The notes under the pieces are model-generated. The model saw only the letters and a list, made by a program, of their open reading frames with translations. It did not search any database and was not told the origin of the DNA. The position numbers and the translations under genes were made by a program. Below are positions 1 through 64,000 of a stretch of 64,000 bases of DNA, one piece after another (positions within the stretch are counted from its first letter, which is position 1; every line of letters starts with the position of its first letter). Source of the stretch: Terriglobia bacterium (GTDB lineage: Bacteria; Acidobacteriota; Terriglobia; UBA7540); assembly GCA_030041095.1 (NCBI GenBank), contig JASHON010000159.1, positions 1 to 64,000 of the forward strand, read 5' to 3'.

Positions 1-2
1 TA

Positions 3-1232
3 TAACGTTTCATTAAAACATATCCTGTTGGCGGCCCTTTCGTGCTAGTCTTGAGGCGTGGCGGGAAAATCCCGGCGGCCCAAGTTGATTCTAACCTCCG
101 ACGAACTGGAACGGCTTCGGCAGTTGCGTCAATCGCAGACGGCACCTTGGAGGGAGGTGCAACGAGCGCAGATTTTGTGGCGCTACCATGCAGGGGAAAG
201 CGTCACCGAGATTGCGCGGGCGCTCAAGATGACCCGCAAGAGCGTCGGCAAGTGGATTGGAAAGGCTTTGGAGATGGGCGTGGCGGCGGCTTCGAAAGAC
301 GCTTACCATCGCCCCAAGGCCCCAGTAATTACCGAGGAGGCCAAAGCTTGGGTGGTTCACTTGGCTTGCACCCAACCGAAGGAACTGGGGCACGCGGCCG
401 AGGTGTGGACGCGAAAAGCTTTGGCCAAACATGTCCGGGAGCACGCGGTGGAAGCGGGGCATCCTTCGCTGTCGAAGGCGGCCAAGGCTACGGTTCAGCG
501 GATTTTGGCGGAGCAACCTTTGCATCCGGAGAAGGTGAAGTATTATCTGGAACGGCGCGATCCTGATTTCGAGGCCAAGATGCGCGAGATCTTGCTGGTG
601 TACCGGGAGGTTGACCTGCAAAATCAGCACCCCGGCGGACTCACCCCCGGACTCACCCCGGTGATCGTGACGGTCTCCGTGGATGAGAAACCCGGGGTGC
701 AGGCCCTCGCCAATACCGCACCGGACCTGCCGCCCGTTCCCGGCGAGCACGGGACCCTGGCGCGGGATCACGAATACAAGCGTCTGGGAACCTGCTCGAT
801 TCTGGCCGCGCTGGACCTCCACGATGGCCACGTCACGGGCCGGGTCGAGCGGCGCCACCGGAGCCGCGAGTTCATCGCCTTGTTGAAAGATTTGGATCAT
901 TATTATCCGCCCGAATGCATGATTCGGCTGGTCCTGGACAACCACTCGGCGCATATTTCCAAGGAAACACGGGCGTTCCTTGCGACAAGGCCCAATCGGT
1001 TCAAATATGCACTCACGCCGACGCACGGATCCTGGCTCAACATCGTAGAGACGCTTTTTGGAAAGATGGCCCGCACGTTTCTTCGCCACATTCGAGTGCA
1101 ATCTTGGGAAGAACTTCGCGACCGGATTATGAAAGGCATCGAGGAAATCAATGCTGAACCGGTCGTTCATCGCTGGAAGAATTTTGACGCACTCCCAACA
1201 GGATAACGTGGATATGTTTTAATGAAACGATA
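3..1232 (+). mobile_element. Complete IS630-family insertion sequence
   Basis: The element is bounded by 23-bp terminal inverted repeats at 3-25 and 1210-1232 that match at 22 of 23 positions; their shared core is CGTTTCATTAAAACATATCC. TA dinucleotides at 1-2 and 1233-1234 fit the TA target duplication that is typical of IS630/Tc1-mariner elements. The single transposase gene fills the space between the repeats. Left and right ends are almost identical and the gene is open, so the insertion looks recent and may be active. It sits inside a secreted-protein gene read on the other strand. Confidence 0.93.
58..1206 (+). CDS. IS630-family transposase
   Basis: This 382-residue protein is the cut-and-paste transposase of the surrounding IS630 element. 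An N-terminal helix-turn-helix region (about residues 15-75, with the stretch ESVTEIARALKMTRKSVGKW) should bind the terminal repeats. The RNase H-like DDE domain follows, with catalytic residues visible as D209 in VSVDEKPG, D294 in LVLDNHSAH and E331 in THGSWLNIVETLF. Translation starts at a GTG. A short tandem duplication encodes GLTPGLTP just before the first catalytic Asp; it is in frame and probably tolerated. A long reading frame on the opposite strand is a shadow caused by high GC content. Confidence 0.95.
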   Translation: MAGKSRRPKLILTSDELERLRQLRQSQTAPWREVQRAQILWRYHAGESVTEIARALKMTRKSVGKWIGKALEMGVAAASKDAYHRPKAPVITEEAKAWVVHLACTQPKELGHAAEVWTRKALAKHVREHAVEAGHPSLSKAAKATVQRILAEQPLHPEKVKYYLERRDPDFEAKMREILLVYREVDLQNQHPGGLTPGLTPVIVTVSVDEKPGVQALANTAPDLPPVPGEHGTLARDHEYKRLGTCSILAALDLHDGHVTGRVERRHRSREFIALLKDLDHYYPPECMIRLVLDNHSAHISKETRAFLATRPNRFKYALTPTHGSWLNIVETLFGKMARTFLRHIRVQSWEELRDRIMKGIEEINAEPVVHRWKNFDALPTG

Positions 1233-1698
1233 TACTCTGCACGGGCATCTCGTTATACGTCAGCCCACCCTCGATTTCCCATATGAGTTGCTGCAGCGGC
1301 CAATACTCGACGCGTGCCGCGGGTGAGCGGGAAAGCAAAGCCCTGAGTATGGGCGCACGGCTTCCCGTTAACGGCGCTAAAGCGTATCTGAGTCCACGCT
1401 GGGTTCCAGCAACGTGAATGCCCGTGCAATACATTCGAACCAGTATTGTGTAGTCGCCGGGCGGGAGGCGCACAACGCCGTCAGAGGAGTGCGCCAGTTG
1501 GCCAATGATTGAACTCGTCCCGTAGGACACCCCGCTAAACGGCGGACCCGGCGGAGTGGGAACCATGGGATAGACGCTCTGCGGGTCTATCACTATCGGC
1601 TCCCTCGGAGCGAGAATGCCCTGGCCATAGATCGCTGAGCAGAAAAATGGCACAGAACATAGAAGCGTTACGAAACGCAATCCTTTCCTGAATCGCAT
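1219..1698 (-). pseudogene. Secreted protein gene truncated by IS630
   Basis: An N-terminal gene fragment with a signal peptide (starting MRFRKGLRFVTLLCSVPFF and ending near IYGQ) is followed by a proline-rich linker and a domain with a PPGDYTILVRMYCTG stretch and a W-P-L-Q-Q-L-I-W motif. The natural coding sequence stops at the IS630 right end (1234); the last few codons and the stop are supplied by the terminal repeat of the IS. The missing 3' part should lie left of this window. I chose the ATG at 1698 because the longer reading frame upstream has no hydrophobic signal. I do not recognise the family. A truncated product could still be secreted. Confidence 0.7.
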
Positions 1699-1874
1699 AG
1701 ATTCTTTTCGACGTTCTTTATCTCTTGCGTCAGCCTTCCGGCCCGAAGACGAAGACCCTCCGGGCATCGCCATGTGGCGCCTCGCCCCGGCACGCTTTTG
1801 GAGTTTCCCCAACGTTTCTCTCCAGCGAGAAGGCGCCGGATTGGTGCGTGTTCCTCAAAGTGCCTCCTGCGGCC

Positions 1875-3209
1875 TCACTGCACCCGTTCCCAGATGACCG
1901 GGTAGCCGCCGCACGGGTTAAAGAATGGCGTGCTCAAATCCTCCTCCATATGATCATTGTCAATAACCTTGAAAGATACGGGTACCCAACGCGGGTTGGT
2001 ATAGTTCACATCCGCGCATATCTCCTGCGCTCCGAAGCCGCCAGGATTGTAGGTTCCGTAGAACATCATCTTGCCCACCGGAAGATAGCCGGTGATTGTA
2101 GAATCGCCGCCGACGACAGTGCCAACGACCTTCAGACCCGTTTGCCGGACGCTAACGCGCAGGGTTCCGATAGCCCCTTGGTAATGTGCGAACCACTGCC
2201 CGGCCAGCCCGTTGGCAGAGGGTGTCGGTGGGGGGGGAACGAACGACTGCGCTGGACCGGCGGCACCCGCGGCATTGGCGGACGGGGGCGATGGGGCAAC
2301 GGTAGCCACGGCGTTGATTGGGGTTACGGAGGCAATCGTAACGGGAGCCTTGAGGGTGAAATCGACCTTGGCCTCGGATGCCACTTTGACTTGCTGCCCC
2401 TTGGTGGCGGCCTGAACGCCAACGCCGGTAGCGGCGCCGGCCGCGGCGCCGATTCCGGCACCCTTTCCCCTCCCGAAGGCTGCTCCGAGCAGGCCACCCA
2501 GGAGCCCTCCTCCAGCCGTTCTCTCGGCAGTCTGCTTCCCACGCGATTTCCCCTGCTGCTCGTAGTAGTTACTTTCGACCTCGTAGAGGGTTCCATTCAC
2601 GGTCAATGAAACCAACTCCAACGCCAGTTCCGACCGGCCCTTTATGTGCCCCGCGCTCGCGGCGTTCACAAGCCGCAGACGCGCTTTGGAAAACTGAGGA
2701 ATAGCAACGTAGTTGCCCACAACGACCGAGGTATATACGGTAGCGTTAAATTCGTCGCCGGGCTTATTGGTTGCGGAATCAACAGCGTCAATCATCTGCA
2801 CAGTGATGGGCGTTCCAGCAGGTACGGTTAAGCTGACCGGTGCAGGCGGGCTCGCGGCTGTGGACGATGCTGCAGGGGCACCAGCAGACGACTGGCCCGA
2901 AACAGCGAGATTGTCGATCACTTGCTTGACGCCAGGGTCCTGGCTGGCAATGTGTTCGACATCGCCTTTCTCGACATCCGTGCTTACCGTGCCCGAGAGC
3001 GTCACCACGCCGTCTTGTGACGCCACATGGATATCCAGCAGCTTCAGCACAGGGTCGGCAAAAGGGCTCGACTGGATACCAGTCACAATCGTCTTGTCGT
3101 CTGGGTTTTGCGGATCGGCCGCACGCGCCTGGCTGCACAGTACACAGGCGAGACAGATCAGGCCGCCGAGGACAGCCACAAATGCACAGCGTAAACGAAA
3201 CTTCAGCAT
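1875..3209 (-). CDS. Exported BON-domain / glycine-zipper protein
   Basis: The 444-residue protein starts with a signal peptide (residues 1-30, cleavage near ARA-ADP). Residues about 38-104 form a BON domain, recognised from the GVVTLSGTVSTDVEK and GVKQVIDNLAV pattern; BON domains are associated with envelope and phospholipid-surface binding. A proline/alanine linker leads to a beta-rich part starting VPAGTPITVQM, a glycine-zipper stretch at about 232-268 and a C-terminal domain of about 100 residues of unknown function. A GGAGGG ribosome binding site precedes the ATG. The likely role is structural in the periplasm or outer membrane. It points the same way as the SHOCT genes upstream, about 100 bp away, and may share their transcript. 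Confidence 0.75.
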   Translation of the reverse strand: MLKFRLRCAFVAVLGGLICLACVLCSQARAADPQNPDDKTIVTGIQSSPFADPVLKLLDIHVASQDGVVTLSGTVSTDVEKGDVEHIASQDPGVKQVIDNLAVSGQSSAGAPAASSTAASPPAPVSLTVPAGTPITVQMIDAVDSATNKPGDEFNATVYTSVVVGNYVAIPQFSKARLRLVNAASAGHIKGRSELALELVSLTVNGTLYEVESNYYEQQGKSRGKQTAERTAGGGLLGGLLGAAFGRGKGAGIGAAAGAATGVGVQAATKGQQVKVASEAKVDFTLKAPVTIASVTPINAVATVAPSPPSANAAGAAGPAQSFVPPPPTPSANGLAGQWFAHYQGAIGTLRVSVRQTGLKVVGTVVGGDSTITGYLPVGKMMFYGTYNPGGFGAQEICADVNYTNPRWVPVSFKVIDNDHMEEDLSTPFFNPCGGYPVIWERVQ

Positions 3210-3307
3210 TCCAGTTACCCTCCGTTCTTTTTGGCTGCGTACTCAAAGGCGCACATACAAGGCCGGCGCTCCGATTAGCAACGAAGCCTGCCAGCTCTGT
3301 GACTGCC

Positions 3308-4846
3308 TCAGTAAAAAGCAAAAACGCCGATCAGGTCCGCCATGTGATTTGGGTCCTGGCCGCCTGCCGTCGCAGCGCTGTGTTCCGTTACCGTGTAAGC
3401 GCCGGACGGCAAATACGCATGGGCAATGGCAACCCCATCGCTGGTGCGTTGGGTGGAACTCGGGGCGTCCGTCCGCAATCCCGGAATGCCCGTGAACCGG
3501 ATGCTCTGTTGGCTGGCAGCCAGTCCAATCACGACTACGAGAGAGTCTCGGGAAACTGTGAACGTGTCCGACGCCATTGGGGCCCCACTGATACCGTTTG
3601 ACCCGTAGGACGCGCTGTAATGGCTAAACCCGGAAACTGTGACGCCTCCCATCGTGTGATAACCAGTCTCGGTCGTGAAGCTGTTTGCGTTCTCGGGAGT
3701 TACAGCGAGCGCGGCAGCAAGTTGTCCTGCCGCATCGGAAACCTGGGCGTGCGGGCCGGTAGAAAAAGGAGTCGAAGGCGCACCTCCGCCGGTCGCCATT
3801 CCATAGAGGTAAATCGAGCGCCCGGGCGGAAGGCTTAACGAAGTCTGACCGTCTGCAACGGTTGGGTCTTGGATTGCCGGCAGGCCGGATCCTGTTGGCT
3901 GGAAGTGGGAGCCCGTGTTCGCTGCTGAATTTGCCCGTGGTGGTAAGATACCTGCCCCGGAGAGAATTTCGACTGACCGCCAGTGCGTGTGGCCCTGAGC
4001 GGTACCAGGCTCACCGCTGCCGTTCTGAAGCAGCACAGCGTAAAAGGGTCCACCGCCGATCCTGACGTTTGTTTGGCCGACGATGTCGGCCCCATTTAGC
4101 ACCTTCAATAAGGCGTTGCCCTGCCCGTCTAGAAACATTGAGAGCGTGTACCAAGTGTTTGGCTCCAGTGAGTTGACCAGCGTTCCGCGAGAGTTCCGCC
4201 TTGATGCCGGTCCGGGTGTTAAATATTGGATTTCTCCCTGACCGTCGGCCGAGTCCATCCGTCCTGCAACGGCGACCCCCTTGTTTCCCGCGGCGTCGCA
4301 AAGGGCCAATCCAAACATGGCGCCGCCACTCGGCATCACCACAGCCTTGATCAACAGAGGAACGTCGAACGAGGCGACACTCTCGATTGAAGCCAGTTCG
4401 TTAGGCCGGACGGCGCCGGTCATTTCGAGGCCATTTGTGGCAGAGAAGATGGCGACAGGCGTAACGAGGGGCATTTGCCCGAAGCCCGGCGCCGAGTTGA
4501 GTGCTCTGACTACCGGGCCTTTCACTACCCAAAGCCCGGAGCTCAACGATTGGTCCTGCGTAAAATCGTCCATCATGACGCTGGCGCTAGCGGGAGCGAA
4601 GGAGACCCAAGGACGAAACAAAAGGACGAGAACGACTGCGACGACGATAGCCGCGGCGATTACAGTCCAGAGCCACGGCGCTTTGAGGACTGACCGTCGG
4701 GTGGGTGTTGGAGCTGAAGGCACCGACCGCTGCTGGGGAGCGCCCGCCAGGAGCCGAGCCTTTTCACGGTTAAACTCCTCCTGAGTGATTGTCCCGGCGT
4801 CAAGCAGCGCCTTGAGCTTTGCCAGCTTGCTCAACACTTCTTGCAT
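3308..4846 (-). CDS. SHOCT-domain membrane-anchored protein
   Basis: The N-terminus (MQEVLSKLAKLKALLDAGTI, then TQEEFNREKARLLAG) is a SHOCT domain, a short C-terminal-type oligomerisation module that here lies at the N-terminus. A single membrane helix (WLWTVIAAAIVVAVVLVLLF) follows, and the remaining roughly 400 residues should be outside the cytoplasm. They contain a concanavalin-like stretch around the motif EPNTWYTLSMFLDGQGN and a second beta-rich domain that ends FAFY. I place the start at the ATG at 4846 because GGAGG lies five bases upstream; earlier in-frame starts lack one. The function is unknown. The next gene upstream also ends in SHOCT-like repeats, so the two probably interact. 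Confidence 0.65.
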   Translation of the reverse strand: MQEVLSKLAKLKALLDAGTITQEEFNREKARLLAGAPQQRSVPSAPTPTRRSVLKAPWLWTVIAAAIVVAVVLVLLFRPWVSFAPASASVMMDDFTQDQSLSSGLWVVKGPVVRALNSAPGFGQMPLVTPVAIFSATNGLEMTGAVRPNELASIESVASFDVPLLIKAVVMPSGGAMFGLALCDAAGNKGVAVAGRMDSADGQGEIQYLTPGPASRRNSRGTLVNSLEPNTWYTLSMFLDGQGNALLKVLNGADIVGQTNVRIGGGPFYAVLLQNGSGEPGTAQGHTHWRSVEILSGAGILPPRANSAANTGSHFQPTGSGLPAIQDPTVADGQTSLSLPPGRSIYLYGMATGGGAPSTPFSTGPHAQVSDAAGQLAAALAVTPENANSFTTETGYHTMGGVTVSGFSHYSASYGSNGISGAPMASDTFTVSRDSLVVVIGLAASQQSIRFTGIPGLRTDAPSSTQRTSDGVAIAHAYLPSGAYTVTEHSAATAGGQDPNHMADLIGVFAFY

Positions 4847-4970
4847 TCCTGCCTCCGCTTGGTCGCCCGCTCCGGCCATTGTCCGGAGCATCACCAGCTC
4901 GTTCGTCGCTTTCACCCATCACGACGGCTGCCGATCGAGGTATTTCACGCCGACGACACGCGAAAGGGCG

Positions 4971-5630
4971 CTAGATCTCCGCCAGGAGTTTTCGCCTTTG
5001 CACCTCGTACTCCTCTTCGCTGAGCGCGCCCGCGTCCTTCAGCGCCTTGAGTTGCTGTAACTCGTTCTCGTTCTGGGCGGGCGCGGGAGCTCCGCCCAGC
5101 AGCCGAGCCTTCTGCGCGGCGAATTCGGCTGGCAAAAGCACGCCTCCATCCACCAGGCTTTTGAGCTTTGCCAAGGTCGCCATGTCCTCCACGGATAAGG
5201 CCCCCACGCCCACGAGTCGAAGAGTGCGAATCGGCCCGGCCGCGATTAGCAGCATAATGCCCGGGATGATCCCAGAAAAAATGATTGCTACGATGGCCCA
5301 GCCGGTTGAGTTCAGAGCCTTCAGGTCAGCAATCTTTCCACGATCTGCCGCGGCTCGCATCCTCTTGATGCGGAGCAGGCAGAGGATTGTGAGCACAATC
5401 CAGCCACCCCAGAAAATAAGCCAGAACACGGCGTACACTATCGCCAAGCCAGCGTATGCAGCGTTGACGCCAGCAGCTAGCGGATTGGACGAGGCATGGG
5501 CGGCGATAGCCGCAACAAGAGCCAACAGCGACATGAAGATCAAGAGAAGGGACCACGGGATGAGTGCCAGAATCGCAAACACAAACCCGACGGTCAGATA
5601 GGTTTTTATGGATTCCAATTGGTGGTTCAT
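4971..5630 (-). CDS. Multi-pass membrane protein with two SHOCT-like repeats
   Basis: The 219-residue protein has about four hydrophobic segments in its first 130 residues (for example VGFVFAILALIPWSLLLIFM and WAIVAIIFSGIIPGIMLLIA), then two tandem SHOCT-like repeats: MATLAKLKSLVDGGVLLPAE and LQQLKALKDAGALSEEEYEV. The ATG at 5630 is preceded by AAAGGAGGG at ideal spacing, which decides the start over a longer frame. It lies about 120 bp upstream of the other SHOCT gene in the same direction, so a two-gene unit is likely. SHOCT modules are thought to mediate oligomerisation; beyond that no function can be read from the sequence. Confidence 0.75.
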   Translation of the reverse strand: MNHQLESIKTYLTVGFVFAILALIPWSLLLIFMSLLALVAAIAAHASSNPLAAGVNAAYAGLAIVYAVFWLIFWGGWIVLTILCLLRIKRMRAAADRGKIADLKALNSTGWAIVAIIFSGIIPGIMLLIAAGPIRTLRLVGVGALSVEDMATLAKLKSLVDGGVLLPAEFAAQKARLLGGAPAPAQNENELQQLKALKDAGALSEEEYEVQRRKLLAEI

Positions 5631-6025
5631 CGGTTTCCCTCCTTTATGACTCCCTTTTTCCAGCTCGCCAACGATTGGAGATGAAAGTTTGTTTTCAGAC
5701 TGGGCAGGTAAAAACCCCCTCCTTCGAGCGGCAAACGCGATCAATCCGGGTCAGGCTTCCTCTGCCCCCATCCCGTCCTCATGCCCGGGGGTCTGGCGAG
5801 CGCGGCGAGGCGGGTGAGGGGCTTCGGCCGCGTGCGGAAACACGCGGCGCGAACCCCTCGCTTCAGCAATCTGCGCCTCTTCGACAGAATTCACACAAAA
5901 GCGCGAACCTTGAGAGCGAGGGCCTGCGCTGCCAACTCGCGGGCCTCCCGGCACCGCCGTCGCGCGAACCTGGTAGCCCTCTAGTGGAGCGGCTTGTCTG
6001 CTTTCACAGTTAACGAAAACCCAGG
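5631..6025. other. Intergenic stretch, nothing recognised
   Basis: About 395 bases are GC-rich and contain several overlapping short reading frames in all directions. None has a ribosome binding site or recognisable motif. No repeat array, tRNA or strong hairpin was seen. It probably holds the promoter of the SHOCT pair near 5640-5700. Confidence 0.5.
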
Positions 6026-6835
6026 TCAGACCCTCCTTCGCCAGCACTCCTGGGCACGACGACGCGCGAGCCAGCTCAGCCCGAGTAACCCCGTGCCAAT
6101 TAGCAGGAGGCTGGCCGGCTCCGGTGTGGCCGATGGGGGGCGGGCTTCGGTGATGAAGGCCTCTCCGTTGGCGTTCCCCAGGCCATGCCCCGCGTAATTG
6201 AAAAGGAGAGTGGTGGAAGCGTTCGCTGGGTTAATCGAATACATGTCAGTGCCCGCGACGCCGTATAGGGCTCCGTTGCCCGGACTCGCTATGCCGTACA
6301 TGTCTGGGACGCCCATGTCGCCGACCAAGGTTCCCTTGCCGGTGGTCGGGTCGACCAGTATGAGTTGGCCGGCGGTGTCGGTCAGATACATCCGGCCGTC
6401 GACAAACGCCAAGTCGCCGGCGGAATCATACCCAACGTTGCCGACCACCGTTTCCGCGCCCGTTGTGGTGTTTACCGTGTAGAGGTCACCGTCGAGACCG
6501 GCAGAGTAAAGTGCGCCGTTGGTCCCAAACACCAGGGCGTTGCTGTCGCCCAAGCCTCCTAGCGGACCAATCAGAGTGGCTGCACCAGTTTTCGCGTTAA
6601 TTGTGTAAAGGTCCGTGAAGGTGACCCCAAAGAGCTCGCCGCTCGGAGAGAATGCGATATCGGTCAGCACCACCCCTGCGCTCCCGATCAGCGAGACATC
6701 ACCTGTGGATGTGTTGACGGTTCCAATCATTCCGGATGAGTCGTCAACCCACATATTGAAGCCGGTCGCAAAGGACCGACCGCCCGCAAGCAGGACAAGA
6801 CTTGCCAGCGCTATACCCATCAGTTTGCACTTCAT
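6026..6835 (-). CDS. PEP-CTERM anchored beta-propeller-like protein
   Basis: This 269-residue exported protein has an N-terminal signal peptide (MKCKLMGIALASLVLLAGG) and a C-terminal PEP-CTERM sorting signal: a P-E-P motif, a hydrophobic helix and a final arginine cluster (LARRR). The middle has repeated units of the form LYTVNTTTGAETVVG and MYSINPANASTTLLF, as in NHL/YncE-like propellers. The PEP-CTERM tail is normally recognised by exosortase and rhombosortase-type systems in bacteria that make exopolysaccharide; no exosortase gene is in the window. GAGGAGG lies upstream of the ATG. It is probably a cell-surface or extracellular-matrix protein. Confidence 0.85.
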   Translation of the reverse strand: MKCKLMGIALASLVLLAGGRSFATGFNMWVDDSSGMIGTVNTSTGDVSLIGSAGVVLTDIAFSPSGELFGVTFTDLYTINAKTGAATLIGPLGGLGDSNALVFGTNGALYSAGLDGDLYTVNTTTGAETVVGNVGYDSAGDLAFVDGRMYLTDTAGQLILVDPTTGKGTLVGDMGVPDMYGIASPGNGALYGVAGTDMYSINPANASTTLLFNYAGHGLGNANGEAFITEARPPSATPEPASLLLIGTGLLGLSWLARRRAQECWRRRV

Positions 6836-7089
6836 CGTTGCCTCCTCGAGTCCAAGAAACCCGTCATCCAGGGCCGAAGCCGCCTTTGGACCAAGCGAAG
6901 CCGCCTCGATTGCGATCGCAGCATGCCCCCTCGCTCCGTGCCTGTCAAATGCTATTTCTATGAACCGCCATGAATCGATAACTTCTGCCCGTTCTTGCGC
7001 TTGACAACCGAAATGGGCCGGAGTAAGTTAGGCTGAAATTAGCTCTATATGTGTGTTTATTGAGCCAGTGTTGAAGGGAGGGGAAGACG

Positions 7090-7989
7090 GTGGAAAATCT
7101 TAAGGCGGGTCATGGCGCAGTCAGTTTTGGTGTCTTCGAATTCCACGCTGAAAGTCATGTCTTGTATAGAAAGGGTGTCGATAGCGGCCTGGACCACCAA
7201 CCTGCTCGCCTGCTCGGGTTGTTGCTGACTCGCCCCAACGAAATCGTGTCTCGCCAGGAAATGCGGACAGCGCTTTGGCCGCCGGGAACCTCGGGTGACC
7301 TTGACGACAGAATAAATCATGCAATCAAGTGCATACGAGAGGCACTGCACGATCGGCAGGAGGATCCGCAATACATCGAGACGATACCCAAACGCGGGTA
7401 TAGGTTCATCGGCCATATTCAGCGTGAGAATGCGGGCGAGCCTTCTTATGCGGAACAGGCAGATTTGGATTCAGGACCGCCCTCGAGCAGGGTCAACGGG
7501 GGTCGTATGCCGGTGTCGCCGCCCGCTGCCTCCCACGCCAAAAGAGCCTTCATCGTGATTTCTATCGCCGCAGCCATCTCTTTGTGCTTCGTTACCCTCA
7601 TGGTGGCGACCCGCACCGACGCTCCCGTTATCACCTACGTCTCGCCAATCCGACCCCGGCCCGATCAGACCATCGTTATCAGAGGCCGGCATCTCGGCAG
7701 ATATGCGCCCTACTCTCATACGGACTCCCCGTGGCTCGCCATCAGAGATAATACTGCTCACTGGGCTGCGGGAAGGATCATGCAGCGAAATTTCGATGGT
7801 GTGATGTTGACCGTCGCAGGTTGGAAAGATTCTGAGATCATCATTACGGCCTTCACGGGTATGTACGGTCACGGCAATTGGAAGCTCAATCCGGGCGACG
7901 CCATCGAGGTTGCCGTGTGGGACCCCGAAACCGGAGCGGGCCCAGCGAGATTTCACTTGCAGGTGGCCGCTCTAGAGGCGAGTCGGTAG
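7090..7989 (+). CDS. CadC-like transmembrane transcriptional regulator
   Basis: The first 110 residues form an OmpR-type winged helix (Trans_reg_C): the motifs ARLLGLLLTRPNEIVSRQEM, INHAIKCIREALHD and YIETIPKRGYRF are characteristic. A linker is followed by one membrane helix (about residues 155-180, FIVISIAAAISLCFVTLMVA) and a periplasmic domain of about 120 residues. That domain has an IPT/TIG-like look (YVSPIRPRPDQTIVIRGRHL) in place of the TPR or TolB domains common in acidobacterial relatives. Translation begins at a GTG with GGAGGGG upstream. It should couple an envelope signal directly to DNA binding; the target genes are not evident. Confidence 0.85.
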   Translation: MENLKAGHGAVSFGVFEFHAESHVLYRKGVDSGLDHQPARLLGLLLTRPNEIVSRQEMRTALWPPGTSGDLDDRINHAIKCIREALHDRQEDPQYIETIPKRGYRFIGHIQRENAGEPSYAEQADLDSGPPSSRVNGGRMPVSPPAASHAKRAFIVISIAAAISLCFVTLMVATRTDAPVITYVSPIRPRPDQTIVIRGRHLGRYAPYSHTDSPWLAIRDNTAHWAAGRIMQRNFDGVMLTVAGWKDSEIIITAFTGMYGHGNWKLNPGDAIEVAVWDPETGAGPARFHLQVAALEASR

Positions 7990-8076
7990 TGGGGTGGCTC
8001 AGGCTTCCTATGTGGTTCTTTCGGCCACCCGACCCTTCCCAGATTAAGGACGAGCCCGCAGCAACTGATGGAATTC

Positions 8077-8120
8077 ATTGGTCGGGGCGCCCGGATTCGA
8101 ACCGGGGACCTCTTGCGCCC
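8077..8120 (-). repeat. 3' fragment of tRNA-Pro (putative att scar 1)
   Basis: These 44 bases are identical to positions 53725-53768, which are the 3' part of the intact tRNA-Pro(UGG) gene including the encoded CCA and T-arm. The anticodon stem and 5' half are absent, so this is not a functional tRNA. A direct duplicate of a tRNA 3' end is the classical footprint of site-specific integration by a tyrosine recombinase. Confidence 0.85.
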
Positions 8121-8203
8121 CAGGCTAGACCAGCACGACTATCTCGTTCATCTTGCGGCACACCTGGCTACGTTCAAGAAACAAAAAAGCACGGGGAAAA
8201 CGC

Positions 8204-8595
8204 TCAAGTGGCACTGATTTGGTACTCGATGGTCTTGGTTGCTGCACAGGAGTCCTCCGGTCACAACGTCCTCACTAACGGCACTTCTGTGGATTCGCCG
8301 AATTTGCCGCGTCATTTGGGTGCACCACACGAATTCCCGAATAGCGTGTAAAGTCCGGGCCATTGAAAGTGAGCAGGCTGCTGATTCCGTAACCATTCAT
8401 AGCAGCAACGATGCTGGCGTCATGGACCCGAACGCCTGAAACGGAGTGGGCGACGACAAGCCGACGCCATTCGAGATGAATCGTGGGGATGCCGGGGAGA
8501 AGGATCAAAAGACATTCGGGCCATGAGGCTTCGCGGTCCGCCTCACCAGGGGTAAGACCCAATCTATTTCGGTCTACCGGTCGCGTACATGCATT
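8204..8595 (-). repeat. Diverged duplicate of the segment at 48713-49105
   Basis: From the common word TCAAGTGG onward this stretch parallels 48713-49105, with scattered substitutions and near-constant length. It includes the 3' part of a PIN-domain toxin gene and about 70 bases downstream of it. At 48 kb the same boundary coincides with the truncation of another gene, so the segment seems to have moved as a unit. Confidence 0.75.
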
Positions 8596-8604
8596 CCAGA
8601 GCCC
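8275..8604 (-). pseudogene. VapC-type PIN-domain toxin fragment
   Basis: The protein read here has the C-terminal two thirds of a PIN nuclease: NACTRPVDRNRLGLTPGEAD, then a VHDASIVAAMNGYGI segment and LLTFNGPDFTRY. It is very similar to the intact VapC at 48796-49251. The N-terminal part with the first catalytic Asp (DTNVLL in the intact copy) is missing, and upstream sequence belongs to another decayed frame. No antitoxin gene is next to it. The fragment should be inactive. Confidence 0.75.
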
Positions 8605-9095
8605 ACACAGCCAAATTTCGGTGAACTTGTCCTCACTAAGAGGATTCGTACTGAAAAACTCCACGATGACTTTGAGGTGCCCGGCATACTCAGTTTTGAT
8701 TCGGTCAAGTTCGTCTTTTCACGACTTCGCAACGTCGAACACTTCGGCAAGCTTGCAATTCAAGAGGACATTCATGTCTTCCCGCGTGGCCTTGGTAAAT
8801 CTATCTCCTCGCAGGGGTACACCGAACGCGATTTTTCTGATGGCGTCGTCCCTCTACGGAAGCAGTACAGTGTGGTCTTCATTCACCCAGTTCGGAAGTC
8901 CCTTCATTTGTTGGTGCGCCTGCGGGCCCCATTCCACCGCCAAATGCGGAAACACTTCCATTAGCATCATTGGAGAAAGTTATGATTCTCTCCCGCAGAT
9001 CTGAAGCTAAGGGATAATCCTTGAACGTCTCCGCAAAGTTGTGAAACGTATCACTATCAAAATAGATGTAGCGCTCCAGAGTTACGTTTCTAAGG
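8605..9095 (-). pseudogene. Decayed gene remnant of unknown family
   Basis: On the minus strand, protein-like pieces appear in changing frames: LERYIYFDSDTFHNFAETFK near 9070-9010, then FTKATREDMNVLLNCKLAEV near 8800-8750 and RIKTEYAGHLKVIVEFF near 8705-8650. Stops and frame changes separate them. A purine-rich AAGGAGG lies just upstream at about 9100. The pieces read in a constant direction, so this is likely one former gene, possibly another toxin-like PIN protein; I do not recognise it with confidence. Confidence 0.4.
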
Positions 9096-9152
9096 CCCTC
9101 CTTTCAGGTGCAGCGGGCTAATCGCGGGTGGGCCGCCAGGTTCGGTGGCCGG

Positions 9153-9398
9153 TTATACTGTAACGCGCACATTATCCCGCAAAAACTCGGGCGCAAAGTC
9201 AGCTCCATTCGGCCAGACGAGCGTATGAAACTCGGGATGAATTTGGAACTGACTGAATACAGCAGGGTCCCGCAGCGGTTCGAATATAGGGCCACGAAGA
9301 GCCGGCGCCAGATCGATCTCTCCGCTTGTCCCGTCGCGAAAGCGGAGCCACACGACGTGGCCGGTCATGTAGCGTGCCTCGACAATGTGGTAGTCCAT
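9153..9398 (-). CDS. DUF2442 small protein
   Basis: This protein of about 81 residues starts MDYHIVEARYMTGHVVWLRF and contains the F-x-D-G-x-x-G-E-I-D-L and PEFHTLVWPNGADFAPEFL motifs that define DUF2442. Such proteins are usually encoded next to DUF4160 proteins, as here: the DUF4160 stop is only a few bases upstream of this start, so translation is probably coupled. The pair is often suspected to be a toxin-antitoxin-like unit, but no biochemical role is established to my knowledge. I chose the internal ATG because the longer frame overlaps the neighbour and lacks a binding site. Confidence 0.8.
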   Translation of the reverse strand: MDYHIVEARYMTGHVVWLRFRDGTSGEIDLAPALRGPIFEPLRDPAVFSQFQIHPEFHTLVWPNGADFAPEFLRDNVRVTV

Positions 9399-9403
9399 GA
9401 TGC

Positions 9404-9661
9404 TTACTCCAGTGGGGCAATGCGCCTGAGCGGTTGCCCTTGCCTCGCAAGTTGCCAGTTCTCGATCAGTTCTTCCCTGTGAAGGCTTGCCCATTCCAGC
9501 ACGAGTCGCAAGGCTCTTGCCGGAAATTGGCCGTGAATCTTTCCTGATTCCACCTCGACCGAGATTTCGTATTCGCCGTAAACCGCGTGAAAATGTGCAG
9601 CGCCGTGCTCGCTGTAGAATATGCCGATCACGATACCGAGGAATCGAGAAATCTCAGGCAT
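9404..9661 (-). CDS. DUF4160 small protein
   Basis: The 85-residue protein has the DUF4160 pattern: MPEISRFLGIVIGIFYSEH followed by a HFHAVYGEYEISVEVESGKI segment rich in aromatic and acidic residues, and a C-terminal helix (LVLEWASLHREELIENWQLA). It is the first gene of a two-gene unit with the DUF2442 gene. Both sit in a zone with other toxin-antitoxin relics and a tRNA scar, which suits a mobile accessory origin. Both open reading frames look intact. Confidence 0.8.
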   Translation of the reverse strand: MPEISRFLGIVIGIFYSEHGAAHFHAVYGEYEISVEVESGKIHGQFPARALRLVLEWASLHREELIENWQLARQGQPLRRIAPLE

Positions 9662-9832
9662 GGATTGTCATCGGCCTAACTCAGGCTCAGGCCCAGCCGC
9701 TTTAGCTTCGGGCCAAGGCGCTCATGCCCAAGCCCCGTACGCTTGTGGCGCGGATGCCTTCACATTATAAGGCCACTTGTGAATCTTCTTGTCTACGGCA
9801 TCCTCTTTCCGTCCTAACTTAAGACTACAACC

Positions 9833-10009
9833 ATGCTTCATGCGCTCGGAACCACACCTGCCGTCCAAAAGGAACAACTGCGCCACACCGACATCCAGAC
9901 CACGTTGAATATCTACGCGCAGGCCGTCTCCGCAGAGAAGCGTGAGGCAGCATCGAAATTGGCTAGCGCACTATGGCAAGCGGAAGGGGTACGAAGTGGT
10001 ACTTTCTGA
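9833..10009 (+). pseudogene. C-terminal relic of a tyrosine recombinase (integrase)
   Basis: A 58-codon frame ends in a typical integrase C-terminus: LRHTDIQTTLNIYAQAVSAE then KREAASKLASAL. The H of LRH and the Y of IYAQ match the late conserved His and nucleophilic Tyr of the phage integrase family. The catalytic core upstream (first Arg, Lys, H-x-x-R) is absent, so the enzyme is dead. It ends only 35 bases before the second tRNA-Pro 3' fragment, just where an island integrase would be expected. Confidence 0.75.
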
Positions 10010-10044
10010 GAAAGTCGCCTTTGGTGCTAAGCCCTTTTAGATGA

Positions 10045-10089
10045 TGGTCGGGGTGCCCGGAGTCGAGCCGGGGACCTCTTGCGCCCAAG
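10045..10089 (-). repeat. 3' fragment of tRNA-Pro (putative att scar 2)
   Basis: This 45-base stretch matches the 3' end of the tRNA-Pro(UGG) gene at 53727-53771 with three substitutions, including the encoded CCA. It has the same orientation as the intact gene and as scar 1 at 8077. The substitutions suggest it is older than scar 1. An integrase relic is immediately adjacent. Confidence 0.8.
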
Positions 10090-10341
10090 ATAACTTCACG
10101 GTTTGTATCTTGTTGGTTCGCTTAGCTTTTCCTTCGGTCAGCATCACCGTTTTCGGGGTATTGGGAGCCTCTTGTTCGCCAAATGTTCCCTCATAGGCCG
10201 CTTAAGCACAGCATGAGGTCCACCATCTGACGGCCGCTACTACACCGTTAGGATCGACGGTGACATAGCACGCCAGTTTGCCTCCACCGGATACTTCTGT
10301 CCGTACATGGGATTCGAGAATGCAGCGCTCGGGCTCCCCGC
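10090..10341. other. Intergenic stretch next to tRNA scar
   Basis: About 250 bases hold no recognisable gene. They may contain the lost 5' part of the following HTH gene, but no continuous frame joins them. Confidence 0.4.
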
Positions 10342-10932
10342 GTGCGGCATCCCGTCGGTTCTGGCGAAGAAAAATACCTGATCGAACTAAAGCAATCCTC
10401 GGAAGGCCGGCGCGATCGACTCATCCCACTCCTGTCCCAGGCAATTTTGCAGGCGCGAGTCTTCAGCAAGCTCTTACCACAATCCCCGGTTCCGGTGGTG
10501 ATTATTGCGGCGGATCGGGTCCCGGATGCGGTGGCCGAACAGCTCAAGGCATTCGCAAGGCTGTACGCCCCGGATGTCGGCATTGGGATCGTGGACCTGG
10601 AAGGATTCTGTGACTTTCAAGGCTTCGGTTTGGAAAGGTTTAATGCTCAGCGCGCCGTGGCCTCCACTCGTAGTTCACTTCCGAAGAACGGGTCATCGGT
10701 ATATTTGTTCTCCGACCTGAACCAATGGATGCTAAAGTTGCTTCTGGTGCGGAGCATTCCCGAATCCATGCTTTCCGCCCCGCGAGAACAGTACCAAAGT
10801 GCTGCACAGTTGGCGCGCGCAGCAGACGTTTCAGTGATGAGCGCATCTCGCCTCGTCCGGCAGTTATGGGGCGCTGGCGTAAGTCAAATCCGCGAGCGCC
10901 TTTCACGGGACAATGCCGAGGTTACGACATGA
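10342..10932 (+). CDS. Unknown protein with C-terminal winged HTH
   Basis: The 196-residue product has an N-terminal alpha/beta part (YLIELKQSSEGRRDRLIPLL then SPVPVVIIAADRVPDAVAEQ and IGIVDLEGFCDFQ) that resembles a nuclease- or sensor-like fold, and a C-terminal winged helix (QSAAQLARAADVSVMSASRL). No clear ribosome binding site precedes the first ATG, and the sequence may lack its original N-terminus because it lies just after the integration scars. The stop overlaps the region upstream of the cytochrome gene. I do not recognise a family; an AbiE-like regulator is one possibility but the domain order differs. Confidence 0.5.
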   Translation: MRHPVGSGEEKYLIELKQSSEGRRDRLIPLLSQAILQARVFSKLLPQSPVPVVIIAADRVPDAVAEQLKAFARLYAPDVGIGIVDLEGFCDFQGFGLERFNAQRAVASTRSSLPKNGSSVYLFSDLNQWMLKLLLVRSIPESMLSAPREQYQSAAQLARAADVSVMSASRLVRQLWGAGVSQIRERLSRDNAEVTT

Positions 10933-10987
10933 TCGCCTTTGCGTCCGCCGAGCCGCTGACAAAGTCTACGTGCAAATTCGGACCGTT

Positions 10988-12010
10988 ATGTCGAAGGTCG
11001 AGCGCTATTGTTGCCCGTTGAAGATCGTCATCGCGTTCTGGGGCATCTTGCTTGCCACTGTGAGCGCGACCAGCATACTTTGCTTTTCCACCGGCCACGC
11101 TACCGTCCGTTCCATACCTGTCTGGCCCTACGGAACTGACCCTGGTAAATCGAGCCCTGCTCTGAACGGGCGACCGGACACCAGTCTCAAACAATTACCC
11201 GGCGCGAAGCTTAGATTCACGGAAGCGCAAATACAGAATCCTTTCGGCCCGGCGGACTGGTTCCCTGGTGATCATCCTGCCATGCCCGCTATCGTGGCGT
11301 TCGGCCGCAAGCCCCTCATCATGGCGTGTGCCTTCTGTCATATGCCGAACGGCAAGGGTAGGCCGGAGAACGCAGGTATAAGCGGGCTTCCCGTTTCTTA
11401 CTTCGTAGAGCAAATGCACGAGTTCAAAGAGGGCCAGCGGAGATCGGCGGATTCGCGGAAAAGAAACACGGCCCTAATGGCTTCGTTCGCGAAGGCCATG
11501 ACGAACGAGGAGATTCAGCAAGCGGCTGAGTACTTCGGCTCTATGAAGTGGACACCCTGGATCAAGGTGGTGGAAACAGACGTGGTGCCGAAAACGCGCA
11601 CATCCAGTGGTATGTATATCCCGATTCCCGGCGCCGGAAAAGAAAAGCTGGGCGAAAGAATCATTGAGGTTCCGGTGGATCCCTACGGCACCGAAGAACT
11701 TCGGAATCCGCGCTCGGGATTCATCGCCTATGTTCCTTTCGGAAGCATTGAAAAAGGTAAAGCGATAGTTGAGGGCAGGAATAAGCGGACGTCTGCGTGC
11801 GCGGTTTGCCACGGCCCTGGCTTGAAAGGTCTAGGGCCGGTGCCCGGAATCGCCGGACGCTCGCCGAGCTATATGGCGCGGCAACTCTACGACATGCAGC
11901 AAGGCACGCGAAACGGAAGCTGGACGAAGTTGATGATACCAGTTGTCAGAAACATGAATGAGGAAGAGATACTGGATGTCGTTGCCTACGTCTCGTCGCT
12001 GCAGCCTTAG
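10988..12010 (+). CDS. Exported diheme cytochrome c
   Basis: The protein has an N-terminal hydrophobic segment (IVIAFWGILLATVSATSILCF) and two heme c sites, CAFCH at residues 114-118 and CAVCH at 271-275. The two halves share the pattern of a heme motif followed by a helix (YFVEQMHEFKEGQRRS; YMARQLYDMQQGTRNG), typical of tandem cytochrome c4-like domains. It should carry electrons in the periplasm between a dehydrogenase and a terminal oxidase. I start it at the ATG at 10988, which places the signal sequence at the N-terminus; an upstream in-frame ATG would add 25 charged residues. Confidence 0.88.
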   Translation: MSKVERYCCPLKIVIAFWGILLATVSATSILCFSTGHATVRSIPVWPYGTDPGKSSPALNGRPDTSLKQLPGAKLRFTEAQIQNPFGPADWFPGDHPAMPAIVAFGRKPLIMACAFCHMPNGKGRPENAGISGLPVSYFVEQMHEFKEGQRRSADSRKRNTALMASFAKAMTNEEIQQAAEYFGSMKWTPWIKVVETDVVPKTRTSSGMYIPIPGAGKEKLGERIIEVPVDPYGTEELRNPRSGFIAYVPFGSIEKGKAIVEGRNKRTSACAVCHGPGLKGLGPVPGIAGRSPSYMARQLYDMQQGTRNGSWTKLMIPVVRNMNEEEILDVVAYVSSLQP

Positions 12011-12090
12011 AAGCACAAAGGCCGCGGAATGCGCGTTCCCGGCCGTCAACTCAGCGGACCCGATCTGAATTCGACGTCGTGTTGGAGTAA

Positions 12091-12117
12091 GTATCCCCCG
12101 GCTCTGCCGGGGGATAC
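12091..12117. terminator. Perfect 12-bp stem hairpin
   Basis: GTATCCCCCGGC pairs perfectly with GCCGGGGGATAC across a three-base loop. It lies 80 bases after the cytochrome stop codon and could end transcription, but there is no T-tract. The same core recurs at 12526-12570, so it is as likely a dispersed palindromic repeat as a dedicated terminator. Confidence 0.5.
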
Positions 12118-12122
12118 TCACC

Positions 12123-12505
12123 CTGGAGTTTCTACGTTTCACACGCCGTTTCCCGAGCGCTCCGGCAGCGGCTTCGTACCCCCGTATCAGTTGGTCATGT
12201 CGCTTCGCGACACCCACAAAGCTATGAAAATGTGCCGTCCCGGTCTCCACGGCGTCCCAGTGACGGAGTACCGTCACATTTTCAAGACAGGACATCACTT
12301 CAGTCATGCCGACTCAGGTCCACGCGATGGCCGGGCTTTAGCCCCTGCGGCTTTTCGCTTTGCCAAGTAGCTAAGGCCGTACAGCAAGCGCATAGGGTTG
12401 GGCATGATGACGAAACCATGCAGTCAGCAGGGGCTGAAGCCCTCTTCCCTTCACTATCTTTGTGGCATGACTGAAGTCATGCCCTGATACACAGCGGCTT
12501 CGATC
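12123..12505 (-). repeat. RAYT-derived REP repeat, copy A, with inverted partner
   Basis: The stretch shares CTGGAGTTTCTAC at its border, the ACACGCCGTTTCCCG word and the palindrome around ACTTCAGTCATGCC with copies at 14391, 56919 and 57262. Read on the minus strand its right part encodes SYLAKRKAAG, the C-terminus of a REP-associated tyrosine transposase (RAYT). An inverted partial copy follows at about 12425-12505. A 60-bp insert at 12225-12284 with inverted ends beginning TGAAAATGTG splits copy A and may be a further small mobile repeat. Confidence 0.7.
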
Positions 12506-12525
12506 AATCCCAAAAGGTTGAAACT

Positions 12526-12570
12526 CCTCAGTAAGTATCCCCCAGCTCTGCCGGGGGATACTTACTGAGG
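12526..12570. repeat. 18-bp stem palindrome overlapping a stop codon
   Basis: CCTCAGTAAGTATCCCCC pairs perfectly with GGGGGATACTTACTGAGG around a 9-base loop. Its right arm supplies the final codons and TAA of the HEAT-repeat gene that ends at 12562. It could serve as that gene's terminator or be a mobile palindrome that replaced the original 3' end. Confidence 0.75.
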
Positions 12571-13854
12571 TGCCCTGAGCGCGTTCAAAATCGGCAGCGG
12601 CGATGACTGAACAGCCTCTTTGATTAATTGATTCTCTGGAATTCCCGCCATGCGGCCTAAAATGATTCGCGCGGGTTCTGCATGCACGTCATGCCACTTC
12701 GCCATCTCGATTAATGGCTGCAATGCTTGAGCTCGCAACCTCGCAAGCAATGCCGGGTTTCGTGTCTTCGTGAGTTCCATCAGGACGAAGAGGGCCTTAT
12801 TCCGGTCCGTCCAGACGCCGGATCCCAGCATTTCAATAAAAGGTCCCGCAGGAATATGCCGGGCAACTTGTGGGCTTGATGAGGCCAGAACGCCGAGAGC
12901 CCGTGTCGCGTTGTTGCGGACGTCCGGGTCAGGATCCTGAGTGGCCGTCACGAGTGCCATGATCTGGCTCCTCGACTCCCGCGCATATCCGAGGGTTTCG
13001 GCAGCAATCTGACGCTGCTCCGCGCTCGACGAGTGTCCAAGCACTCCTAAGAGTTCATCCTCGTGCCCCTCGGCATAATCGTGTAGCTTGAGCTCCCAAG
13101 AGCGGGCGGAAGGGTCGTTTGTAAGCGCGTAGCCGCGTGAATCGTCCTCCTCCGCTGCCGATCCCCCCTCTCGCACGGCGGCGCCCATTGCCTCCATCAG
13201 CCGGTAATAGATGTGGACAACGTCCTTAGAAAGGTGGAGTCTTCTTTTCGGCGCGGGATAGTACAAGACACTCACCAGGGTCGGCCCTGGCAAGCCGATG
13301 AATACTGTATAGTTCTGATGGGCATCACAGCATATCAGTGCCACGTCCGTCGGTGCGTGGAATGTGTTCTGCTTTACCGTCTGGCGTATTTGCCGCTCCG
13401 TTTGCGGTATGACGAGATCACGGACTCTGACGGAGAGTTCCTTCCGGAGTTGGCTTGGCTTGGCGAAATCGGTGTAACCGAAGAACTCGATATCGCCGAT
13501 GCGGTCCTTCCCGCAGGCCCGCGCCGCCAGCAACGTAACGCAACATAGGAGAAGTGAAACGTACCGCAGCCCTGCTTTTAACGATGGGCACAATGTGAGG
13601 CCCCCGCGCGCCGCGAGCTGTGTGGGCTCGCGGACGGCTTGTCGTGCGGCTTCCACCTGCATGTCCCGCCTATCCACAAGGGCAGCACGAGAAAGCTCCG
13701 CGGGATCATCCGGTTCTATGCCCTTGCGCTCCAGGGTGTTTCCGCTCCATGCGTGAAACGCGAGAATGCGAAGAACAAAGCCATGTCCCATCTTACCGCC
13801 TGTTCCGCCTAAAACCTGGCGTGGGGAATCATCGTAATTGAAAGTGACGACCAT
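12562..13854 (-). CDS. HEAT-repeat exported protein fused to S41 peptidase tail
   Basis: The frame is chimeric. Residues about 25-75 (FHAWSGNTLERKGIEPDDPA, then ELSRAALVDRRDMQVEAARQ) look like the C-terminus of an S41 carboxyl-terminal processing peptidase. From about residue 85 a signal-peptide-like segment (YVSLLLCCVTLLAARACG) begins a separate protein. Its C-terminal 150 residues are HEAT-like repeats, for example QRQIAAETLGYARESRSQIM and DPDVRNNATRALGVLASSSP. The real HEAT gene probably starts near 13615 at a GTG or TTG, and the S41 part is debris of a neighbour. The stop codon lies in a palindrome. The function is unknown. Confidence 0.6.
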   Translation of the reverse strand: MVVTFNYDDSPRQVLGGTGGKMGHGFVLRILAFHAWSGNTLERKGIEPDDPAELSRAALVDRRDMQVEAARQAVREPTQLAARGGLTLCPSLKAGLRYVSLLLCCVTLLAARACGKDRIGDIEFFGYTDFAKPSQLRKELSVRVRDLVIPQTERQIRQTVKQNTFHAPTDVALICCDAHQNYTVFIGLPGPTLVSVLYYPAPKRRLHLSKDVVHIYYRLMEAMGAAVREGGSAAEEDDSRGYALTNDPSARSWELKLHDYAEGHEDELLGVLGHSSSAEQRQIAAETLGYARESRSQIMALVTATQDPDPDVRNNATRALGVLASSSPQVARHIPAGPFIEMLGSGVWTDRNKALFVLMELTKTRNPALLARLRAQALQPLIEMAKWHDVHAEPARIILGRMAGIPENQLIKEAVQSSPLPILNALRAPQ

Positions 13855-13946
13855 TCCAATATATTCCGCGAGCTGGCAAGAGGTCGCGAATCAGGACCTG
13901 AGTCGACTTTAGGCCGCCAACATCCCATAATCGGTGTAGTGCTAGC

Positions 13947-14204
13947 ATGACGATACGAGTCGAACTCAACCCGGAGATGGAAAGACAGCTTACCGCGGAA
14001 GCATTGGCGCGAGGCGTCGCGCTGGAGCTGTATGCGGAGCGGCTCCTACAGGAAGCAATCGCTTCCAGGAGCAAAGAGCACGCGCGCGCAAGCCAAGAAG
14101 AATTTCGCGCCTTTCTGGATGCTCTTGCGAGCAAAGCGCCCAATGTCCCTCAACTGCGATCCGAGACCTTCTCACGCGAAATGATCTATGGTGAGCATGC
14201 CTGA
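13947..14204 (+). CDS. VapB-like antitoxin
   Basis: The 85-residue protein starts MTIRVELNPEMERQLTAEAL and continues with a helical dimerisation/toxin-binding tail ending SREMIYGEHA. The plan matches the antitoxin at 49258-49524 (MTIQIELKPEIEAELKARAQ), including the late L-S-x-E-x-F-S-R-E pattern. The N-terminal strand and following helices fit a small ribbon-helix-helix DNA-binding protein that also represses its operon. Its partner toxin gene downstream is broken, so the antitoxin is now an orphan. Confidence 0.75.
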   Translation: MTIRVELNPEMERQLTAEALARGVALELYAERLLQEAIASRSKEHARASQEEFRAFLDALASKAPNVPQLRSETFSREMIYGEHA

Positions 14205-14390
14205 TGCCCGGATCGTCCTAACTTGGTGGACACAAACATTTTGCTCCGCCTCGTGCAGCCGGACAGTCCACAATAGGGAGTCGTCCGGCAATGTACAGAC
14301 CGTCTTTGGGAACGAGGAGCAGACCTCTTCTACACATCGCAAAACTTGGCTGAATTCTGGAACGTCTGCAATTGACCGTCTGATCGGATC
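14205..14390 (+). pseudogene. VapC-type PIN toxin, broken and truncated
   Basis: Directly after the antitoxin, pieces of a PIN domain appear: LVDTNILLRLVQPDSPQ ending in a stop, then in another frame LFYTSQNLAEFWNVC followed by a stop and PSDRI. These match the N-terminal half of the intact VapC at 48796-49251 (ADTNVLLRS; NIIEFWNVCTRPIDR). At 14391 the RAYT-derived repeat begins and the rest of the gene is missing. The toxin is inactive. Confidence 0.75.
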
Positions 14391-14711
14391 ACACGCCGTT
14401 CCCCGGGCGCTCCGGCAGCCGCTTCGTATCCCCGTATCAGGGCATGACTTCAGTTATGCCGATCCAGCTCCGCCGATAGCGGGGCTTTACAGGCTGCGGA
14501 AAAACTCGATGCCGCCGCGAACGTAGCGCCGGCATCTTGCCGGCCCCTGTTGAATTGAAGGGAGTTGCCGGCTGGAAGCCGGCGCTACGTCAACTCCCGA
14601 AAGAGTTTTTCCGCAGCCTGTTTATCCCCTGCAGCTTTTCGCTTGGCCAAGTAGCTGAAGCCGTACGGATACTCCTCAGGCGACTCGACAAGCCCCGCCT
14701 TCACCGGGTTT
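14391..14711 (-). repeat. RAYT-derived REP repeat, copy B, split by a MITE
   Basis: This copy begins ACACGCCGTTCCCCGGGCGC, holds the ACTTCAGTTATGCC palindrome half and, on the minus strand, encodes a RAYT C-terminus (NPVKAGLVESPEEYPYGFSY). A 131-bp MITE at 14490-14620 is inserted in it. Its left border coincides with the end of the truncated vapC sequence and its right border with a TPR gene fragment. Confidence 0.75.
14490..14620. mobile_element. 131-bp MITE with perfect terminal inverted repeats
   Basis: The element starts CAGGCTGCGGAAAAACTC (14490-14507) and ends with its exact complement (14603-14620). Two internal palindromes of the GCCGGC type flank a short linker. A TTTA target duplication borders it: TTTA precedes the left end and follows the right end, and removing the element restores the RAYT repeat sequence seen in the other copies. 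A second, diverged copy of exactly the same length lies at 58033-58163. Confidence 0.9.
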
Positions 14712-14866
14712 TCCAGGATGGGAATCGCCGTGCGGTACTGCCTGGCTTGCACCAGGAGCACTGAATAGTCGTACGCAAAATCGGAATTGGCCGGGTCGAT
14801 TTCGCAGGCGCGCTGGAGATTGACGAGCGCATGAAGATCGGGGAAGGAAAAAACGAGCGGCGGCAT
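14585..14866 (-). pseudogene. TPR fragment fused in frame to RAYT C-terminus
   Basis: The first 50 residues (NLQRACEIDPANSDFAYDYS, then VLLVQARQYRTAIPILE) are a tetratricopeptide repeat piece. They run in frame into NPVKAGLVESPEEYPYGFSY and LAKRKAAGDKQAAEKLF, the end of a REP-associated tyrosine transposase. The last codons before the stop lie in the MITE. This is best read as an internal fragment of a TPR gene joined to mobile-element debris; a translated product would be a chimera without a known role. Confidence 0.65.
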
Positions 14867-14911
14867 GGCTAATTACCACTGCTTGATGCCACTCGCTCGT
14901 CGCCGGCGTCC

Positions 14912-15892
14912 TTAGTGTGCATAGGCCAGGTAAGGAACAAAGCCCGGGTTGATGGTCCGGATGCAATACACGGACGTTGTGGCGGTGATGTACAAGCTGC
15001 GGTAGCCCGGTCCTCCCCACGCAAGGTTGGCAGGCTGCTCTGGCATGACGATGGTTCCCAGGTGCTGCCCCTCGGGGTTCCACACCCAGATGCCTTTGGG
15101 TCCCACCACGTACAGGTTACCCTTCACATCAACCTTCATACCGTCCGGAACGCCACCCCGATCATTTTCGCTGCCGAAAATCCGGCCGTCGGACAAAGTC
15201 CCACCGGGACTGAACCGATAGACGCGAACATTGCGTTCGGCGCTGTCATCGACGTAAAACAGCTTGCCATCCGGGGAGAACGCCAAGCCGTTGGGCTGAG
15301 TTAAATCTTGCGTCAGGAGCCGGACGTTTCCCTTGGAGTCGAGGCGATAGACTCCTTGAAACGGGATTTCCTGCTTCTGGCCTTTCGGCAAATCGAGGGT
15401 GGGGTCAGTGAAATAGAGCGCCCTGTCCGGCCCTAACACGACGTCATTCGGGCTGTTAAATCTCTTTCCTTGGTAGCGGCCAGCGAGAATATCGTACTTT
15501 CCGTTGGGTGTAACCCGAATGATGGCGCGCAGCACGCTTGCGCAATCGATAAGCTGATGTTCAAGGTTGTAGGTGTTTCCATCCGGGTCGCCCAGAGCGA
15601 TCACGCGTTCTCGCCGTCCGTCCGGATCGACGCGGTAAATGGCGTTTTGAACCTCATCGCTGACATAGAGGAAATTCCGTTGGTCCCAGATTGGCCCTTC
15701 TGTGAAGCCAAAGCCCGTCGCCACTCGCGTGAGTTTAGAGCGGCGCGGTATGAGCTTCCAGAATTGCGGTGAAAGAGCCTGCAACGCGAATTTCCGAGGC
15801 GAGCGTGCAAGCAGACGACAGACTGGGAAAGCGAGAATGGCCACGGCCACAGCCGCGAGCCAGAATTTTTTAATTCCGGAATCAAGCGTCAA
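14912..15892 (-). CDS. SMP-30/gluconolactonase-like exported protein
   Basis: The 326-residue protein has an N-terminal signal anchor (FWLAAVAVAILAFPVCRLLA) and a six-bladed propeller of the SMP-30/gluconolactonase/LRE type. The metal-binding positions of the family are recognisable: Glu in FTEGPIWD, Asn in NSPNDVVLG and QPNGLAFSPDG, and Asp in GVPDGMKVDVKGNLYV. Such enzymes hydrolyse sugar lactones. It starts at a TTG with AAGGAG eight bases upstream. A cytochrome c gene lies 28 bases upstream in the same direction, so the pair may oxidise sugars to lactones in the periplasm and open them there. Confidence 0.82.
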   Translation of the reverse strand: MTLDSGIKKFWLAAVAVAILAFPVCRLLARSPRKFALQALSPQFWKLIPRRSKLTRVATGFGFTEGPIWDQRNFLYVSDEVQNAIYRVDPDGRRERVIALGDPDGNTYNLEHQLIDCASVLRAIIRVTPNGKYDILAGRYQGKRFNSPNDVVLGPDRALYFTDPTLDLPKGQKQEIPFQGVYRLDSKGNVRLLTQDLTQPNGLAFSPDGKLFYVDDSAERNVRVYRFSPGGTLSDGRIFGSENDRGGVPDGMKVDVKGNLYVVGPKGIWVWNPEGQHLGTIVMPEQPANLAWGGPGYRSLYITATTSVYCIRTINPGFVPYLAYAH

Positions 15893-15920
15893 AACCGATT
15901 CTCCTTGTCATCGCCGGCGC

Positions 15921-16778
15921 TTAGTGTGGGCCGACGAAAAGCACTCTTACCTTCGGGGGCGCTTCCGAGGCTTTCGCCAGAAAGCTGACCATGTCATCCA
16001 AGTCCCGTGAACTGAGTCTTGTACCATAATTCGAAGGCATGAGGGAGCGCGGCTCATGCCGTAAGCTGGACAAATCCGACTTCATCAGGAGATGAAAGGC
16101 CCCGTCCGGCGTTTGCAACTGCAAAGAGAAATTGTCCTCATTCCGCGCAATGCCGGCATACCTCTGGCCCTGGCGCGTCACTGCAATAACGATATCCTGC
16201 TGCGGGCCAAGATTCTTGTTTGGACTGACGATAGCCTGGCGAACCTCCCGGAGCGAATGGGTTCGAGTGTAAGTCGAGAGATCGGGCCCGATAAATCCCC
16301 CTTTGCCAAGAACCCTGTGGCAGGTTGAGCAGGCGGCTTTGCCGAAAAATAACTGCCGGCCGCGATGAGGGTTTCCTGGAAGCGTTGCAAAAGCATGTTG
16401 CCCTTGGAGAACGCGGAGATAACGGACGACCGCGCCGATCCTGGGGACGCCCAACGACTCAAACGAGGGCATGCCGGAAGCGGGAATGCCATGTTCGACG
16501 ATCCCGAACAACTCCGCGTCCGAGAGCTGGCGGACTGTCGGATCGGACGCAATGTTGGGCGCGTGCTCGCCTCCCCGGCCGTCCAAGCCGTGGCAGAAGG
16601 AGCAGTTCGATGCGAAAATAGGCCTGCCCCGGCCGGCAATTTCGCTTGCGGGCCGCTCCTTCCGCTTTGCGCAGGCACTCGAGAACAGCAAGACCAAGAA
16701 AAGGATACAAAAGATCGAGGCTGTGGCTGCAACAGCTCGCCGCGATTTCTTAAAACCCGATCCAAGCCCGACAGGCAA
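15921..16778 (-). CDS. Two-domain cytochrome c lipoprotein
   Basis: A hydrophobic leader ends in LLFSSAC with Cys36 as a plausible lipidation site. The first heme site is CSFCH (59-63), with SGMPSF providing a likely axial Met; the second is CSTCH (150-154) followed by the pattern GFIGPDLSTYTRTHSLREVR typical of heme-binding domains fused to oxidoreductases, with a late SLMPSNYG as second axial Met. The protein should sit on the membrane facing the periplasm and carry electrons. It is the first gene of a unit with the SMP-30-like lactonase. The start codon is a TTG with a weak binding site, so the N-terminus is uncertain. Confidence 0.82.
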   Translation of the reverse strand: MPVGLGSGFKKSRRAVAATASIFCILFLVLLFSSACAKRKERPASEIAGRGRPIFASNCSFCHGLDGRGGEHAPNIASDPTVRQLSDAELFGIVEHGIPASGMPSFESLGVPRIGAVVRYLRVLQGQHAFATLPGNPHRGRQLFFGKAACSTCHRVLGKGGFIGPDLSTYTRTHSLREVRQAIVSPNKNLGPQQDIVIAVTRQGQRYAGIARNEDNFSLQLQTPDGAFHLLMKSDLSSLRHEPRSLMPSNYGTRLSSRDLDDMVSFLAKASEAPPKVRVLFVGPH

Positions 16779-16843
16779 CCCAACGTCCTCGTTACGCTGC
16801 CGAACGGCATACCGCGCGGCAGCCCGTGCAAGATACTACCACA

Positions 16844-17220
16844 CTAAAACATGAATCTCAGTGCCATTTGCAGAATGCGAGGAGCATTCGTCGATGTGAC
16901 CAAGCCGAAAGCTGTAGAATCAATGTTTCCGTCGGGAGAATCGAACTGCGCGTGATTCCAGATGTTGAAAGCTTCCACGCGAGACTGGAGCGCTTTGGAC
17001 TCGCGAATCTTGAAATTCTTTAAGAGGGCCATATCAAAGTTGTTTATGCCAGGCCCGTGGAAGAAGGCTCCATTGCAATTCCCCATTTGCCCTAGCGCCA
17101 CCTCGCTGAAGAGCGAAGTGTTGAAGCAGGTTTGGCCATTGCGAGGATTGGTATTGTTCAGGATCCTCCCGGGAGTAAAGTCAGGCAGGCCGACGCCGCA
17201 ATCACCAAACTTTAGTGGTA
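16844..17220 (-). pseudogene. C-terminal remnant of Oar-like TonB-dependent receptor
   Basis: About 125 codons encode the last strands of an outer-membrane barrel: GLPDFTPGRILNNTNPRNGQ, then GINNFDMALLKNFKIRES, LQSRVEAFNIWNHAQFDSPD and the C-terminal aromatic end ALRFMF. This pattern is typical of the large acidobacterial Oar/TonB-receptor proteins with carboxypeptidase-regulatory N-termini. The upstream 900 or so codons are absent and the sequence breaks off near 17220, next to the promoter of the divergent PLP enzyme gene. Confidence 0.8.
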
Positions 17221-17294
17221 TATATATAAAACTTCCAGGGTTGTCTTTTTGAGAGCATACGCGATGAGAACCAGTCTGTCGGGAGGCAAATGCA

Positions 17295-18566
17295 ATGGGA
17301 ACCGTGAATCAACGCACTCGGCGTAATTTCCTGGTTGGGGCTGGCGCGTCCATCGTAGCTCTTTTACCGGAGAAATTGTTCGCCGCTCGCGCGGTGCGGT
17401 CCGGGGGACGTTTGGCCAAGGCGCCGTCTGCGCCGAACACCGCCAATATTTACGACGAGTTGGGAGTGACCACGATTATCAACGGATGGGGAACGATTAC
17501 TTTGATCGGAGGGTCGCTCATGCCGCCGGAAGTGGTGGCGGCGATGGAGGCGGCTTCCAAACATTATGTCAGTATCCCGGATTTACTGGAGGCTACGGGG
17601 GATCGCATCGCCAAAATGCTTGAAGGCCTGCCGCCCGATCATATGGCAACCGTTACCTCCGGGGCGGCTGGGGCCATCATGTGCGGCGTGTCAGGGGTGC
17701 TGACGGGCGAGAATCAGGAACTCATCCAACGGCTGCCCGACCTCACGGGAATGAAGAGCGACGTTATTTTTCAGAAGGCTCACCATGAGGCTTACGGTTA
17801 CAATCAGCAAATCTTAGCCAGCGGAGTAAAAATAATCGAGGTGGAGTATCCGGAGGATGTACGGCGCGCCGTGAATGGGCGAACTGCTTTGCTTTATTTT
17901 GCAAATTATTTGAATGCGGCCGGCCGCATCAAGGTAGATGCCTGGGCCAAGCTTGCCAAGGAACTGGGTGTGCCGTGCTTCAACGATTGTGCGGCGGACA
18001 CCCCGCCGATCGCTCACCTGACGGCTTATAACAAGATGGGTTATGACCTGGTTGCCTGGAGTGGAGGTAAGGCGATTCGAGGCCCGCAGTGCGCTGGAAT
18101 GCTCATTGGCCGGAAAGATCTGGTACGTGCGGCCCGGCTGAACGCCGCTCCTTTTGACCCGACGCTGGGGAGGGGAATGAAAGTGGGCAAGGAGGAAATT
18201 GTCGGCATGTGGAAGGCGGTGGAAGTCTATCTTCGGCAGGATTCGAAGACCGAAACAGACGATTGGTGGGACCGCCTGGAATATATCTCTAAACAGCTCA
18301 GAAAAGTTCAGGGAGTGACGACGGCGTTTTACGTTCCCCCGATCGCCAACCATGTGCCCACCATGCGAATCGAGTGGGATCCGCGCCAGTTCTCTCTGAC
18401 GACGGACCAGGCCTTGGATTTCTTAAAGAACGGCAAACCTTCCGTGCTCTTGCAGGAAGAGAACGATGGCGTATCCTTAGCCATGAATTCCTTTATGTTG
18501 CGCCCCGGCGACGACCGAATTGTCGCGTCTCGGCTCAAACAAATGTTCCAGGCCCATCGCGCTTGA
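17295..18566 (+). CDS. Tat-exported SelA/DgaE-like PLP enzyme
   Basis: The 423-residue protein has a twin-arginine leader (RTRRNFLVGAGASIVALL) and then a PLP fold-type I domain of the SelA/DgaE group. The predicted Schiff-base lysine is K259 in SGGKAIRGPQ, a motif shared with D-glucosaminate-6-phosphate ammonia-lyase; INGWGTITLIGGSLMPP and SGAAGAIMCG are other family signatures. Export of a PLP enzyme is unusual because the cofactor must be loaded in the cytoplasm, which Tat allows. A paralogue lies at 21460-22731. The substrate is not known; an amino sugar or hydroxy-amino acid elimination is plausible. Selenocysteine synthesis is unlikely because true SelA is cytoplasmic. Confidence 0.8.
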   Translation: MGTVNQRTRRNFLVGAGASIVALLPEKLFAARAVRSGGRLAKAPSAPNTANIYDELGVTTIINGWGTITLIGGSLMPPEVVAAMEAASKHYVSIPDLLEATGDRIAKMLEGLPPDHMATVTSGAAGAIMCGVSGVLTGENQELIQRLPDLTGMKSDVIFQKAHHEAYGYNQQILASGVKIIEVEYPEDVRRAVNGRTALLYFANYLNAAGRIKVDAWAKLAKELGVPCFNDCAADTPPIAHLTAYNKMGYDLVAWSGGKAIRGPQCAGMLIGRKDLVRAARLNAAPFDPTLGRGMKVGKEEIVGMWKAVEVYLRQDSKTETDDWWDRLEYISKQLRKVQGVTTAFYVPPIANHVPTMRIEWDPRQFSLTTDQALDFLKNGKPSVLLQEENDGVSLAMNSFMLRPGDDRIVASRLKQMFQAHRA

Positions 18567-18629
18567 AACAAAAAACAGTCATTGAAACGACTGCCTGCGA
18601 GATGGCGACTTCAGCGTTTGCGGCCTCGC

Positions 18630-19094
18630 TCACCTGGCGCTTTTCACCGCAATGGCGGAGATCTCAATGCGGGCGCGGTTCACTAAACGGGCAACCTGCA
18701 CCGTGGTTCGAGTCGGCCTGGGGTTTGGGAAGAACGTTTGGTAGACCCCATTCATGGCGGCGAAGTCGTGAACGTGCGCAAGGTACACGTTCACGGCGAC
18801 CACGTCACTCATCTGGAAGCCCGCCCTCTTCACGACCCTTTCTATGGTTTCCAGCGCAGCGCGCGTTTGGGGACGGATGCCGCCTGCGACGGGTTCTCCG
18901 CGCTGGTTGAGGCCTTGCTGTCCGGCAACATAAAGCGTGTTGCCCACGACAATCCCATCGCTAAAAGGCAATGCGGCCGCGTGGCCGGGAAGACGAATGG
19001 CACGGCGAGATTGAGCATGGGCTAGCGATGGTGTTTCCAGCGCGAGTGCGGCGCCGAGCAGGGTGACTGCAATGGCTTTTTTACTGATCATCAT
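18630..19094 (-). CDS. Exported RidA-family enamine/imine deaminase
   Basis: The 154-residue protein has a signal peptide (residues 1-27, LAHAQ) before a full RidA/YjgF domain. GIVVGNTLYVAGQQGLNQRG, the R-P-Q-T-R-x-A-L-E-T motif and RTTVQVARLVNRARIEISAI are diagnostic, with the conserved catalytic Arg in TRTTVQV. RidA proteins hydrolyse reactive enamine/imine intermediates released by PLP enzymes. Here the gene converges on the gene of a Tat-exported PLP lyase, so a periplasmic clean-up role is a natural reading. AAGGAGG lies upstream of two adjacent ATG codons. Confidence 0.88.
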   Translation of the reverse strand: MMISKKAIAVTLLGAALALETPSLAHAQSRRAIRLPGHAAALPFSDGIVVGNTLYVAGQQGLNQRGEPVAGGIRPQTRAALETIERVVKRAGFQMSDVVAVNVYLAHVHDFAAMNGVYQTFFPNPRPTRTTVQVARLVNRARIEISAIAVKSAR

Positions 19095-19670
19095 TACTCC
19101 TCCTTGATTTTAGGAATACCGGCAAATCGTGCCCGATATGTATACAGCCACGAAAGGTGGATGGACAAGTCATTGTACGCTACAAGCATCATTCGAGGTT
19201 TTTGGGAGGTGCAGAATTTCGAGACGGTTTGAAAGAGTCGTCAAAACGAAAATCCTGCCGCTCGATTTAATTGTCCTGGCCTTCCTCTATTCTTTGGCGT
19301 CCACCGCTATCTGTTTGTGAGTCCGCGGTACGAAGGGCGCTATTTCCCTCCCTCTGAGGGCGCTCGACGGGGACGTTGGTTTAATTACGAGGCGATAAAA
19401 TCTGGCCTTTGCCAGAAGGGAACAATCTTCAAGATGAAGTTTGGATTGATTCGCGGTATGGATGGATTGCGGTGGTAGATGGCTCAACGAAATCGGTGAG
19501 GAGCGGACGTGGCGATGATTCCCTTCGAGCGGGTGAGTCCGATCGATCTTCTGAAAATCCATCACGAGTTCCAAATGAACCCCTCGGTCGCGCGGGTGTC
19601 GCTCCATCTAAGGTCCGAAGGGCAGTTGACCTGGGATCACTTGGCGAGGCTTGGGTAACCGGGGAAGGGC
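19095..19670. other. Long intergenic stretch, no gene recognised
   Basis: About 575 bases separate the ridA-like gene from the PQQ dehydrogenase gene. Short open frames on both strands have no motifs and no convincing ribosome binding sites. It likely holds promoters for the two divergent genes. No RNA structure or repeat stood out. Confidence 0.45.
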
Positions 19671-21347
19671 ATGGTTCATAGGTTTATGGCACACAAACGG
19701 CAACTCGTAGCGATCGTTGCCGCTGTCGTCTGCTTCGGCGTTTGGGCGAAGGCATGGCAGAATCCCGACCTCCCGGTGGCCAGCCTGGTCGACGTCAAGC
19801 CTTCTGACTTGTTAAAGCAGCCGCCTGGCGCGAATTGGCCGTCGTATAACGGCGATTACACAGGCCGGCGTTACAGCGGTCTCGCGCAGATCAACGTGCA
19901 TAACGTTCGCGATCTGAGCGCGCAGTGGGTTTTTCATCCGAGAAACTCGCCTGGAATGGAAACGACACCGGTGGTCATTAATGGCGTCATGTTCATCACT
20001 TCGGGCAATGACGCCTATGCTTTGGATGCCCGAACCGGCCGTGAAATCTGGCATTACTCGCGTCCTCTTTCCGAAGGACTCATCGATGACGCCTCTGCCC
20101 ATCACAATCGCGGGGTCGCCGTCTGGCACTCTCGAGTTTATATGGAAACTGATAACGCTCACCTGCTGTGCCTTGACGCGCAGTCGGGCTATCTTATTTG
20201 GGACGTAGCGTATGCAGATATTCACAAGAACTACGGGGCCACCAGCGTTCCTTTGATCGTCAAGGGCGAAGTGCTGGTGGGCACGTCGGGCGGGGACGAT
20301 GGAGTTCGCGGTTTCCTTGCCGCGTTTGACGCTCGCACGGGAGCACTGCGGTGGCGATTTTGGACTATCCCGGGGCCCGGCGAATTCGGTTCTTCAAGCT
20401 GGCCTGGAAAGAGCTATTGGCATGGCGGCGGCACCACGTGGATGCCGGGAACTTACGATCCCAAGCTCAATACGCTTTACTGGGGAACGAGCAATCCTTC
20501 GCCGGACTTTAATGGCAGTGTACGTCCGGGTGATGATCTCTATACCGATTGCGTTCTGGCTCTTAATCCCGATACAGGCAAGCTGAAATGGTATTTTCAA
20601 TTTACGCCCCACGATCTTTATGATTACGATGCGACGGAAACCCCGGTGCTGATTAATGCAATTTACAACGGGAAGCCGCGCAAACTGCTGGTTGAGGCCA
20701 ATCGGAACGGGTTTCTCTACGTGCTGGATCGGACCGATGGAAAATTTCTCGGCGCCACGCGGTTCGCGAAGAAATTAAACTGGGCGGAGGGAATTGATCG
20801 TAGCGGCCGACCGATACTTACCAAGGTGAAGCCTTCCCCTGCGGGTACTAAGATTTGCCCGGGGTTTTCCGGAGCTACCAACTGGTACTCGCCCTCATTC
20901 AACCCCGCTACCCGGGCTTTCTATTTTATCGCGCTTGAGGACTGCGACCTCTACTATGTGAAACCCAAAGCGTACGCCCCGGGGCGAACTGATTACGACA
21001 CAGGTACGCAGCGTGTCCCGGGTAAGCACGGTCAAAAGATTTTGCTGGCTTATCGCCTGAATGCAACTCGAATCGAATGGCGATATCCTCAGGTGGGTTC
21101 GGGAACATCGTGGGCAGGAACGATGACTACGGCGGGCGGGCTTGTGTTCTTCGGAGATGATTCTGGAAGTCTTGAAGCAGTAGACGCAGGAACCGGCGCC
21201 CCACTTTGGCATTTCAATACTGGGCAGCAAATCCACTCGTCGCCGATGAGCTTTGCAATCAACGGCAGGCAATACGTGGCCATCGCTGCGGGAAGCGATC
21301 TTTTTGCCTTTGCGTTGCCGGGTCAGGACGCAGGCGCTCCAAAGTGA
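19671..21347 (+). CDS. PQQ-dependent dehydrogenase (quinoprotein)
   Basis: The 558-residue protein carries a signal peptide and an eight-bladed quinoprotein propeller. Visible family marks are NWPSYNGDYTGRRYSGLAQI, W-motif repeats such as ALDARTGREIWHYSRP and the catalytic-Asp segment FTPHDLYDYDATETPVL. Two things depart from methanol and ethanol dehydrogenases: the adjacent-cysteine pair that stacks on PQQ is missing (the region reads DDASAHHNRGVAVW), and the usual Glu of the G-A-E-Y-G calcium-site motif is replaced in GTSGGDDGVRG. No cytochrome c domain is attached. It is preceded by GGGAAGGG. The stop codon lies at the edge of a dispersed repeat. Substrate unknown; it probably feeds cytochrome c. 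Confidence 0.85.
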   Translation: MVHRFMAHKRQLVAIVAAVVCFGVWAKAWQNPDLPVASLVDVKPSDLLKQPPGANWPSYNGDYTGRRYSGLAQINVHNVRDLSAQWVFHPRNSPGMETTPVVINGVMFITSGNDAYALDARTGREIWHYSRPLSEGLIDDASAHHNRGVAVWHSRVYMETDNAHLLCLDAQSGYLIWDVAYADIHKNYGATSVPLIVKGEVLVGTSGGDDGVRGFLAAFDARTGALRWRFWTIPGPGEFGSSSWPGKSYWHGGGTTWMPGTYDPKLNTLYWGTSNPSPDFNGSVRPGDDLYTDCVLALNPDTGKLKWYFQFTPHDLYDYDATETPVLINAIYNGKPRKLLVEANRNGFLYVLDRTDGKFLGATRFAKKLNWAEGIDRSGRPILTKVKPSPAGTKICPGFSGATNWYSPSFNPATRAFYFIALEDCDLYYVKPKAYAPGRTDYDTGTQRVPGKHGQKILLAYRLNATRIEWRYPQVGSGTSWAGTMTTAGGLVFFGDDSGSLEAVDAGTGAPLWHFNTGQQIHSSPMSFAINGRQYVAIAAGSDLFAFALPGQDAGAPK

Positions 21348-21418
21348 CGGACTGTCGGGTAGCTCGGCCGTCTCGGCGGCAATTGCCGAGGCCGGCAAGA
21401 TGCCGGCGTGCCGCGAAA
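21343..21418. repeat. Palindromic repeat, copy 1
   Basis: The stretch begins AGTGACGGAC and contains the palindromes CGGCAATTGCCG and GCCGGCAAGATGCCGGC. A related copy with the same order of parts lies at 22790-22877, on the other side of the second PLP enzyme gene. The TGA stop of the PQQ dehydrogenase gene is formed at its left edge. Confidence 0.65.
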
Positions 21419-21459
21419 AGGCACTGTGTTTTGCAACCTTCAGAAAGACGGAGAAAGCC

Positions 21460-22731
21460 ATGGACTTCAATATCAAAACCGGCCGCAGGTCATTCCTGGG
21501 TGGAGCGGGTTTTGCCCTTGGATCGCTAATCAGCGGGGGAATATCCTTCGCGAGGCCTTATCGTGACAAGGACAGCTTGGGTTCCGGGTTGCCGGCAAAA
21601 GTCACGGGACTGGGCGACACCGGAGATGTGTATAAGGAATTGGGAGTTGTAACCGTCATCAACGGCCAAGGCACGATGACCATGCTGGGCGGTTCGCTGA
21701 TTCCTCCCGAGGTCGAGCTCGTGATGGCGGACGCGGCGCGCCACTATGTTCATATCCCGGCCTTGGAGGTGGCGGCGGGCAAGCGAATCGCGCAGATGCT
21801 CAAGTTGCCCCCGGGCTGCACGGGACTGGTAACTTCAGGAGCGGCCGGCGCCATGACCTGCGGATATGCCGGCATTCTTACCGGAGACGACCCCGAGCTT
21901 ATCCAGCGGGTGCCGGACTTAACCGGGATGAAATCTGAAGTCATTATTCAGAAGGCTCATCGCTATCCTTTTGACCACCAGATTCGCGCGACAGGTGTGA
22001 AACTGGTGGAGATAGAATGGCGCGAAGACTTAGCTAAGGCAGTCAATCCGAGAACGGCAGCGATGCACTTCACCAACTACCTTAATGCCGAAGGAAGAAT
22101 CAAGGTTGATGAATGGGTGAAGCTCGCCATGCAATATCGCCTTCCTTGCTTTAACGATGCCGCTGCCGACACGCCGCCGATTTCTCACTTGTGGGATTAC
22201 GTGAATATGGGCTATGACCTGGTAACGTTCAGCGGAGGCAAGGCCATTCGCGGACCCCAATGCGCCGGGCTGCTTTTGGGCCGCGAGAATCTGATTCATT
22301 ACGCGCTGCTCAACAACAGTCCTTACGAAGACACGGTTGGGCGCGGCCAGAAAGTCGGCAAGGAAGAGATTGTTGGGATGGTTAAGGCGCTCGAGATCTA
22401 CCTGAATCAGGACCCCAAAGCCTTAACCGAGGAGTGGTGGGCACGCCTCGACACCATCTCTCGCCGGGTGACCAAAGTGCCCGGAGTGAGCACCGCATAT
22501 TATTTGCCCCATGTTGCGAATCATGTTCCCACGATGCAAATCAGTTGGGACCCCCGCAAAATCAGTCTAACCCCGAATCAGGCTCAGCGAGCGCTTGAGA
22601 CTGGGAACCCGTCGATTGTCTTGGGAAACACGCGAATGGGCCTGGAAATGAATTCCTTCATGCTGCAGGCGGGAGAAGAGAAGATTATCGCGCGGGCGCT
22701 GGTGAACCTCTTTCGCGCCCATCCCGCTTGA
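21460..22731 (+). CDS. Tat-exported SelA/DgaE-like PLP enzyme, paralogue 2
   Basis: The 423-residue protein is a close paralogue of the product of 17295-18566. The Tat leader reads GRRSFLGGAGFALGSLISGG, and the predicted PLP lysine is K261 in the identical SGGKAIRGPQCAG motif. Blocks such as INGQGTMTMLGGSLIPPEVE, LIQRVPDLTGMKSEVIIQKA and YVNMGYDLVTFSGGKAIRGP run in parallel through both proteins. I start at the ATG at 21460; a longer frame overlaps the PQQ dehydrogenase and would bury the Tat signal. It is flanked by two copies of a palindromic repeat, which could mark a past duplication or just target preference. Confidence 0.8.
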   Translation: MDFNIKTGRRSFLGGAGFALGSLISGGISFARPYRDKDSLGSGLPAKVTGLGDTGDVYKELGVVTVINGQGTMTMLGGSLIPPEVELVMADAARHYVHIPALEVAAGKRIAQMLKLPPGCTGLVTSGAAGAMTCGYAGILTGDDPELIQRVPDLTGMKSEVIIQKAHRYPFDHQIRATGVKLVEIEWREDLAKAVNPRTAAMHFTNYLNAEGRIKVDEWVKLAMQYRLPCFNDAAADTPPISHLWDYVNMGYDLVTFSGGKAIRGPQCAGLLLGRENLIHYALLNNSPYEDTVGRGQKVGKEEIVGMVKALEIYLNQDPKALTEEWWARLDTISRRVTKVPGVSTAYYLPHVANHVPTMQISWDPRKISLTPNQAQRALETGNPSIVLGNTRMGLEMNSFMLQAGEEKIIARALVNLFRAHPA

Positions 22732-22789
22732 GGCCATTCTCGGCTGGATGAAATTTCCACCGACAGCCACTTACTGAATCTCGCATTTC

Positions 22790-22877
22790 AGAGTGACGGA
22801 CCTTCGACGGAGCGCCGCCGTCCCGGCGGCATTTTTCAAGGCTGGCAAGATGCCAGCGCTACGCGATTCGTCACTCT
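22790..22877. repeat. Palindromic repeat, copy 2, with terminal inverted ends
   Basis: The 88-bp element starts AGAGTGACGGA and ends TTCGTCACTCT, which is its complement with one mismatch. Inside are CCGTCCCGGCGGC and GCTGGCAAGATGCCAGC palindromes, in the same order as in copy 1 at 21343-21418. The layout suggests a small non-autonomous repeat that prefers sites just after genes. Confidence 0.7.
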
Positions 22878-22937
22878 ATTCTGCGAGCTTGAGTAAAAGG
22901 CACAAGGTTCCGCTCAACCCTACTCGTAAGTGCTTTC

Positions 22938-25451
22938 CTACTCCGTCCGTAAGGCTGTGACAGGATCAACCGAAGCCGCGCGGCGAGCAGGAACGAATCC
23001 AGCGACGAGCGCGCACGCCGTGAGAACCACAGCGGCCACTGCCAAAATCACCGGGTCGTAACTCTTGACGTCGTAAAGCTGGCTGGCAGCCAGACGACCG
23101 GCGGCAAGAGCGAGCGGGATCCCGATAGCGAGACCGATGCCAAGCTGCAGCAGCGCGCTTCGTAACACCAGCCAGATGACGTTGTCGCGGTTTGCGCCAA
23201 GCGCCATCCGGATGCCAATCTCGTTCGTGCGCCGGGCAACCGAATAGGATGTAACTCCGTATAGGCCAACGCAGGCCAGCACGAGCGCGAGCAGGCCAAA
23301 AAGCTCGGTAAGGCGCGCGATCAGCGTGTCTTGGTTGAAATTGAGATTGAGCTGCTCGGTGAGACTCATCATGTCGAGGATGGTGAGGTTTGGATTGATA
23401 TTGGCGAGCGTGCGGCGGACAGCGTTTTCGAGGTTCTGTGGCCGGCCGGCGACGTGAAGCTCGATATCGCCGATGTAGGAGGCCACAACGAAGAAGGAGA
23501 GCTTGGGATCTTTCGGCATTTGCAGCATTGGCATGAAAAAAGTAGGGTAGGCCGGCCGGCGCGCATTCTCGTACTTGGCGTCCTGCACGATGCCGACAAT
23601 TTCCATCTCTCCCGCATATTTCGGATCGCCCATTCCAAAGTGCTGTCCGATAGGATCTTGCTTGGGAAAGAATTTCTTGGCAAAGGCCTGGTTCACGACG
23701 GCGACATGGGGTGAACTGGGCGTATCCTGATCGCCGATCGTCCGGCCACGCAGCAGGCGCGTGCCGATGGTCTGGAAATAGTATGGGCCGACGCAATCGA
23801 GGGAGGCGTCGTCCCGCTCATTCGGTGAGCGCCCTTCGATGTGAAAGTCGAATCCCCAGTTCTCCCCCCGCATCGGGCTATAGTTTGAATAGCTCGCGCT
23901 GATGACGCCAGGGATTTGAGGAAGCCGCTGTTCGAGTTGCTGGTAAAGCCCGTAGAGCTGCGAAGGCTTGTATCCTGCGAGGGCAGGATTCACCCTGACG
24001 ATCAGACGATGTTGCGGCTGAAAGCCGAAGTTCTGATTCTCGACGTTCCCAAGGCTTTCCGTAAGCAGTCCGGCTCCGATCAGCAGGACGACCGACAGGG
24101 CGATCTGGATTACGACGAGGGACTTTCGAGGCAGCGAAGAGCGGTCGCGAGTGGAGCGCCCTGCGCCCCGCAAGGCTTCAGCAGGGTTCGCGTGCGATCT
24201 GATCCAAGCGGGTGCGGTGCCGAAGATGACACCTGTGACCACCGAGAGCAGCAATCCGAAGCCGAGTACCGCCAGGGAGGGCGCCGGATGGATGGGAACG
24301 TAGTGGGACCCGCGAAAGGCGACCAGGAGGATGGCGCGCGCACCCAGAAACGCAACGAGAAGACCGGCAGCGCCGCCGAGGACTGCCAAAACGACGCTTT
24401 CCGTGAGGATCTGGCTCATCAATCTTTTTCGCGAGGCGCCGAGTGCTACGCGGATGGCAGTTTCAAAGCGTGTCGCGGCGCCGCGCGCGAGCAGCAGGTT
24501 GGCAATGTTCGCGCAGGCGATCAGCAGCACCAGGCCCGAAACAATCATCAACAGGCGCAGGCCCGCTTTGGTCTGATCCTGCATCTCGGTGACACCGGCG
24601 CCGCCGGGCCCAACCACGATGTGTTGCTTCGTGATTTGGGACTTATCATAAGCGGTAAGATCCGGCCGGGCGCGCAGCCATCTCTGCAGCTCAACGGTGA
24701 CCTCTGACTGAATACCGGCTGCTTGCGCGCCGGGTTTCAATCGGCCGATAACATGAAGCCAGTGCAAGCCGGGACGGTTGAGAATGGAATTCGGCCCGTT
24801 GAGTGCCGGCTCCGTGGCGAGAGGAAGCCAGAAATCGGGAGGATCGGTGCGCAATGTATCACCAAAGAAGCCTGGCGGCGCGATCCCAACGACGGTATAG
24901 GGCATGGTGTTGATTGTGAAAGTCGCACCGATCACCGACGGATCGTGGCCGAAATGCGTTTCCCAGGTGCGGTAACTCATCACGGCCACCGGCGCCGAGG
25001 CTGGACGATCATCAGAGGGCGTAATCACCCGGCCCGCAAACGCGCCGATTCCGAACGTTGAGAAGTAATGGCCCGAAATAAACTCACTGGTATAAGCTTC
25101 TGCTGGCCCGCTGGCGCCGCTGCGGCGAACGCTGGTGCTCTCCGGTGCTGCTTGAAAGGCAGCCATCGGGCTGAGCTGAGGCGTGTGCGCCCGGAGCTGC
25201 TTGTACAGATCATACGAGTATAAGTCCCAATCGCCCTGCCAGCCTTCGACGCAGCAGTTATCAGCATTCCCCACACGATAGAGCTGGCCTGGATCAGCCA
25301 CCGGCAGGCTCTTGAGCATCACCGCATCGACCAAGGTAAAAATTGCAGTGTTCGCTCCGATTCCAAGCGCGAGCGTGATGATGCAAACCGCGGCGAAGCC
25401 TGGCGAAAGGCGCAGGCGCCGAAAGGCATACCGAAGATCTTGCAGTAACAT
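22938..25451 (-). CDS. ADOP-type ABC transporter permease (FtsX/MacB-like)
   Basis: The 837-residue protein is an acidobacterial duplicated orphan permease: an N-terminal membrane helix ([20 protein letters not shown]), a MacB periplasmic core domain, three FtsX helices around residues 290-430, a second periplasmic core, and a last three-helix FtsX block ending [20 protein letters not shown]. No ATPase gene is adjacent, as is usual for this family ('orphan'). MacB-like permeases work as mechanotransmitters on periplasmic substrates such as peptides, lipoproteins or antibiotics; the substrate here is unknown. The frame is intact. Confidence 0.9.
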
Positions 25452-25687
25452 AGGTTTCCACCCTGCCCTGTAAATACTTACGAGACCGAACCTGCGTCTG
25501 TTCCAATAAGACGCTTTTGGTCGGGGATGGTTATCGAACCCAGGTGTTGCCGGTCCCCGCTGGAGTGCTCGCGCAGATCCAATCCGGCGTAACTGACCCT
25601 GCTGCTTGCTGCGCCGGAATTGACTCGCAGCCGCATCAACACCCGCGGTCGATTAATATGCATCCTCGAACATGCCGATAAGCTGAG

Positions 25688-26428
25688 ATGGTCATGAATC
25701 GGTGGCTTATTCTGTCCATTCTTGTCCTGTGCTCAGGCACCGCGCGAGCCTCCACTGCGAACGACGCTGTAATAACAGGACACGTGGTGATTACGAAAGT
25801 CCTGACGAAGGAACGCGTGGCCCTTCCCCTGTACCAGTGGCGTGGGGTATCGCCGGGTCCACAAGAAGCAAAGAACCGCCGAAACGACTCTCCGAGTCTG
25901 GATGAGCTTTCCCAGGTAGTCATTTACCTTCAAGGGCCCGGACTCGGCCACGGCGCCCCGGTTCATGCCAGCCTCGTCCAGAAACGGCTGCGTTTCCACC
26001 CGGAAATCGTGGTGGTTACCGTGGGCTCGACAGTCTCCTTTCCCAATGAGGACCCGATTTTCCATAACGTGTTCTCTCTTTCCAAGGCTAAGCATTTCGA
26101 TCTGGGCTACTACCCTAAAGGCCAGACCCGGCTGGTAAGGTTTGACCGGCCGGGAGTGGTCGAGGTTTACTGTCACATCCACGCCGATATGAACGCCGCC
26201 ATTCTCGTTGCGCCCAGCTCCTGGTGGACTCGTCTCACTCCGGAGGGAAGTTTTTCTCTGAAAGGCGTTCCACCGGGCAGCTACGAGCTGGTCGCATGGC
26301 ACCGGTCCGCTGGATTCTTCCGGAGGCGCGTGACCCTAAGCGGTGGGCAAAGGCTAAGAGTCAACTTCATGATTCCGGTGACCGAGCCAGTCTCCGGCGA
26401 GACTGTCGCGTTGCGAAGCCGGCCATGA
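25688..26428 (+). CDS. Exported cupredoxin-domain protein
   Basis: The 246-residue protein has a signal peptide (MNRWLILSILVLCSGTARA) and a plastocyanin-like domain with a full type 1 copper set: H126 in DPIFHNVFSL, then C162, H165 and M168 in YCHIHADMNA. A short C-terminal beta-domain (GSFSLKGVPPGSYELVAWH) resembles a carboxypeptidase regulatory domain. The architecture is known from 'methylamine utilisation-like' plastocyanin proteins. Its stop overlaps the start of the histidine kinase gene (ATGA), indicating translational coupling and suggesting that it supplies a copper or redox signal. A frame-shifted homologue is at 34249-34976. Confidence 0.85.
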   Translation: MVMNRWLILSILVLCSGTARASTANDAVITGHVVITKVLTKERVALPLYQWRGVSPGPQEAKNRRNDSPSLDELSQVVIYLQGPGLGHGAPVHASLVQKRLRFHPEIVVVTVGSTVSFPNEDPIFHNVFSLSKAKHFDLGYYPKGQTRLVRFDRPGVVEVYCHIHADMNAAILVAPSSWWTRLTPEGSFSLKGVPPGSYELVAWHRSAGFFRRRVTLSGGQRLRVNFMIPVTEPVSGETVALRSRP

Positions 26429-28269
26429 AAACCCCACTCTCTCTTTTCGCGCGCACGCTCGTGTTTTCTTTCCTATGCATGTGCGCAGTACTGGCTGCAG
26501 GCTTCTTCGTTCTCCACGCTGCGATCAAAGCCCGAATTAAACAAGGCCTCGAGGAAAATCTCAAAAGCGCCCAGCAAGCGGTCGATGAGAGGGAGGCTCA
26601 GTACAATCGCCGAAACGTTCAGCTTCTGGCGAGTCTCAGCAACAATGCGAGCCTGAAGGCTGCCGTGGGCCTTTTGCGTGAGCGGTTCAGCGCTGCGGAG
26701 CAGTTCGAGGCGGCAAACACGGTTGAAGACGAGTTACGGTTGCTGTCGCGCGAGCTCGACTGCGATCTCGTGATCTTCGTGGATACACAAGGGCGGGCCG
26801 TGGCGAGCGTGGGCGCCGCTGTGCAGAGCTCTCGGGCGCGTCAGGCCTTGCCCGCTCCCGTCGGCAGCCCGTCGCTTATGCGCGTGGGCTCGGTCCTGTA
26901 TTCGGTCACGACGGTTCCAATTAACCTCGGGTCTGAGAATCTCGGGAGCCTGGAAATTGGGGAGCGTTTTGACTTGCGCGCACCTCCGGGTTTCTCCTAC
27001 GCCATGCTGCTGGACCGCGGCGGCATCGTGGCAAGCACGATTCCGCGCCGCCTCATAGCCCCGCTCCGTCATCAACTCTCCACGCGATGTAGCTCGCAGG
27101 GCGATGGCTGCGAGATTCAACTGGACAGCCAAACCTATCTCGCTCTAGCCATGATCCATGCCGGAATAGGTCCCGATTATCACCTGCTTTACCTGGCGTC
27201 GCTTGATGACGCAATGCGCGAACTCACCCGAGGCTTGAGGCGCGCATTCATCGTTGCGGGTGTTGGAGGCATCCTGATGGCTCTTCTCCTTGCGACCCTC
27301 GCCTCCGGCTCAATCGCGAGACCACTGTCCGACTTGGCTTCTCAGCTCCAGAAGAGCGGAGAAACCGGCATCCTTTGGAGCCAGTTTCGCGCCGACTCCT
27401 CCACCAGGGAAGTTAACGTCTTAGCGCTCGCGCTGAACAGAGCGGCCATCGCCCGCCGGCAGGTGGAGGCTGACTTAAGGGAAGCCAAGGACGCCGCTGA
27501 GGCAGCGAATCGCGCCAAGAGCGAGTTCCTGGCTAACATGAGTCACGAGCTTCGCACTCCGATGAACGGCATTCTGGGCCTCACGGAACTGACGCTGGAT
27601 AGCGAGCTCACGCCGGAGCAACGCGAATCCCTCGGAATGGTCAAGACCTCCGCCGATGGGCTGTTAACCATCATCAATGACATTCTGAATTTCTCTACGA
27701 TCGAAGCGGGAAAATTCCACCTCGACATCGTGGAATTCAACTTGCGCGACTGTCTTGACGAAACTTTGGAGCCGCTCCAGTTCAGGGCTCGGGAAAAAGG
27801 ATTAGCACTGGCCTGCCAAGTGCATCCGGACGCTCCTGAGCTTGTGGTGGGCGATCCGTCGCGCATCGGCCTGATCCTTGTTCATTTGGTGGGGAACGCC
27901 ATCAAGTTTACAGAACAAGGCAAGGTCACCGTGCGGGCGGAAGCTGAGCGAACGCTTGAGAATGACTGGATGTTGCACGTCATCGTTGAGGACACCGGCA
28001 TCGGCGTCCCCCGAGCGAAGCAAAAAGTGATCTTCGAAGCTTTTTCCCAGGCAGACGGATCAGCCACGCGGAAGTACGGTGGAACCGGGCTGGGGTTGAC
28101 CATCTCCACGCGGCTAGCCGAGCTGATGCAAGGGCGCATTTGGGTTGAGAGTGAGGTAGGCCGCGGCAGTCAGTTCCACTTTACGGCGCATCTAGGCCGG
28201 GCAGCTCAATCCGCCTCCGAGGAGCCTGCACACGTCTCTACCGTTCATGGCGTGGAGGGCCGGGGGTGA
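26425..28269 (+). CDS. Membrane histidine kinase
   Basis: The 614-residue sensor kinase has two membrane helices (residues about 8-30 and 273-295) bracketing a periplasmic sensor of about 230 residues that includes LLSRELDCDLVIFVDTQGRA, a dCache-like pattern. A HAMP-like linker, HisKA with phospho-His H374 in MSHELRTPMNGILG, and an HATPase domain (GNAIKFTEQGK, DTGIGVPRAK, GGTGLGLTIS) follow. There is no receiver domain although the kinase core resembles hybrid kinases. The start ATG overlaps the cupredoxin stop by four bases, and its own stop overlaps the GTG of the next gene. The cognate regulator may be the one at 31815-32492. Confidence 0.9.
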   Translation: MKTPLSLFARTLVFSFLCMCAVLAAGFFVLHAAIKARIKQGLEENLKSAQQAVDEREAQYNRRNVQLLASLSNNASLKAAVGLLRERFSAAEQFEAANTVEDELRLLSRELDCDLVIFVDTQGRAVASVGAAVQSSRARQALPAPVGSPSLMRVGSVLYSVTTVPINLGSENLGSLEIGERFDLRAPPGFSYAMLLDRGGIVASTIPRRLIAPLRHQLSTRCSSQGDGCEIQLDSQTYLALAMIHAGIGPDYHLLYLASLDDAMRELTRGLRRAFIVAGVGGILMALLLATLASGSIARPLSDLASQLQKSGETGILWSQFRADSSTREVNVLALALNRAAIARRQVEADLREAKDAAEAANRAKSEFLANMSHELRTPMNGILGLTELTLDSELTPEQRESLGMVKTSADGLLTIINDILNFSTIEAGKFHLDIVEFNLRDCLDETLEPLQFRAREKGLALACQVHPDAPELVVGDPSRIGLILVHLVGNAIKFTEQGKVTVRAEAERTLENDWMLHVIVEDTGIGVPRAKQKVIFEAFSQADGSATRKYGGTGLGLTISTRLAELMQGRIWVESEVGRGSQFHFTAHLGRAAQSASEEPAHVSTVHGVEGRG

Positions 28270-29447
28270 GAGAACGTCGTTTTATAAAAAAGTGTTGGCT
28301 CGTACCCAGCCTGCTTCTCCTGACCGGAGCGGGCTGCGGCAGGCTTTCGGCCCAGGAAGCTCAGGCAGGGATCGCCATGCCCCTGGAGATAACTGTCGGG
28401 GCCCTGGATACCGGCCGCGCTCAAGCCTACGCTCCGTCCGCCGCACCGTTCACGGCGGGATTCCATGTGCTGGCTGAGCCGGAGTTGAAGTTGGGCTCGC
28501 ATTGGTACGTGTACTCCGCCGTTCAGGTACGTTCGACCCCCTTCTTTTATCAGGATGCATTCAGCCCGGATCGTCAAATCAAGGCAGACTTGCTGCAGGG
28601 CTTCGTGGGCTACACGCGCTCGTGGAACAAAACGACTCTGAGGTTCAGTGCCGGCAAGCTTGCGTCGGCGTTCGGCTCCTTCCCTTTGCAATATAGCGAC
28701 GCCGCAAATGCGCTCTTAGATCAGCCTCTGCCCTACAACTACCTTGTGCCTGCCGGCCATGTGGAGAGCTACGGCCTGATGCCCGTGACGCTTTACGGAT
28801 TGCCGGGCGCAGAGATCGATCTCTCCTGGCGCCGGGTGGACGCTCGCTTCCAGCTCACGAACAGTTCACCTTATAATCCCCTCAGCCTCTGGGCTTCCGG
28901 GCAGCACCCGCAATGGACCGCGGGCGGAGGCTATACCATCCTGCAGGGATTCCGGTTGGGGATGTCTGCGTATCGAGGCCCGTGGCTCAACGATGCCCTG
29001 GAGGACTCTTATCCGCCCGGCTACAGCGCCACGGACTTTCCGGCCACTGCCTTAGGTGCAGACGTGCAGTGGGCGCGCGGATACTGGAGCGCGAGCGGCG
29101 AGTGGGACCGGTTTGTCTTTGACTATCCGAATTCCACGGTTGCCCCTGCGTCGAGCTTTGGCTACATCGAAATGAAGCGCATTATCAGTCCGCGCTGGTA
29201 CGCGGCGCTGCGCACTGGATATCAGTTGAACGATTACCCGGTGTATTGGAATGTGCGGAGCGCCTCAACGTTTCTTCCTAACCGGCAAGCCTACGAAGTT
29301 GCGTTCGGCTACCGCCCCAACCGGCTGATGCTCCTGAAGGCCGGCTATGAGGTGATGAATGTGCGCGGGGTACCGGCAGGTCAAGACAATGCTTTCGGCG
29401 TGCAGTTCATCACTTCGATCAACTCACTTTCCAAGGCCTTCAAGTAA
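28266..29447 (+). CDS. Predicted outer-membrane beta-barrel protein
   Basis: The 393-residue protein begins at a GTG inside the kinase stop (GTGA). A signal peptide (CWLVPSLLLLTGAGCGRLSA) is followed by alternating aromatic strands such as GSHWYVYSAVQVRSTPFFYQ, TLRFSAGKLASAFGSFPLQY and WYAALRTGYQLNDYPVYWNV, as in porin-like barrels. No family motif was recognised. Being the third gene of a coupled cupredoxin-kinase operon, it may be the channel or surface partner of the sensing module. Confidence 0.75.
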   Translation: MRERRFIKKCWLVPSLLLLTGAGCGRLSAQEAQAGIAMPLEITVGALDTGRAQAYAPSAAPFTAGFHVLAEPELKLGSHWYVYSAVQVRSTPFFYQDAFSPDRQIKADLLQGFVGYTRSWNKTTLRFSAGKLASAFGSFPLQYSDAANALLDQPLPYNYLVPAGHVESYGLMPVTLYGLPGAEIDLSWRRVDARFQLTNSSPYNPLSLWASGQHPQWTAGGGYTILQGFRLGMSAYRGPWLNDALEDSYPPGYSATDFPATALGADVQWARGYWSASGEWDRFVFDYPNSTVAPASSFGYIEMKRIISPRWYAALRTGYQLNDYPVYWNVRSASTFLPNRQAYEVAFGYRPNRLMLLKAGYEVMNVRGVPAGQDNAFGVQFITSINSLSKAFK

Positions 29448-29525
29448 TTAGAAACTAATACGACGACCATTGAAGCTGGCGCCTGTGTTGCCTGATCTGG
29501 GAAACGTGTTTCCACGTCGAGTCAA

Positions 29526-29660
29526 CTATGGGAGGCTTTCGAGGTATGCCACCAGGTCCACCAGATCTTGGTCACTAAACTGGAACTTGGGCATTCCACC
29601 TTTGACCATACCTGCTGAATAATGACGGAGAAGATGGGTAAGCTGCTGCCTCGGTGGTCA
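29526..29660 (-). pseudogene. C-terminal cytochrome c remnant
   Basis: The minus strand encodes QLTHLLRHYSAGMVKGGMPK then FQFSDQDLVDLVAYLESLP before a stop. This is the last helix and axial-Met loop (GGMPKF) of a class I cytochrome c. The heme motif and the rest of the gene are missing. No reading frame continues upstream. Confidence 0.7.
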
Positions 29661-29950
29661 CTTCAAAACCGGCCAACGGAGGGAGCCGGGACTGTTGTTG
29701 TTTTACCCTGCCTGCGCCTTGGTAGATAACTTTCGTCGGGCCGGTGCGCTTCGAGGCTGGCTCCTTGCGGTCCGGGCGTATTCGCCCTCTTCAACCGATC
29801 TTCAGCAGGTACGCCGCGCACTGACCTCCCTATAGGAATCAGGAGATGGTCCAAGCCGATTGCTGGAACCAAGGCCATCTTCCTTTTGGCAAGACCAGGA
29901 TTCACACCATGCACGGTCCGGTCGGAGGGCGGCTGCGAGGCTCGCGGAAT
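29661..29950. other. Intergenic stretch, no gene recognised
   Basis: About 290 bases follow the cytochrome remnant. An open frame on the minus strand (29663-29914) has a proline- and arginine-rich product with no motif and no binding site, so I do not annotate it. It lies between two convergent genes and no strong terminator hairpin was identified. Confidence 0.4.
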
Positions 29951-31702
29951 CTACCCGTTTACTTCGGGTGATACTGGTACTGCGGGAAAGCTTAGCCGGA
30001 AAGTTGTGCCGCCGAGACCGGTCCGCTCAACCTCAATCGTTCCGCCCCGGTCTTGAACCATCTTTTGGGCCACTGCCAGCCCCAGGCCGGTTCCGTGTTC
30101 TTTGCCGTAGCTGACGAAAGGTTGAAATATCGTATGAAGGATGGGTTCGGGAATACCCGGACCGTTATCCGCAATGCGAACTTCGGTTCCGTGCGGCGAT
30201 TGGCCGATTCGCACTTCAATCAGCCCAGAGTTCGGGGAAACGGCTTCACAGGCATTCAGTAACAGGTTGTGCAGCACCCGCTCTAGCTTGTCTGGGTTAA
30301 ACCATACTTCACATCGCTCCTCGTGCCATACGCTGATTCCAATCCGCCGGAACTCAGGCTGCGCCTGCACTGATTGGATTACGCGACGAACGCAATCCGC
30401 GACGCTACAGTTGCGCCAGCGTGTTTTCTGGCGAGCTTTCGATAGCTCAAGAAGGGAGCCCGTGAGGTCCGACATCCTGTTTACCGCTTGCCGGATTTCA
30501 TCATAGAACTCCCTTCGCTGTGCCTCAGGCATGTTGCCCTCGGACAGAAACTCGGCATAGGCCAGGATCGCTGCGAGGGGATGGCGAAGATCATGAGATA
30601 TGGCACTGGCCATGCGGCCGATTGTGGCGAGCCTTTCGGCATGGAGCAGCTCATCCTGGGTCTTCTGCAGACTGTCTCGCATTCTCTTGAAGGCTCTTGT
30701 GAGCTCCCCCACCTCGTCCCGGCCCGTAGGCAGCAGCGGATAGCTGAAATTGCCGGTTTCAAGTGCTCGGACGCCTGAGATAAGATCTCCCAAGGGGTGG
30801 GTGACGGTGTGCGTGATCGCAAACGCAATGGCCACGGCCGCAAGAACCGCAATCAGCCCGATTCCCCACAGCCAGCGGTCCAGGTGCCGGAGAAACATCA
30901 TCGCGCGGTCATAGGACTTGAGCACCACTAGGCTCACCGCAAGATTCCCTTTCGGAGGCAACTGTACGGAGGCTGCCACATACCGTTCCTTGCCAATTTC
31001 GAAGTCAACCACTCTATTACCCGTATCCTCGGGCAGGCGCCCCAGTTGAGATTGGAACCGAGCTTGCTGTTCCGTCGCCAAGGTCGTCGCCACCAGGTTT
31101 TTCCCATAGCGAAATGCGACTTGGCTGGAAGCGATCTGGCTGACCTCCTTGGCGACGGGCGCAGCCACTCGATAACCTAGCGCCAACACGCCTAGCAGCA
31201 CGCCCGCCGAAGGACGGCCGAAATAAACAGGCTGGAGGAACACTTCGTAAAGATGACCCTTATCGAACCACCAATCACGGTCGTCGCCTCGGGCAAGCGA
31301 GCGCCGTATCGAAGCTGTGGCAGCCGAAGCAGTGAATCCTTGGGCCTTCGTGTGCAGTGCCATCACATTGCCCGTCGGATCGGCAAGCACAAATAGATCG
31401 CTCCCCGCCAGCCGCCACAGCCCGCGGGAGCCGTCCTGGATGGTGGCTGCGTCTTGAGTCGTCATGAGGGCGCGAAGATCTGGCAAGTCTGCGAGCAGCC
31501 CCGCGGACCTGCCCAGCGCTGCTTCGTGCTGCCGTTGGAAGTTTTCAAACGTCACAACGGAATTATTGAGCGCTTCATGAATGTCCTCATGCACTCTCTT
31601 ATCCGTGCGGAGCCGGACGATGAGCACGCTGGTGCAGGCGAGGAGGCTGGAGATGAAGATGAGGGAAACCAGAAGCTTTGTGCGGAGCATGATTCGGTTC
31701 AT
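29951..31702 (-). CDS. Membrane histidine kinase
   Basis: The 583-residue kinase has a helix at residues about 8-30, a periplasmic sensor of about 230 residues, a second helix (LWGIGLIAVLAAVAIAFAIT), a HAMP domain, HisKA with phospho-His H370 in ISHDLRHPLAAIL, and an HATPase domain with DNGPGIP and GTGLGLAV. It lies 112 bases downstream of an OmpR-type response regulator on the same strand, so the two are probably a cognate pair transcribed regulator-first. The HisKA sequence differs clearly from the kinase at 26425-28269. The signal is unknown; the divergent porin and cupredoxin genes are likely targets. Confidence 0.9.
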   Translation of the reverse strand: MNRIMLRTKLLVSLIFISSLLACTSVLIVRLRTDKRVHEDIHEALNNSVVTFENFQRQHEAALGRSAGLLADLPDLRALMTTQDAATIQDGSRGLWRLAGSDLFVLADPTGNVMALHTKAQGFTASAATASIRRSLARGDDRDWWFDKGHLYEVFLQPVYFGRPSAGVLLGVLALGYRVAAPVAKEVSQIASSQVAFRYGKNLVATTLATEQQARFQSQLGRLPEDTGNRVVDFEIGKERYVAASVQLPPKGNLAVSLVVLKSYDRAMMFLRHLDRWLWGIGLIAVLAAVAIAFAITHTVTHPLGDLISGVRALETGNFSYPLLPTGRDEVGELTRAFKRMRDSLQKTQDELLHAERLATIGRMASAISHDLRHPLAAILAYAEFLSEGNMPEAQRREFYDEIRQAVNRMSDLTGSLLELSKARQKTRWRNCSVADCVRRVIQSVQAQPEFRRIGISVWHEERCEVWFNPDKLERVLHNLLLNACEAVSPNSGLIEVRIGQSPHGTEVRIADNGPGIPEPILHTIFQPFVSYGKEHGTGLGLAVAQKMVQDRGGTIEVERTGLGGTTFRLSFPAVPVSPEVNG

Positions 31703-31814
31703 GGTAGCGCTCCCGGATCTCTTGCGAGTCTGAAATCACGCAGCCCAAAGACTTCGAGCGTCACGGTCCGGCTCGCATACCCTACGCAAGCAATTCGACC
31801 ATTTCTCGCGGCCT

Positions 31815-32492
31815 TTACGGAACAAACTTGTATCCGGCGCCATGAACCGTCCTGAAGTGAATTGGATGTTCGGGGTCCGGTTCCAGCTTCTGCCGCAGTT
31901 TGAGAATATGATTATCTACAGTGCGGGTTGACGGATAGCATTCATAACCCCAAACCTCGTTCAGCAGTTGGTCCCTGGACACCACGATCTCCGGATGTTC
32001 GGAGAAGTGTTTCAGGACCTTCAGCTCATGAGGAGTGATCTCAACCAATTTGCCGGCTCGCTTCACCTCCATCTTGGGGAAGTCCACAACCACGTCGGCA
32101 AAGGAATATTGCTCGATGTTTACTCCCCGCTGCGATCGGCGAAGTGAGGTTCGAACGCGGGCCAGAAGTTCCCTCGGGCTGAACGGTTTGGTGATGTAAT
32201 CGTCGGCGCCGGTTTCGAGAAGCAACACCTTGTCAATTTCGTCGGATGCGGCGCTTAAGACGAGAATGGGAACACCCGGCGAAGTTTTACGAATTTCCCG
32301 GCAAACGTCGCCACCCGGCATTTCAGGCAACTTGAGATCGAGAATCACGAGTGACGGAGAAAGTTTGCGAAAGGCCGTCAGCCCCGCCGCTCCGTCCGCC
32401 GCGAAGTCGGTGGCAAAACCCTCGCTCTCAAACAGGTACTTCAGAGCTTTATGGATCGCTCGGTCGTCCTCTATTACCAGGATTTTTTGCAT
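31815..32492 (-). CDS. OmpR/KdpE-type response regulator
   Basis: The 225-residue protein has a receiver domain with the acidic pocket (EDD at 8-10), the phospho-acceptor D52 in LVILDLKLPE and the switch K102 in DDYITKPFSP. A winged-helix effector domain follows, with ITPHELKVLKHFSEHPEIVV and TVDNHILKLRQKLEPDP, ending in the usual RTVHGAGYKFVP. I start at the ATG at 32492 preceded by GGAAG; a GTG ten codons upstream is less likely. It is the first gene of an operon with the histidine kinase and is divergent from the porin-like gene, about 140 bases away, which it may regulate. Confidence 0.93.
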   Translation of the reverse strand: MQKILVIEDDRAIHKALKYLFESEGFATDFAADGAAGLTAFRKLSPSLVILDLKLPEMPGGDVCREIRKTSPGVPILVLSAASDEIDKVLLLETGADDYITKPFSPRELLARVRTSLRRSQRGVNIEQYSFADVVVDFPKMEVKRAGKLVEITPHELKVLKHFSEHPEIVVSRDQLLNEVWGYECYPSTRTVDNHILKLRQKLEPDPEHPIHFRTVHGAGYKFVP

Positions 32493-32630
32493 GACGCTTC
32501 CGATTGTATTACATAGTGACACCTCGGCACCGAAACTGACACATTTTTGACAAAAAATTGACAGGTACCAGTGCTGCCTCAGTGGACTCGTTTATGCAAC
32601 GATCATCGAAAGCAGAAAAGGAGAAATTCT

Positions 32631-34238
32631 ATGCGTCAGGACTGCAGCCGCACCTTGCCGATCATGTGCCTGTTTCTTCTGGTTATTTGCCTGTCCAGCT
32701 TGCTGTGTGCCGCTCAGGATGGGGCGGGCACGTCCATCCCGCGTCCGGGCGCCGTTTCCAATGGATCGAGCCCCGAAGACACGCAGGTACGCGAGCTTCA
32801 ATCGGCGATGGCGAACATCGAAGCTCAAATGGTCCAAATGCAGAGAGAGACAGCGAAGCTGGAAGCAGAGCTTCACGATGCTCGTGCCCGCCTCGCCGCC
32901 CTCAAGGATTCTCAAGGACCACAACCCGTCCAAAACGCCGACAAGCTGGGCTCTTCCTCTTCCGGTCCGTTGCAGGCGGCGAACCAAGGAGCACCTTCGG
33001 ATAGCTCTCTGAAGGACCAGCTATCCAAGGTGGAAGAAAATCAGCAAGTTCTTCAGAGTAAAGTCAACGATCAATATCAGACTAAAGTTGAAAGCGCGTC
33101 AAAGTATCGCGTCGTTCTGTCGGGGATGGCGCTGCTGAACGTGTTCGACAATCGCGGCAGCGTGGATAATTTCGACGTGCCGCAACTGGCGCAGCAGCCG
33201 AGCCCCTCGGCATCCAATGCGGCGTTTGGCGCTACGGTGCGACAATCGACGATTGGGCTCGACGTGTTCGGCCCAACCCTCGCCGGCGCCCGCACCTACG
33301 GTGAGGTGGAAACCGATTTTTTCGGCGGCTTTCCCGATGCTCCGAATGGGGTCACTGCAGGCATCATGCGAATTCGCACCGCGACGATCCATCTGGATTG
33401 GAATAACACTTCCGTCGTCGTAGGGCAGGACGGACTCTTTTTTGCACCGCTCTCTCCCACTTCGTTCGCTTCTCTCGCCGAGCCAGCTTTTGCCTACTCG
33501 GGTACCCTCTGGGCCTGGGTGCCGCAGGTCCGCGTCGAGCAGCGATTTCACTTTTCCGATCAATCGGCATTGGTGCTGCAGGGAGGCATTCTCGACTCGC
33601 TCTCGGGCGAGGCCCCGTCCTACAACTTCTACAGAACCGCAGAGGCTGGAGAGGCTTCAGGACAGCCCGCATACGCCACCAGGTTGGCCTGGACGGGATC
33701 GGCATTCGGCCGATCTCTTGCAGTTGGCGTTGGCGGCTACCTTAGCCCTGAGAATTGGGGATTCGGAAGAAAGATCAACGGCTGGGCCACCACTGCGGAC
33801 TGGGATGTTCCCCTGGGGCGCCGGTTTTCCCTTTCGGGCGAGCTCTACAGGGGCAACGCCATCGGAGGTCTGGGAGCAGGAATCGGAAGAAGCGTGTGAT
33901 ACAATGGTTCTCTAACCAACCCGGCAACCTCGGTGCTTGGCCTGAACTCAGCGGGTGGGTGGACTCAACTGAAGTTTCGCCCCTTACGGCGCCTTCAGTT
34001 CAATGCGGCGTTTGGAGAAGGTAACTCTTTTGCTTCGGATCTCCGATATTTTGAATACCCGCAAAGCGATTACAATCCCGCGCTCGAGAACAACCAAAGC
34101 GGGCTTGTTAACGTTATCTTTTACCCGCGCTCCAACTTGTTACTGTCCCTGGAGTATCGCCGGATCTGGACCTCCGAAATTGACCAAGCACCCTATCGAG
34201 CGGGCCAGATCAACCTGGGAGCGGGAATACTCTTCTGA
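32631..34238 (+). pseudogene. Porin-like gene with in-frame TGA
   Basis: A signal peptide, a coiled-coil stretch (QVRELQSAMANIEAQMVQMQ and following) and an outer-membrane barrel are encoded in one frame from the ATG at 32631, with AAGGAG upstream. A TGA at 33897-33899 interrupts it; the same frame then continues for 112 more codons without another stop (YNGSLTNPATSVLGLNSAGG ... INLGAGILF), ending in a C-terminal Phe as expected for a barrel. A C-to-T change in an Arg CGA codon would explain the stop. The full protein would be about 535 residues. Without the last strands the barrel probably fails to assemble. It is divergent from a two-component operon. Confidence 0.8.
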
Positions 34239-34248
34239 CCGGTGACCT

Positions 34249-34976
34249 TTGAGGCCGCGCCTCCTGGAATGCTTTTGCGTCATCGCGCTCCCGCTCGTGC
34301 CGGGCATAGCTCCTTTCGTTCATGCTGCCCGCGTGGGAGTGCACGTAAGATACGCCGCTTCATCCAAGAAACACGCTCCGCTCGAGGCATCCGGTGTCGT
34401 CATCTTGCTAACACCCCTGTCGGCGCCGGTCGCCAGCCAGGCTGAGACGGCTCTGAGCCGCCTTCCGCACCATTTCCAACTCGTCCAATCTCACAAGCAG
34501 TTTCATCCTCATCTCCTGGTTGTGCCCATCGGCTCAGTGGTCGACTTTCCCAACCACGATCCGTTTTTTCACTCTTCAACGGTAAGCGATTTGATCTCGG
34601 TCTTTACGAGGCGGGAACCACGCGGAGCGTCAGGTTCGATCGCGCGGGCGTGTCCTACATCTTTTGCAACATCCACCCCCAAATGAGCGCCGTCATTATC
34701 ACCGCGCAGACGCCATACTATGCCGTCACCGATAACCTTGGCGAGGCCCTGATCCTCGGGGTTCCTGATGGCCGGTATCGCCTCAGCTTTTGGTCGGAGC
34801 ATGCGCTTCCCAAAACGCTAAGCGGCCTCATTCGGGAAGTGACGGTAAGTGGCGATGCTTTGCGCCTTGGGCTAATCCCGATCCGTGCTACTGCCGACAT
34901 CCTGGCAAACCATAAAGACATGTATGGCCGTGACTACGACCCTGTGATTCCCGCTTCTTCGCCCTACGGGCAATAA
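34249..34976 (+). pseudogene. Cupredoxin-domain protein, frameshifted
   Basis: This is a second copy of the 25688-26428 architecture. The first frame gives a signal peptide and LLVVPIGSVVDFPNHDPFFH; after a frame change near 34575-34582 the second frame gives FNGKRFDLGLYEAGTTRSVR, then SYIFCNIHPQMSAVI with the Cys, His and Met copper ligands, and a C-terminal domain ending SSPYGQ. Compared with the intact copy, the bases for about N-V-F-S are missing, so a deletion of about 10 bases is likely. It begins 10 bases after the porin stop and would have formed an operon with it. Confidence 0.75.
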
Positions 34977-35369
34977 AGCCGCATTGACGGCATGATCGGC
35001 CAGGATGTGCTCAGCAAATTTCGGCGCATTCGCAACTGTGGGACACAGGAGACTGGCTGCGCCGCGACGTACTGCCGGCTTTCCCACGTCCCATTGTGCC
35101 TGCATGACGATCAGGGAAGTGCTCACCCTTCCCGAGCGCCAGGCCAGCCAGGAAAGAATCTAGCTCGTGCTTCGCGCTAACGAGTCGCTGAGGGTTTTCA
35201 TAGCAGTGGCAAGTGGTCATATGACGCAAAATTGGGTGTGGGTGCAGAGTCGGCGCCCAGCAGCCCGGAATCACAGGGACGCGAAAGCCGGCGGGCCGCA
35301 CACCGGTCACAGAGTGCCGGGAGTTCTGAGAACCTCACGGGCGCCGGACTCGTATGATAGAGTGGGGCC
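34977..35369. other. Intergenic stretch, nothing recognised
   Basis: About 390 bases after the broken cupredoxin gene contain only short frames without motifs or binding sites. No repeat or structured RNA stood out. Confidence 0.4.
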
Positions 35370-35385
35370 AAGAGGAGGCCTGCAG

Positions 35386-35586
35386 GTGATCAAGTTTCTG
35401 TTGTGGCTCATTCTTTTCGTGCTTTGCTGGCCGCTGGCGGTGCTGGCTTTGGTGCTTTATCCCATCGTCTGGCTCCTCCTCTTGCCATTCCGCTTGGTGG
35501 GCGTGGTGGTTGAAGGCGTCTTTGCACTTCTCTCCGGCATCATTTTGTTTCCTGCCCGCCTGTTGCGAGGGCCCAGCCGCGTTTGA
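35386..35586 (+). CDS. Small two-helix membrane protein
   Basis: The 66-residue protein is almost entirely hydrophobic: helix one FLLWLILFVLCWPLAVLALV and a second segment VVVEGVFALLSGIILF, with a short basic tail (ARLLRGPSRV). It starts at a GTG with AGAGGAGG eight bases upstream, which argues that this short frame, and not the longer one around it, is real. The function is unknown. Similar small proteins occur singly in acidobacterial genomes. Confidence 0.7.
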   Translation: MIKFLLWLILFVLCWPLAVLALVLYPIVWLLLLPFRLVGVVVEGVFALLSGIILFPARLLRGPSRV

Positions 35587-35619
35587 AAGGCAGGCTATCA
35601 AGCAGGAGGAGAACAACTC

Positions 35620-35799
35620 GTGGGTGGCATGCGCAAAGTGATTCTTGGAGTGAGCATGAGCCTCGACGGTCGCATCGCGCGGGCGGATGGCGACGTGGAT
35701 TTCCTCCGCACGCCAAAAGAGCATCCCATCGGAGCGTTTTTCGCCCCGATGGATACTGCGTTCCTGGCCCCCCTTGACATTTGCATTACGCGGAGGTAA
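35620..35799 (+). pseudogene. RibD/DHFR-like reductase, N-terminal fragment
   Basis: The frame reads MRKVILGVSMSLDGRIARAD and then VDFLRTPKEHPIGAFFAPMD, the start of a dihydrofolate reductase/RibD C-terminal-domain protein, preceded by AGGAGGAG. After about 50 codons homology ends and a stop follows; the remaining three quarters of the gene are missing, with the next gene starting 50 bases later. It is a truncated remnant. Confidence 0.7.
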
Positions 35800-35850
35800 A
35801 AAGGCAGACCCTTCCATTCCCCAAGAGTAAGAACAAGAAGGAGGTTCCCC

Positions 35851-36201
35851 ATGGAGCGCATGCCACCTGAGTGGGAAGAGTTGGCGCCGGGAGTGAGTGT
35901 TCTAAGGCTTTACCGCACAGGGATATCCCCAGACTGGCCCCGAATTGTGATCCTCATTCTCTCTGCCGACAAGTTCCAGGAGTTTGAGGACGACCCGGTC
36001 GGATTCGAAAATGGATATCACCTCTATCCCGAGCAACCCGTGCTGTGGGCATCAACTTGCCAAAAGCCACCGGAGGGAAAGGGCATTCCGAAGGTGAGCC
36101 AGGATTCGCGGTGGATGGTCACGATCCTTCACTCTCCTGTGAGTGTGATCGCCAGCGCAGCTTGTGCCTTAGAGGCGAGCGACGCCAAAAAAAACCTGTG
36201 A
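35851..36201 (+). CDS. Small hypothetical protein
   Basis: The 116-residue product (MERMPPEWEELAPGVSVLRL ...) has a very good ribosome binding site (AAGAAGGAGG) and ordinary codon use. It is a soluble alpha/beta-looking protein with the central strand PRIVILILSADKFQEFEDDP. No signal peptide or membrane segment is present and I do not recognise a family. It converges on the kinase gene at 36211. Confidence 0.65.
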   Translation: MERMPPEWEELAPGVSVLRLYRTGISPDWPRIVILILSADKFQEFEDDPVGFENGYHLYPEQPVLWASTCQKPPEGKGIPKVSQDSRWMVTILHSPVSVIASAACALEASDAKKNL

Positions 36202-36210
36202 AAAGGCATC

Positions 36211-38919
36211 CTATTTTGGAAAGGCGAGGCGGCGCATCAAGTCTTGAAAGCTCGGGTTCGACCGAAGTGAATCGAACGCCGGGTCCTCTTTGAGGAAGAC
36301 CAGGTTCACGTCCCTATCGGTGTATGCCCTCTCGATCCAGGCGAGGCCTTGGTCTTTCTCTCCCAGGGCCACGTAAACCTGGGCAAAGAAAGACGGCGGC
36401 ACGTAGCCTCGCCGCGCCCTCCAGTCGTTCAGCATTTTTCGCGCCGCTGCCTTGTTTCCCGACTGCGCAAACGCCCGGGCGAGGTCCACGGCCCGAAAGA
36501 GGTCGTCGCCCGAGAGGCTTACGGCATTCTGGCACTCTTCGACTGCCTTCTTATACTTCTTCTCGGCGAGATAGTTAACGCCCAGGCAGTCAAGGGCGTT
36601 CACGGAGTCCGGTTCGGTGTCCAGCGCTGCGCGGCATTGCTCAACAGCTTGGTGGTATTGTCGGAAACTGTAGAATATCCATCCGGTCATGACGCGGGTC
36701 AGGACGGAAAGCGGGTCGAGCTCTCTGGCCCGCCGGATTTCGGCCGGTGCATCGCTCGTACGACCCATCTCGGACAAATAAAACGCATACAGACGATGCG
36801 CCTGCGCATCGCCCGGGTCCAATTCAAGCGCTCGTTTGAATTGACGCTCCGCTCCCGGCCAGTTCCAATCTCCCAGCCACCGAACCACGGCGAGCGCGGT
36901 GTGCGCTTCAGCCAGGTTGGGATCTATCGCGACCGCTTTCACGGCGTACCGCCGCGCCTGTGGCATTCTCACTCGGGGAGCCAGGTTTCCAGTCGAAGAG
37001 TAATAAATCGACAAGCCGGCGAAGGCTGGAGCATAATTCGGGTCGATTTGCGCCGCCTCCTCGAAGTATTGCTTAGCCTGCAGCCAGTCGTTCTCCGTGC
37101 CCCGGTTCCAATAGTAAGTTCCCTTCAGATACGCTTGGTAAGCCGCGGGATTAACGGTCACAGCGCCGGCGAGACGCTTGCTCTCCGGCGGTGTTAGCCG
37201 AATTCTGATTTCACGGGCGATATCGCCTGCCACCTCGCCTTGCAGCCTGAGCACGTCACTCAAGTCACCCTGGTAACTTTTGGCCCAGAGGTATGCGCCT
37301 GTGGGCGCATAAACCAGTTGCGCGTTGATCCGCACGTGGCCTCCTGACCGCATGACCGCTCCTTCCACCACGGCATCCACGTTCAACTCGCGCCCAATCT
37401 CCGGCAGAGATTTGTGCGTGCCTTTGTAAAGCATCGCCGAATCCCGCGAGATCACCTTCAGCGCCTTGATTTGGGCAAGGTCGGTGATCAGTTCGTCGCT
37501 CATTCCGTCGGTGAAGTAGTCTTGCTGCTTGTCACCCGAAAGGTTGGCGAGCGGGAGGACCGCCAGAGATCCGATGTGCGGCACGGGCGGCGCACTCCGC
37601 CATGGGCTAAGCCTCAGCCCGACGAGCGCCGCCAACAACGCCACCAGACTCGCCGCGGTTGCGATCAGCGGTCCGCGCGCTAGCACCCGCTTTCGCTTCG
37701 CACCTTGCTGCACGCCGGCCGGGACGGAGCCTGCAAGGCCGCGTTCGGTGCCTGTCGCTACGGTGTTCCCCAACAGCGGCGGCGCCGTCCGCCCCAACGG
37801 CGTGTCTCGCCTCACGCGTGCCAAGTCCGTTCTGAGCTCGGAGGCATGCTGGTAACGCATCCGGCGGTCCTTCTCGAGCGCCTTATTAATGATCCTCTCC
37901 AGTTCTGACGGTACTTGCGGATTGAGCTGGCCGACGGGCACTGGAGAGCGATTCAGAATGGCGTCATGAGTCATCGCCATCGAGGGTGCAGAGAACGCCA
38001 TCCGCCCCGTTGCCATTTCATAGAGCACCGCTCCCAGACTGAACAAGTCTGTTCTCACGTCCAGCTCTTCTCCCCGCACCTGCTCCGGCGACATATAGGC
38101 TGCGGTGCCCATGGTTGCTCCTGGGGTGGTGAGCTGTTCTTCCTCGCTCGTCTGTGTCGAACTTGCGCCGCCGGCCGCGGCCGCAGCCCAGTGCTTTCGC
38201 GACGCCTTTGCAAGGCCGAAGTCCAGCAATTTCACCTGGCCTCGGCGAGTCACGAACACATTGGCAGGCTTGATGTCGCGGTGCATGATCCCTTGCCCAT
38301 GCGCCACCTCGAGAGCATCCCCAATCTGGATCGCCAGTTCGAGCAGTGTTTCTGCTCGGAGCGGCTTTCCGTTAATGAGGCGCTTCAGCGTTTGGCCGTC
38401 CAGGTACTCCATCACAATGAAGGGCTGCTCCTTGAATGTCTCGATGTCGTGAATCACGCAGATGTTGGGGTGATTGAGGGCGGAGGCGGCATAGGCTTCC
38501 CGCTTGAAGCGCAGCAACGCCTGACGGTCGTCGGCAAGCCCTTCCGGCAAAACCTTCAGTGCCACCGAGCGGTGCAATTTCAGATCCTCGGCCTTGTACA
38601 CTACCCCCATGCCGCCGTACCCCAGCCTTTCGACGATTCGGTAGTGAGAGATGGTCTTGCCAATCCAAGCGTCTCCGGGTCCGGCCCTAGCTGCCGCGTC
38701 GGCCTCGTCGCGGGCTAAAGCCTTGGCGGCCATTTCCAACGCCGGCTCCTCGAGAAAGTCGTCAGTTTCTTCGCTCTGCGCCAGCAGAGACTCCACTTCT
38801 CGGAGCAGCGACCAGTCCCCGGCACATCTTTCCTTGAGGAAGGCATCGCGCTGAGCCACCGGCTGCTCCAGCGCAGCGTGGTACAACCGCTCGACTTCGG
38901 GCCAACGCTCAAATCTCAT
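36211..38919 (-). CDS. Serine/threonine kinase with TolB-like and TPR domains
   Basis: The 902-residue protein has an N-terminal helical region, a Hanks-type kinase domain (about 93-350) with G-loop [12 protein letters not shown], Lys122, catalytic H213-R214-D215 and DFG at 233, one membrane helix ([20 protein letters not shown]), an external FlgO/TolB-like domain ([40 protein letters not shown]) and six or more TPR repeats. All kinase residues are intact, so it should be active. Its start overlaps the end of the ECF sigma gene by 11 bases. Together they form a typical acidobacterial sigma factor-kinase unit, where phosphorylation may control the sigma factor. Confidence 0.93.
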
Positions 38920-39520
38920 CGGATGTCTTCTGCCTCGCCTCTTTGCCAGTTTCACGTCTGAGTTCGCGGCGAAGCCAGGCCTTTGCCAGCTTCCAGTCAC
39001 GCATCACAGTTTCCGGAGAAACCTTCAACGCAGTCGCAGTGTCCTCTACGCTGAGACCCCCAAAAAATCGCAATTCCACCACTTGACTCTTACGCGGATC
39101 CATCGCGGCCAGCGACTTCAGCGCATCGTCTAACGCGACCAGATCTGGACCGGGTTCCCTGATAGGGAGTTCCGGCATTTTCTCCAGGTCAACCGGCCGG
39201 GCATTGCCCCCACGCTTCGCCGCCTGCCGGGAACGCGACCAATCAACCAGGATGCGGCGCATCATTTGCGCGCACACGGCAAAAAAATGCGCCCGGTCTT
39301 GCCAGCTTGTCCGCCGTGCATCCACCAGCCGCAGATAGACCTCATTAACCAAAGCAGTGGTTTGGAGCGTGTGACCCGGCCGCTCGTGTCCCATGTAACG
39401 CCTCGCGATGCGACGCAACTCCTCGTAAACGACGGGCATGAGGCCCTCGAGCGCGCGCTCGTCGCCGTTGCCCCATGCACGCAGCAATTGAGTTACTTCA
39501 GGGGGAGAGGGACCGTGCAT
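38909..39520 (-). CDS. ECF-type RNA polymerase sigma factor
   Basis: The 203-residue protein has sigma region 2 ([55 protein letters not shown]) and region 4 ([40 protein letters not shown]). The D-W-S-R-S-R motif and H-T-L-Q-T-T are typical of the ECF subfamily common in Acidobacteria and Planctomycetes that is encoded next to serine/threonine kinases. I choose the ATG at 39520; a longer frame adds 18 residues without homology. It overlaps the downstream kinase gene, so translation is coupled. Confidence 0.93.
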
Positions 39521-39742
39521 ACAACCGCCCCACTTATGCGCTATGCACACAGTATATGCGCATTTCAACCGCAAAACCGATCAATTTATCCACAAAACAG
39601 TCTATTCCCCCCACTCCGCTGCCTCGCAAAGTTGAGGAAACATTCTGCTGCGGTGACAGTTTTCATCCCCCATTTCCGCTTTAGGAAGTGAGGGCAACGA
39701 AGCGTTGAACTCAAAACTGAACCAATTCCAAGGAGGTGCATT

Positions 39743-40192
39743 ATGGGCTCACTAAAGAATTCAGGTCGTACGAAGTGGGTGGCACTTGCGATGCTCGCTC
39801 TCTCGCTGGGTAGCGGCTTTGCCCAGGCGCAGGATTGTGAAGGCAAATTTAACCTTCCCTTCTCGGCTCGTTGGGGCAAAACGATGCTCACGCCGGGCGG
39901 ATATTCGTTCACGTATGCTGCCATGACGCCCGGAGGGACCAATCTCATCACTCTGTATCGCGGCAACCGAGGCGTGGCCATGATTCTGGTCGGAGGAGTT
40001 TCGGAGCGACACTTCTCCCGCGCCAGCCACTTAACGGCAGTCAGGGTTGGCAAGACCTACAGAATCACGTCTCTTCAACTTACCGACGAGGGAATCAAAC
40101 TCGAATTCCCACTCCCCGGGAACGAAGTGTTGGAGGCAGCCCGCACAGACCGGACAAGCCAAGATGTCCCGGTTCTTTTGGCTGTCAAATAG
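39743..40192 (+). CDS. Exported hypothetical protein
   Basis: The 149-residue protein has a clear signal peptide (WVALAMLALSLGSGFAQAQ) and a small beta-rich domain (CEGKFNLPFSARWGKTMLTP, GGYSFTYAAMTPGGTNLITL). The strong AAGGAGGTGCATT site before ATG supports expression. Similar short exported proteins with a L-T-P-G-x-Y motif are frequent in Acidobacteria, but no function is known to me. It is divergent from the ECF sigma factor operon and could be under its control. Confidence 0.75.
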   Translation: MGSLKNSGRTKWVALAMLALSLGSGFAQAQDCEGKFNLPFSARWGKTMLTPGGYSFTYAAMTPGGTNLITLYRGNRGVAMILVGGVSERHFSRASHLTAVRVGKTYRITSLQLTDEGIKLEFPLPGNEVLEAARTDRTSQDVPVLLAVK

Positions 40193-40357
40193 CGACCTCG
40201 CATACCGCTTCCAGCCGAGTCACCAAGCGCCCCTCGGGGCAGCGAGGTGACTCGCTGGAGGAGGGTTGCCAGTCTTTGGCCCTGAACGGCCCTACAACCT
40301 GCAGAAAAAACCTATGACCAACGCGCCCGTCCTCCCAGCCTGAAAAACCTGACGTGC

Positions 40358-40690
40358 ATGGATTCGAAGGCGCCGAATTTTCCGGAGAGATCGGGATTGA
40401 TCTTGGCTCGCGCCGCTCATTCCGATGACCATGGAGTACTGTCGGTTTGCGATGCGAGCCGGCTGTCGCTCGACGCGGACGCGGTAATGCTCTCTTCTTG
40501 CGAAACGGGTACGGGAAAGATGGAGGGTGAGGAGGGTATCACGGGTTTGGTCCCAGCTTTGCTCTTCGCTGGCGCACGGGGCGTGGTGGGATCACTTTGG
40601 CCGGTGGACGATTCTGCGACCGAAAATGAGATGACGCGTTTTTATTCGCATGCTGCCCAGGGCGAAGACCGGGCCAGCCCGATATCACCG
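40358..40690 (+). pseudogene. CHAT-domain protease fragment
   Basis: The frame encodes NFPERSGLILARA, LSLDADAVMLSSCETGTGKM and EGEEGITGLVPALLFAGARG, then VVGSLWPVDDSATENEMTRF. This is the catalytic half of a CHAT caspase-like domain with the nucleophilic Cys in SSCETG. The upstream His-containing strand seems to lie in another frame (a V-H-G-F pattern near 40355), and the TPR region usually found before CHAT is absent. The end runs into a palindromic repeat at 40720. It is a gene relic. Confidence 0.75.
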
Positions 40691-40719
40691 GCTGCAAGCA
40701 TGAGGCGAATTTGCGTAGC

Positions 40720-40744
40720 GCGGACCTCCGCATTCGAGGTCCGC
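40720..40744. repeat. Dispersed palindrome GCGGACCTC, copy 1
   Basis: GCGGACCTC and GAGGTCCGC pair around a 7-base loop. The same 9-base arms recur at 41331-41357, 60666-60690 and 63514-63538, so this is a REP-like repeat family. It lies at the broken end of the CHAT fragment. Confidence 0.8.
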
Positions 40745-41127
40745 GGCTTTGACCTGGCGACCGTACTCGCGACGTTCTATGCAAGCGCCGTGTCGCGCCT
40801 TCGTCGCCCTTTTCTTTCCACCCGTACTTCTTCGTAACCGTGCGCTTGCTCAAAGCGCGCCCGCAATTCATTGACGCTGATTTCCGTTCGCTCACCCTCA
40901 CCTTCAACCGCGCTCGCCTGGTTCATCGATTCTATTTGACCGCTTGGGTTGTTCTGCTCGATCTCGGGCACGCGACCTGCGTCCCTGCCTACCGGCCGAC
41001 CATCTCGCAGGTATTGAAGTCCGTGAAGGTTAGCTCGACGATCTTGATTAGCCAGCGTCGGAGCGAGGGAGGCCAGCTCGGGCAGGCTCGTTTTTTCGAT
41101 CGTGCGCTGCGCACCGTGAAAGAATAG

Positions 41128-41310
41128 CGTCGAGACGGGGGACTACCTGGATCAAAACCCGGTGAAGGCGGGGCTGGTTCGCCGTCCCCAGGATTGGCCG
41201 TGGTCCAGCGTCAACGAATGCTCCGGCGTGAGTGAAGCCGAACATGCGAACCGCTGCGGACCGACAATGCCCCCTCATCCGGCCACCCGGATTGACAGAC
41301 TACCCGCAAT
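41128..41310 (+). pseudogene. RAYT (REP-associated tyrosine transposase) C-terminal remnant
   Basis: The frame DYLDQNPVKAGLVRRPQDWP followed by WSSVNECSG is the diagnostic C-terminus of Y1/IS200-like REP-associated transposases. The catalytic Tyr domain is absent. Twenty bases downstream of the remnant lies a GCGGACCTC palindrome of the kind such transposases act on. The family differs from the RAYT remnants at 12-14 kb and 57 kb (PQDWPWSS here, PEEYPYGF there). Confidence 0.75.
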
Positions 41311-41330
41311 GCTCCCGCAACGAAAAGAGC

Positions 41331-41357
41331 CGCGGACCTCAAGAGCGGAGGTCCGCG
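41331..41357. repeat. Dispersed palindrome GCGGACCTC, copy 2
   Basis: CGCGGACCTC pairs perfectly with GAGGTCCGCG over a 7-base loop (AAGAGCG). It lies just downstream of a RAYT remnant, the expected place for a REP sequence linked to such a transposase. Confidence 0.85.
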
Positions 41358-41495
41358 CTTGCTTCCACCTTGGTATCCCGCGGTTTTTCCGAGGCCGGGA
41401 TTAACCGGGCGTGGACCCGAAAACGCGGGTCTGCGTCGCCGTTGCACAGGGTGAGCAATTAGATGTACTATGAGATATTATGAAAGGCGTTAACC

Positions 41496-42386
41496 ATGGC
41501 CAAGTATGAGAAGATTGATGTATTCATGGCTTTCGTGAAGGGAGTGAATCCGAGGTTTGAAAAGGTAAAGACGAGCTCGCTCCGCCCACTGATCAACATC
41601 TTAAACAGTGACAATGGAACGGCTGGGCAAGTCGGGCAAGCTCTCAGCGCGCTGCCCGGAGCGAAGGCGACGAAGTACAGGAAGCCGCTGTACTACCTAC
41701 TGGCGAGTTATCCAGGGCTCAACGATTATGCGAAGAACATCAGGTTTGCGAACCTCGGCAAACTCAATGCGGCGAAGTTCCGCAAGACACCCCTACCCGA
41801 CGGTTACGATCCGCAACTGCCCAAGCTCGACCGCATCGTTCCGCCCTCCGAATCACTGAACATCACGGTCGAGCAATACCTTTTCTCCACCCCCCGTGTG
41901 GGGATCATTCTGATCCACATGTCGGATCACGACCCCGGCATGGACCAAGTATTCGAAGGGGAGAAATGCCTGAACCACATCCGATCGGTGCTTCAGGTTG
42001 CCAAACTGATGGAATGCGATTTCTGCACCCTCTACATGAAGGACGACCTGCCGGTGCTTCCCGCCCTCGCCAGCAAGTACGCCGAGCTCAAGTCCAAGCG
42101 CAATGTGACCGAGGTGCTCGAAAAGAATAAGCACATGGGCACGACGACTCAGACTTTCCTTCAATTCGCCCAAAATCACAGTGAGGTCGTCGTGATCGGA
42201 TTCGACGGAGTGATCTGCGTCCCGGCCAACATGTTCGGCGCCGCGGAGAAGACATCCAGCGGCTCCTGGGCGCCCCCGCTGACCACCATCTCAACCGTCG
42301 TCACATCACGGGCGATCATCGTCTCCGCGGGCCAGATTTACACGACGTATCCGAAACCGTCGTGGGGTTGCCTGAATCTCACGTGA
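41496..42386 (+). CDS. Unknown protein with isochorismatase-like half
   Basis: The 296-residue protein has no signal peptide. Residues 1-115 are helical and basic (MAKYEKIDVFMAFVKGVNPR) and not recognised. From about residue 125 the sequence (VGIILIHMSDHDPG, HIRSVLQVAKLMECDFCTLY, EVVVIGFDGVICVPANMFGA) follows the order of an isochorismatase-like hydrolase, with a Cys in GVICVPANM where the family has its nucleophile; the usual Asp of the first strand is replaced by His-Met. The match is weak. It stands alone between mobile-element debris and a kelch gene. A binding site (AAAGGCG) precedes the ATG. Confidence 0.6.
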   Translation: MAKYEKIDVFMAFVKGVNPRFEKVKTSSLRPLINILNSDNGTAGQVGQALSALPGAKATKYRKPLYYLLASYPGLNDYAKNIRFANLGKLNAAKFRKTPLPDGYDPQLPKLDRIVPPSESLNITVEQYLFSTPRVGIILIHMSDHDPGMDQVFEGEKCLNHIRSVLQVAKLMECDFCTLYMKDDLPVLPALASKYAELKSKRNVTEVLEKNKHMGTTTQTFLQFAQNHSEVVVIGFDGVICVPANMFGAAEKTSSGSWAPPLTTISTVVTSRAIIVSAGQIYTTYPKPSWGCLNLT

Positions 42387-42906
42387 CGCTTCTCCGGGTC
42401 GAGACCGTTCAGTTTCGTCTTACCCATCATGCGGCAGGGGACCGTCGCGCGCTCGCCGCCGGTAGCCGACCCCACGAATCGAGATTTCTTCCGACCCAAC
42501 GCGACCGCGCGCAGCGCAGATCATACAAGAGCATGATCGACCCGCAGAAATGATCGGACTGGTCATCTGACCGGTTTATGAGCTGTCGCTGAGGTACGGG
42601 GAAACACACCGACCGCGGTCTGTGACAATTCCTCTACAAACATTTTACTCGGCTATGACCCAAGGGCCGCCCGCTAGAGCTACAGTCGGTTCAGATGCGC
42701 GTGAGTTGGACCAGGACGATGGAATCGAGCACACGAGAAGAGCGTGGCGCTCACTTTGGCTCCTTCTCGCCGCAGGAATATTCAATACGCCGCTCAACTT
42801 TCGGACGCGACCTGGCGGACTGCTTACCGCCGCGGTTCGTTTTCCGAAGGCGTTCGGCACTTTTGGGGTAGACCCGTAAAAGCAAATTGCCGCTAAGGAG
42901 CCAGAC
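42387..42906. other. Intergenic stretch, no gene recognised
   Basis: About 520 bases contain only short frames without motifs. A binding site (AAGGAG) near 42894-42899 belongs to the kelch gene. The remainder may hold gene debris that I cannot identify. Confidence 0.4.
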
Positions 42907-44052
42907 ATGACCCGAAGAGTAGCAAAGATTCTCACAATCGCCGTATCAGGACTGCTAGCCATCGTGGTGCCACTGGTCACCCCAGCCCCGGCTCTCGGCC
43001 AGGTTGCGGGCACCTGGACAACGACCGGCAGCATGACCGGTATCAAGCAACACCGGAACTATACCGCTACGCTGCTTCAGAATGGCCAAGTGCTGGTTGC
43101 GGGCGGTATCAACCTTTCGATGGGAATAGTGTACGCCAACGCTTTTCTGTATAACCCCTCCACCGGCGAGTGGACGGAAACCGGCAGCATGACGACCACG
43201 AGATACGACCACACGGCAACGCTGCTCCCGAACGGACAGGTCTTGGTTACTGGGGGCTTCAAGAGTGACAACTCAGGTGTTTTGAACAGCGCTGAGCTTT
43301 ATAACCCTTCTACCGGGCAGTGGAGCACCACTGGCAGCATAACCGTGGCCCGTTACAATCACAGCGCTGCGCTTCTCCAAAACGGTGAGGTGTTGATCGC
43401 GGGCGGCCAGACAAGCCCCGTAGAGCCGATAGGAGGTACCTTTAAATTTACCAGCGGCTCCCCAACCAGCGCCGCCGAGATCTATGACCCCTCCACCGGC
43501 GCCTTCACCGCAACGGGCAGCATGAACTATGCGCGCGACCAAGCGCAATTGACCCTGCTCCAAAACGGCGACGTGTTGATTGCAGGGGGCGGCACAGGTG
43601 ATGCTGGGTGCACGGCGGAGTTTTTCTCGGGCGGCCAGTGGAGTTTGACGTCGGAGCTGGCTGAATGTGGCGTTACCCAAGACGCCACCACGCTGCTTTT
43701 TAATGGCGACGTGCTGATCGAGGCCGGCAGTCTTCCCACGACAAGCGCACCCGCATACAGTTTGAGCGAGGTTTACGATCCCTCCACCGACGCCTGGCAA
43801 GCGACTCTCGAGCTACCGAATGTCTGGGGCCCGTTAGCGCTGCTTACGAACGGTCAGGTTCTGGATGCCGGAGTCATTCCCGTAAGCGGGGATCCCGCTG
43901 CGGCGCTCTATAATCCCTCCACCAACGGGTGGACGCCGACGACCAACCCGCCCGCCCCCTTTTCTGGCCAACTGCCGGGAACGCTGACGCGGCTGTTAAA
44001 CGGTCAAGTGCTCGCAACTGCGGGCAACTACGCAGTGCTCTTTGCACCGTAG
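42907..44052 (+). CDS. Exported kelch-repeat protein
   Basis: The 381-residue protein has a signal peptide (residues about 1-32) and seven kelch-like repeats, each with a core such as TATLLQNGQVLVAGG, SAALLQNGEVLIAGG or QLTLLQNGDVLIAGG and a following YNPSTGEWTETGSM type strand. Seven units fit a closed beta-propeller. The last units are less regular. It is likely a periplasmic or surface scaffold. AAGGAG precedes the ATG. Similar repetitive kelch proteins are abundant in Acidobacteria. Confidence 0.85.
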   Translation: MTRRVAKILTIAVSGLLAIVVPLVTPAPALGQVAGTWTTTGSMTGIKQHRNYTATLLQNGQVLVAGGINLSMGIVYANAFLYNPSTGEWTETGSMTTTRYDHTATLLPNGQVLVTGGFKSDNSGVLNSAELYNPSTGQWSTTGSITVARYNHSAALLQNGEVLIAGGQTSPVEPIGGTFKFTSGSPTSAAEIYDPSTGAFTATGSMNYARDQAQLTLLQNGDVLIAGGGTGDAGCTAEFFSGGQWSLTSELAECGVTQDATTLLFNGDVLIEAGSLPTTSAPAYSLSEVYDPSTDAWQATLELPNVWGPLALLTNGQVLDAGVIPVSGDPAAALYNPSTNGWTPTTNPPAPFSGQLPGTLTRLLNGQVLATAGNYAVLFAP

Positions 44053-44120
44053 CGCAGTCAGGAGGACGCCGGCAGCGGCCTTCAACCGCGCAAAGTGGAT
44101 TCATTGGACGGATACGGATC

Positions 44121-44171
44121 ACATGGTTTGCAACCTTGGGGTCGGAGGTTCGAATCCCACCCTCTCCGCCA
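44121..44171 (+). repeat. tRNA 3'-half-like fragment with CCA
   Basis: The stretch ends GGTTCGAATCCCACC followed by CTCTCCGCCA, which looks like a T-arm, 3' acceptor strand and encoded CCA. Upstream, GGTTTGCAACC could form part of an anticodon arm with a TGC loop. No matching 5' acceptor strand (GGAGAG) is present, and the T-stem has a mismatch, so it is not a working tRNA. It may be an integration scar like those of tRNA-Pro. Confidence 0.55.
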
Positions 44172-44201
44172 GAGTATCCGTGTTTGAGGTAGAGCGCGAC
44201 T

Positions 44202-45320
44202 TTACCGTTCAGTCGGAGCGTCGTTCGCCCGCAAATCGCCGAGCGCGTATTGCATGCCGGCGAGGAGGTGTTTGAGATAGACCGGCATCTCGTACATGTG
44301 TTCGTCGTGGCCGAGAACTTCGATGAAGACGCGGCCTTTGCCTTCGCGGCGAATCCAGCTCAACCCGTAATCGCCATCGGTGCGTCGTGAGGCGGCGGGT
44401 TCCTTATCCTTGTCCGCTTGGCTCATCTTCGAATAGTCGATGCTGGTGAGCTCGTGGACGTTCTTAAGTGAATAGGAGTCCTGAGCCATCGTGTAGGTTT
44501 CGTCGTGAATCACGAATTCCTGCCCGTGGAACATTTGGGTGAGCGGGCTCTTCTTGTCATCGATCTTCACCGTGATCACCTGCGGATACGGCCAGTGCCA
44601 CTTGAAGAAGCCGCCGATCATCTTGTTGTAAGCAGGCCATGTGCCTGTGGGAACGAATGATTCCGCGGCGGCCATCGCAGCGCGCCCACGCCCGCGTCCA
44701 CGCATGGGTGGGCTGGTGTGGTAAGAATCCACCGCCGCGTGCACGCCCGCCAGCCCCTTGCCGCTGCGGACGAAATTCAAAAGCGCTTGGCGGCGCTCGG
44801 TCGTCAGCTCCTTATTGTTCGGATCGTCAAGGAACTGGCCGGTGGTGCTGTCAAGGAAGACCAAGTCGTACTGCTGGAGATTCTGTGCATTGATGTCCGC
44901 GGGATCGTAGGTGATCGTGGTTGACCATGCGCCCGTTCGATCGCCGATCTCCTTAACCGCGGCTGCGGCGAGCGGGATCGAGGAGTGCACGAATCCAACG
45001 GCTTTACAGAGGACTAAGATCTTGCGTGCTTTTTTGGGAGTTGCGTAAGCCTTCGTCGGAACCGCATCTTCCATGGCTACGATGTCCCAGCACCAGGGCG
45101 TCTTACTCTGCGGAATGTAAAAACCCGCGGGCGGACGACCCATCTTTTCGCATTCTCCGCGCCCACGGCCGGGCGCGCCAGGAGCACTGTTCGCTGCCGC
45201 CGCTGGGCGCGGAGCGGGGGACGCAGCTACCTGATCCCGTACTGTGTAGCCGATCATCGCAAGCAAGAACGCCCCGGAAATCGCGGTCAAGAGCCGAGCA
45301 ATCCTCTTCTTCGATCCCAT
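44202..45320 (-). CDS. Exported ThuA-domain protein
   Basis: The 372-residue protein has an N-terminal hydrophobic anchor (LTAISGAFLLAMIGYTV) and a ThuA (trehalose-utilisation, glutamine-amidotransferase-like) domain: KILVLCKAVGFVHSSIPLAA, YDLVFLDSTTGQFL, SGKGLAGVHAAVDSYHTS and FIEVLGHDEHMYEMPVYLKH are recognisable. ThuA domains are common in exported acidobacterial and planctomycete proteins linked to sugar metabolism, without a defined reaction. I start at the ATG at 45320, which has AGGAGGATCC upstream. It begins right after the tRNA-like fragment on the left. Confidence 0.85.
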   Translation of the reverse strand: MGSKKRIARLLTAISGAFLLAMIGYTVRDQVAASPAPRPAAAANSAPGAPGRGRGECEKMGRPPAGFYIPQSKTPWCWDIVAMEDAVPTKAYATPKKARKILVLCKAVGFVHSSIPLAAAAVKEIGDRTGAWSTTITYDPADINAQNLQQYDLVFLDSTTGQFLDDPNNKELTTERRQALLNFVRSGKGLAGVHAAVDSYHTSPPMRGRGRGRAAMAAAESFVPTGTWPAYNKMIGGFFKWHWPYPQVITVKIDDKKSPLTQMFHGQEFVIHDETYTMAQDSYSLKNVHELTSIDYSKMSQADKDKEPAASRRTDGDYGLSWIRREGKGRVFIEVLGHDEHMYEMPVYLKHLLAGMQYALGDLRANDAPTER

Positions 45321-45693
45321 GGATCCTCCTAGATGCCCAATATTCTTAGTCTTCCTCGATCCCTTTGTCCAGCAGGAAATTCGCCCGGAATCCACTTAAG
45401 CGGGAATAGGCTCCGCGTCAACTCTATACGAGGCCGTTGCGCCTGGGCTGAAAGCGATACGCGGCGACGACTGGGTGGGCGAAGTTGCAGAGGGGAATAA
45501 CAGCGTGCTGGTGAGTGCGTCAGGTCCGCGTAGACCCCTCTGTGACACTGAAGCAGTACAGGGCATTGGCTTGAGCGTCCAGGCGGGAGCCCACGCGAGG
45601 TTGCAAGGCGGCACAACGTCCGTCGCATTTTGGGGCTTATGGCCCGTAGCTCAGTTCACACGCTCGGCAGGCAGTAGTCGTGAGCGCCCGCGT
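45321..45693. other. Intergenic stretch, nothing recognised
   Basis: About 370 bases between the ThuA and dienelactone hydrolase genes show only shadow frames. It probably contains the ThuA promoter. No repeat was recognised. Confidence 0.4.
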
Positions 45694-46437
45694 TCAGTTG
45701 CGCTTGAGCGTTGAGTTGAGCAGATCCGCCAGCTTTTTGTAGGCGCGCTCGGCTTGGGGCTCGTTGTATGCGGGATTGTCAGGAACGGTCCAGCCATGGT
45801 GCGCTTGGTAGACCTCACTCGCGTACTGTCCTCCCCAGGCCGCGAGCGCGTGGTCGAGCTTCTCGATGGCTTCCTGCGGCATCGAGCGATCCTCGATGCC
45901 GTGGCCGAAATAAAGGCGCGCTTTGACGCGAGGAAGGAGCGTGTGCGGACTGGCCGGCGAGTCCGTGTAAAGACCGCCGCCGTGGAATGAAGCGACGGCG
46001 GCAATTTGGTCGGGACGGACGGCGGCGGCGCGCAGCGCCATTTGCCCGGAGAAACAGAAGCCGACGGCGCCAAAAGCGTTTCCCTTGACGCTCGGCTGCT
46101 TCCCAAGAGAGTCGATGTAGGCGGAAACGTCATGGTCCATCGCGGCGGGCGTTAGCGGATCGCGAATCTCGTTCATGCGTTTCACGAACCGCTCGTCGCC
46201 GAACTTGAAAGGGAAATTGAAGATCGGCGGTTTGCCGTTGCGATAAAAGATATTGGGGAGAAGCACCGCGTAGCCCTCACCGGCAAGACGGGTGGCCATG
46301 CCGCGGTTTGCATCGCGAATACCACCGATGTCGGTGAGGTAGAGGACGCCGGGCCAGCGGCCCTCTTCTTCCGGCTGAATGAGAAAGCCGTCTGCAGCGC
46401 CATCCGGTGTTCTAACCTCGACTGCTTTTTCGACCAT
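45694..46437 (-). CDS. Dienelactone hydrolase family protein
   Basis: The 247-residue alpha/beta hydrolase has the dienelactone hydrolase triad: nucleophile C128 in GFCFSG, D183 in HGIEDRSMP and a His in QAHHGWTVPD. PGVLYLTDIGGIRDANRGMA and LLPNIFYRNGKPP are family signatures. It should hydrolyse lactones or esters in the cytoplasm; such enzymes act in aromatic ring cleavage pathways, but no other gene of such a pathway is in the window. The ATG at 46437 with AGGAGC upstream is preferred to a longer frame. Confidence 0.88.
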   Translation of the reverse strand: MVEKAVEVRTPDGAADGFLIQPEEEGRWPGVLYLTDIGGIRDANRGMATRLAGEGYAVLLPNIFYRNGKPPIFNFPFKFGDERFVKRMNEIRDPLTPAAMDHDVSAYIDSLGKQPSVKGNAFGAVGFCFSGQMALRAAAVRPDQIAAVASFHGGGLYTDSPASPHTLLPRVKARLYFGHGIEDRSMPQEAIEKLDHALAAWGGQYASEVYQAHHGWTVPDNPAYNEPQAERAYKKLADLLNSTLKRN

Positions 46438-46645
46438 GACTATGCTCCTGAAGGAAAGTTGCGAAAAAATCAATCACCATTTTATCCGATGAGGGCCGCT
46501 TCCGATCTCACGGCTACGACCACGGACATCATGTCCCTGCTTGCGGCTTTGCCACGCTGAGCTCGAAGTCACGGGAAGGGCGAATCTCAGATTCCAGCCG
46601 AAAAAACTTCCATGCAGGGTCGGGCCAACGTGAAGACCGCACCCG

Positions 46646-48229
46646 CTAGCGGAGCGGCAAGGGCACACCTTTCTTGGATGTCCATGCCTTCAGATAATCC
46701 GTATAGAGGTAACTCGTGTCGTTCTGGGCGAGCATTTCTGGCAGCGTCCGATTAAGGCTTCGATATTCTTTTTCAACCCGCTCGGAGTTCTCATCGATGA
46801 ATTGCTGTAACCGGGCAATACCGGCGGCATCTCTTCCGGCTTTAAGCTCTTTGAGAACTTCGGCCTCCACTGGCCCTTGCCGCTCCATTTCCCAGTTTTC
46901 GGTTTGATCGAACACACGCCGGACGGCCGGGTTCAACGCGCGGTAGTTGAGATCGCAGAGTAACTTCAGGCGGTTCGCCCACCACCACGGCGAATCCGCC
47001 GAATAAGTGCTGGTTCCCGTCGCGTAGGACGCAGGAGTCGCGGGCCCGTGCAAATAAAACGGTTTGAAGACGTTACAGCACGGGTTGGAAAAGCTTGCCC
47101 AATAAACTTGCCGCAAGAGCGGAGGCATCTGGGCGCGCAGGTGAGCGACGAACGACGCCGCGCTGTGGTAGGGAGACTGAGGCGTGTCATGCATGCAAGG
47201 AGTAGGCCAGAAAGTTTCGGGCGGTGACCAGCGGGGCGCCACGATGGTACCTTCCAGATGACTGCGGCCGATCGCCATCATGGCCGCGGGCGTGACGTGG
47301 GAGAAGTCACGGCGCAGGCAGGAAAGGGTCATATTACGGCGAATTTGCATGTTCCCGGGATTCTTGGAATCTTTTCGCCAGTAGTCGCCGTAATCGCGCG
47401 CGAAGTTGAAGTCTTTGGCCGATTGGGTCCAGCCCATCTCGATCGCATGCTCGACGAGCCGTGGATGCGCCTCGCTCCAGTCCTGCTCGATCGAGTAGAT
47501 GTTGGAGATTGAATAGACGCCGCGGTCGATGCGCTTGGCTGCCCAGTAGTAGCCCGCAGTCTCGAACACCCAAGCCTCGTGGGGATCGGCGAGGATGAAG
47601 CTATTATCGTAGTTCGCGTGGCCCCACTCGCCCGGGTACTCGCAATCACCGCACTGGCCGTATTTTTCAAGCAACCCGATCATCACGTGCAGGGCTTCGG
47701 AGGCCGTTTTGCCGCGCTCGAGCCCGAGCCGGAGAAGGTCCATACCTAAAAGACCGTCACCCCACCGCGCGGGTTCTTTCGAATACACCGCCTCATTGCC
47801 GATCGCTACGCCATATTCATTCACGCCCTCCTCGTAGCCATACGCCCACCAAAGCTTGGAGCCGATGTGCTCGTAAGTTTCCGCCACTTGCGGGATTTCA
47901 ATATAGGTGCACTTCAGCATTTCGCCCGCCGCATGATGCTGGCGCGGAAACTTCACCAGAACCTGAGCCTCCATGGGCGGTCGGTCACTATTCTTGGCGA
48001 GCAGCACCGAATGGTCAGCTGTCGCATCCGGCAATGCCACCCAGGTGTCACAACTGAGCGAGGTCGTCTGAGCGAGAGCGTTAACGGTGCGCCGGCTTCG
48101 CAACGCTGGGGATGTGAAGCGGAGATGATCGCTTGCTCCAAGCATGTCCGCGGCTGGGAGCAGGGTCGATGCGGCGGCCGCAAGCGTTCCGCCTGCCATT
48201 TTTTCGAGAAACCTACGCCGTGTTGTCAT
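46646..48229 (-). CDS. Tat-exported C69-family dipeptidase
   Basis: The 527-residue protein starts with a twin-arginine leader (MTTRRRFLEKMAGGTLAAAA). The mature N-terminus holds the Ntn-hydrolase Cys in LSCDTWVALPDATADHSVLL, followed by KNSDRPPMEAQ and the GVNEYGVAIGNEAVYSKEP block of C69 (PepD-like) dipeptidases. In this family the Cys becomes the N-terminal nucleophile after processing; here it lies about 58 residues in, so both Tat cleavage and autoprocessing would be needed. It probably degrades peptides in the periplasm. Confidence 0.88.
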   Translation of the reverse strand: MTTRRRFLEKMAGGTLAAAASTLLPAADMLGASDHLRFTSPALRSRRTVNALAQTTSLSCDTWVALPDATADHSVLLAKNSDRPPMEAQVLVKFPRQHHAAGEMLKCTYIEIPQVAETYEHIGSKLWWAYGYEEGVNEYGVAIGNEAVYSKEPARWGDGLLGMDLLRLGLERGKTASEALHVMIGLLEKYGQCGDCEYPGEWGHANYDNSFILADPHEAWVFETAGYYWAAKRIDRGVYSISNIYSIEQDWSEAHPRLVEHAIEMGWTQSAKDFNFARDYGDYWRKDSKNPGNMQIRRNMTLSCLRRDFSHVTPAAMMAIGRSHLEGTIVAPRWSPPETFWPTPCMHDTPQSPYHSAASFVAHLRAQMPPLLRQVYWASFSNPCCNVFKPFYLHGPATPASYATGTSTYSADSPWWWANRLKLLCDLNYRALNPAVRRVFDQTENWEMERQGPVEAEVLKELKAGRDAAGIARLQQFIDENSERVEKEYRSLNRTLPEMLAQNDTSYLYTDYLKAWTSKKGVPLPLR

Positions 48230-48283
48230 AAGGGCCTCCGGGTAGATCGGCTTCCAGTTGGGCCGCCAGCGTCGTGCGAGATA

Positions 48284-48712
48284 TCAAGCCGCCGGTGCGC
48301 AACCTCCACGACAATGCTCTTGAGTCGTAGCTCGCACCTTGAACACCGCGACCTGATCGCCCGTGGCCGAACTGATGGCCCAATTTCCCGATGCAGGCGG
48401 CATATCCGGCCAGCGGGGCGCCACGCCAGATACCCGCACCGTGCCGCTAGGCTGGCGCTTCAAAACCACGTGCGTCCCATCGCCCATTATAGCTATAACG
48501 ACGGGCGCGGATTCATCAAAGCCGGGAACCGGAAGGATCTTGAGCGAGCCTCGAATGTTCACGGGCCAGCTTGTTTGAGCGGAATTGTGGGTTGTCGGCG
48601 CCGCCGCTGGCGTGAGCGTAATGCTGTTTGGTGTGTTGCCAGGCGCGGCTAGACTGATTCCCGGTTGGATCGCAGTCGCGCAGACAAAGGCCGCTTCGCT
48701 GACATCCTTCGA
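48284..48712 (-). pseudogene. C-terminal gene fragment cut at a duplication border
   Basis: An open frame of about 142 codons without a start encodes AAFVCATAIQPGISLAAPGN, then SWPVNIRGSLKILPVPGFDE, SAPVVIAIMGDGTHVVLKRQ and NWAISSATGDQVAVFKVRAT. It looks like the end of a larger exported beta-domain protein. The frame is lost at about 48712, exactly where similarity between 48713-49105 and 8204-8595 begins, so the upstream part was replaced by that segment. No family recognised. Confidence 0.6.
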
Positions 48713-48795
48713 TCAAGTGGTACTGATTTGGTACTCGATAGCCTTGATTGCTGCACAAGAGTTCTCGGTCACAACGTGCTCGCTAACCGGCGCTT

Positions 48796-49251
48796 CTATG
48801 GATTCACCGCTTTCGGCACGTCATTTGGATGTACGACACGGATTCCCGGATAGCGTGTGAAGTCAGGGGCGTTAAAGGTAAGCAGACTCCCGATCCCGTA
48901 AACATTCATGACCGCAATGATACGCGCATCGTGGACCCGAACACCTGAAACGGAGTGGGCGACAACAAGCCGACGCCATTCGGGATAGATCGTGGGTATG
49001 TCGGGAAGAAGGATCAAAAGGCCTTCGACCCGCGAGGCTTCGCGGTCTGCCTCGCCGGGGGTGAGACCCAATCCATTTCGGTCTATCGGTCGCGTACATA
49101 CATTCCAGAACTCGATGATGTTCTGGGGTGTTATGCACACACGGTCACCCGAAGCGAGAAGCCTCGTCAAGGCAGTCAACGCAACCGGGTGCATGGGGTG
49201 GGTTTGGTGGGTGCTGCGAAGCAAGACGTTGGTGTCAGCGAGCCAGTCCAT
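48796..49251 (-). CDS. VapC-type PIN-domain toxin
   Basis: The 151-residue protein is an intact PIN nuclease: first catalytic Asp in WLADTNVLLRS, the Glu in NIIEFWNVCTRP, and later acidic residues in GVRVHDARIIAVM and LLTFNAPDFTRY. VapC toxins cleave tRNA or rRNA and are held in check by VapB. Its antitoxin gene ends seven bases upstream. Its 3' two thirds and the following bases are duplicated at 8204-8595. Confidence 0.9.
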   Translation of the reverse strand: MDWLADTNVLLRSTHQTHPMHPVALTALTRLLASGDRVCITPQNIIEFWNVCTRPIDRNGLGLTPGEADREASRVEGLLILLPDIPTIYPEWRRLVVAHSVSGVRVHDARIIAVMNVYGIGSLLTFNAPDFTRYPGIRVVHPNDVPKAVNP

Positions 49252-49257
49252 GAATGG

Positions 49258-49524
49258 CTATTCAGCATCCGTCTGGTAGAATGCCTCCCGGCTGAGGGCT
49301 TCGTCGGGAAGAGGCGTAGTACGGCGATTCGGGAAGCTCTCTGCCCAATCCTGGAATGCTTTTGCCCTCTCCTGGGCGGTCATCATAGCAGATTCCACTT
49401 CCTGCCCCGGCACATGCTGCTCCAGAATCCGCTGCACGTATTGAATTAGGGGGAGCCCATTTTTCTGTGCCCGAGCCTTCAATTCAGCCTCGATCTCGGG
49501 CTTGAGCTCGATTTGGATGGTCAT
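49258..49524 (-). CDS. VapB-type antitoxin
   Basis: The 88-residue protein starts MTIQIELKPEIEAELKARAQ and has a long helical C-terminus with many charged residues (MTAQERAKAFQDWAESF), ending in a toxin-binding tail. A GGGAGG site lies upstream of the ATG at 49524. It is immediately upstream of the VapC gene, the usual antitoxin-first order, and should autoregulate the operon. It resembles the orphan antitoxin at 13947-14204. Confidence 0.85.
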   Translation of the reverse strand: MTIQIELKPEIEAELKARAQKNGLPLIQYVQRILEQHVPGQEVESAMMTAQERAKAFQDWAESFPNRRTTPLPDEALSREAFYQTDAE

Positions 49525-49604
49525 CTCAATCCTCCCACTTGATTGCCTTTTGGCCCCCGCAAAGCCGATTAGAGTTGAAGCCATTATACCCTCATCACCG
49601 ATAA

Positions 49605-49796
49605 ATGGCGCGCGGATTGGGGTTTGTGGACGGTTTTCTGCGCTTGAAGGAACATGTCGCGACAATCATTCTCAATTACGTTTCCGTCGGACTGGATCCA
49701 GCGAAAATCTACAGCGTGAAAGCGGCTGACCTCGGAGGTGCTGGCATACTGACTTGGGCGGTCGCTGCGGCGCTTCTAACCCGGAGATACCGATGA
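49605..49796 (+). CDS. Possible small membrane-associated protein
   Basis: A 63-residue frame (FLRLKEHVATIILNYVSVGL ... GILTWAVAAALLTRRYR) ends with a hydrophobic segment. Its TGA overlaps the ATG of the next gene (ATGA), which suggests coupling and supports the frame. There is no good ribosome binding site at the first ATG, so the true start is uncertain. Unknown function. Confidence 0.4.
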   Translation: MARGLGFVDGFLRLKEHVATIILNYVSVGLDPAKIYSVKAADLGGAGILTWAVAAALLTRRYR

Positions 49797-50089
49797 AAAA
49801 CGCTCAGTCGGCTTGGCAGGCCAGCGCAAAGCAACAGTGCAAGTTGACGAACCTCTATTTCGGTCTACTAGCATTTGCAATCCTCTGTGCAGGTGGTTTG
49901 GTCTTCTACGCCTATAGAGGGAATTGGCCTGCCCGCCTTCTGTGGATGGTATTGCTCCCTTGTGCGAGATGGGTGGGCCTGTGCCTTTTCCCCCTCAGAT
50001 CGAAATGGAGGGGCTACGGCCCTGTTGAGGACAGGCTGCCTTCCAGCGTGAAAACCTCCGACGCCGTTCTTCCTAACCTAACCGAATGA
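49793..50089 (+). CDS. Small membrane protein upstream of an XRE regulator
   Basis: The 98-residue protein has two hydrophobic segments (LYFGLLAFAILCAGGLVFYA and LLWMVLLPCARWVGLCLF) and charged ends. Its start and stop overlap the neighbours on both sides by four bases, so three genes are coupled. Pairing of a small membrane protein with a short XRE regulator of this kind is common; the regulator probably controls the membrane protein. Family not recognised. Confidence 0.6.
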   Translation: MKNAQSAWQASAKQQCKLTNLYFGLLAFAILCAGGLVFYAYRGNWPARLLWMVLLPCARWVGLCLFPLRSKWRGYGPVEDRLPSSVKTSDAVLPNLTE

Positions 50090-50313
50090 AAAATCGTCTC
50101 CGCGTTCTCCGAGCCGAGCGTGAATGGTCGCAGGCTGAACTCGCGAGCCGCCTCCAAGTTTCCCGACAGACAGTCAACGCCATTGAAACTGGCAAATACG
50201 ACCCCAGCCTGCCTCTCGCGTTTCGCATCGCGAAGCTGTTCGATGCGCCCATCGAATCAATTTTCGAATTGGACTCTGAGCGACAATCACCTCAGAAAAG
50301 CGATGAAAGGTAG
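50086..50313 (+). CDS. Short XRE-family transcriptional regulator
   Basis: The 75-residue protein is a compact helix-turn-helix of the XRE/Cro type: MKNRLRVLRAEREWSQAELA, then the recognition helix in VSRQTVNAIETGKYDPSLPL and the closing AFRIAKLFDAPIESIFEL. No ligand domain is present. Its ATG overlaps the stop of the membrane protein gene. Such short regulators are typically encoded with small membrane proteins. Confidence 0.9.
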   Translation: MKNRLRVLRAEREWSQAELASRLQVSRQTVNAIETGKYDPSLPLAFRIAKLFDAPIESIFELDSERQSPQKSDER

Positions 50314-50554
50314 TGTCCGTTCCGCCCGCTCAGTAAGCAAGTGGGGCGGTCAGGACCCGGATGCCTGAAGTTCAAATCCGCCTCCCGGGCTCGGCAATTT
50401 GAATCTAAAGCCACAAGAGCCAGGATACACGTGTTCCCACCTATGGCAGCCCAGATTTCACCGGAGTCATGGCGTCGGCAGAAGAGCCGTCGGGGAATCC
50501 GCCAAGCAAACCCGGCGCTCGGGCTGTACGGGGGATGAACGCCGTGAGCGCGCA

Positions 50555-53110
50555 TTACTCAATGCGAAGCGCGCGCACCGGGGATATCGACGCGGCGCGG
50601 AGCGCGGGGATGATGGCTGCGAACAACGCAAAGACGGCAAGCGCGCCCGCGGCAATGGCGAGAGCATACGGATCCCAAATCGTGAGGCCGTAGAGCCGTG
50701 AGGAGATCAGGCGGCCGGCGCCTACGGCCAGAGGCAAACCCAGGATCAGCCCGATCGCGACGTGCCGGAACGCGCCCTGAAGCACCAGTTTGACTACCTC
50801 GGGGCGGTCTGCGCCTAGCGCCATGCGAATGCCAATCTCCTTGGTTCGCTGCGCCACAGTGTAGGCGGTAACTCCGTAAAGCCCGATCGCGGCCAACAAC
50901 AGCGCCACGATCCCAAACAGACCGGCAAGGCTGGCCACCGCGCGTTGCTGATCAAACGAGAGATCAACCTGTTGCCGCAGGGTTCGGACGCTAATCATGG
51001 TGAAGTCGGGGTCCACGTCCGCTAAGGCTCTTCTCAGCAGCGGCTCCAGCTCACCGACGGGCGTGTGGGTCACCAGCAGCAATCCCTCAATGAAGTGGGA
51101 GCGCAAATCGAGCGTCTTCATTAATTTCTGCTTGTAGTTCACGCTCTGGGCAAGCGGCGCGAAGAACATGGGCCAAGCCGGTTTGTTCAATCTCCAGCTT
51201 TGAAACTTGGCGTCTCCTACGATTCCTACAATGCGAAACGTTCCGGCATTTTCCGGCAGATCCAGGCCAAAGTGCTGGTTGAGCGGATCCTCATTCCTTT
51301 TGAAGAATCGCTTCACAAAAGCTTCGTTCACAACGGCCACGGGGGCGGCGGTCTCATTGTCGCCCTCCGTAAATCCCCTTCCGCGCAGGAGGGTGACGCC
51401 CAGGCGCTGAAGATAGTGGGCGCTCACGCGATCCCACGATGATCCCGAGTCCTCCCCTATCTTTGGCGCCGGGTGGCCCGCAACATAAATTCCTTCTCCC
51501 CAGTTGTCAGTGAGCGGATTATACATGGCCAGCCCGCTACCACGGACTCCGGGCAGGGCATTGAGCCGCGATTCGAGCTCGCGATAGGTCGCAGCCAGCC
51601 GCGCTTGACTGTAACTTGCCGGCAGGGCCTGCAGTTCCACAAGGACTCGTCCGCGGACTCGGTATCCAAAGTCCTGACGCTCCAGCTTATTTAAGCTACG
51701 TGCCAGCATCGTGGCGCCTGCAACCAGAACCACGGACAAGGCCGCCTGCACAATCAGAAGCGCACGGCGGGCGAAAGTGGAACGGTCGCCCGTCGTGCGG
51801 CCCGCGCCGTGCAACGCTTCCGCGGGATCGGTGCGCGTGGCAAACCAAGCCGGCGCCGCACCGAAGATCACGCCGGTCACTACGGCCAGTCCGAAGGCGA
51901 AAGCCAACACCATGGGCGAAGGCATGGGGCTGATGGGGAGAAAATGCGTGCCGTGAAACGCCAGGGATATGAGCAACCGCGCGGCAGCGACCGCAACGAC
52001 GAGCCCAGCCATGCAGCCGAACAGAGAGAGCAGCACGCTTTCGGTCAGGGCCTGAGCGATAATCTGCTTCCGCGTCGCGCCCAGGGCCAGGCGCACGGAG
52101 GTTTGACTGCGCCTGGATACGGCGCGGGCCAGCAGCAGGTTCGCTACGTTGGCGCAAGCGATCAGCAGGACGAGGCCGCAAACCGTCATGAGAATTTCCA
52201 GGCTGCGTCCGTAGTCTTCTTTCATTTCCGTCACACCGGCGCCGGCAGGAATTACGTTGATTACTTGCTTGGGCAAATCGTGGATGACTTCCGGCATCCA
52301 GTTGGCGGGATAACCCGAGTCATATCGCAACCACTGGCGCAAGACTCCTGTCAAGCGTGGCGCCATACCAACGATCGACGCGCCCGGGCGCAATCGGCCC
52401 ATCATGCGCAGCCAGGCTGAGACGGATTGGTGCAGCAGCGCTGCGTCACCGTCAATCAGGGGTTCTTGCTGCAACGGAATCCAGATATCGGGAGGATCGC
52501 TGCGCAGCGTTTCGCCAAAGAATCCGGGCGGGGTTACTCCGATCACGGTGAACGGATGCCCCTGGATGAAAAAGGTTGAGCCCACCACCGAAGGATCACG
52601 GCCGTAACGCGTTTCCCAGGCGCGGTAGCTGATCACGACCACGGGTGGCGCGCCGGGCCGGTCGTCTGCTGCCGTGAACACGCGCCCTCCGAACGCTCCA
52701 ACCCCCAGCATTGAGAAAAAGTTCCCGGTGACGTACTCCGAATACAGAGGCCGGGCGGCTCGTTCGCCTTCACGCCGGACGCTGGCCATCCAATTGCCCG
52801 CTTGGAAGGCCACCACTTGCTCGAACTCCGGCGTTTGGGATTTCAGCCGCTCAAACAGCGGATACGAATACATGCCCCACCGGTCCTGCGGACCGCCTTG
52901 CACGCAGCAATCGTCGCCCTGGCCCACTCGATAAAGCGATCCGGGATCGGTCACGGGCAGGGATCGCAGCATCACGGCGTGAATCAACGTGAAGATTGAC
53001 GTTGTTCCACCAATTCCCAAAGCGAGCGTCAAGATCGCTGCCGCGGTGAAAACTGGCGACTGGCGGAATTGCCGGACAGCGTAACGAAGATTCCCGAGCA
53101 ATGTATCCAT
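50555..53110 (-). CDS. ADOP-type ABC transporter permease (FtsX/MacB-like)
   Basis: The 851-residue protein has the complete orphan permease plan: first helix FTAAAILTLALGIGGTTSIF, MacB-like periplasmic core, FtsX helices near 300-430 ([20 protein letters not shown]), a second core domain and the final block with [20 protein letters not shown] and PALRAASISPVRALRIE. It is a close relative of the protein at 22938-25451, sharing many blocks such as LYRVGQGDDCCVQGG. No ATPase subunit is next to it. Substrate unknown. Confidence 0.9.
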   Translation of the reverse strand: MDTLLGNLRYAVRQFRQSPVFTAAAILTLALGIGGTTSIFTLIHAVMLRSLPVTDPGSLYRVGQGDDCCVQGGPQDRWGMYSYPLFERLKSQTPEFEQVVAFQAGNWMASVRREGERAARPLYSEYVTGNFFSMLGVGAFGGRVFTAADDRPGAPPVVVISYRAWETRYGRDPSVVGSTFFIQGHPFTVIGVTPPGFFGETLRSDPPDIWIPLQQEPLIDGDAALLHQSVSAWLRMMGRLRPGASIVGMAPRLTGVLRQWLRYDSGYPANWMPEVIHDLPKQVINVIPAGAGVTEMKEDYGRSLEILMTVCGLVLLIACANVANLLLARAVSRRSQTSVRLALGATRKQIIAQALTESVLLSLFGCMAGLVVAVAAARLLISLAFHGTHFLPISPMPSPMVLAFAFGLAVVTGVIFGAAPAWFATRTDPAEALHGAGRTTGDRSTFARRALLIVQAALSVVLVAGATMLARSLNKLERQDFGYRVRGRVLVELQALPASYSQARLAATYRELESRLNALPGVRGSGLAMYNPLTDNWGEGIYVAGHPAPKIGEDSGSSWDRVSAHYLQRLGVTLLRGRGFTEGDNETAAPVAVVNEAFVKRFFKRNEDPLNQHFGLDLPENAGTFRIVGIVGDAKFQSWRLNKPAWPMFFAPLAQSVNYKQKLMKTLDLRSHFIEGLLLVTHTPVGELEPLLRRALADVDPDFTMISVRTLRQQVDLSFDQQRAVASLAGLFGIVALLLAAIGLYGVTAYTVAQRTKEIGIRMALGADRPEVVKLVLQGAFRHVAIGLILGLPLAVGAGRLISSRLYGLTIWDPYALAIAAGALAVFALFAAIIPALRAASISPVRALRIE

Positions 53111-53726
53111 GAAGGTCCTCCTGATTCACCTACGGCAACTCTCGGCTGTGAGTTCCTGAAAAAAGCCGCATCCGCGTCAAAGCAGCGTGCGATTCCGCAG
53201 CCGGTTTCTCTGATTGACGCTTTCGGGGGCCGAGGGTGAGCAAGCCGTGGTACGGCCAATGTGGCGCGCGGCAGGCGGATTGCGGCGCGGCCCTTCTCGG
53301 CCGGCGGGCAGCAATCTTTCGCCGACGCATTGTTCCTACGATGCGAGCGCCCGACGATCGCTAAAAGGGCGCTCTATCGCACGGCGGATGGTCCATCTGG
53401 TCGGAGCGATGAGTTTTCGGAACGTTTCGAGACCGTGGGCCGGGTGGCGAGTGGGCCCTCGCGGTGCTGCTGCGCGCGGGCGCGGCAGCGCGCGCCACGG
53501 AACGAACGACTCCAGGTAGGTTTACACCATGCAAGCCAGTTAGAGCATCGGCAGTGCCTCAGATTGAAAATTTGGTTGCTATGCGGTCGATTCAGAGGCT
53601 GAGCGCCTTTTCAGCCGGCGAGAGGGACTTGCAGAATATCTACGACTGGGTTGCTGGGGCCTGTCGTCTGGCAGCAAAAACGGGTGCTGCCGGCAGTAAA
53701 ACGGCTCTGTAAGTAATCAAATCGAT
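53111..53726. other. Intergenic stretch before tRNA-Pro, nothing recognised
   Basis: About 600 bases are rich in GC with several shadow frames. It is the zone just beyond the 3' end of the intact tRNA-Pro gene, where an integrated element would begin, but no integrase or transposase sequence was found here. Confidence 0.4.
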
Positions 53727-53803
53727 TGGTCGGGGCGCCCGGATTCGAACCGGGGACCTCTTGCGCCCAAGGCAAGCGCGCTACCAGACTGCGCCACGCC
53801 CCG
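53727..53803 (-). tRNA. tRNA-Pro(UGG)
   Basis: The minus strand folds as a full cloverleaf: acceptor CGGGGCG pairs with CGCCCCG, discriminator A and encoded CCA; the D-arm contains AGTCTGGTAG; the anticodon stem CTTGC/GCAAG encloses the loop CTTGGGC with anticodon TGG; and the T-arm is CCCGG-TTCGAAT-CCGGG. The 3' half is duplicated at 8077-8120 and 10045-10089, which marks this gene as an integration target. Confidence 0.97.
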
Positions 53804-54155
53804 AAGAACTTCGTTCTCAACAAAGTAGCACAAGTTTTGCTCTTCCGGGCAAGCACAATTTGGTACAAGCAGCGGTCTGATCCTTCCAAAGTACGCCCAC
53901 CACCTTTGAAACCGCTGCGCGCTCACGTTCCAACAAACACAGCCAACTGAGCCACGGTTTGCGGTATCGTTACCGTCGAAAGGCTGTAACATAGCGTATG
54001 GACATGACCCGTTCTCGTTGACGACATCTATTGCGCGTCCCAAAGGTTATTCACGATTCGACCACAATGATATTCTTGCGAAGGCGAGACGACCATTCTG
54101 ATGTCGCCGCGTCGCATCGCCGAATGAGAATCTTACGCTAACATAAGGAGTAGAC
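53804..54155. other. Intergenic stretch upstream of the sugar operon
   Basis: About 350 bases lie between tRNA-Pro and the sugar operon and must hold both promoters. AAGGAG at 54147-54152 is the binding site of the first operon gene. No operator was recognised. Confidence 0.45.
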
Positions 54156-54884
54156 ATGCCAACGGCTCGAAAGCACCCTGTCGTCCAGATCTCTCTTGAC
54201 CTGACTTCTGTCGCCGAGGCACTGGATCACGCCCGCAAGGCAGTACGGGCGGGAGTGGATTGGCTGGAGGCAGGAACACCGCTCATTCTGGCCGAAGGTC
54301 TGCGAGCGGTGAAGGTCCTACGCCAGGAGTTTCCCACGCGGCCCATTGTGGCGGATTTGAAGACGATGGACGGAGGATACCTTGAGGCAGAAATGATGGC
54401 CAAGGCGGGAGCCAATTATGTGGTGGTGATGGCGCGGGCGCATCCGGCCACGGTGCAGGCGGTGGTGAAGGCTGGAAAGGATTATGGAGTGAAGGTCATG
54501 GGCGATGATCTCGGCTGCCCGGACAAGGCGGCCGCCGCCCGCGCCCTCGAAGATTTGGGAGTGGATTTTATCGTGCACCACGTCGGCTATGACGAGCGGC
54601 GCGATCCGAAAGTGATCGCCGCTCATGCTGGCCGCGCGCCCAGTCCGCTGGACGAGCTTCGGAAGGTCGTTAACGCCGTCCACATTCCCGTGCAAGCTGT
54701 CGGCGGTCTTTCCGTGGCTGAGGTGATGAAGTTGCCCGAGTATGGGGTCTTTCATTTGGTTCTTGGGGCGCCACTCACAGTCGATGCCGACGCTTTTAAG
54801 TCGCCTGCCCATGATCTCGAGGGGTTGTTGCGAGAGATCATCGCCAGGTTGAACGCGACAGAGTCCTCGCCGACGGCCGGCTGA
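54156..54884 (+). CDS. OMPDC-superfamily enzyme (hexulose-6-P synthase / KGPDC-like)
   Basis: The 242-residue TIM barrel belongs to the orotidine monophosphate decarboxylase suprafamily. ADLKTMDGGYLEAEMMAKAG holds the characteristic Asp-x-Lys-x-x-Asp motif, and the N-terminal VQISLDLTSVAEALDHARKA and late GGLSVAEVMKLPEYGVFHLV are also typical. Members make or split hexulose-6-phosphates or decarboxylate 3-keto-L-gulonate-6-phosphate. Here it leads an operon with a zinc dehydrogenase and a sugar isomerase, so a sugar or sugar-acid catabolic step is more likely than formaldehyde fixation; no PHI isomerase is present. Confidence 0.85.
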   Translation: MPTARKHPVVQISLDLTSVAEALDHARKAVRAGVDWLEAGTPLILAEGLRAVKVLRQEFPTRPIVADLKTMDGGYLEAEMMAKAGANYVVVMARAHPATVQAVVKAGKDYGVKVMGDDLGCPDKAAAARALEDLGVDFIVHHVGYDERRDPKVIAAHAGRAPSPLDELRKVVNAVHIPVQAVGGLSVAEVMKLPEYGVFHLVLGAPLTVDADAFKSPAHDLEGLLREIIARLNATESSPTAG

Positions 54885-54935
54885 TGAAGCGAATCGGCGT
54901 GGCTCTCGTCCCAAGGGCGGCAGGTGGAGGTTTCT

Positions 54936-55991
54936 ATGCAGTCGATGATGGCGCTCGTCCATTACGCACTCGAGAAGGGCAGTGTGGCTTTGCGAGAGGT
55001 GCGTCGGCCACCGCGCCTTGAGGACGATGAAGTGCTGCTTGAAAGCAAGGCCGTTGGCGTTTGCGGCAGTGACGTGCACCAGTTTCACAACACCCAGAGC
55101 TGGAAGGTGAATGTACCGGTGATTCTTGGGCATGAATTCTGTGGCGTCATTGCGGAAGCTGGAAAGGCGGTGAAAGGGTTCAAAGCGGGAGACCGTGTCG
55201 CCAGTGAGACGGCGGCCAGGATTTGCGGCCAGTGCCTCTATTGCCGCAGCGGAGCATACAATCTGTGCCCATCCAGGCTTGGTTTCGGTTACGGGCTCGA
55301 CGGAGCCATGGCTGAATACGTCAAGGTTCCTGCCCGATGTTTGCACCATCTGCCTTCCTCGGTTTCGTTTGAAAAAGCCGCGCTGACGGAACCTTGCTGC
55401 GTTGCTTGCAACGCCGTTTGCGTCAAGACTTCGCTGAAGCCAGGGGACAGCGTATTGATTCTTGGCCCCGGAACCATTGGATTGCTTTCGTTGATTTTCG
55501 CAAAGCTTTGCGGAGCCGGCTGGGTGGGACTTGCCGGCCTTCCGCAGGACCGGCCGCGGCTGGAACTCGGTCGCCTGCTGGGAGCTACTCGGATTTTGGA
55601 TGGCACAGCGGAAGAGAACTTGTCGGTACTTCGTTCTGTGGGAGATGGCATGGGCGCCGATGTGGTGATCGATTCAACCGGTCACTCGGAAGCCCTCCGC
55701 TTTGCCTTGGCTGCGGTTCGGCCTGGCGGTCAAATCACCAAGGTCGGTTGGGGACCGCAGCCGCTCCAGTTCTCTCTCGATCCTCTCGTTCAAAAAGCCG
55801 CTCGCCTTCAGGGCAGCTTCAGTCACAATTATCCGATTTGGGAAAGAGTGATCGCGCTGCTCGCTTCCGGCCAGCTCGATCCGACGCCGCTCATCCACCG
55901 GGTTGAGCCACTGGTGAACTGGAAGCTCTGTTTTGAAGAGATGACTGGCGGCGAGGCAGTGAAAAATGTTGTCCGGCCCGGCCTGGAGTAG
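54936..55991 (+). CDS. Zinc-dependent sugar alcohol/polyol dehydrogenase
   Basis: The protein of about 351 residues is a medium-chain dehydrogenase. Catalytic-zinc residues appear in VGVCGSDVHQFHN and GHEFCGVI, and the four-Cys structural zinc lobe in ARICGQCLYCRSGAYNLCPS. The nucleotide-binding region is GDSVLILGPGTIGLLSLIFA. The profile is that of sorbitol, iditol or galactitol-phosphate dehydrogenases. I choose the ATG at 54936 with AGGTGGAGG upstream; a GTG four codons earlier is possible. It is the second gene of the sugar operon, about 50 bases after the first. Confidence 0.87.
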   Translation: MQSMMALVHYALEKGSVALREVRRPPRLEDDEVLLESKAVGVCGSDVHQFHNTQSWKVNVPVILGHEFCGVIAEAGKAVKGFKAGDRVASETAARICGQCLYCRSGAYNLCPSRLGFGYGLDGAMAEYVKVPARCLHHLPSSVSFEKAALTEPCCVACNAVCVKTSLKPGDSVLILGPGTIGLLSLIFAKLCGAGWVGLAGLPQDRPRLELGRLLGATRILDGTAEENLSVLRSVGDGMGADVVIDSTGHSEALRFALAAVRPGGQITKVGWGPQPLQFSLDPLVQKAARLQGSFSHNYPIWERVIALLASGQLDPTPLIHRVEPLVNWKLCFEEMTGGEAVKNVVRPGLE

Positions 55992-56030
55992 ACGACAAAG
56001 CAGCCGTCAATTGGAGTCAGAATCAGACTT

Positions 56031-56909
56031 ATGAAACTGGCAGCCTTTCCCAAGTGTTTCATGGATCAGCTCGTCGTTCAACATACCCTGACACTGTTCG
56101 AGTGGATCGAGATGGCTGCGGATCTGCCGATCGACGGCCTCGAAATGTACGAAGGCGCATTCCAGAACTTCCAGCCGGATTATTTGAGCAAAGTTCGCAG
56201 AGCGCTCGAACGGAAGCATCTCGAAGCTCCCATGTTGTGCTGCTCGCCCGATTTCACATCTCCCGATGCTCAGGAACGGCGCCGCCAGGTCGAGCGCGAG
56301 AAGCAGATGATTGATGTAACTGAGGCACTGGGCGGCAGGTTCTGTCGTGTGCTTTCCGGCCAGCGCCGTCCCGAAGTCTCGCGCGCGCGGGGCATCGCTT
56401 GGGTGGTGGATTCAATCCGCGAGCTCCTGGATTATGCTTCCGCGAAGAATGTGGTGCTGACCATGGAGAACCACTATAAAGATAACTATTGGCAACACCC
56501 CGAGTTTGCCCAGAAAAGTGAGATTTATCTTGAGATTATCAATCGGATTGAATCTCCTTGGTTTGGAGTGCAGTACGATCCCTCAAACACGTTGTTAGCC
56601 GGCGAGGATCCGATTGAGTTGCTGCAGAAAATCAAGCACCGTGTGGTCACCATGCATGCCAGCGACCGCAAATTGAAGCCTGGCCACGCGCTTGAGGAAT
56701 TGCGCGCGGTGGAAGATGCCGTGGGTTACGCTGCCATTCTCACGCATGGAGTGATTGGTACCGGGTTGAATGACTATCCGAAAATTTTTGCTATCCTGCG
56801 CGAAGCCGGCTTTGATGGTTGGGTTTCAATTGAGGATGGAGTCAACGGCATGGATGAACTGCATCAGTCGGCGAAGTTTCTGCTGCCTTTCATCCACGGA
56901 AAAGCCTAA
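56031..56909 (+). CDS. Sugar phosphate isomerase/epimerase (xylose isomerase-like TIM barrel)
   Basis: The 292-residue TIM barrel has the metal-binding set of this family: Glu in NVVLTMENHYKDNYW, Asp in GVQYDPSNTLL, His in VVTMHASDRKLKPG and Glu in DGWVSIEDGVNG. Such enzymes interconvert keto-sugars or epimerise them. It is the third gene of a likely operon with the OMPDC-like enzyme and the zinc dehydrogenase, 39 bases downstream. A RAYT-derived repeat begins ten bases after its stop codon. Confidence 0.87.
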   Translation: MKLAAFPKCFMDQLVVQHTLTLFEWIEMAADLPIDGLEMYEGAFQNFQPDYLSKVRRALERKHLEAPMLCCSPDFTSPDAQERRRQVEREKQMIDVTEALGGRFCRVLSGQRRPEVSRARGIAWVVDSIRELLDYASAKNVVLTMENHYKDNYWQHPEFAQKSEIYLEIINRIESPWFGVQYDPSNTLLAGEDPIELLQKIKHRVVTMHASDRKLKPGHALEELRAVEDAVGYAAILTHGVIGTGLNDYPKIFAILREAGFDGWVSIEDGVNGMDELHQSAKFLLPFIHGKA

Positions 56910-56918
56910 TGGCATTCT

Positions 56919-57080
56919 CTGGAGTTTCTACCTTTCACACGCCGTTTCCCGGGCGCTCCAGCAGCCGCCTCAGTACCCTCTGTATCAGGGCATGACTTCA
57001 GTCATGCCGCAGTGCGTCGCAGACTCCAACGGCTTTAGCCGCTGGCCGTCGAAACCAGGGGCTAAACACACTGCGGGAAA
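56919..57080 (-). repeat. RAYT-derived REP repeat, copy C
   Basis: CTGGAGTTTCTAC, ACACGCCGTTTCCCGGGCGC and the perfect palindrome GGCATGACTTCAGTCATGCC are shared with copies A, B and D. The part beyond the palindrome diverges, so the RAYT coding end is barely present. It begins just behind the sugar isomerase gene. Confidence 0.75.
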
Positions 57081-57261
57081 AGGCCAGTCTGTCATGCTGA
57101 GCGAAGCGAAGCATCTCTGCATTTGCTCAGCTATGTTGCCTTGGCATCATGCGGCTCCGCCGCCAGACGCGCGGCCAAGGACGAGGAAAGCCTTGCCCTT
57201 CCGGACCTGAACCTCCTGATCATTCCTTCTTTTTTTCGAAAGCGAGGCTGCGCCTCGCGCC
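57081..57261. other. Stretch between two RAYT repeats
   Basis: About 180 bases hold no recognised gene. It may be debris from the same family of insertions. Confidence 0.4.
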
Positions 57262-57420
57262 CTGCAGTTTCTACATTTCACGCGCCGTTTCCCGGGTGCT
57301 CCAGCAGCGGCTTCGCCACCCCCGTATCAGGGCATGACTTCAGTCATGCCGACACAGGTCCGCCGATGGCCGGGCTTTAGCCCCTGCGGCTTTTCCCTTT
57401 GCCAAATAGCTGCAGCCTTA
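57262..57420 (-). repeat. RAYT-derived REP repeat, copy D
   Basis: The copy has the CGCGCCGTTTCCCGGGTGCT word, the palindrome GGCATGACTTCAGTCATGCC and, on the minus strand, codons for a RAYT end (YLAKGKSRRG, a frame that includes the GGGCTTTAGCCCC palindrome). This is the uninterrupted form of the sequence in which the MITE of copy B is inserted. Confidence 0.75.
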
Positions 57421-57568
57421 CAGATCCTCCTCGAACTACCGCGCCGCCACGTAGGAGCGCAACAGATCGATCACCAGCGTAGCGTTGTGCTCGGATTGCA
57501 AGAGGGCTCGTCCCTGGCGCGTCTTGGTGGAGAAGAAGAACGCACGCGACGAGCTCACGACAGCTCTC

Positions 57569-57603
57569 TTGACAAAATCTTATATTAGATATATTCAAAT
57601 ATC
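57569..57603 (+). promoter_or_regulatory. perR promoter with overlapping palindromic operator
   Basis: TTGACA at 57569-57574 is a consensus -35 box; TATATT (57590-57595) or TATTCA (57592-57597) can serve as the -10. The palindrome GATAT-ATTCAA-ATATC at 57588-57603 overlaps it, and TTATATTAGATATAT just upstream resembles a PerR/Fur-type box in about 10 of 14 positions. The start codon at 57607 lies only about ten bases after the -10, so the mRNA may be nearly leaderless. AT-richness stands out from the surroundings. Confidence 0.65.
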
Positions 57604-57606
57604 TTC

Positions 57607-58032
57607 ATGGGCTCCGAGGCGATTAAGAGGTCCCTCGAGGAGATTGGGTTGCGGTGCACTCCGCAGCGCTACGCCGTGATGGCGTTCTTGATGGGGTGCA
57701 AAGAACACCCGACGGCTGCGGAAATCTTCGACGCCGTGAATCGCGTGGATTCGCGCTCTTCAAGGGCAACCACTTATAACAATCTGCGCGACTTGGTGCA
57801 GGCGGGCCTGGTGCGTGAAGTGGCGGTGGAGGGGCGCGCCGCGCGATTCGATGCAAAGGGCATGCGGCATCACCACTTTATCTGCGATCGCTGCGGTCAC
57901 GTTGAGGACGTCAAGTGGTACACCGTGCGCAAGCCTGCCTCGCTCTCCCTCGGCAAGCGCGTGCTTCGCGAATGCGAAGTTATATTCCGCGGGCTTTGTT
58001 CGAAGTGCGCCCGGAGGCGCGCTGACCGCTAG
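57607..58032 (+). CDS. perR: PerR-type Fur-family peroxide regulator
   Basis: The 141-residue protein has a winged helix (CTPQRYAVMAFLMGCKEHPT, SRATTYNNLRDLVQAGLVRE) and a metal-binding domain. Two CxxC pairs (C93/C96 and C131/C134) form the structural zinc site. The regulatory site matches PerR: H34 in CKEHPT, D82 in ARFDAKG (PerR has Asp where Fur has Glu), H88 and H90 in RHHHFIC and D101. PerR senses peroxide by oxidation of these His ligands with Fe(II). The gene lies upstream of katG in the same direction. Its TAG stop directly adjoins a MITE. Confidence 0.85.
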   Translation: MGSEAIKRSLEEIGLRCTPQRYAVMAFLMGCKEHPTAAEIFDAVNRVDSRSSRATTYNNLRDLVQAGLVREVAVEGRAARFDAKGMRHHHFICDRCGHVEDVKWYTVRKPASLSLGKRVLRECEVIFRGLCSKCARRRADR

Positions 58033-58163
58033 CGGGCTGCGGAAAAAGTCTTTCGGGAGTGAACGTAGCGCCGGCTTCCAGCCGGCAACTCCCTTCAATT
58101 CAACGGAGGCCGGCAAGATACCGGCGCACCATTCGCGTCGTCGCCGAGCTTTTCTGCATCCTG
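58033..58163. mobile_element. 131-bp MITE, second copy
   Basis: The element has the same length and internal order as the MITE at 14490-14620, in opposite orientation: diverged ends (CGGGCTGCGGAAAAAGTC left; GAGCTTTTCTGCATCCTG right) and the two GCCGGC palindromes with the CTTCAATTCAAC linker. CTAG before and TTAG after could be a decayed 4-bp target duplication. It sits between perR and katG, starting at the base after the perR stop, so the hairpins may terminate or separate the two transcripts. Confidence 0.8.
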
Positions 58164-58278
58164 TTAGGCTTCAAAGCGGTGTGGAGTCCGCAAGAGTGGC
58201 TCGCATCGGCAACCACGGCTGACGGTTGCGCGAATCGGAAAGGCAGGATGGCGTTGCCGTTCGCCCTAATCGTTTTGA

Positions 58279-60501
<2,223 letters not shown>

Positions 60502-60534
60502 CGTAGCGTCCGGGAAACAGTCCAACAACTGCGG

Positions 60535-60585
60535 GATGCGGAGCTTCAGTCGTAGCCTGAGCGCCGCAATCCATTCTGCCAACAC
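60535..60585 (-). pseudogene. N-terminal stub of an ADOP permease gene
   Basis: On the minus strand a GTG start is followed by LAEWIAALRLRLKLRI, which parallels the start MFPEWMVAFWLRIKALFRRR of the ADOP gene at 63433. After 17 codons similarity stops and the katG 3' flank begins. The upstream spacer is also duplicated. It is the stub of a third permease gene in a tandem array, cut off by the perR-katG segment or by a deletion. Confidence 0.6.
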
Positions 60586-60587
60586 GA

Positions 60588-60820
60588 CCGGTCACCACCC
60601 GGTTGGTAGCGCAGCCCCACGCTGTTCCCGGGTCTGCGGCTTTTCCCTGAAATCTGGGAGAAGCCGCAGACCTCAAGAGCGGAGGTCCGCGCTACCCGAG
60701 AAACGCGGAGCGGGGAAATGCTTGGCGCCAACTTCGCTTATCACTCGTCACTTGCCACCGCTTTATTCATGTCGCAACGCTACCATCGGATCGACTTTCG
60801 CCGCCCGGCGCGCGGGAATG
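60588..60820 (-). repeat. Duplicated ADOP intergenic spacer, copy 1
   Basis: This segment is nearly identical to 63435-63665: GTTGGTAGCGCAG, GCTGTTCCCGGGTCTGCGGC, a GCGGACCTC-type palindrome (60666-60690), AAATGCTTGGCGCCAAC and the 3' end of an ADOP gene (codons for [16 protein letters not shown]). It shows that the permease genes were duplicated in tandem together with their spacer. Confidence 0.9.
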
Positions 60821-63433
60821 TAGCAGGCAAGCAGTGCGACCGCAATCAACAGGAGCGGAACAACCACGAACGTCGAGGGATCGGTGGGCTTGATGCCATA
60901 AAGCATGCTCGACAGAAGGCGTGCCAGCGCCAACGCCCCTACGATTCCCACGCACAAACCTGTGAGCGTGAGGGACATTCCTTCACGCACCACGAGTCCG
61001 AGAACATGGCGGCGCTGCGCGCCGAGAGCCATGCGAACGCCGATCTCCGGTATGCGCTGGCTAACCCAATATGCCAGGACGCCGTAGATGCCGACCGCCC
61101 CAAGAGCCAACGCCAGGAGGGCAAATCCACCAAGGAGCCAGGCGTCGAACCGCCTCTGCGCCTCGGGCTCCGCGAGCATGGAGCCACCCGTTCTCATGTG
61201 CGAGATGACGAGGTATTTGTCCAGCCGGTGAATTTCCGCGCGGACCTGCGCTGCCAGTGCCTGCGGGCGCCCAACGGTGCGGATCACAATTTCATCACTC
61301 GTGTCCAATCCGGACGGGACATAGGCAATCGGCGCCGCCGCCCGCTCCAGCCCCTGCTCTCGTACGTCGCCGATAACGCCAACGATTGTAAACCAGGGAC
61401 TCTTGAAGTTGGGATCGGCAAATTTGAATTGCTTGCCGATCGGATCCGTCGCCGGCCAATACCGGCGCGCCATCACCTCATTGACGATCGCAACCGGCGC
61501 TGCTTTTTCTGTCGTGTCCATGCGATTGAACTCCCGGCCGCGCAACAGAGGAATTCCCATCGCCTGGAAGAAGTGCGGGCTGGCTTCAGAGTTCACCACG
61601 AGTGACTTCGCAGCCGGCGCCGCCGCAGTGCGACCCTTAATCTCAAAAGGAACTCTGTACATCTCGTCTGGAAACAGGGTGAATGAAGCCGAAGCGATTG
61701 AGCTCACGTCCGGCATTGCTCGGAGACGCGCCATCACCTTGCTCATCTCCGCGGCACGGGCGGCCTTTCCTTTAAGGCTGTTTGCAGGCTCGTCATAGAA
61801 CCGCAAAGCAAGCATGTGTGCGGCATCGAATCCCGGACTGACGCTGAGGATTCGGCGCAAACTTCGGATCAGCAGCCCCGAGCCGACAAGAAGAACAACC
61901 GCGATGGCTACCTCCGCCACAACGAGCAACCCTGCGCATTAGCTGCACCGCTGGCACAGAATTCCCTGAAGTTTGCTTGAGGGCCGTCCCTGGCTCGATA
62001 CGTGACACGGCAAAGAGCGGAATGATGCCGCAGAGCAACGCGGCGATGACGGTGACAGCAGCGGTATAGCCGAGCACATGAAGCCCAAGCACGTCCCCGT
62101 TGAGTTTTGCGATGTCTGGATTAAGCTTCGAGACAAGACTCACGCTCCAGCCAGCGATCAAAACACCACAGAAAGCTCCCGACAACCCAAGCACCAGACT
62201 TTCGCTGACGAACTGCCGCGCCAGGCGCTGTCGTGTCGATCCTAGTGAAATTCGAACTGCAATTTCCTTCTGCCGGGCAGCCGTTCGCCCAATGATCAAC
62301 GCGGCAGTATTCAGGCAGGCGATCAGCAAGACTGCCGCGATGAATGCCCAGAGCACGAGGATTCCCGTTCGTACTTTTTCTGAAAGCTGCTCGCGAAGGG
62401 GCACAATCCGGACTCGCGTCCCGTGATCGATTGCTGGGTACTCGGCCGCCAGGCGGGCAGCGATTGTATTCATCTCAGTCCGTGCCTGAGGCCACGTCAC
62501 ACCAAACCTGAGCCGGCCGATGACCGCCATATTGGGGTACTGCCGCGTTTTGATTCGCATAACAGAGTTCATCTGGCGCGGCTTCCAGATCTCGACCCCG
62601 GTGGGAAAAGTGAAGCCGGCAGGCATCACTCCAATAATCGTGTCTTCTCCGCCGCCAAAGCTCTTGCGCTGCCCAAGAATATGCGGGTCCGCTCCAAATC
62701 GAGTTCGCCACAGGCCATACGCAATCACTGCTACGCCCGTATGGCCAAAAATGGCATCGTCCGGCGTAAATCCGCGGCCCAGCATGGGGCTTACGCCTAA
62801 CACTGAGAAAAAATTCGTGGAAACCAACGCGCTTGGAACAAGCTCTGTTCCGTTCGGGCCGGTGACCGTGGTCGCCGTCCCGGAGCCGGTCAGGAAGGTT
62901 TTGCCGAACATGATGAATGCCATGTCTTCAAATTCATGGCTTTCGGCTCGCCAGTCAGCGTAGTTTGGATAGGAGACAGCGCCTTCTGTCTCTCCCGTTT
63001 TTTGATTCTCCTGCCAGAGGAAGGCAAGACGGCTAGCATGTGGAAAAGGGAGCCGACGGAAAAAAGCTGCATTGGCCAGACTGAAAATTGCCGCATTCGC
63101 TCCGATGCCAAGCGCGAGCGTGGTGACGGCAACTGCGGCAAACCCGGGATGACGCCGCAACTGCCGCAAAGAGTAGCGACCGTCTTGCCAGAGGGTTTCG
63201 AGGAAAGGGAAAGTCCACATTCCGCGGTTGGTTTCTTTTGCGCTTGTGGTGTTCCCGAACTCTCGCCGCGCGGCGTAATGAGCTTCCTCTGCTGGCACGC
63301 CCGATTCCGTCAATTTCTGCTCGCGCATGGCGAGGTGAAATTGCAGCTCGTCGTCCAGGTCGCGATCAAGCTGCCGGCGACGAAATAGCGCCTTGATTCG
63401 CAGCCAAAATGCAACCATCCATTCGGGAAACAT
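60763..63433 (-). pseudogene. ADOP-type permease gene, single frameshift
   Basis: The gene encodes a permease of the ADOP type with the extra N-terminal cytoplasmic domain (RRRQLDRDLDDELQFHLAMR) before the first helix ([20 protein letters not shown]), a MacB core and the first FtsX block in one frame down to about 61935. The remainder ([20 protein letters not shown] to [16 protein letters not shown]) lies in another frame. A single-base indel near 61925-61945 explains this, and the two parts overlap. Total length without the shift would be about 890 residues. It could be a real pseudogene or an assembly error. I start it at the ATG at 63433. Confidence 0.85.
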
Positions 63434-63434
63434 G

Positions 63435-63665
63435 GCCGGCCACCACCCAGTTGGTAGCGCAGACCCACGCTGTTCCCGGGTCTGCGGCTTTTCCCTAAAA
63501 TCTAGGAGAAGCCGCAAACCTCAAGAGCGGAGGTCCGCGCTACCCAAAAAACGCGGTGTGGGAAATGCTTGGCGCCAACCTCGCTTATCACTCGTCACCT
63601 GCCACCGCTTTATTCATGTCGCAACGCTACCATCGGATCGACTTTCGCCGCCCGGCGCGCCGGGA
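63435..63665 (-). repeat. Duplicated ADOP intergenic spacer, copy 2
   Basis: This is the second copy of the spacer described at 60588-60820, with a few substitutions. Its palindrome at 63514-63538 has one more mismatch than copy 1. It separates the frameshifted ADOP gene from the partial ADOP gene at the window edge. Confidence 0.9.
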
Positions 63666-64000
63666 TGTAGCACGCCAGCAACGCCACCGCGATCAAAATG
63701 CCCGAAACCGCGATAAACGTCGCCGGGTCGGTAGGCATGACGCTATAGAGCAGACTTGCTAAAAAGCGGGTGAGCGCGAGCGCAACGGCGAGTCCGATTA
63801 CCACACCAACCAGCGCCAGCTTGATTCCTTGGCCAACAATCATCCTCAGCACATCGCCCTTCTGCGCTCCCAGCGCCATGCGGATGCCGATGTCGTGCGT
63901 CTGGAGCGAGACCGAGTAGGCCATTACGCTGAAGACGCCGACGACCACCAGCACCAGACCGAGGGCAGCAAACACACCCAGAACCACAAGCCCGAACCTC
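63610..64000 (-). CDS. ADOP-type permease, C-terminal part (runs off window)
   Basis: The visible 130 residues are the last FtsX block of an ADOP permease: [40 protein letters not shown], two further helices and the end [16 protein letters not shown], identical to the end of the neighbouring gene. The frame is open to the window edge. It is the upstream member of a tandem permease array on the minus strand. Confidence 0.9.

Follow-up and report, generated by a model that had tools for sequence, protein, structure and literature searches.

What do two PLP enzymes with export leaders do outside the cytoplasm, and do the genes around them belong to the same pathway? This question is raised by positions 1 to 64,000 of contig JASHON010000159.1 from a Terriglobia bacterium (hereafter the window), in which a sequence-only reading had noticed two Tat-exported SelA/DgaE-like paralogues with an exported RidA and a quinoprotein between them, and had suggested a periplasmic deamination route for amino sugars or amino acids. 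Part of its reasoning was that PLP enzymes are normally cytoplasmic; a periplasmic one does have a precedent, PvdN of Pseudomonas (PMC7497351). The analysis presented here bears this interpretation out in part: it supports the predicted export, the intact PLP site, the link to RidA and an amino-sugar deamination route.

Gene content of the window

The proposed arrangement was confirmed (Table 1): both paralogues have a predicted Tat leader and an intact PLP lysine, and between them lie the quinoprotein gene and that of a Sec-exported RidA, the latter sharing no operon with the lyases. A single operon of the four genes was rejected, because RidA and the lactonase/cytochrome pair run on the minus strand. 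A longer ORF for PLP-2, starting at 21253, would overlap the quinoprotein gene. PLP-1 and PLP-2 share 57% identity and belong to sister clades rather than stemming from a recent duplication; both clades are found side by side in genomes G000 and G036, and orthologues of PLP-1 occur in loci L034, L035, L036 and L055.

Table 1. Coordinates of the gene module in the window
Feature	Position	Strand	Remarks
SMP-30/gluconolactonase-family protein, leader or anchor	14912-15892	-	PF08450, 162 bits
Diheme c-type cytochrome, lipoprotein-like leader	15921-16778	-	PF13442, PF00034 and TIGR02603 all above cut-off
TonB-dependent transporter remnant	16847-17194	-	C-terminal 116 of 1167 residues; 66% identity to G036; tblastn
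PLP-1, Tat-leader DgaE/SelA-like PLP enzyme	17295-18566	+	423 aa; Schiff-base K259; intact; leader RRNFL; RRNFLVGAGASIVALL
RidA (enamine/imine deaminase family)	18630-19094	-	Sec leader ending AHA-Q; intact
DUF4380 gene remnants, three fragments	19281-19655	+	tblastn; PF14315
Quinoprotein dehydrogenase-like, Sec leader	19671-21347	+	DYD (lanthanide-type) motif; no vicinal Cys pair; intact
PLP-2, paralogue of PLP-1, Tat leader	21460-22731	+	Schiff-base K261; intact; ATG start at 21460; RRSFLGGAGFALGSLI

The module reaches upstream to the cytochrome c and lactonase genes and is partly eroded in the window, as the TonB and DUF4380 remnants attest. In G036 the DUF4380 gene is intact and separates RidA from the quinoprotein. 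Neither the TonB receptor nor RraA has survived as a neighbour in the window, which also holds no amidohydrolase. Both upstream genes are conserved neighbours, with orthologues of the SMP-30-family protein, a probable aldonolactonase, in L034, L038, L044 and L046 and of the diheme cytochrome in L034, L037, L044 and L046. A PdsA-like diheme cytochrome at 10913-12010 was also considered as a possible module partner.

Predicted export, family and active site of the PLP enzymes

The proposal had been staked on the leaders, and Tat-type leaders turned out to be conserved in 102 of 109 PLP relatives and in 24 of 26 held-out ones, as called by a simple and crude motif rule that also scores Tat in 14% of control ORFs. 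The neighbour genes of relatives carry leaders as well, including the RidA adjoining the lyase, and TatC is encoded in the window genome. PLP-1 and PLP-2 are predicted to be exported folded via Tat.

The window comes from an uncultured soil acidobacterium, and hundreds of other genomes, in at least two phyla, also encode such predicted exported PLP enzymes together with RidA. At least 568 relatives were found, and the cultured carriers include Arenibacter palladensis, Flagellimonas pacifica and Daejeonella lutea. The DgaE-like model TIGR01437 gives 171 bits for PLP-1 and 159 for PLP-2 (cut-off 385.3) and the DgaE/DGL model NF047797 gives 126 and 134 bits (cut-off 600), neither cut-off being reached. 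The idea that the pair is an ordinary SelA, or unrelated genes whose N-termini resemble leaders by chance, draws on PF03841 (SelA), which scores above its cut-off and is the only Pfam match of PLP-1. However, SelA proper was rejected, with 31.9 and 34.6 bits to TIGR00474 against a cut-off of 267.9, and Tat leaders are present in nearly the whole family, together with conserved exported partners. These results refute that idea, which keeps next to no probability.

The active site was compared, in DGL numbering, across 111 homologues. The PLP Schiff-base lysine K213 and the Asp that contacts N1 are kept in all 111, position 226 is R or K in 106, the carboxylate arginine is usually retained, and the PLP lysine is kept in 26/26 held-out lyases. 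His-163, described as the strictly conserved proton donor of Salmonella DGL (glucosaminate-6-phosphate lyase; PMC9529869), is absent from every homologue (0/111) and every held-out member (0/26), and His-162 is found in 4/111. In the H163A mutant of DGL a 293-nm intermediate accumulates and the product is protonated in solution, which its authors link to RidA (PMC9529869). The arginines of the 6-phosphate cluster of DGL are missing as well: Arg-301, Arg-332 and Arg-346 occur in 0, 6 and 0 of the 111 homologues and in neither PLP-1 nor PLP-2, R346 is absent from all 26 held-out lyases, and R301 reappears as Arg in 6 of these 26, which are distant members.

The AF2 model of PLP-2 (pLDDT 88.9, pTM 0.84) has fold-type I, and its closest folds are Cap15 (8t7j, Z 39.3) and DGL (Z 38.5), effectively tied. 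Cap15 being the top match, the lyases might be O2-dependent PLP oxygenases/decarboxylases that resemble Cap15, which too has no His-163, or PvdN, itself a PLP enzyme of the periplasm (PMC7497351), and that act on a secreted amino acid or sugar-amino-acid. Cap15, however, is phosphate-dependent (PMC6384614) and retains Arg at DGL positions 301, 332 and 346, all three of which the window pair has lost, and the neighbours of the lyases are catabolic, with no biosynthetic genes near them. An oxygenase function is considered quite improbable.

Conserved neighbours and the place of the quinoprotein

The neighbourhood, on which the proposal had also been staked, is conserved. Its core, in Acidobacteriota and Bacteroidota, consists of the Tat lyase, an exported RidA and an exported deacetylase-type amidohydrolase, often with an RraA-like aldolase; neither of the last two survives in the window, and the only orthologue of the amidohydrolase in the window genome is leaderless and located on another contig. 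Among 55 loci with flanks longer than 5 kb, RidA was present in 32, the amidohydrolase in 28 and RraA in 19, and the comparison of 20 held-out with 20 control windows gave 13 versus 0, 13 versus 1 and 8 versus 0, respectively (Fisher P = 6e-6 for RidA-lyase adjacency). Both the Tat leaders and the adjacency of RidA exceed chance. The window RidA scores 113 bits to PF01042, passing the gathering score of 27.3, and 101.3 bits to the archetype model TIGR00004, marginally below its cut-off of 106.25.

The co-occurrence of the four genes holds for the lyase and RidA and fails for the quinoprotein, whose gene was found in 24/101 loci and 3/20 held-out ones and was rejected as a universal core member. 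The protein scores 482.5 bits to the PQQ dehydrogenase model TIGR03075 (cut-off 480.05) and 546 bits to TIGR04528 (acido-empty-quinoprotein group A), below the cut-off of 650. Its active site, previously called atypical, is only mildly so: Asp stands where the metal Glu would be and Ala-Ser where the vicinal Cys-Cys would be, with no Cys there in any of 20 relatives, but the PQQ-contact and metal residues and a DxD lanthanide-type motif are kept. The catalytic Asp, PQQ Trp and metal Asn are retained in 19, 19 and 18 of the 20. The name 'empty quinoprotein' was not accepted as proof that PQQ is absent, since most of the cofactor and metal residues are retained. In the window genome pqqE is absent (best match to TIGR02109 87 bits, cut-off 381) and PQQ would therefore have to be scavenged, perhaps by import. 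The most plausible role of the quinoprotein is an upstream one, the oxidation of the sugar to the aldonate on which the lyase depends, and so the deamination itself would give PQQ no electrons, contrary to what had been suggested.

Further genes point to the fate of the product. In L063-L067 the lyase gene precedes those of a sugar kinase of the KDG type (266 bits to a KDPG aldolase/kinase fusion model, 150 to KDG kinase) and of Eda, the KDPG aldolase (195 bits, above cut-off), an adjacency limited to one sub-clade of the PLP-2 type. In L064-L067 a galactonate-type MFS permease gene separates lyase and kinase, and L063 and L065-L067 have an IclR regulator that resembles KdgR. In the window genome a KDG-type kinase (286 bits) is encoded within about 0.1 kb of a KDPG aldolase on another contig, and the permease has no close homologue (best 30% identity). 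These neighbours bear on whether the exported enzymes are D-amino-acid deaminases of the D-serine/D-threonine type, acting for instance on D-amino acids from peptidoglycan, with the sugar genes incidental. OngC deaminates D-Ser and D-Thr besides glucosaminate (PMC9537276), RidA family proteins act on 2-aminoacrylate (PMC5636819), and an exported deacylase-type amidohydrolase is linked to the lyase. Yet D-serine needs none of the KDG-type kinase, KDPG aldolase, galactonate-type MFS, KdgR-like regulator, SMP-30 lactonase and sugar-type dehydrogenases that recur beside the lyase, and we hold this explanation to be unlikely. A similarly small probability is given to the same enzyme logic acting on another substrate (galactosaminate, mannosaminate, an amino-uronate or a muramic-type acid), with PLP-1 and PLP-2 differing in substrate. 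The retention of both sister clades, next to each other, in G000 and G036, the match of the kinase to KDG/KDGal models and the position of some relatives beside Tat-leader UxuA and enolase-superfamily dehydratases would agree with it; the analogy with Dga and Ong makes D-glucosaminate the parsimonious choice, although sequence does not discriminate.

Proposed pathway and comparison with known systems

The proposal draws on what can be read from the genes, namely the predicted leaders, the intact PLP site, the missing His-163 and phosphate-site arginines, the conserved neighbours and the kinase/aldolase operons of relatives. PLP-1 and PLP-2 are probably ammonia-lyases of the periplasm that act on unphosphorylated 2-amino-2-deoxyaldonates, D-glucosaminate being the most likely one, and RidA would hydrolyse the enamine that they release. 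Upstream, the amidohydrolase (exported in relatives, leaderless here) would take off the N-acyl group, and the quinoprotein, cytochrome c and SMP-30 lactonase would turn the free sugar into the aldonate. The lyases would receive PLP in the cytoplasm, leave folded through Tat and catalyse an alpha,beta-elimination to the enamine of 2-keto-3-deoxygluconate (KDG); this reactive enamine would be let go because, unlike DGL, their relative in the cytoplasm, they have no proton donor on the enzyme, and the exported RidA would convert it to KDG and ammonia. KDG may then enter through an MFS or BASS permease, to be phosphorylated by KDG kinase and split by KDPG aldolase; alternatively, exported aldolases of the RraA-like or DHDPS type may cleave it outside. 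In this scheme we infer the substrate, enamine release, the role of RidA, the order of the steps and the direction of electron flow. The chances seem about even that the scheme describes a widespread pathway of Acidobacteriota and Bacteroidota, in which Tat-exported DgaE-like lyases have lost their internal proton donor and leave the hydrolysis of the enamine to an exported RidA dedicated to it. Deamination and KDG formation, steps that normally belong to the cytoplasm, would then take place outside the inner membrane, as would oxidation, delactonisation, deacetylation and even aldol cleavage.

If true, this would place a pathway of amino-sugar deamination outside the cytoplasm. RidA, which the ong pathway requires for reasons not yet explained (PMC9537276), would gain a specific partner and a rationale open to testing, lyases without the histidine that stops DGL from releasing its enamine. 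Candidate functions would also be provided for several unassigned gene families from soil and sea: Tat DgaE-like proteins, exported RidA and RraA-like proteins, and the so-called empty quinoproteins. Since cultured relatives exist, the module is directly testable. In the open-access literature no paper was found on COG3964 amidohydrolases or on exported RidA with Tat PLP lyases, the latter being weak evidence of novelty because only open-access papers were covered.

Among known systems, DGL (7lc0/7lce; PMC9529869) shares with the lyases fold-type I (Z 38.5 over 348 residues, 27% identity) as well as the PLP Lys, the Asp and the carboxylate Arg, whereas the lyases are predicted to be exported, have neither the His-162/163 donor nor the phosphate-binding arginines, are paired with RidA, have no PTS and score far under the DgaE cut-offs. 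Cap15 (8t7j; PMC6384614), a PLP monooxygenase-decarboxylase, has the closest fold and is likewise without His-163, but it serves antibiotic biosynthesis, keeps the phosphate-site arginines and has another gene context. PvdN (PMC7497351) is also a periplasmic fold-type I PLP enzyme; it belongs to another subfamily, works in siderophore tailoring and is not known to involve RidA. The quinoprotein shares the DxD motif with PedH-type/XoxF Ln-dependent PQQ dehydrogenases and differs from the TIGR04528 and PedH-type proteins in its score below the TIGR04528 cut-off, the missing vicinal disulfide and the Asp in place of the metal Glu. The module parallels the ong oxidative chitin pathway of Pseudoalteromonas (PMC9537276), predicted to lead from GlcNAc1A to KDG, which has a deacetylase-type amidohydrolase, a PLP lyase, RidA, a KDG kinase and a TonB receptor, and in which the deacetylase, lyase, RidA and KdgK are each required for growth on GlcNAc1A. 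The corresponding set of deacetylase, RidA and KDG kinase is found beside the lyase in relatives, RidA alone being local in the window. Unlike ong, whose PLP enzyme is of fold-type III and whose metabolism is cytoplasmic, the module has a fold-type I enzyme (AF2 model) that is predicted to be exported, and it further includes genes for the quinoprotein, the SMP-30 lactonase and RraA-like proteins. A candidate enzyme of fold-type III is encoded separately, on C30. Deamination of amino-sugar acids, known so far only inside cells, apparently takes place here in the envelope.

Contents and erosion of the window locus

The sequence-only reading had suggested a periplasmic PLP system of two Tat-exported lyases, RidA and a PQQ dehydrogenase, and open reading frames, leaders and family matches confirmed that all four genes are present (see table). 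The host genome (4.88 Mb, 95.5% complete; the window lies on its contig C151) encodes TatC. The window's two DgaE/SelA-like lyases, PLP-1 and PLP-2, are 57% identical. The window's relatives are Acidobacteriota records. In another genome, G036, the locus comprises genes for SMP-30, cytochrome c, a TonB-dependent transporter, PLP-1, RidA, an RraA-like protein, DUF4380, the quinoprotein, a second RidA (with a Tat leader), PLP-2 and an amidohydrolase. Because the TonB and DUF4380 genes are both intact there and fossils here, the window's copy comes from a larger module and has been partly eroded. Searched against the relatives' locus, it lacks RraA, an intact TonB receptor and the amidohydrolase, and no close MFS permease homologue was found for this copy; the route in this strain may therefore be fed or drained by other means, or be in decay. 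A second diheme cytochrome c (10913-12010, plus strand), weakly similar to the periplasmic diheme shuttle PdsA, is encoded some 3 kb away from SMP-30. A leaderless sugar-catabolism set, hexulose-6-phosphate-synthase-like, Zn-dependent sugar-alcohol dehydrogenase-like and xylose-isomerase-like, stands in a row at 54156-56909.

Features of the lyase locus in the window
Feature	Position	Strand	Remark
SMP-30-family protein	14912-15892	minus	upstream of lyase genes
Diheme cytochrome c	15921-16778	minus	upstream of lyase genes
TonB-dependent transporter fossil	16847-17194		C-terminal 116 residues only
PLP-1	17295-18566	plus	twin-arginine leader RRNFL
RidA	18630-19094	minus	Sec leader
DUF4380 gene fossil	19281-19655		three fragments
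Quinoprotein	19671-21347	plus	Sec leader
PLP-2	21460-22731	plus	twin-arginine leader RRSFL

Conservation and predicted export of the module

A scan identified at least 568 loci with lyase relatives; the 80 retrieved for analysis belong to Acidobacteriota and Bacteroidota. The distribution is patchy, since a strong match occurred in 28 of 291 good genomes evenly sampled from the phylum. Among the 55 loci with more than 5 kb on both sides, the neighbours were RidA (32), amidohydrolase (28), RraA-like protein (19), quinoprotein (17), SMP-30 (13) and cytochrome c (13). As the hypothesis had grown out of these first loci, a second set of 20 lyase loci and 20 control windows, drawn from the phylum sample above, was fetched afterwards for comparison. 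RidA accompanied the lyase in 13/20 loci against 0/20 controls (P = 6e-6), the amidohydrolase in 13/20 against 1/20 (P = 7e-5) and the RraA-like protein in 8/20 against 0/20 (P = 0.002); the quinoprotein (3/20 against 0/20) was not significantly enriched. The core of the module is thus lyase, RidA and amidohydrolase, often with RraA. The usual Bacteroidota order is amidohydrolase, BASS/PanS-like transporter, RraA, Tat-RidA, Tat-lyase and a lipoprotein Rid-like protein. Ahead of this set, repeatedly upstream of the amidohydrolase, a fusion of a glucose/sorbosone-dehydrogenase-like protein with cytochrome c is encoded (for example, locus L119, 6804-8570); it apparently fills the role of the quinoprotein and cytochrome of Acidobacteriota, though it comes from another family.

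A simple motif rule that asks for a hydrophobic stretch after a twin arginine predicted Tat leaders in 102 of 109 lyase relatives and 24 of 26 held-out sequences, compared with 14% of control ORFs; the lyases missed were mostly ORFs with an over-long start. The proteins encoded beside the lyases (RidA, the amidohydrolase and RraA-like) also score by motif for a Tat or Sec leader in most cases. The window's genome encodes a third, leaderless lyase paralogue (C156:14219), whose divergent neighbour, the genome's sole amidohydrolase orthologue, likewise has no leader (6680-8026, minus, and 8178-9449, plus, on locus L043). Unlike this pair, the orthologues of both genes carry export leaders, and a joint return to the cytoplasm is possible. 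In another genome, one in-frame TGA splits a lyase homologue into two halves (L044 9779-11059; G037:C17:389799-390956), a pseudogene or an assembly error.

Active site, and proposed substrate and electron flow

PLP-1 and PLP-2 score 171 and 159 bits against the DgaE-like subfamily model TIGR01437 (cut-off 385); identity with SelA was rejected, the scores being far under its cut-off. The folds nearest to the AlphaFold2 model of PLP-2 (pLDDT 88.9, pTM 0.84) are Cap15 (Z 39.3) and DGL, the Salmonella glucosaminate-6-phosphate lyase (Z 38.5), followed by SelA (Z 25.6 and below). An alignment of 111 homologues with DGL shows no variation at the Schiff-base Lys or the Asp; the position of Arg-226, which in DGL is near the substrate carboxylate, holds Arg or Lys in 106. 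The 6-phosphate-site arginines are lost (kept in 0/111, 6/111 and 0/111), and His-163 occurs in none of the 111. The 26 held-out sequences all keep the Schiff-base Lys and none has His-163; Arg-301 returns in six. The DGL H163A mutant is still active, but a 293-nm intermediate builds up and the product is protonated in solution; its authors suggested that His-163 serves to prevent release of a possibly toxic enamine of the kind removed by RidA (PMC9529869). Judged from the alignment, the putatively exported family is a natural H163A, in this respect alone. Cap15 demonstrates that the same fold is also capable of O2-dependent chemistry (PMC6384614), which by analogy could be an alternative for PLP-1 and PLP-2.

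In five loci of the PLP-2 type clade (L063-L067), genes for the Tat-lyase, a PfkB kinase and KDPG aldolase lie close together, near-contiguously in all except L066. A galactonate-type MFS permease follows the lyase directly or almost directly in L064-L067, and a KdgR-related IclR regulator occurs in all except L064. The L063 kinase scores 266 bits against a KDPG-aldolase/kinase fusion model and 150 against KDG/KDGal kinase, and its aldolase exceeds the Eda cut-off (195 versus 156). In the window's genome, a KDG-type kinase (286 bits) adjoins the single KDPG aldolase on contig C121. Since the substrate of a PLP enzyme must be an amine, and the kinase and aldolase require a 2-keto-3-deoxyaldonate, the gene context of this sub-clade suggests a 2-amino-2-deoxyaldonate, which would satisfy both; conversion of D-glucosaminate to 2-keto-3-deoxygluconate (KDG) would be the parsimonious case. 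Beside the Tat lyase, L045 (7457-12503) and L047 (8763-11375) encode Tat-leader mannonate-dehydratase (UxuA) and enolase-superfamily proteins, and L045 additionally a Tat-leader DHDPS-family protein. These putatively exported enzymes, which would make or use 2-keto-3-deoxy acids, hint at a wider periplasmic sugar-acid metabolism.

The quinoprotein scores 482.5 bits against TIGR03075 (cut-off 480) and 546 against TIGR04528, 'acido-empty-quinoprotein' (cut-off 650). Among 20 relatives, each of five active-site residues (Trp for PQQ, Asn for the metal, the catalytic Asp, the extra Asp of PedH/XoxF, and Arg) is conserved in 18 or 19; 17 have Asp in place of Glu, and none has the Cys-Cys pair. A profile search found no PqqE over cut-off in the window's genome; among 40 genomes from the order, PqqE occurs in three, two of which (G015, G016) have lyase loci including the quinoprotein. 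Taken together, these residues and profiles most likely describe a sugar dehydrogenase that works ahead of the lyase, scavenges its PQQ and may be of the lanthanide type: the sugar would be oxidised by the quinoprotein and the lactone then opened by SMP-30. The earlier proposal that deamination passes electrons to PQQ thus has its order changed, oxidation probably preceding the lyase.

Parallel with the ong pathway

The Pseudoalteromonas ong cluster, part of an oxidative chitin pathway, processes N-acetylglucosaminate with a deacetylase, a PLP lyase, KdgK and RidA, the last of which is essential in a role left unexplained (PMC9537276). The same four roles recur in the exported-lyase module, but its lyase has another PLP fold and most of its parts are predicted to be exported. 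On contig C30 of the window's genome (L138 7017-10266), a leaderless RidA is flanked by a GH20 hexosaminidase fragment on one side and, on the other, by a gene resembling fold-III D-serine dehydratase/alanine racemase. This set resembles the cytoplasmic ong type, and the exported module and an ong-type cytoplasmic strategy may coexist in one cell.
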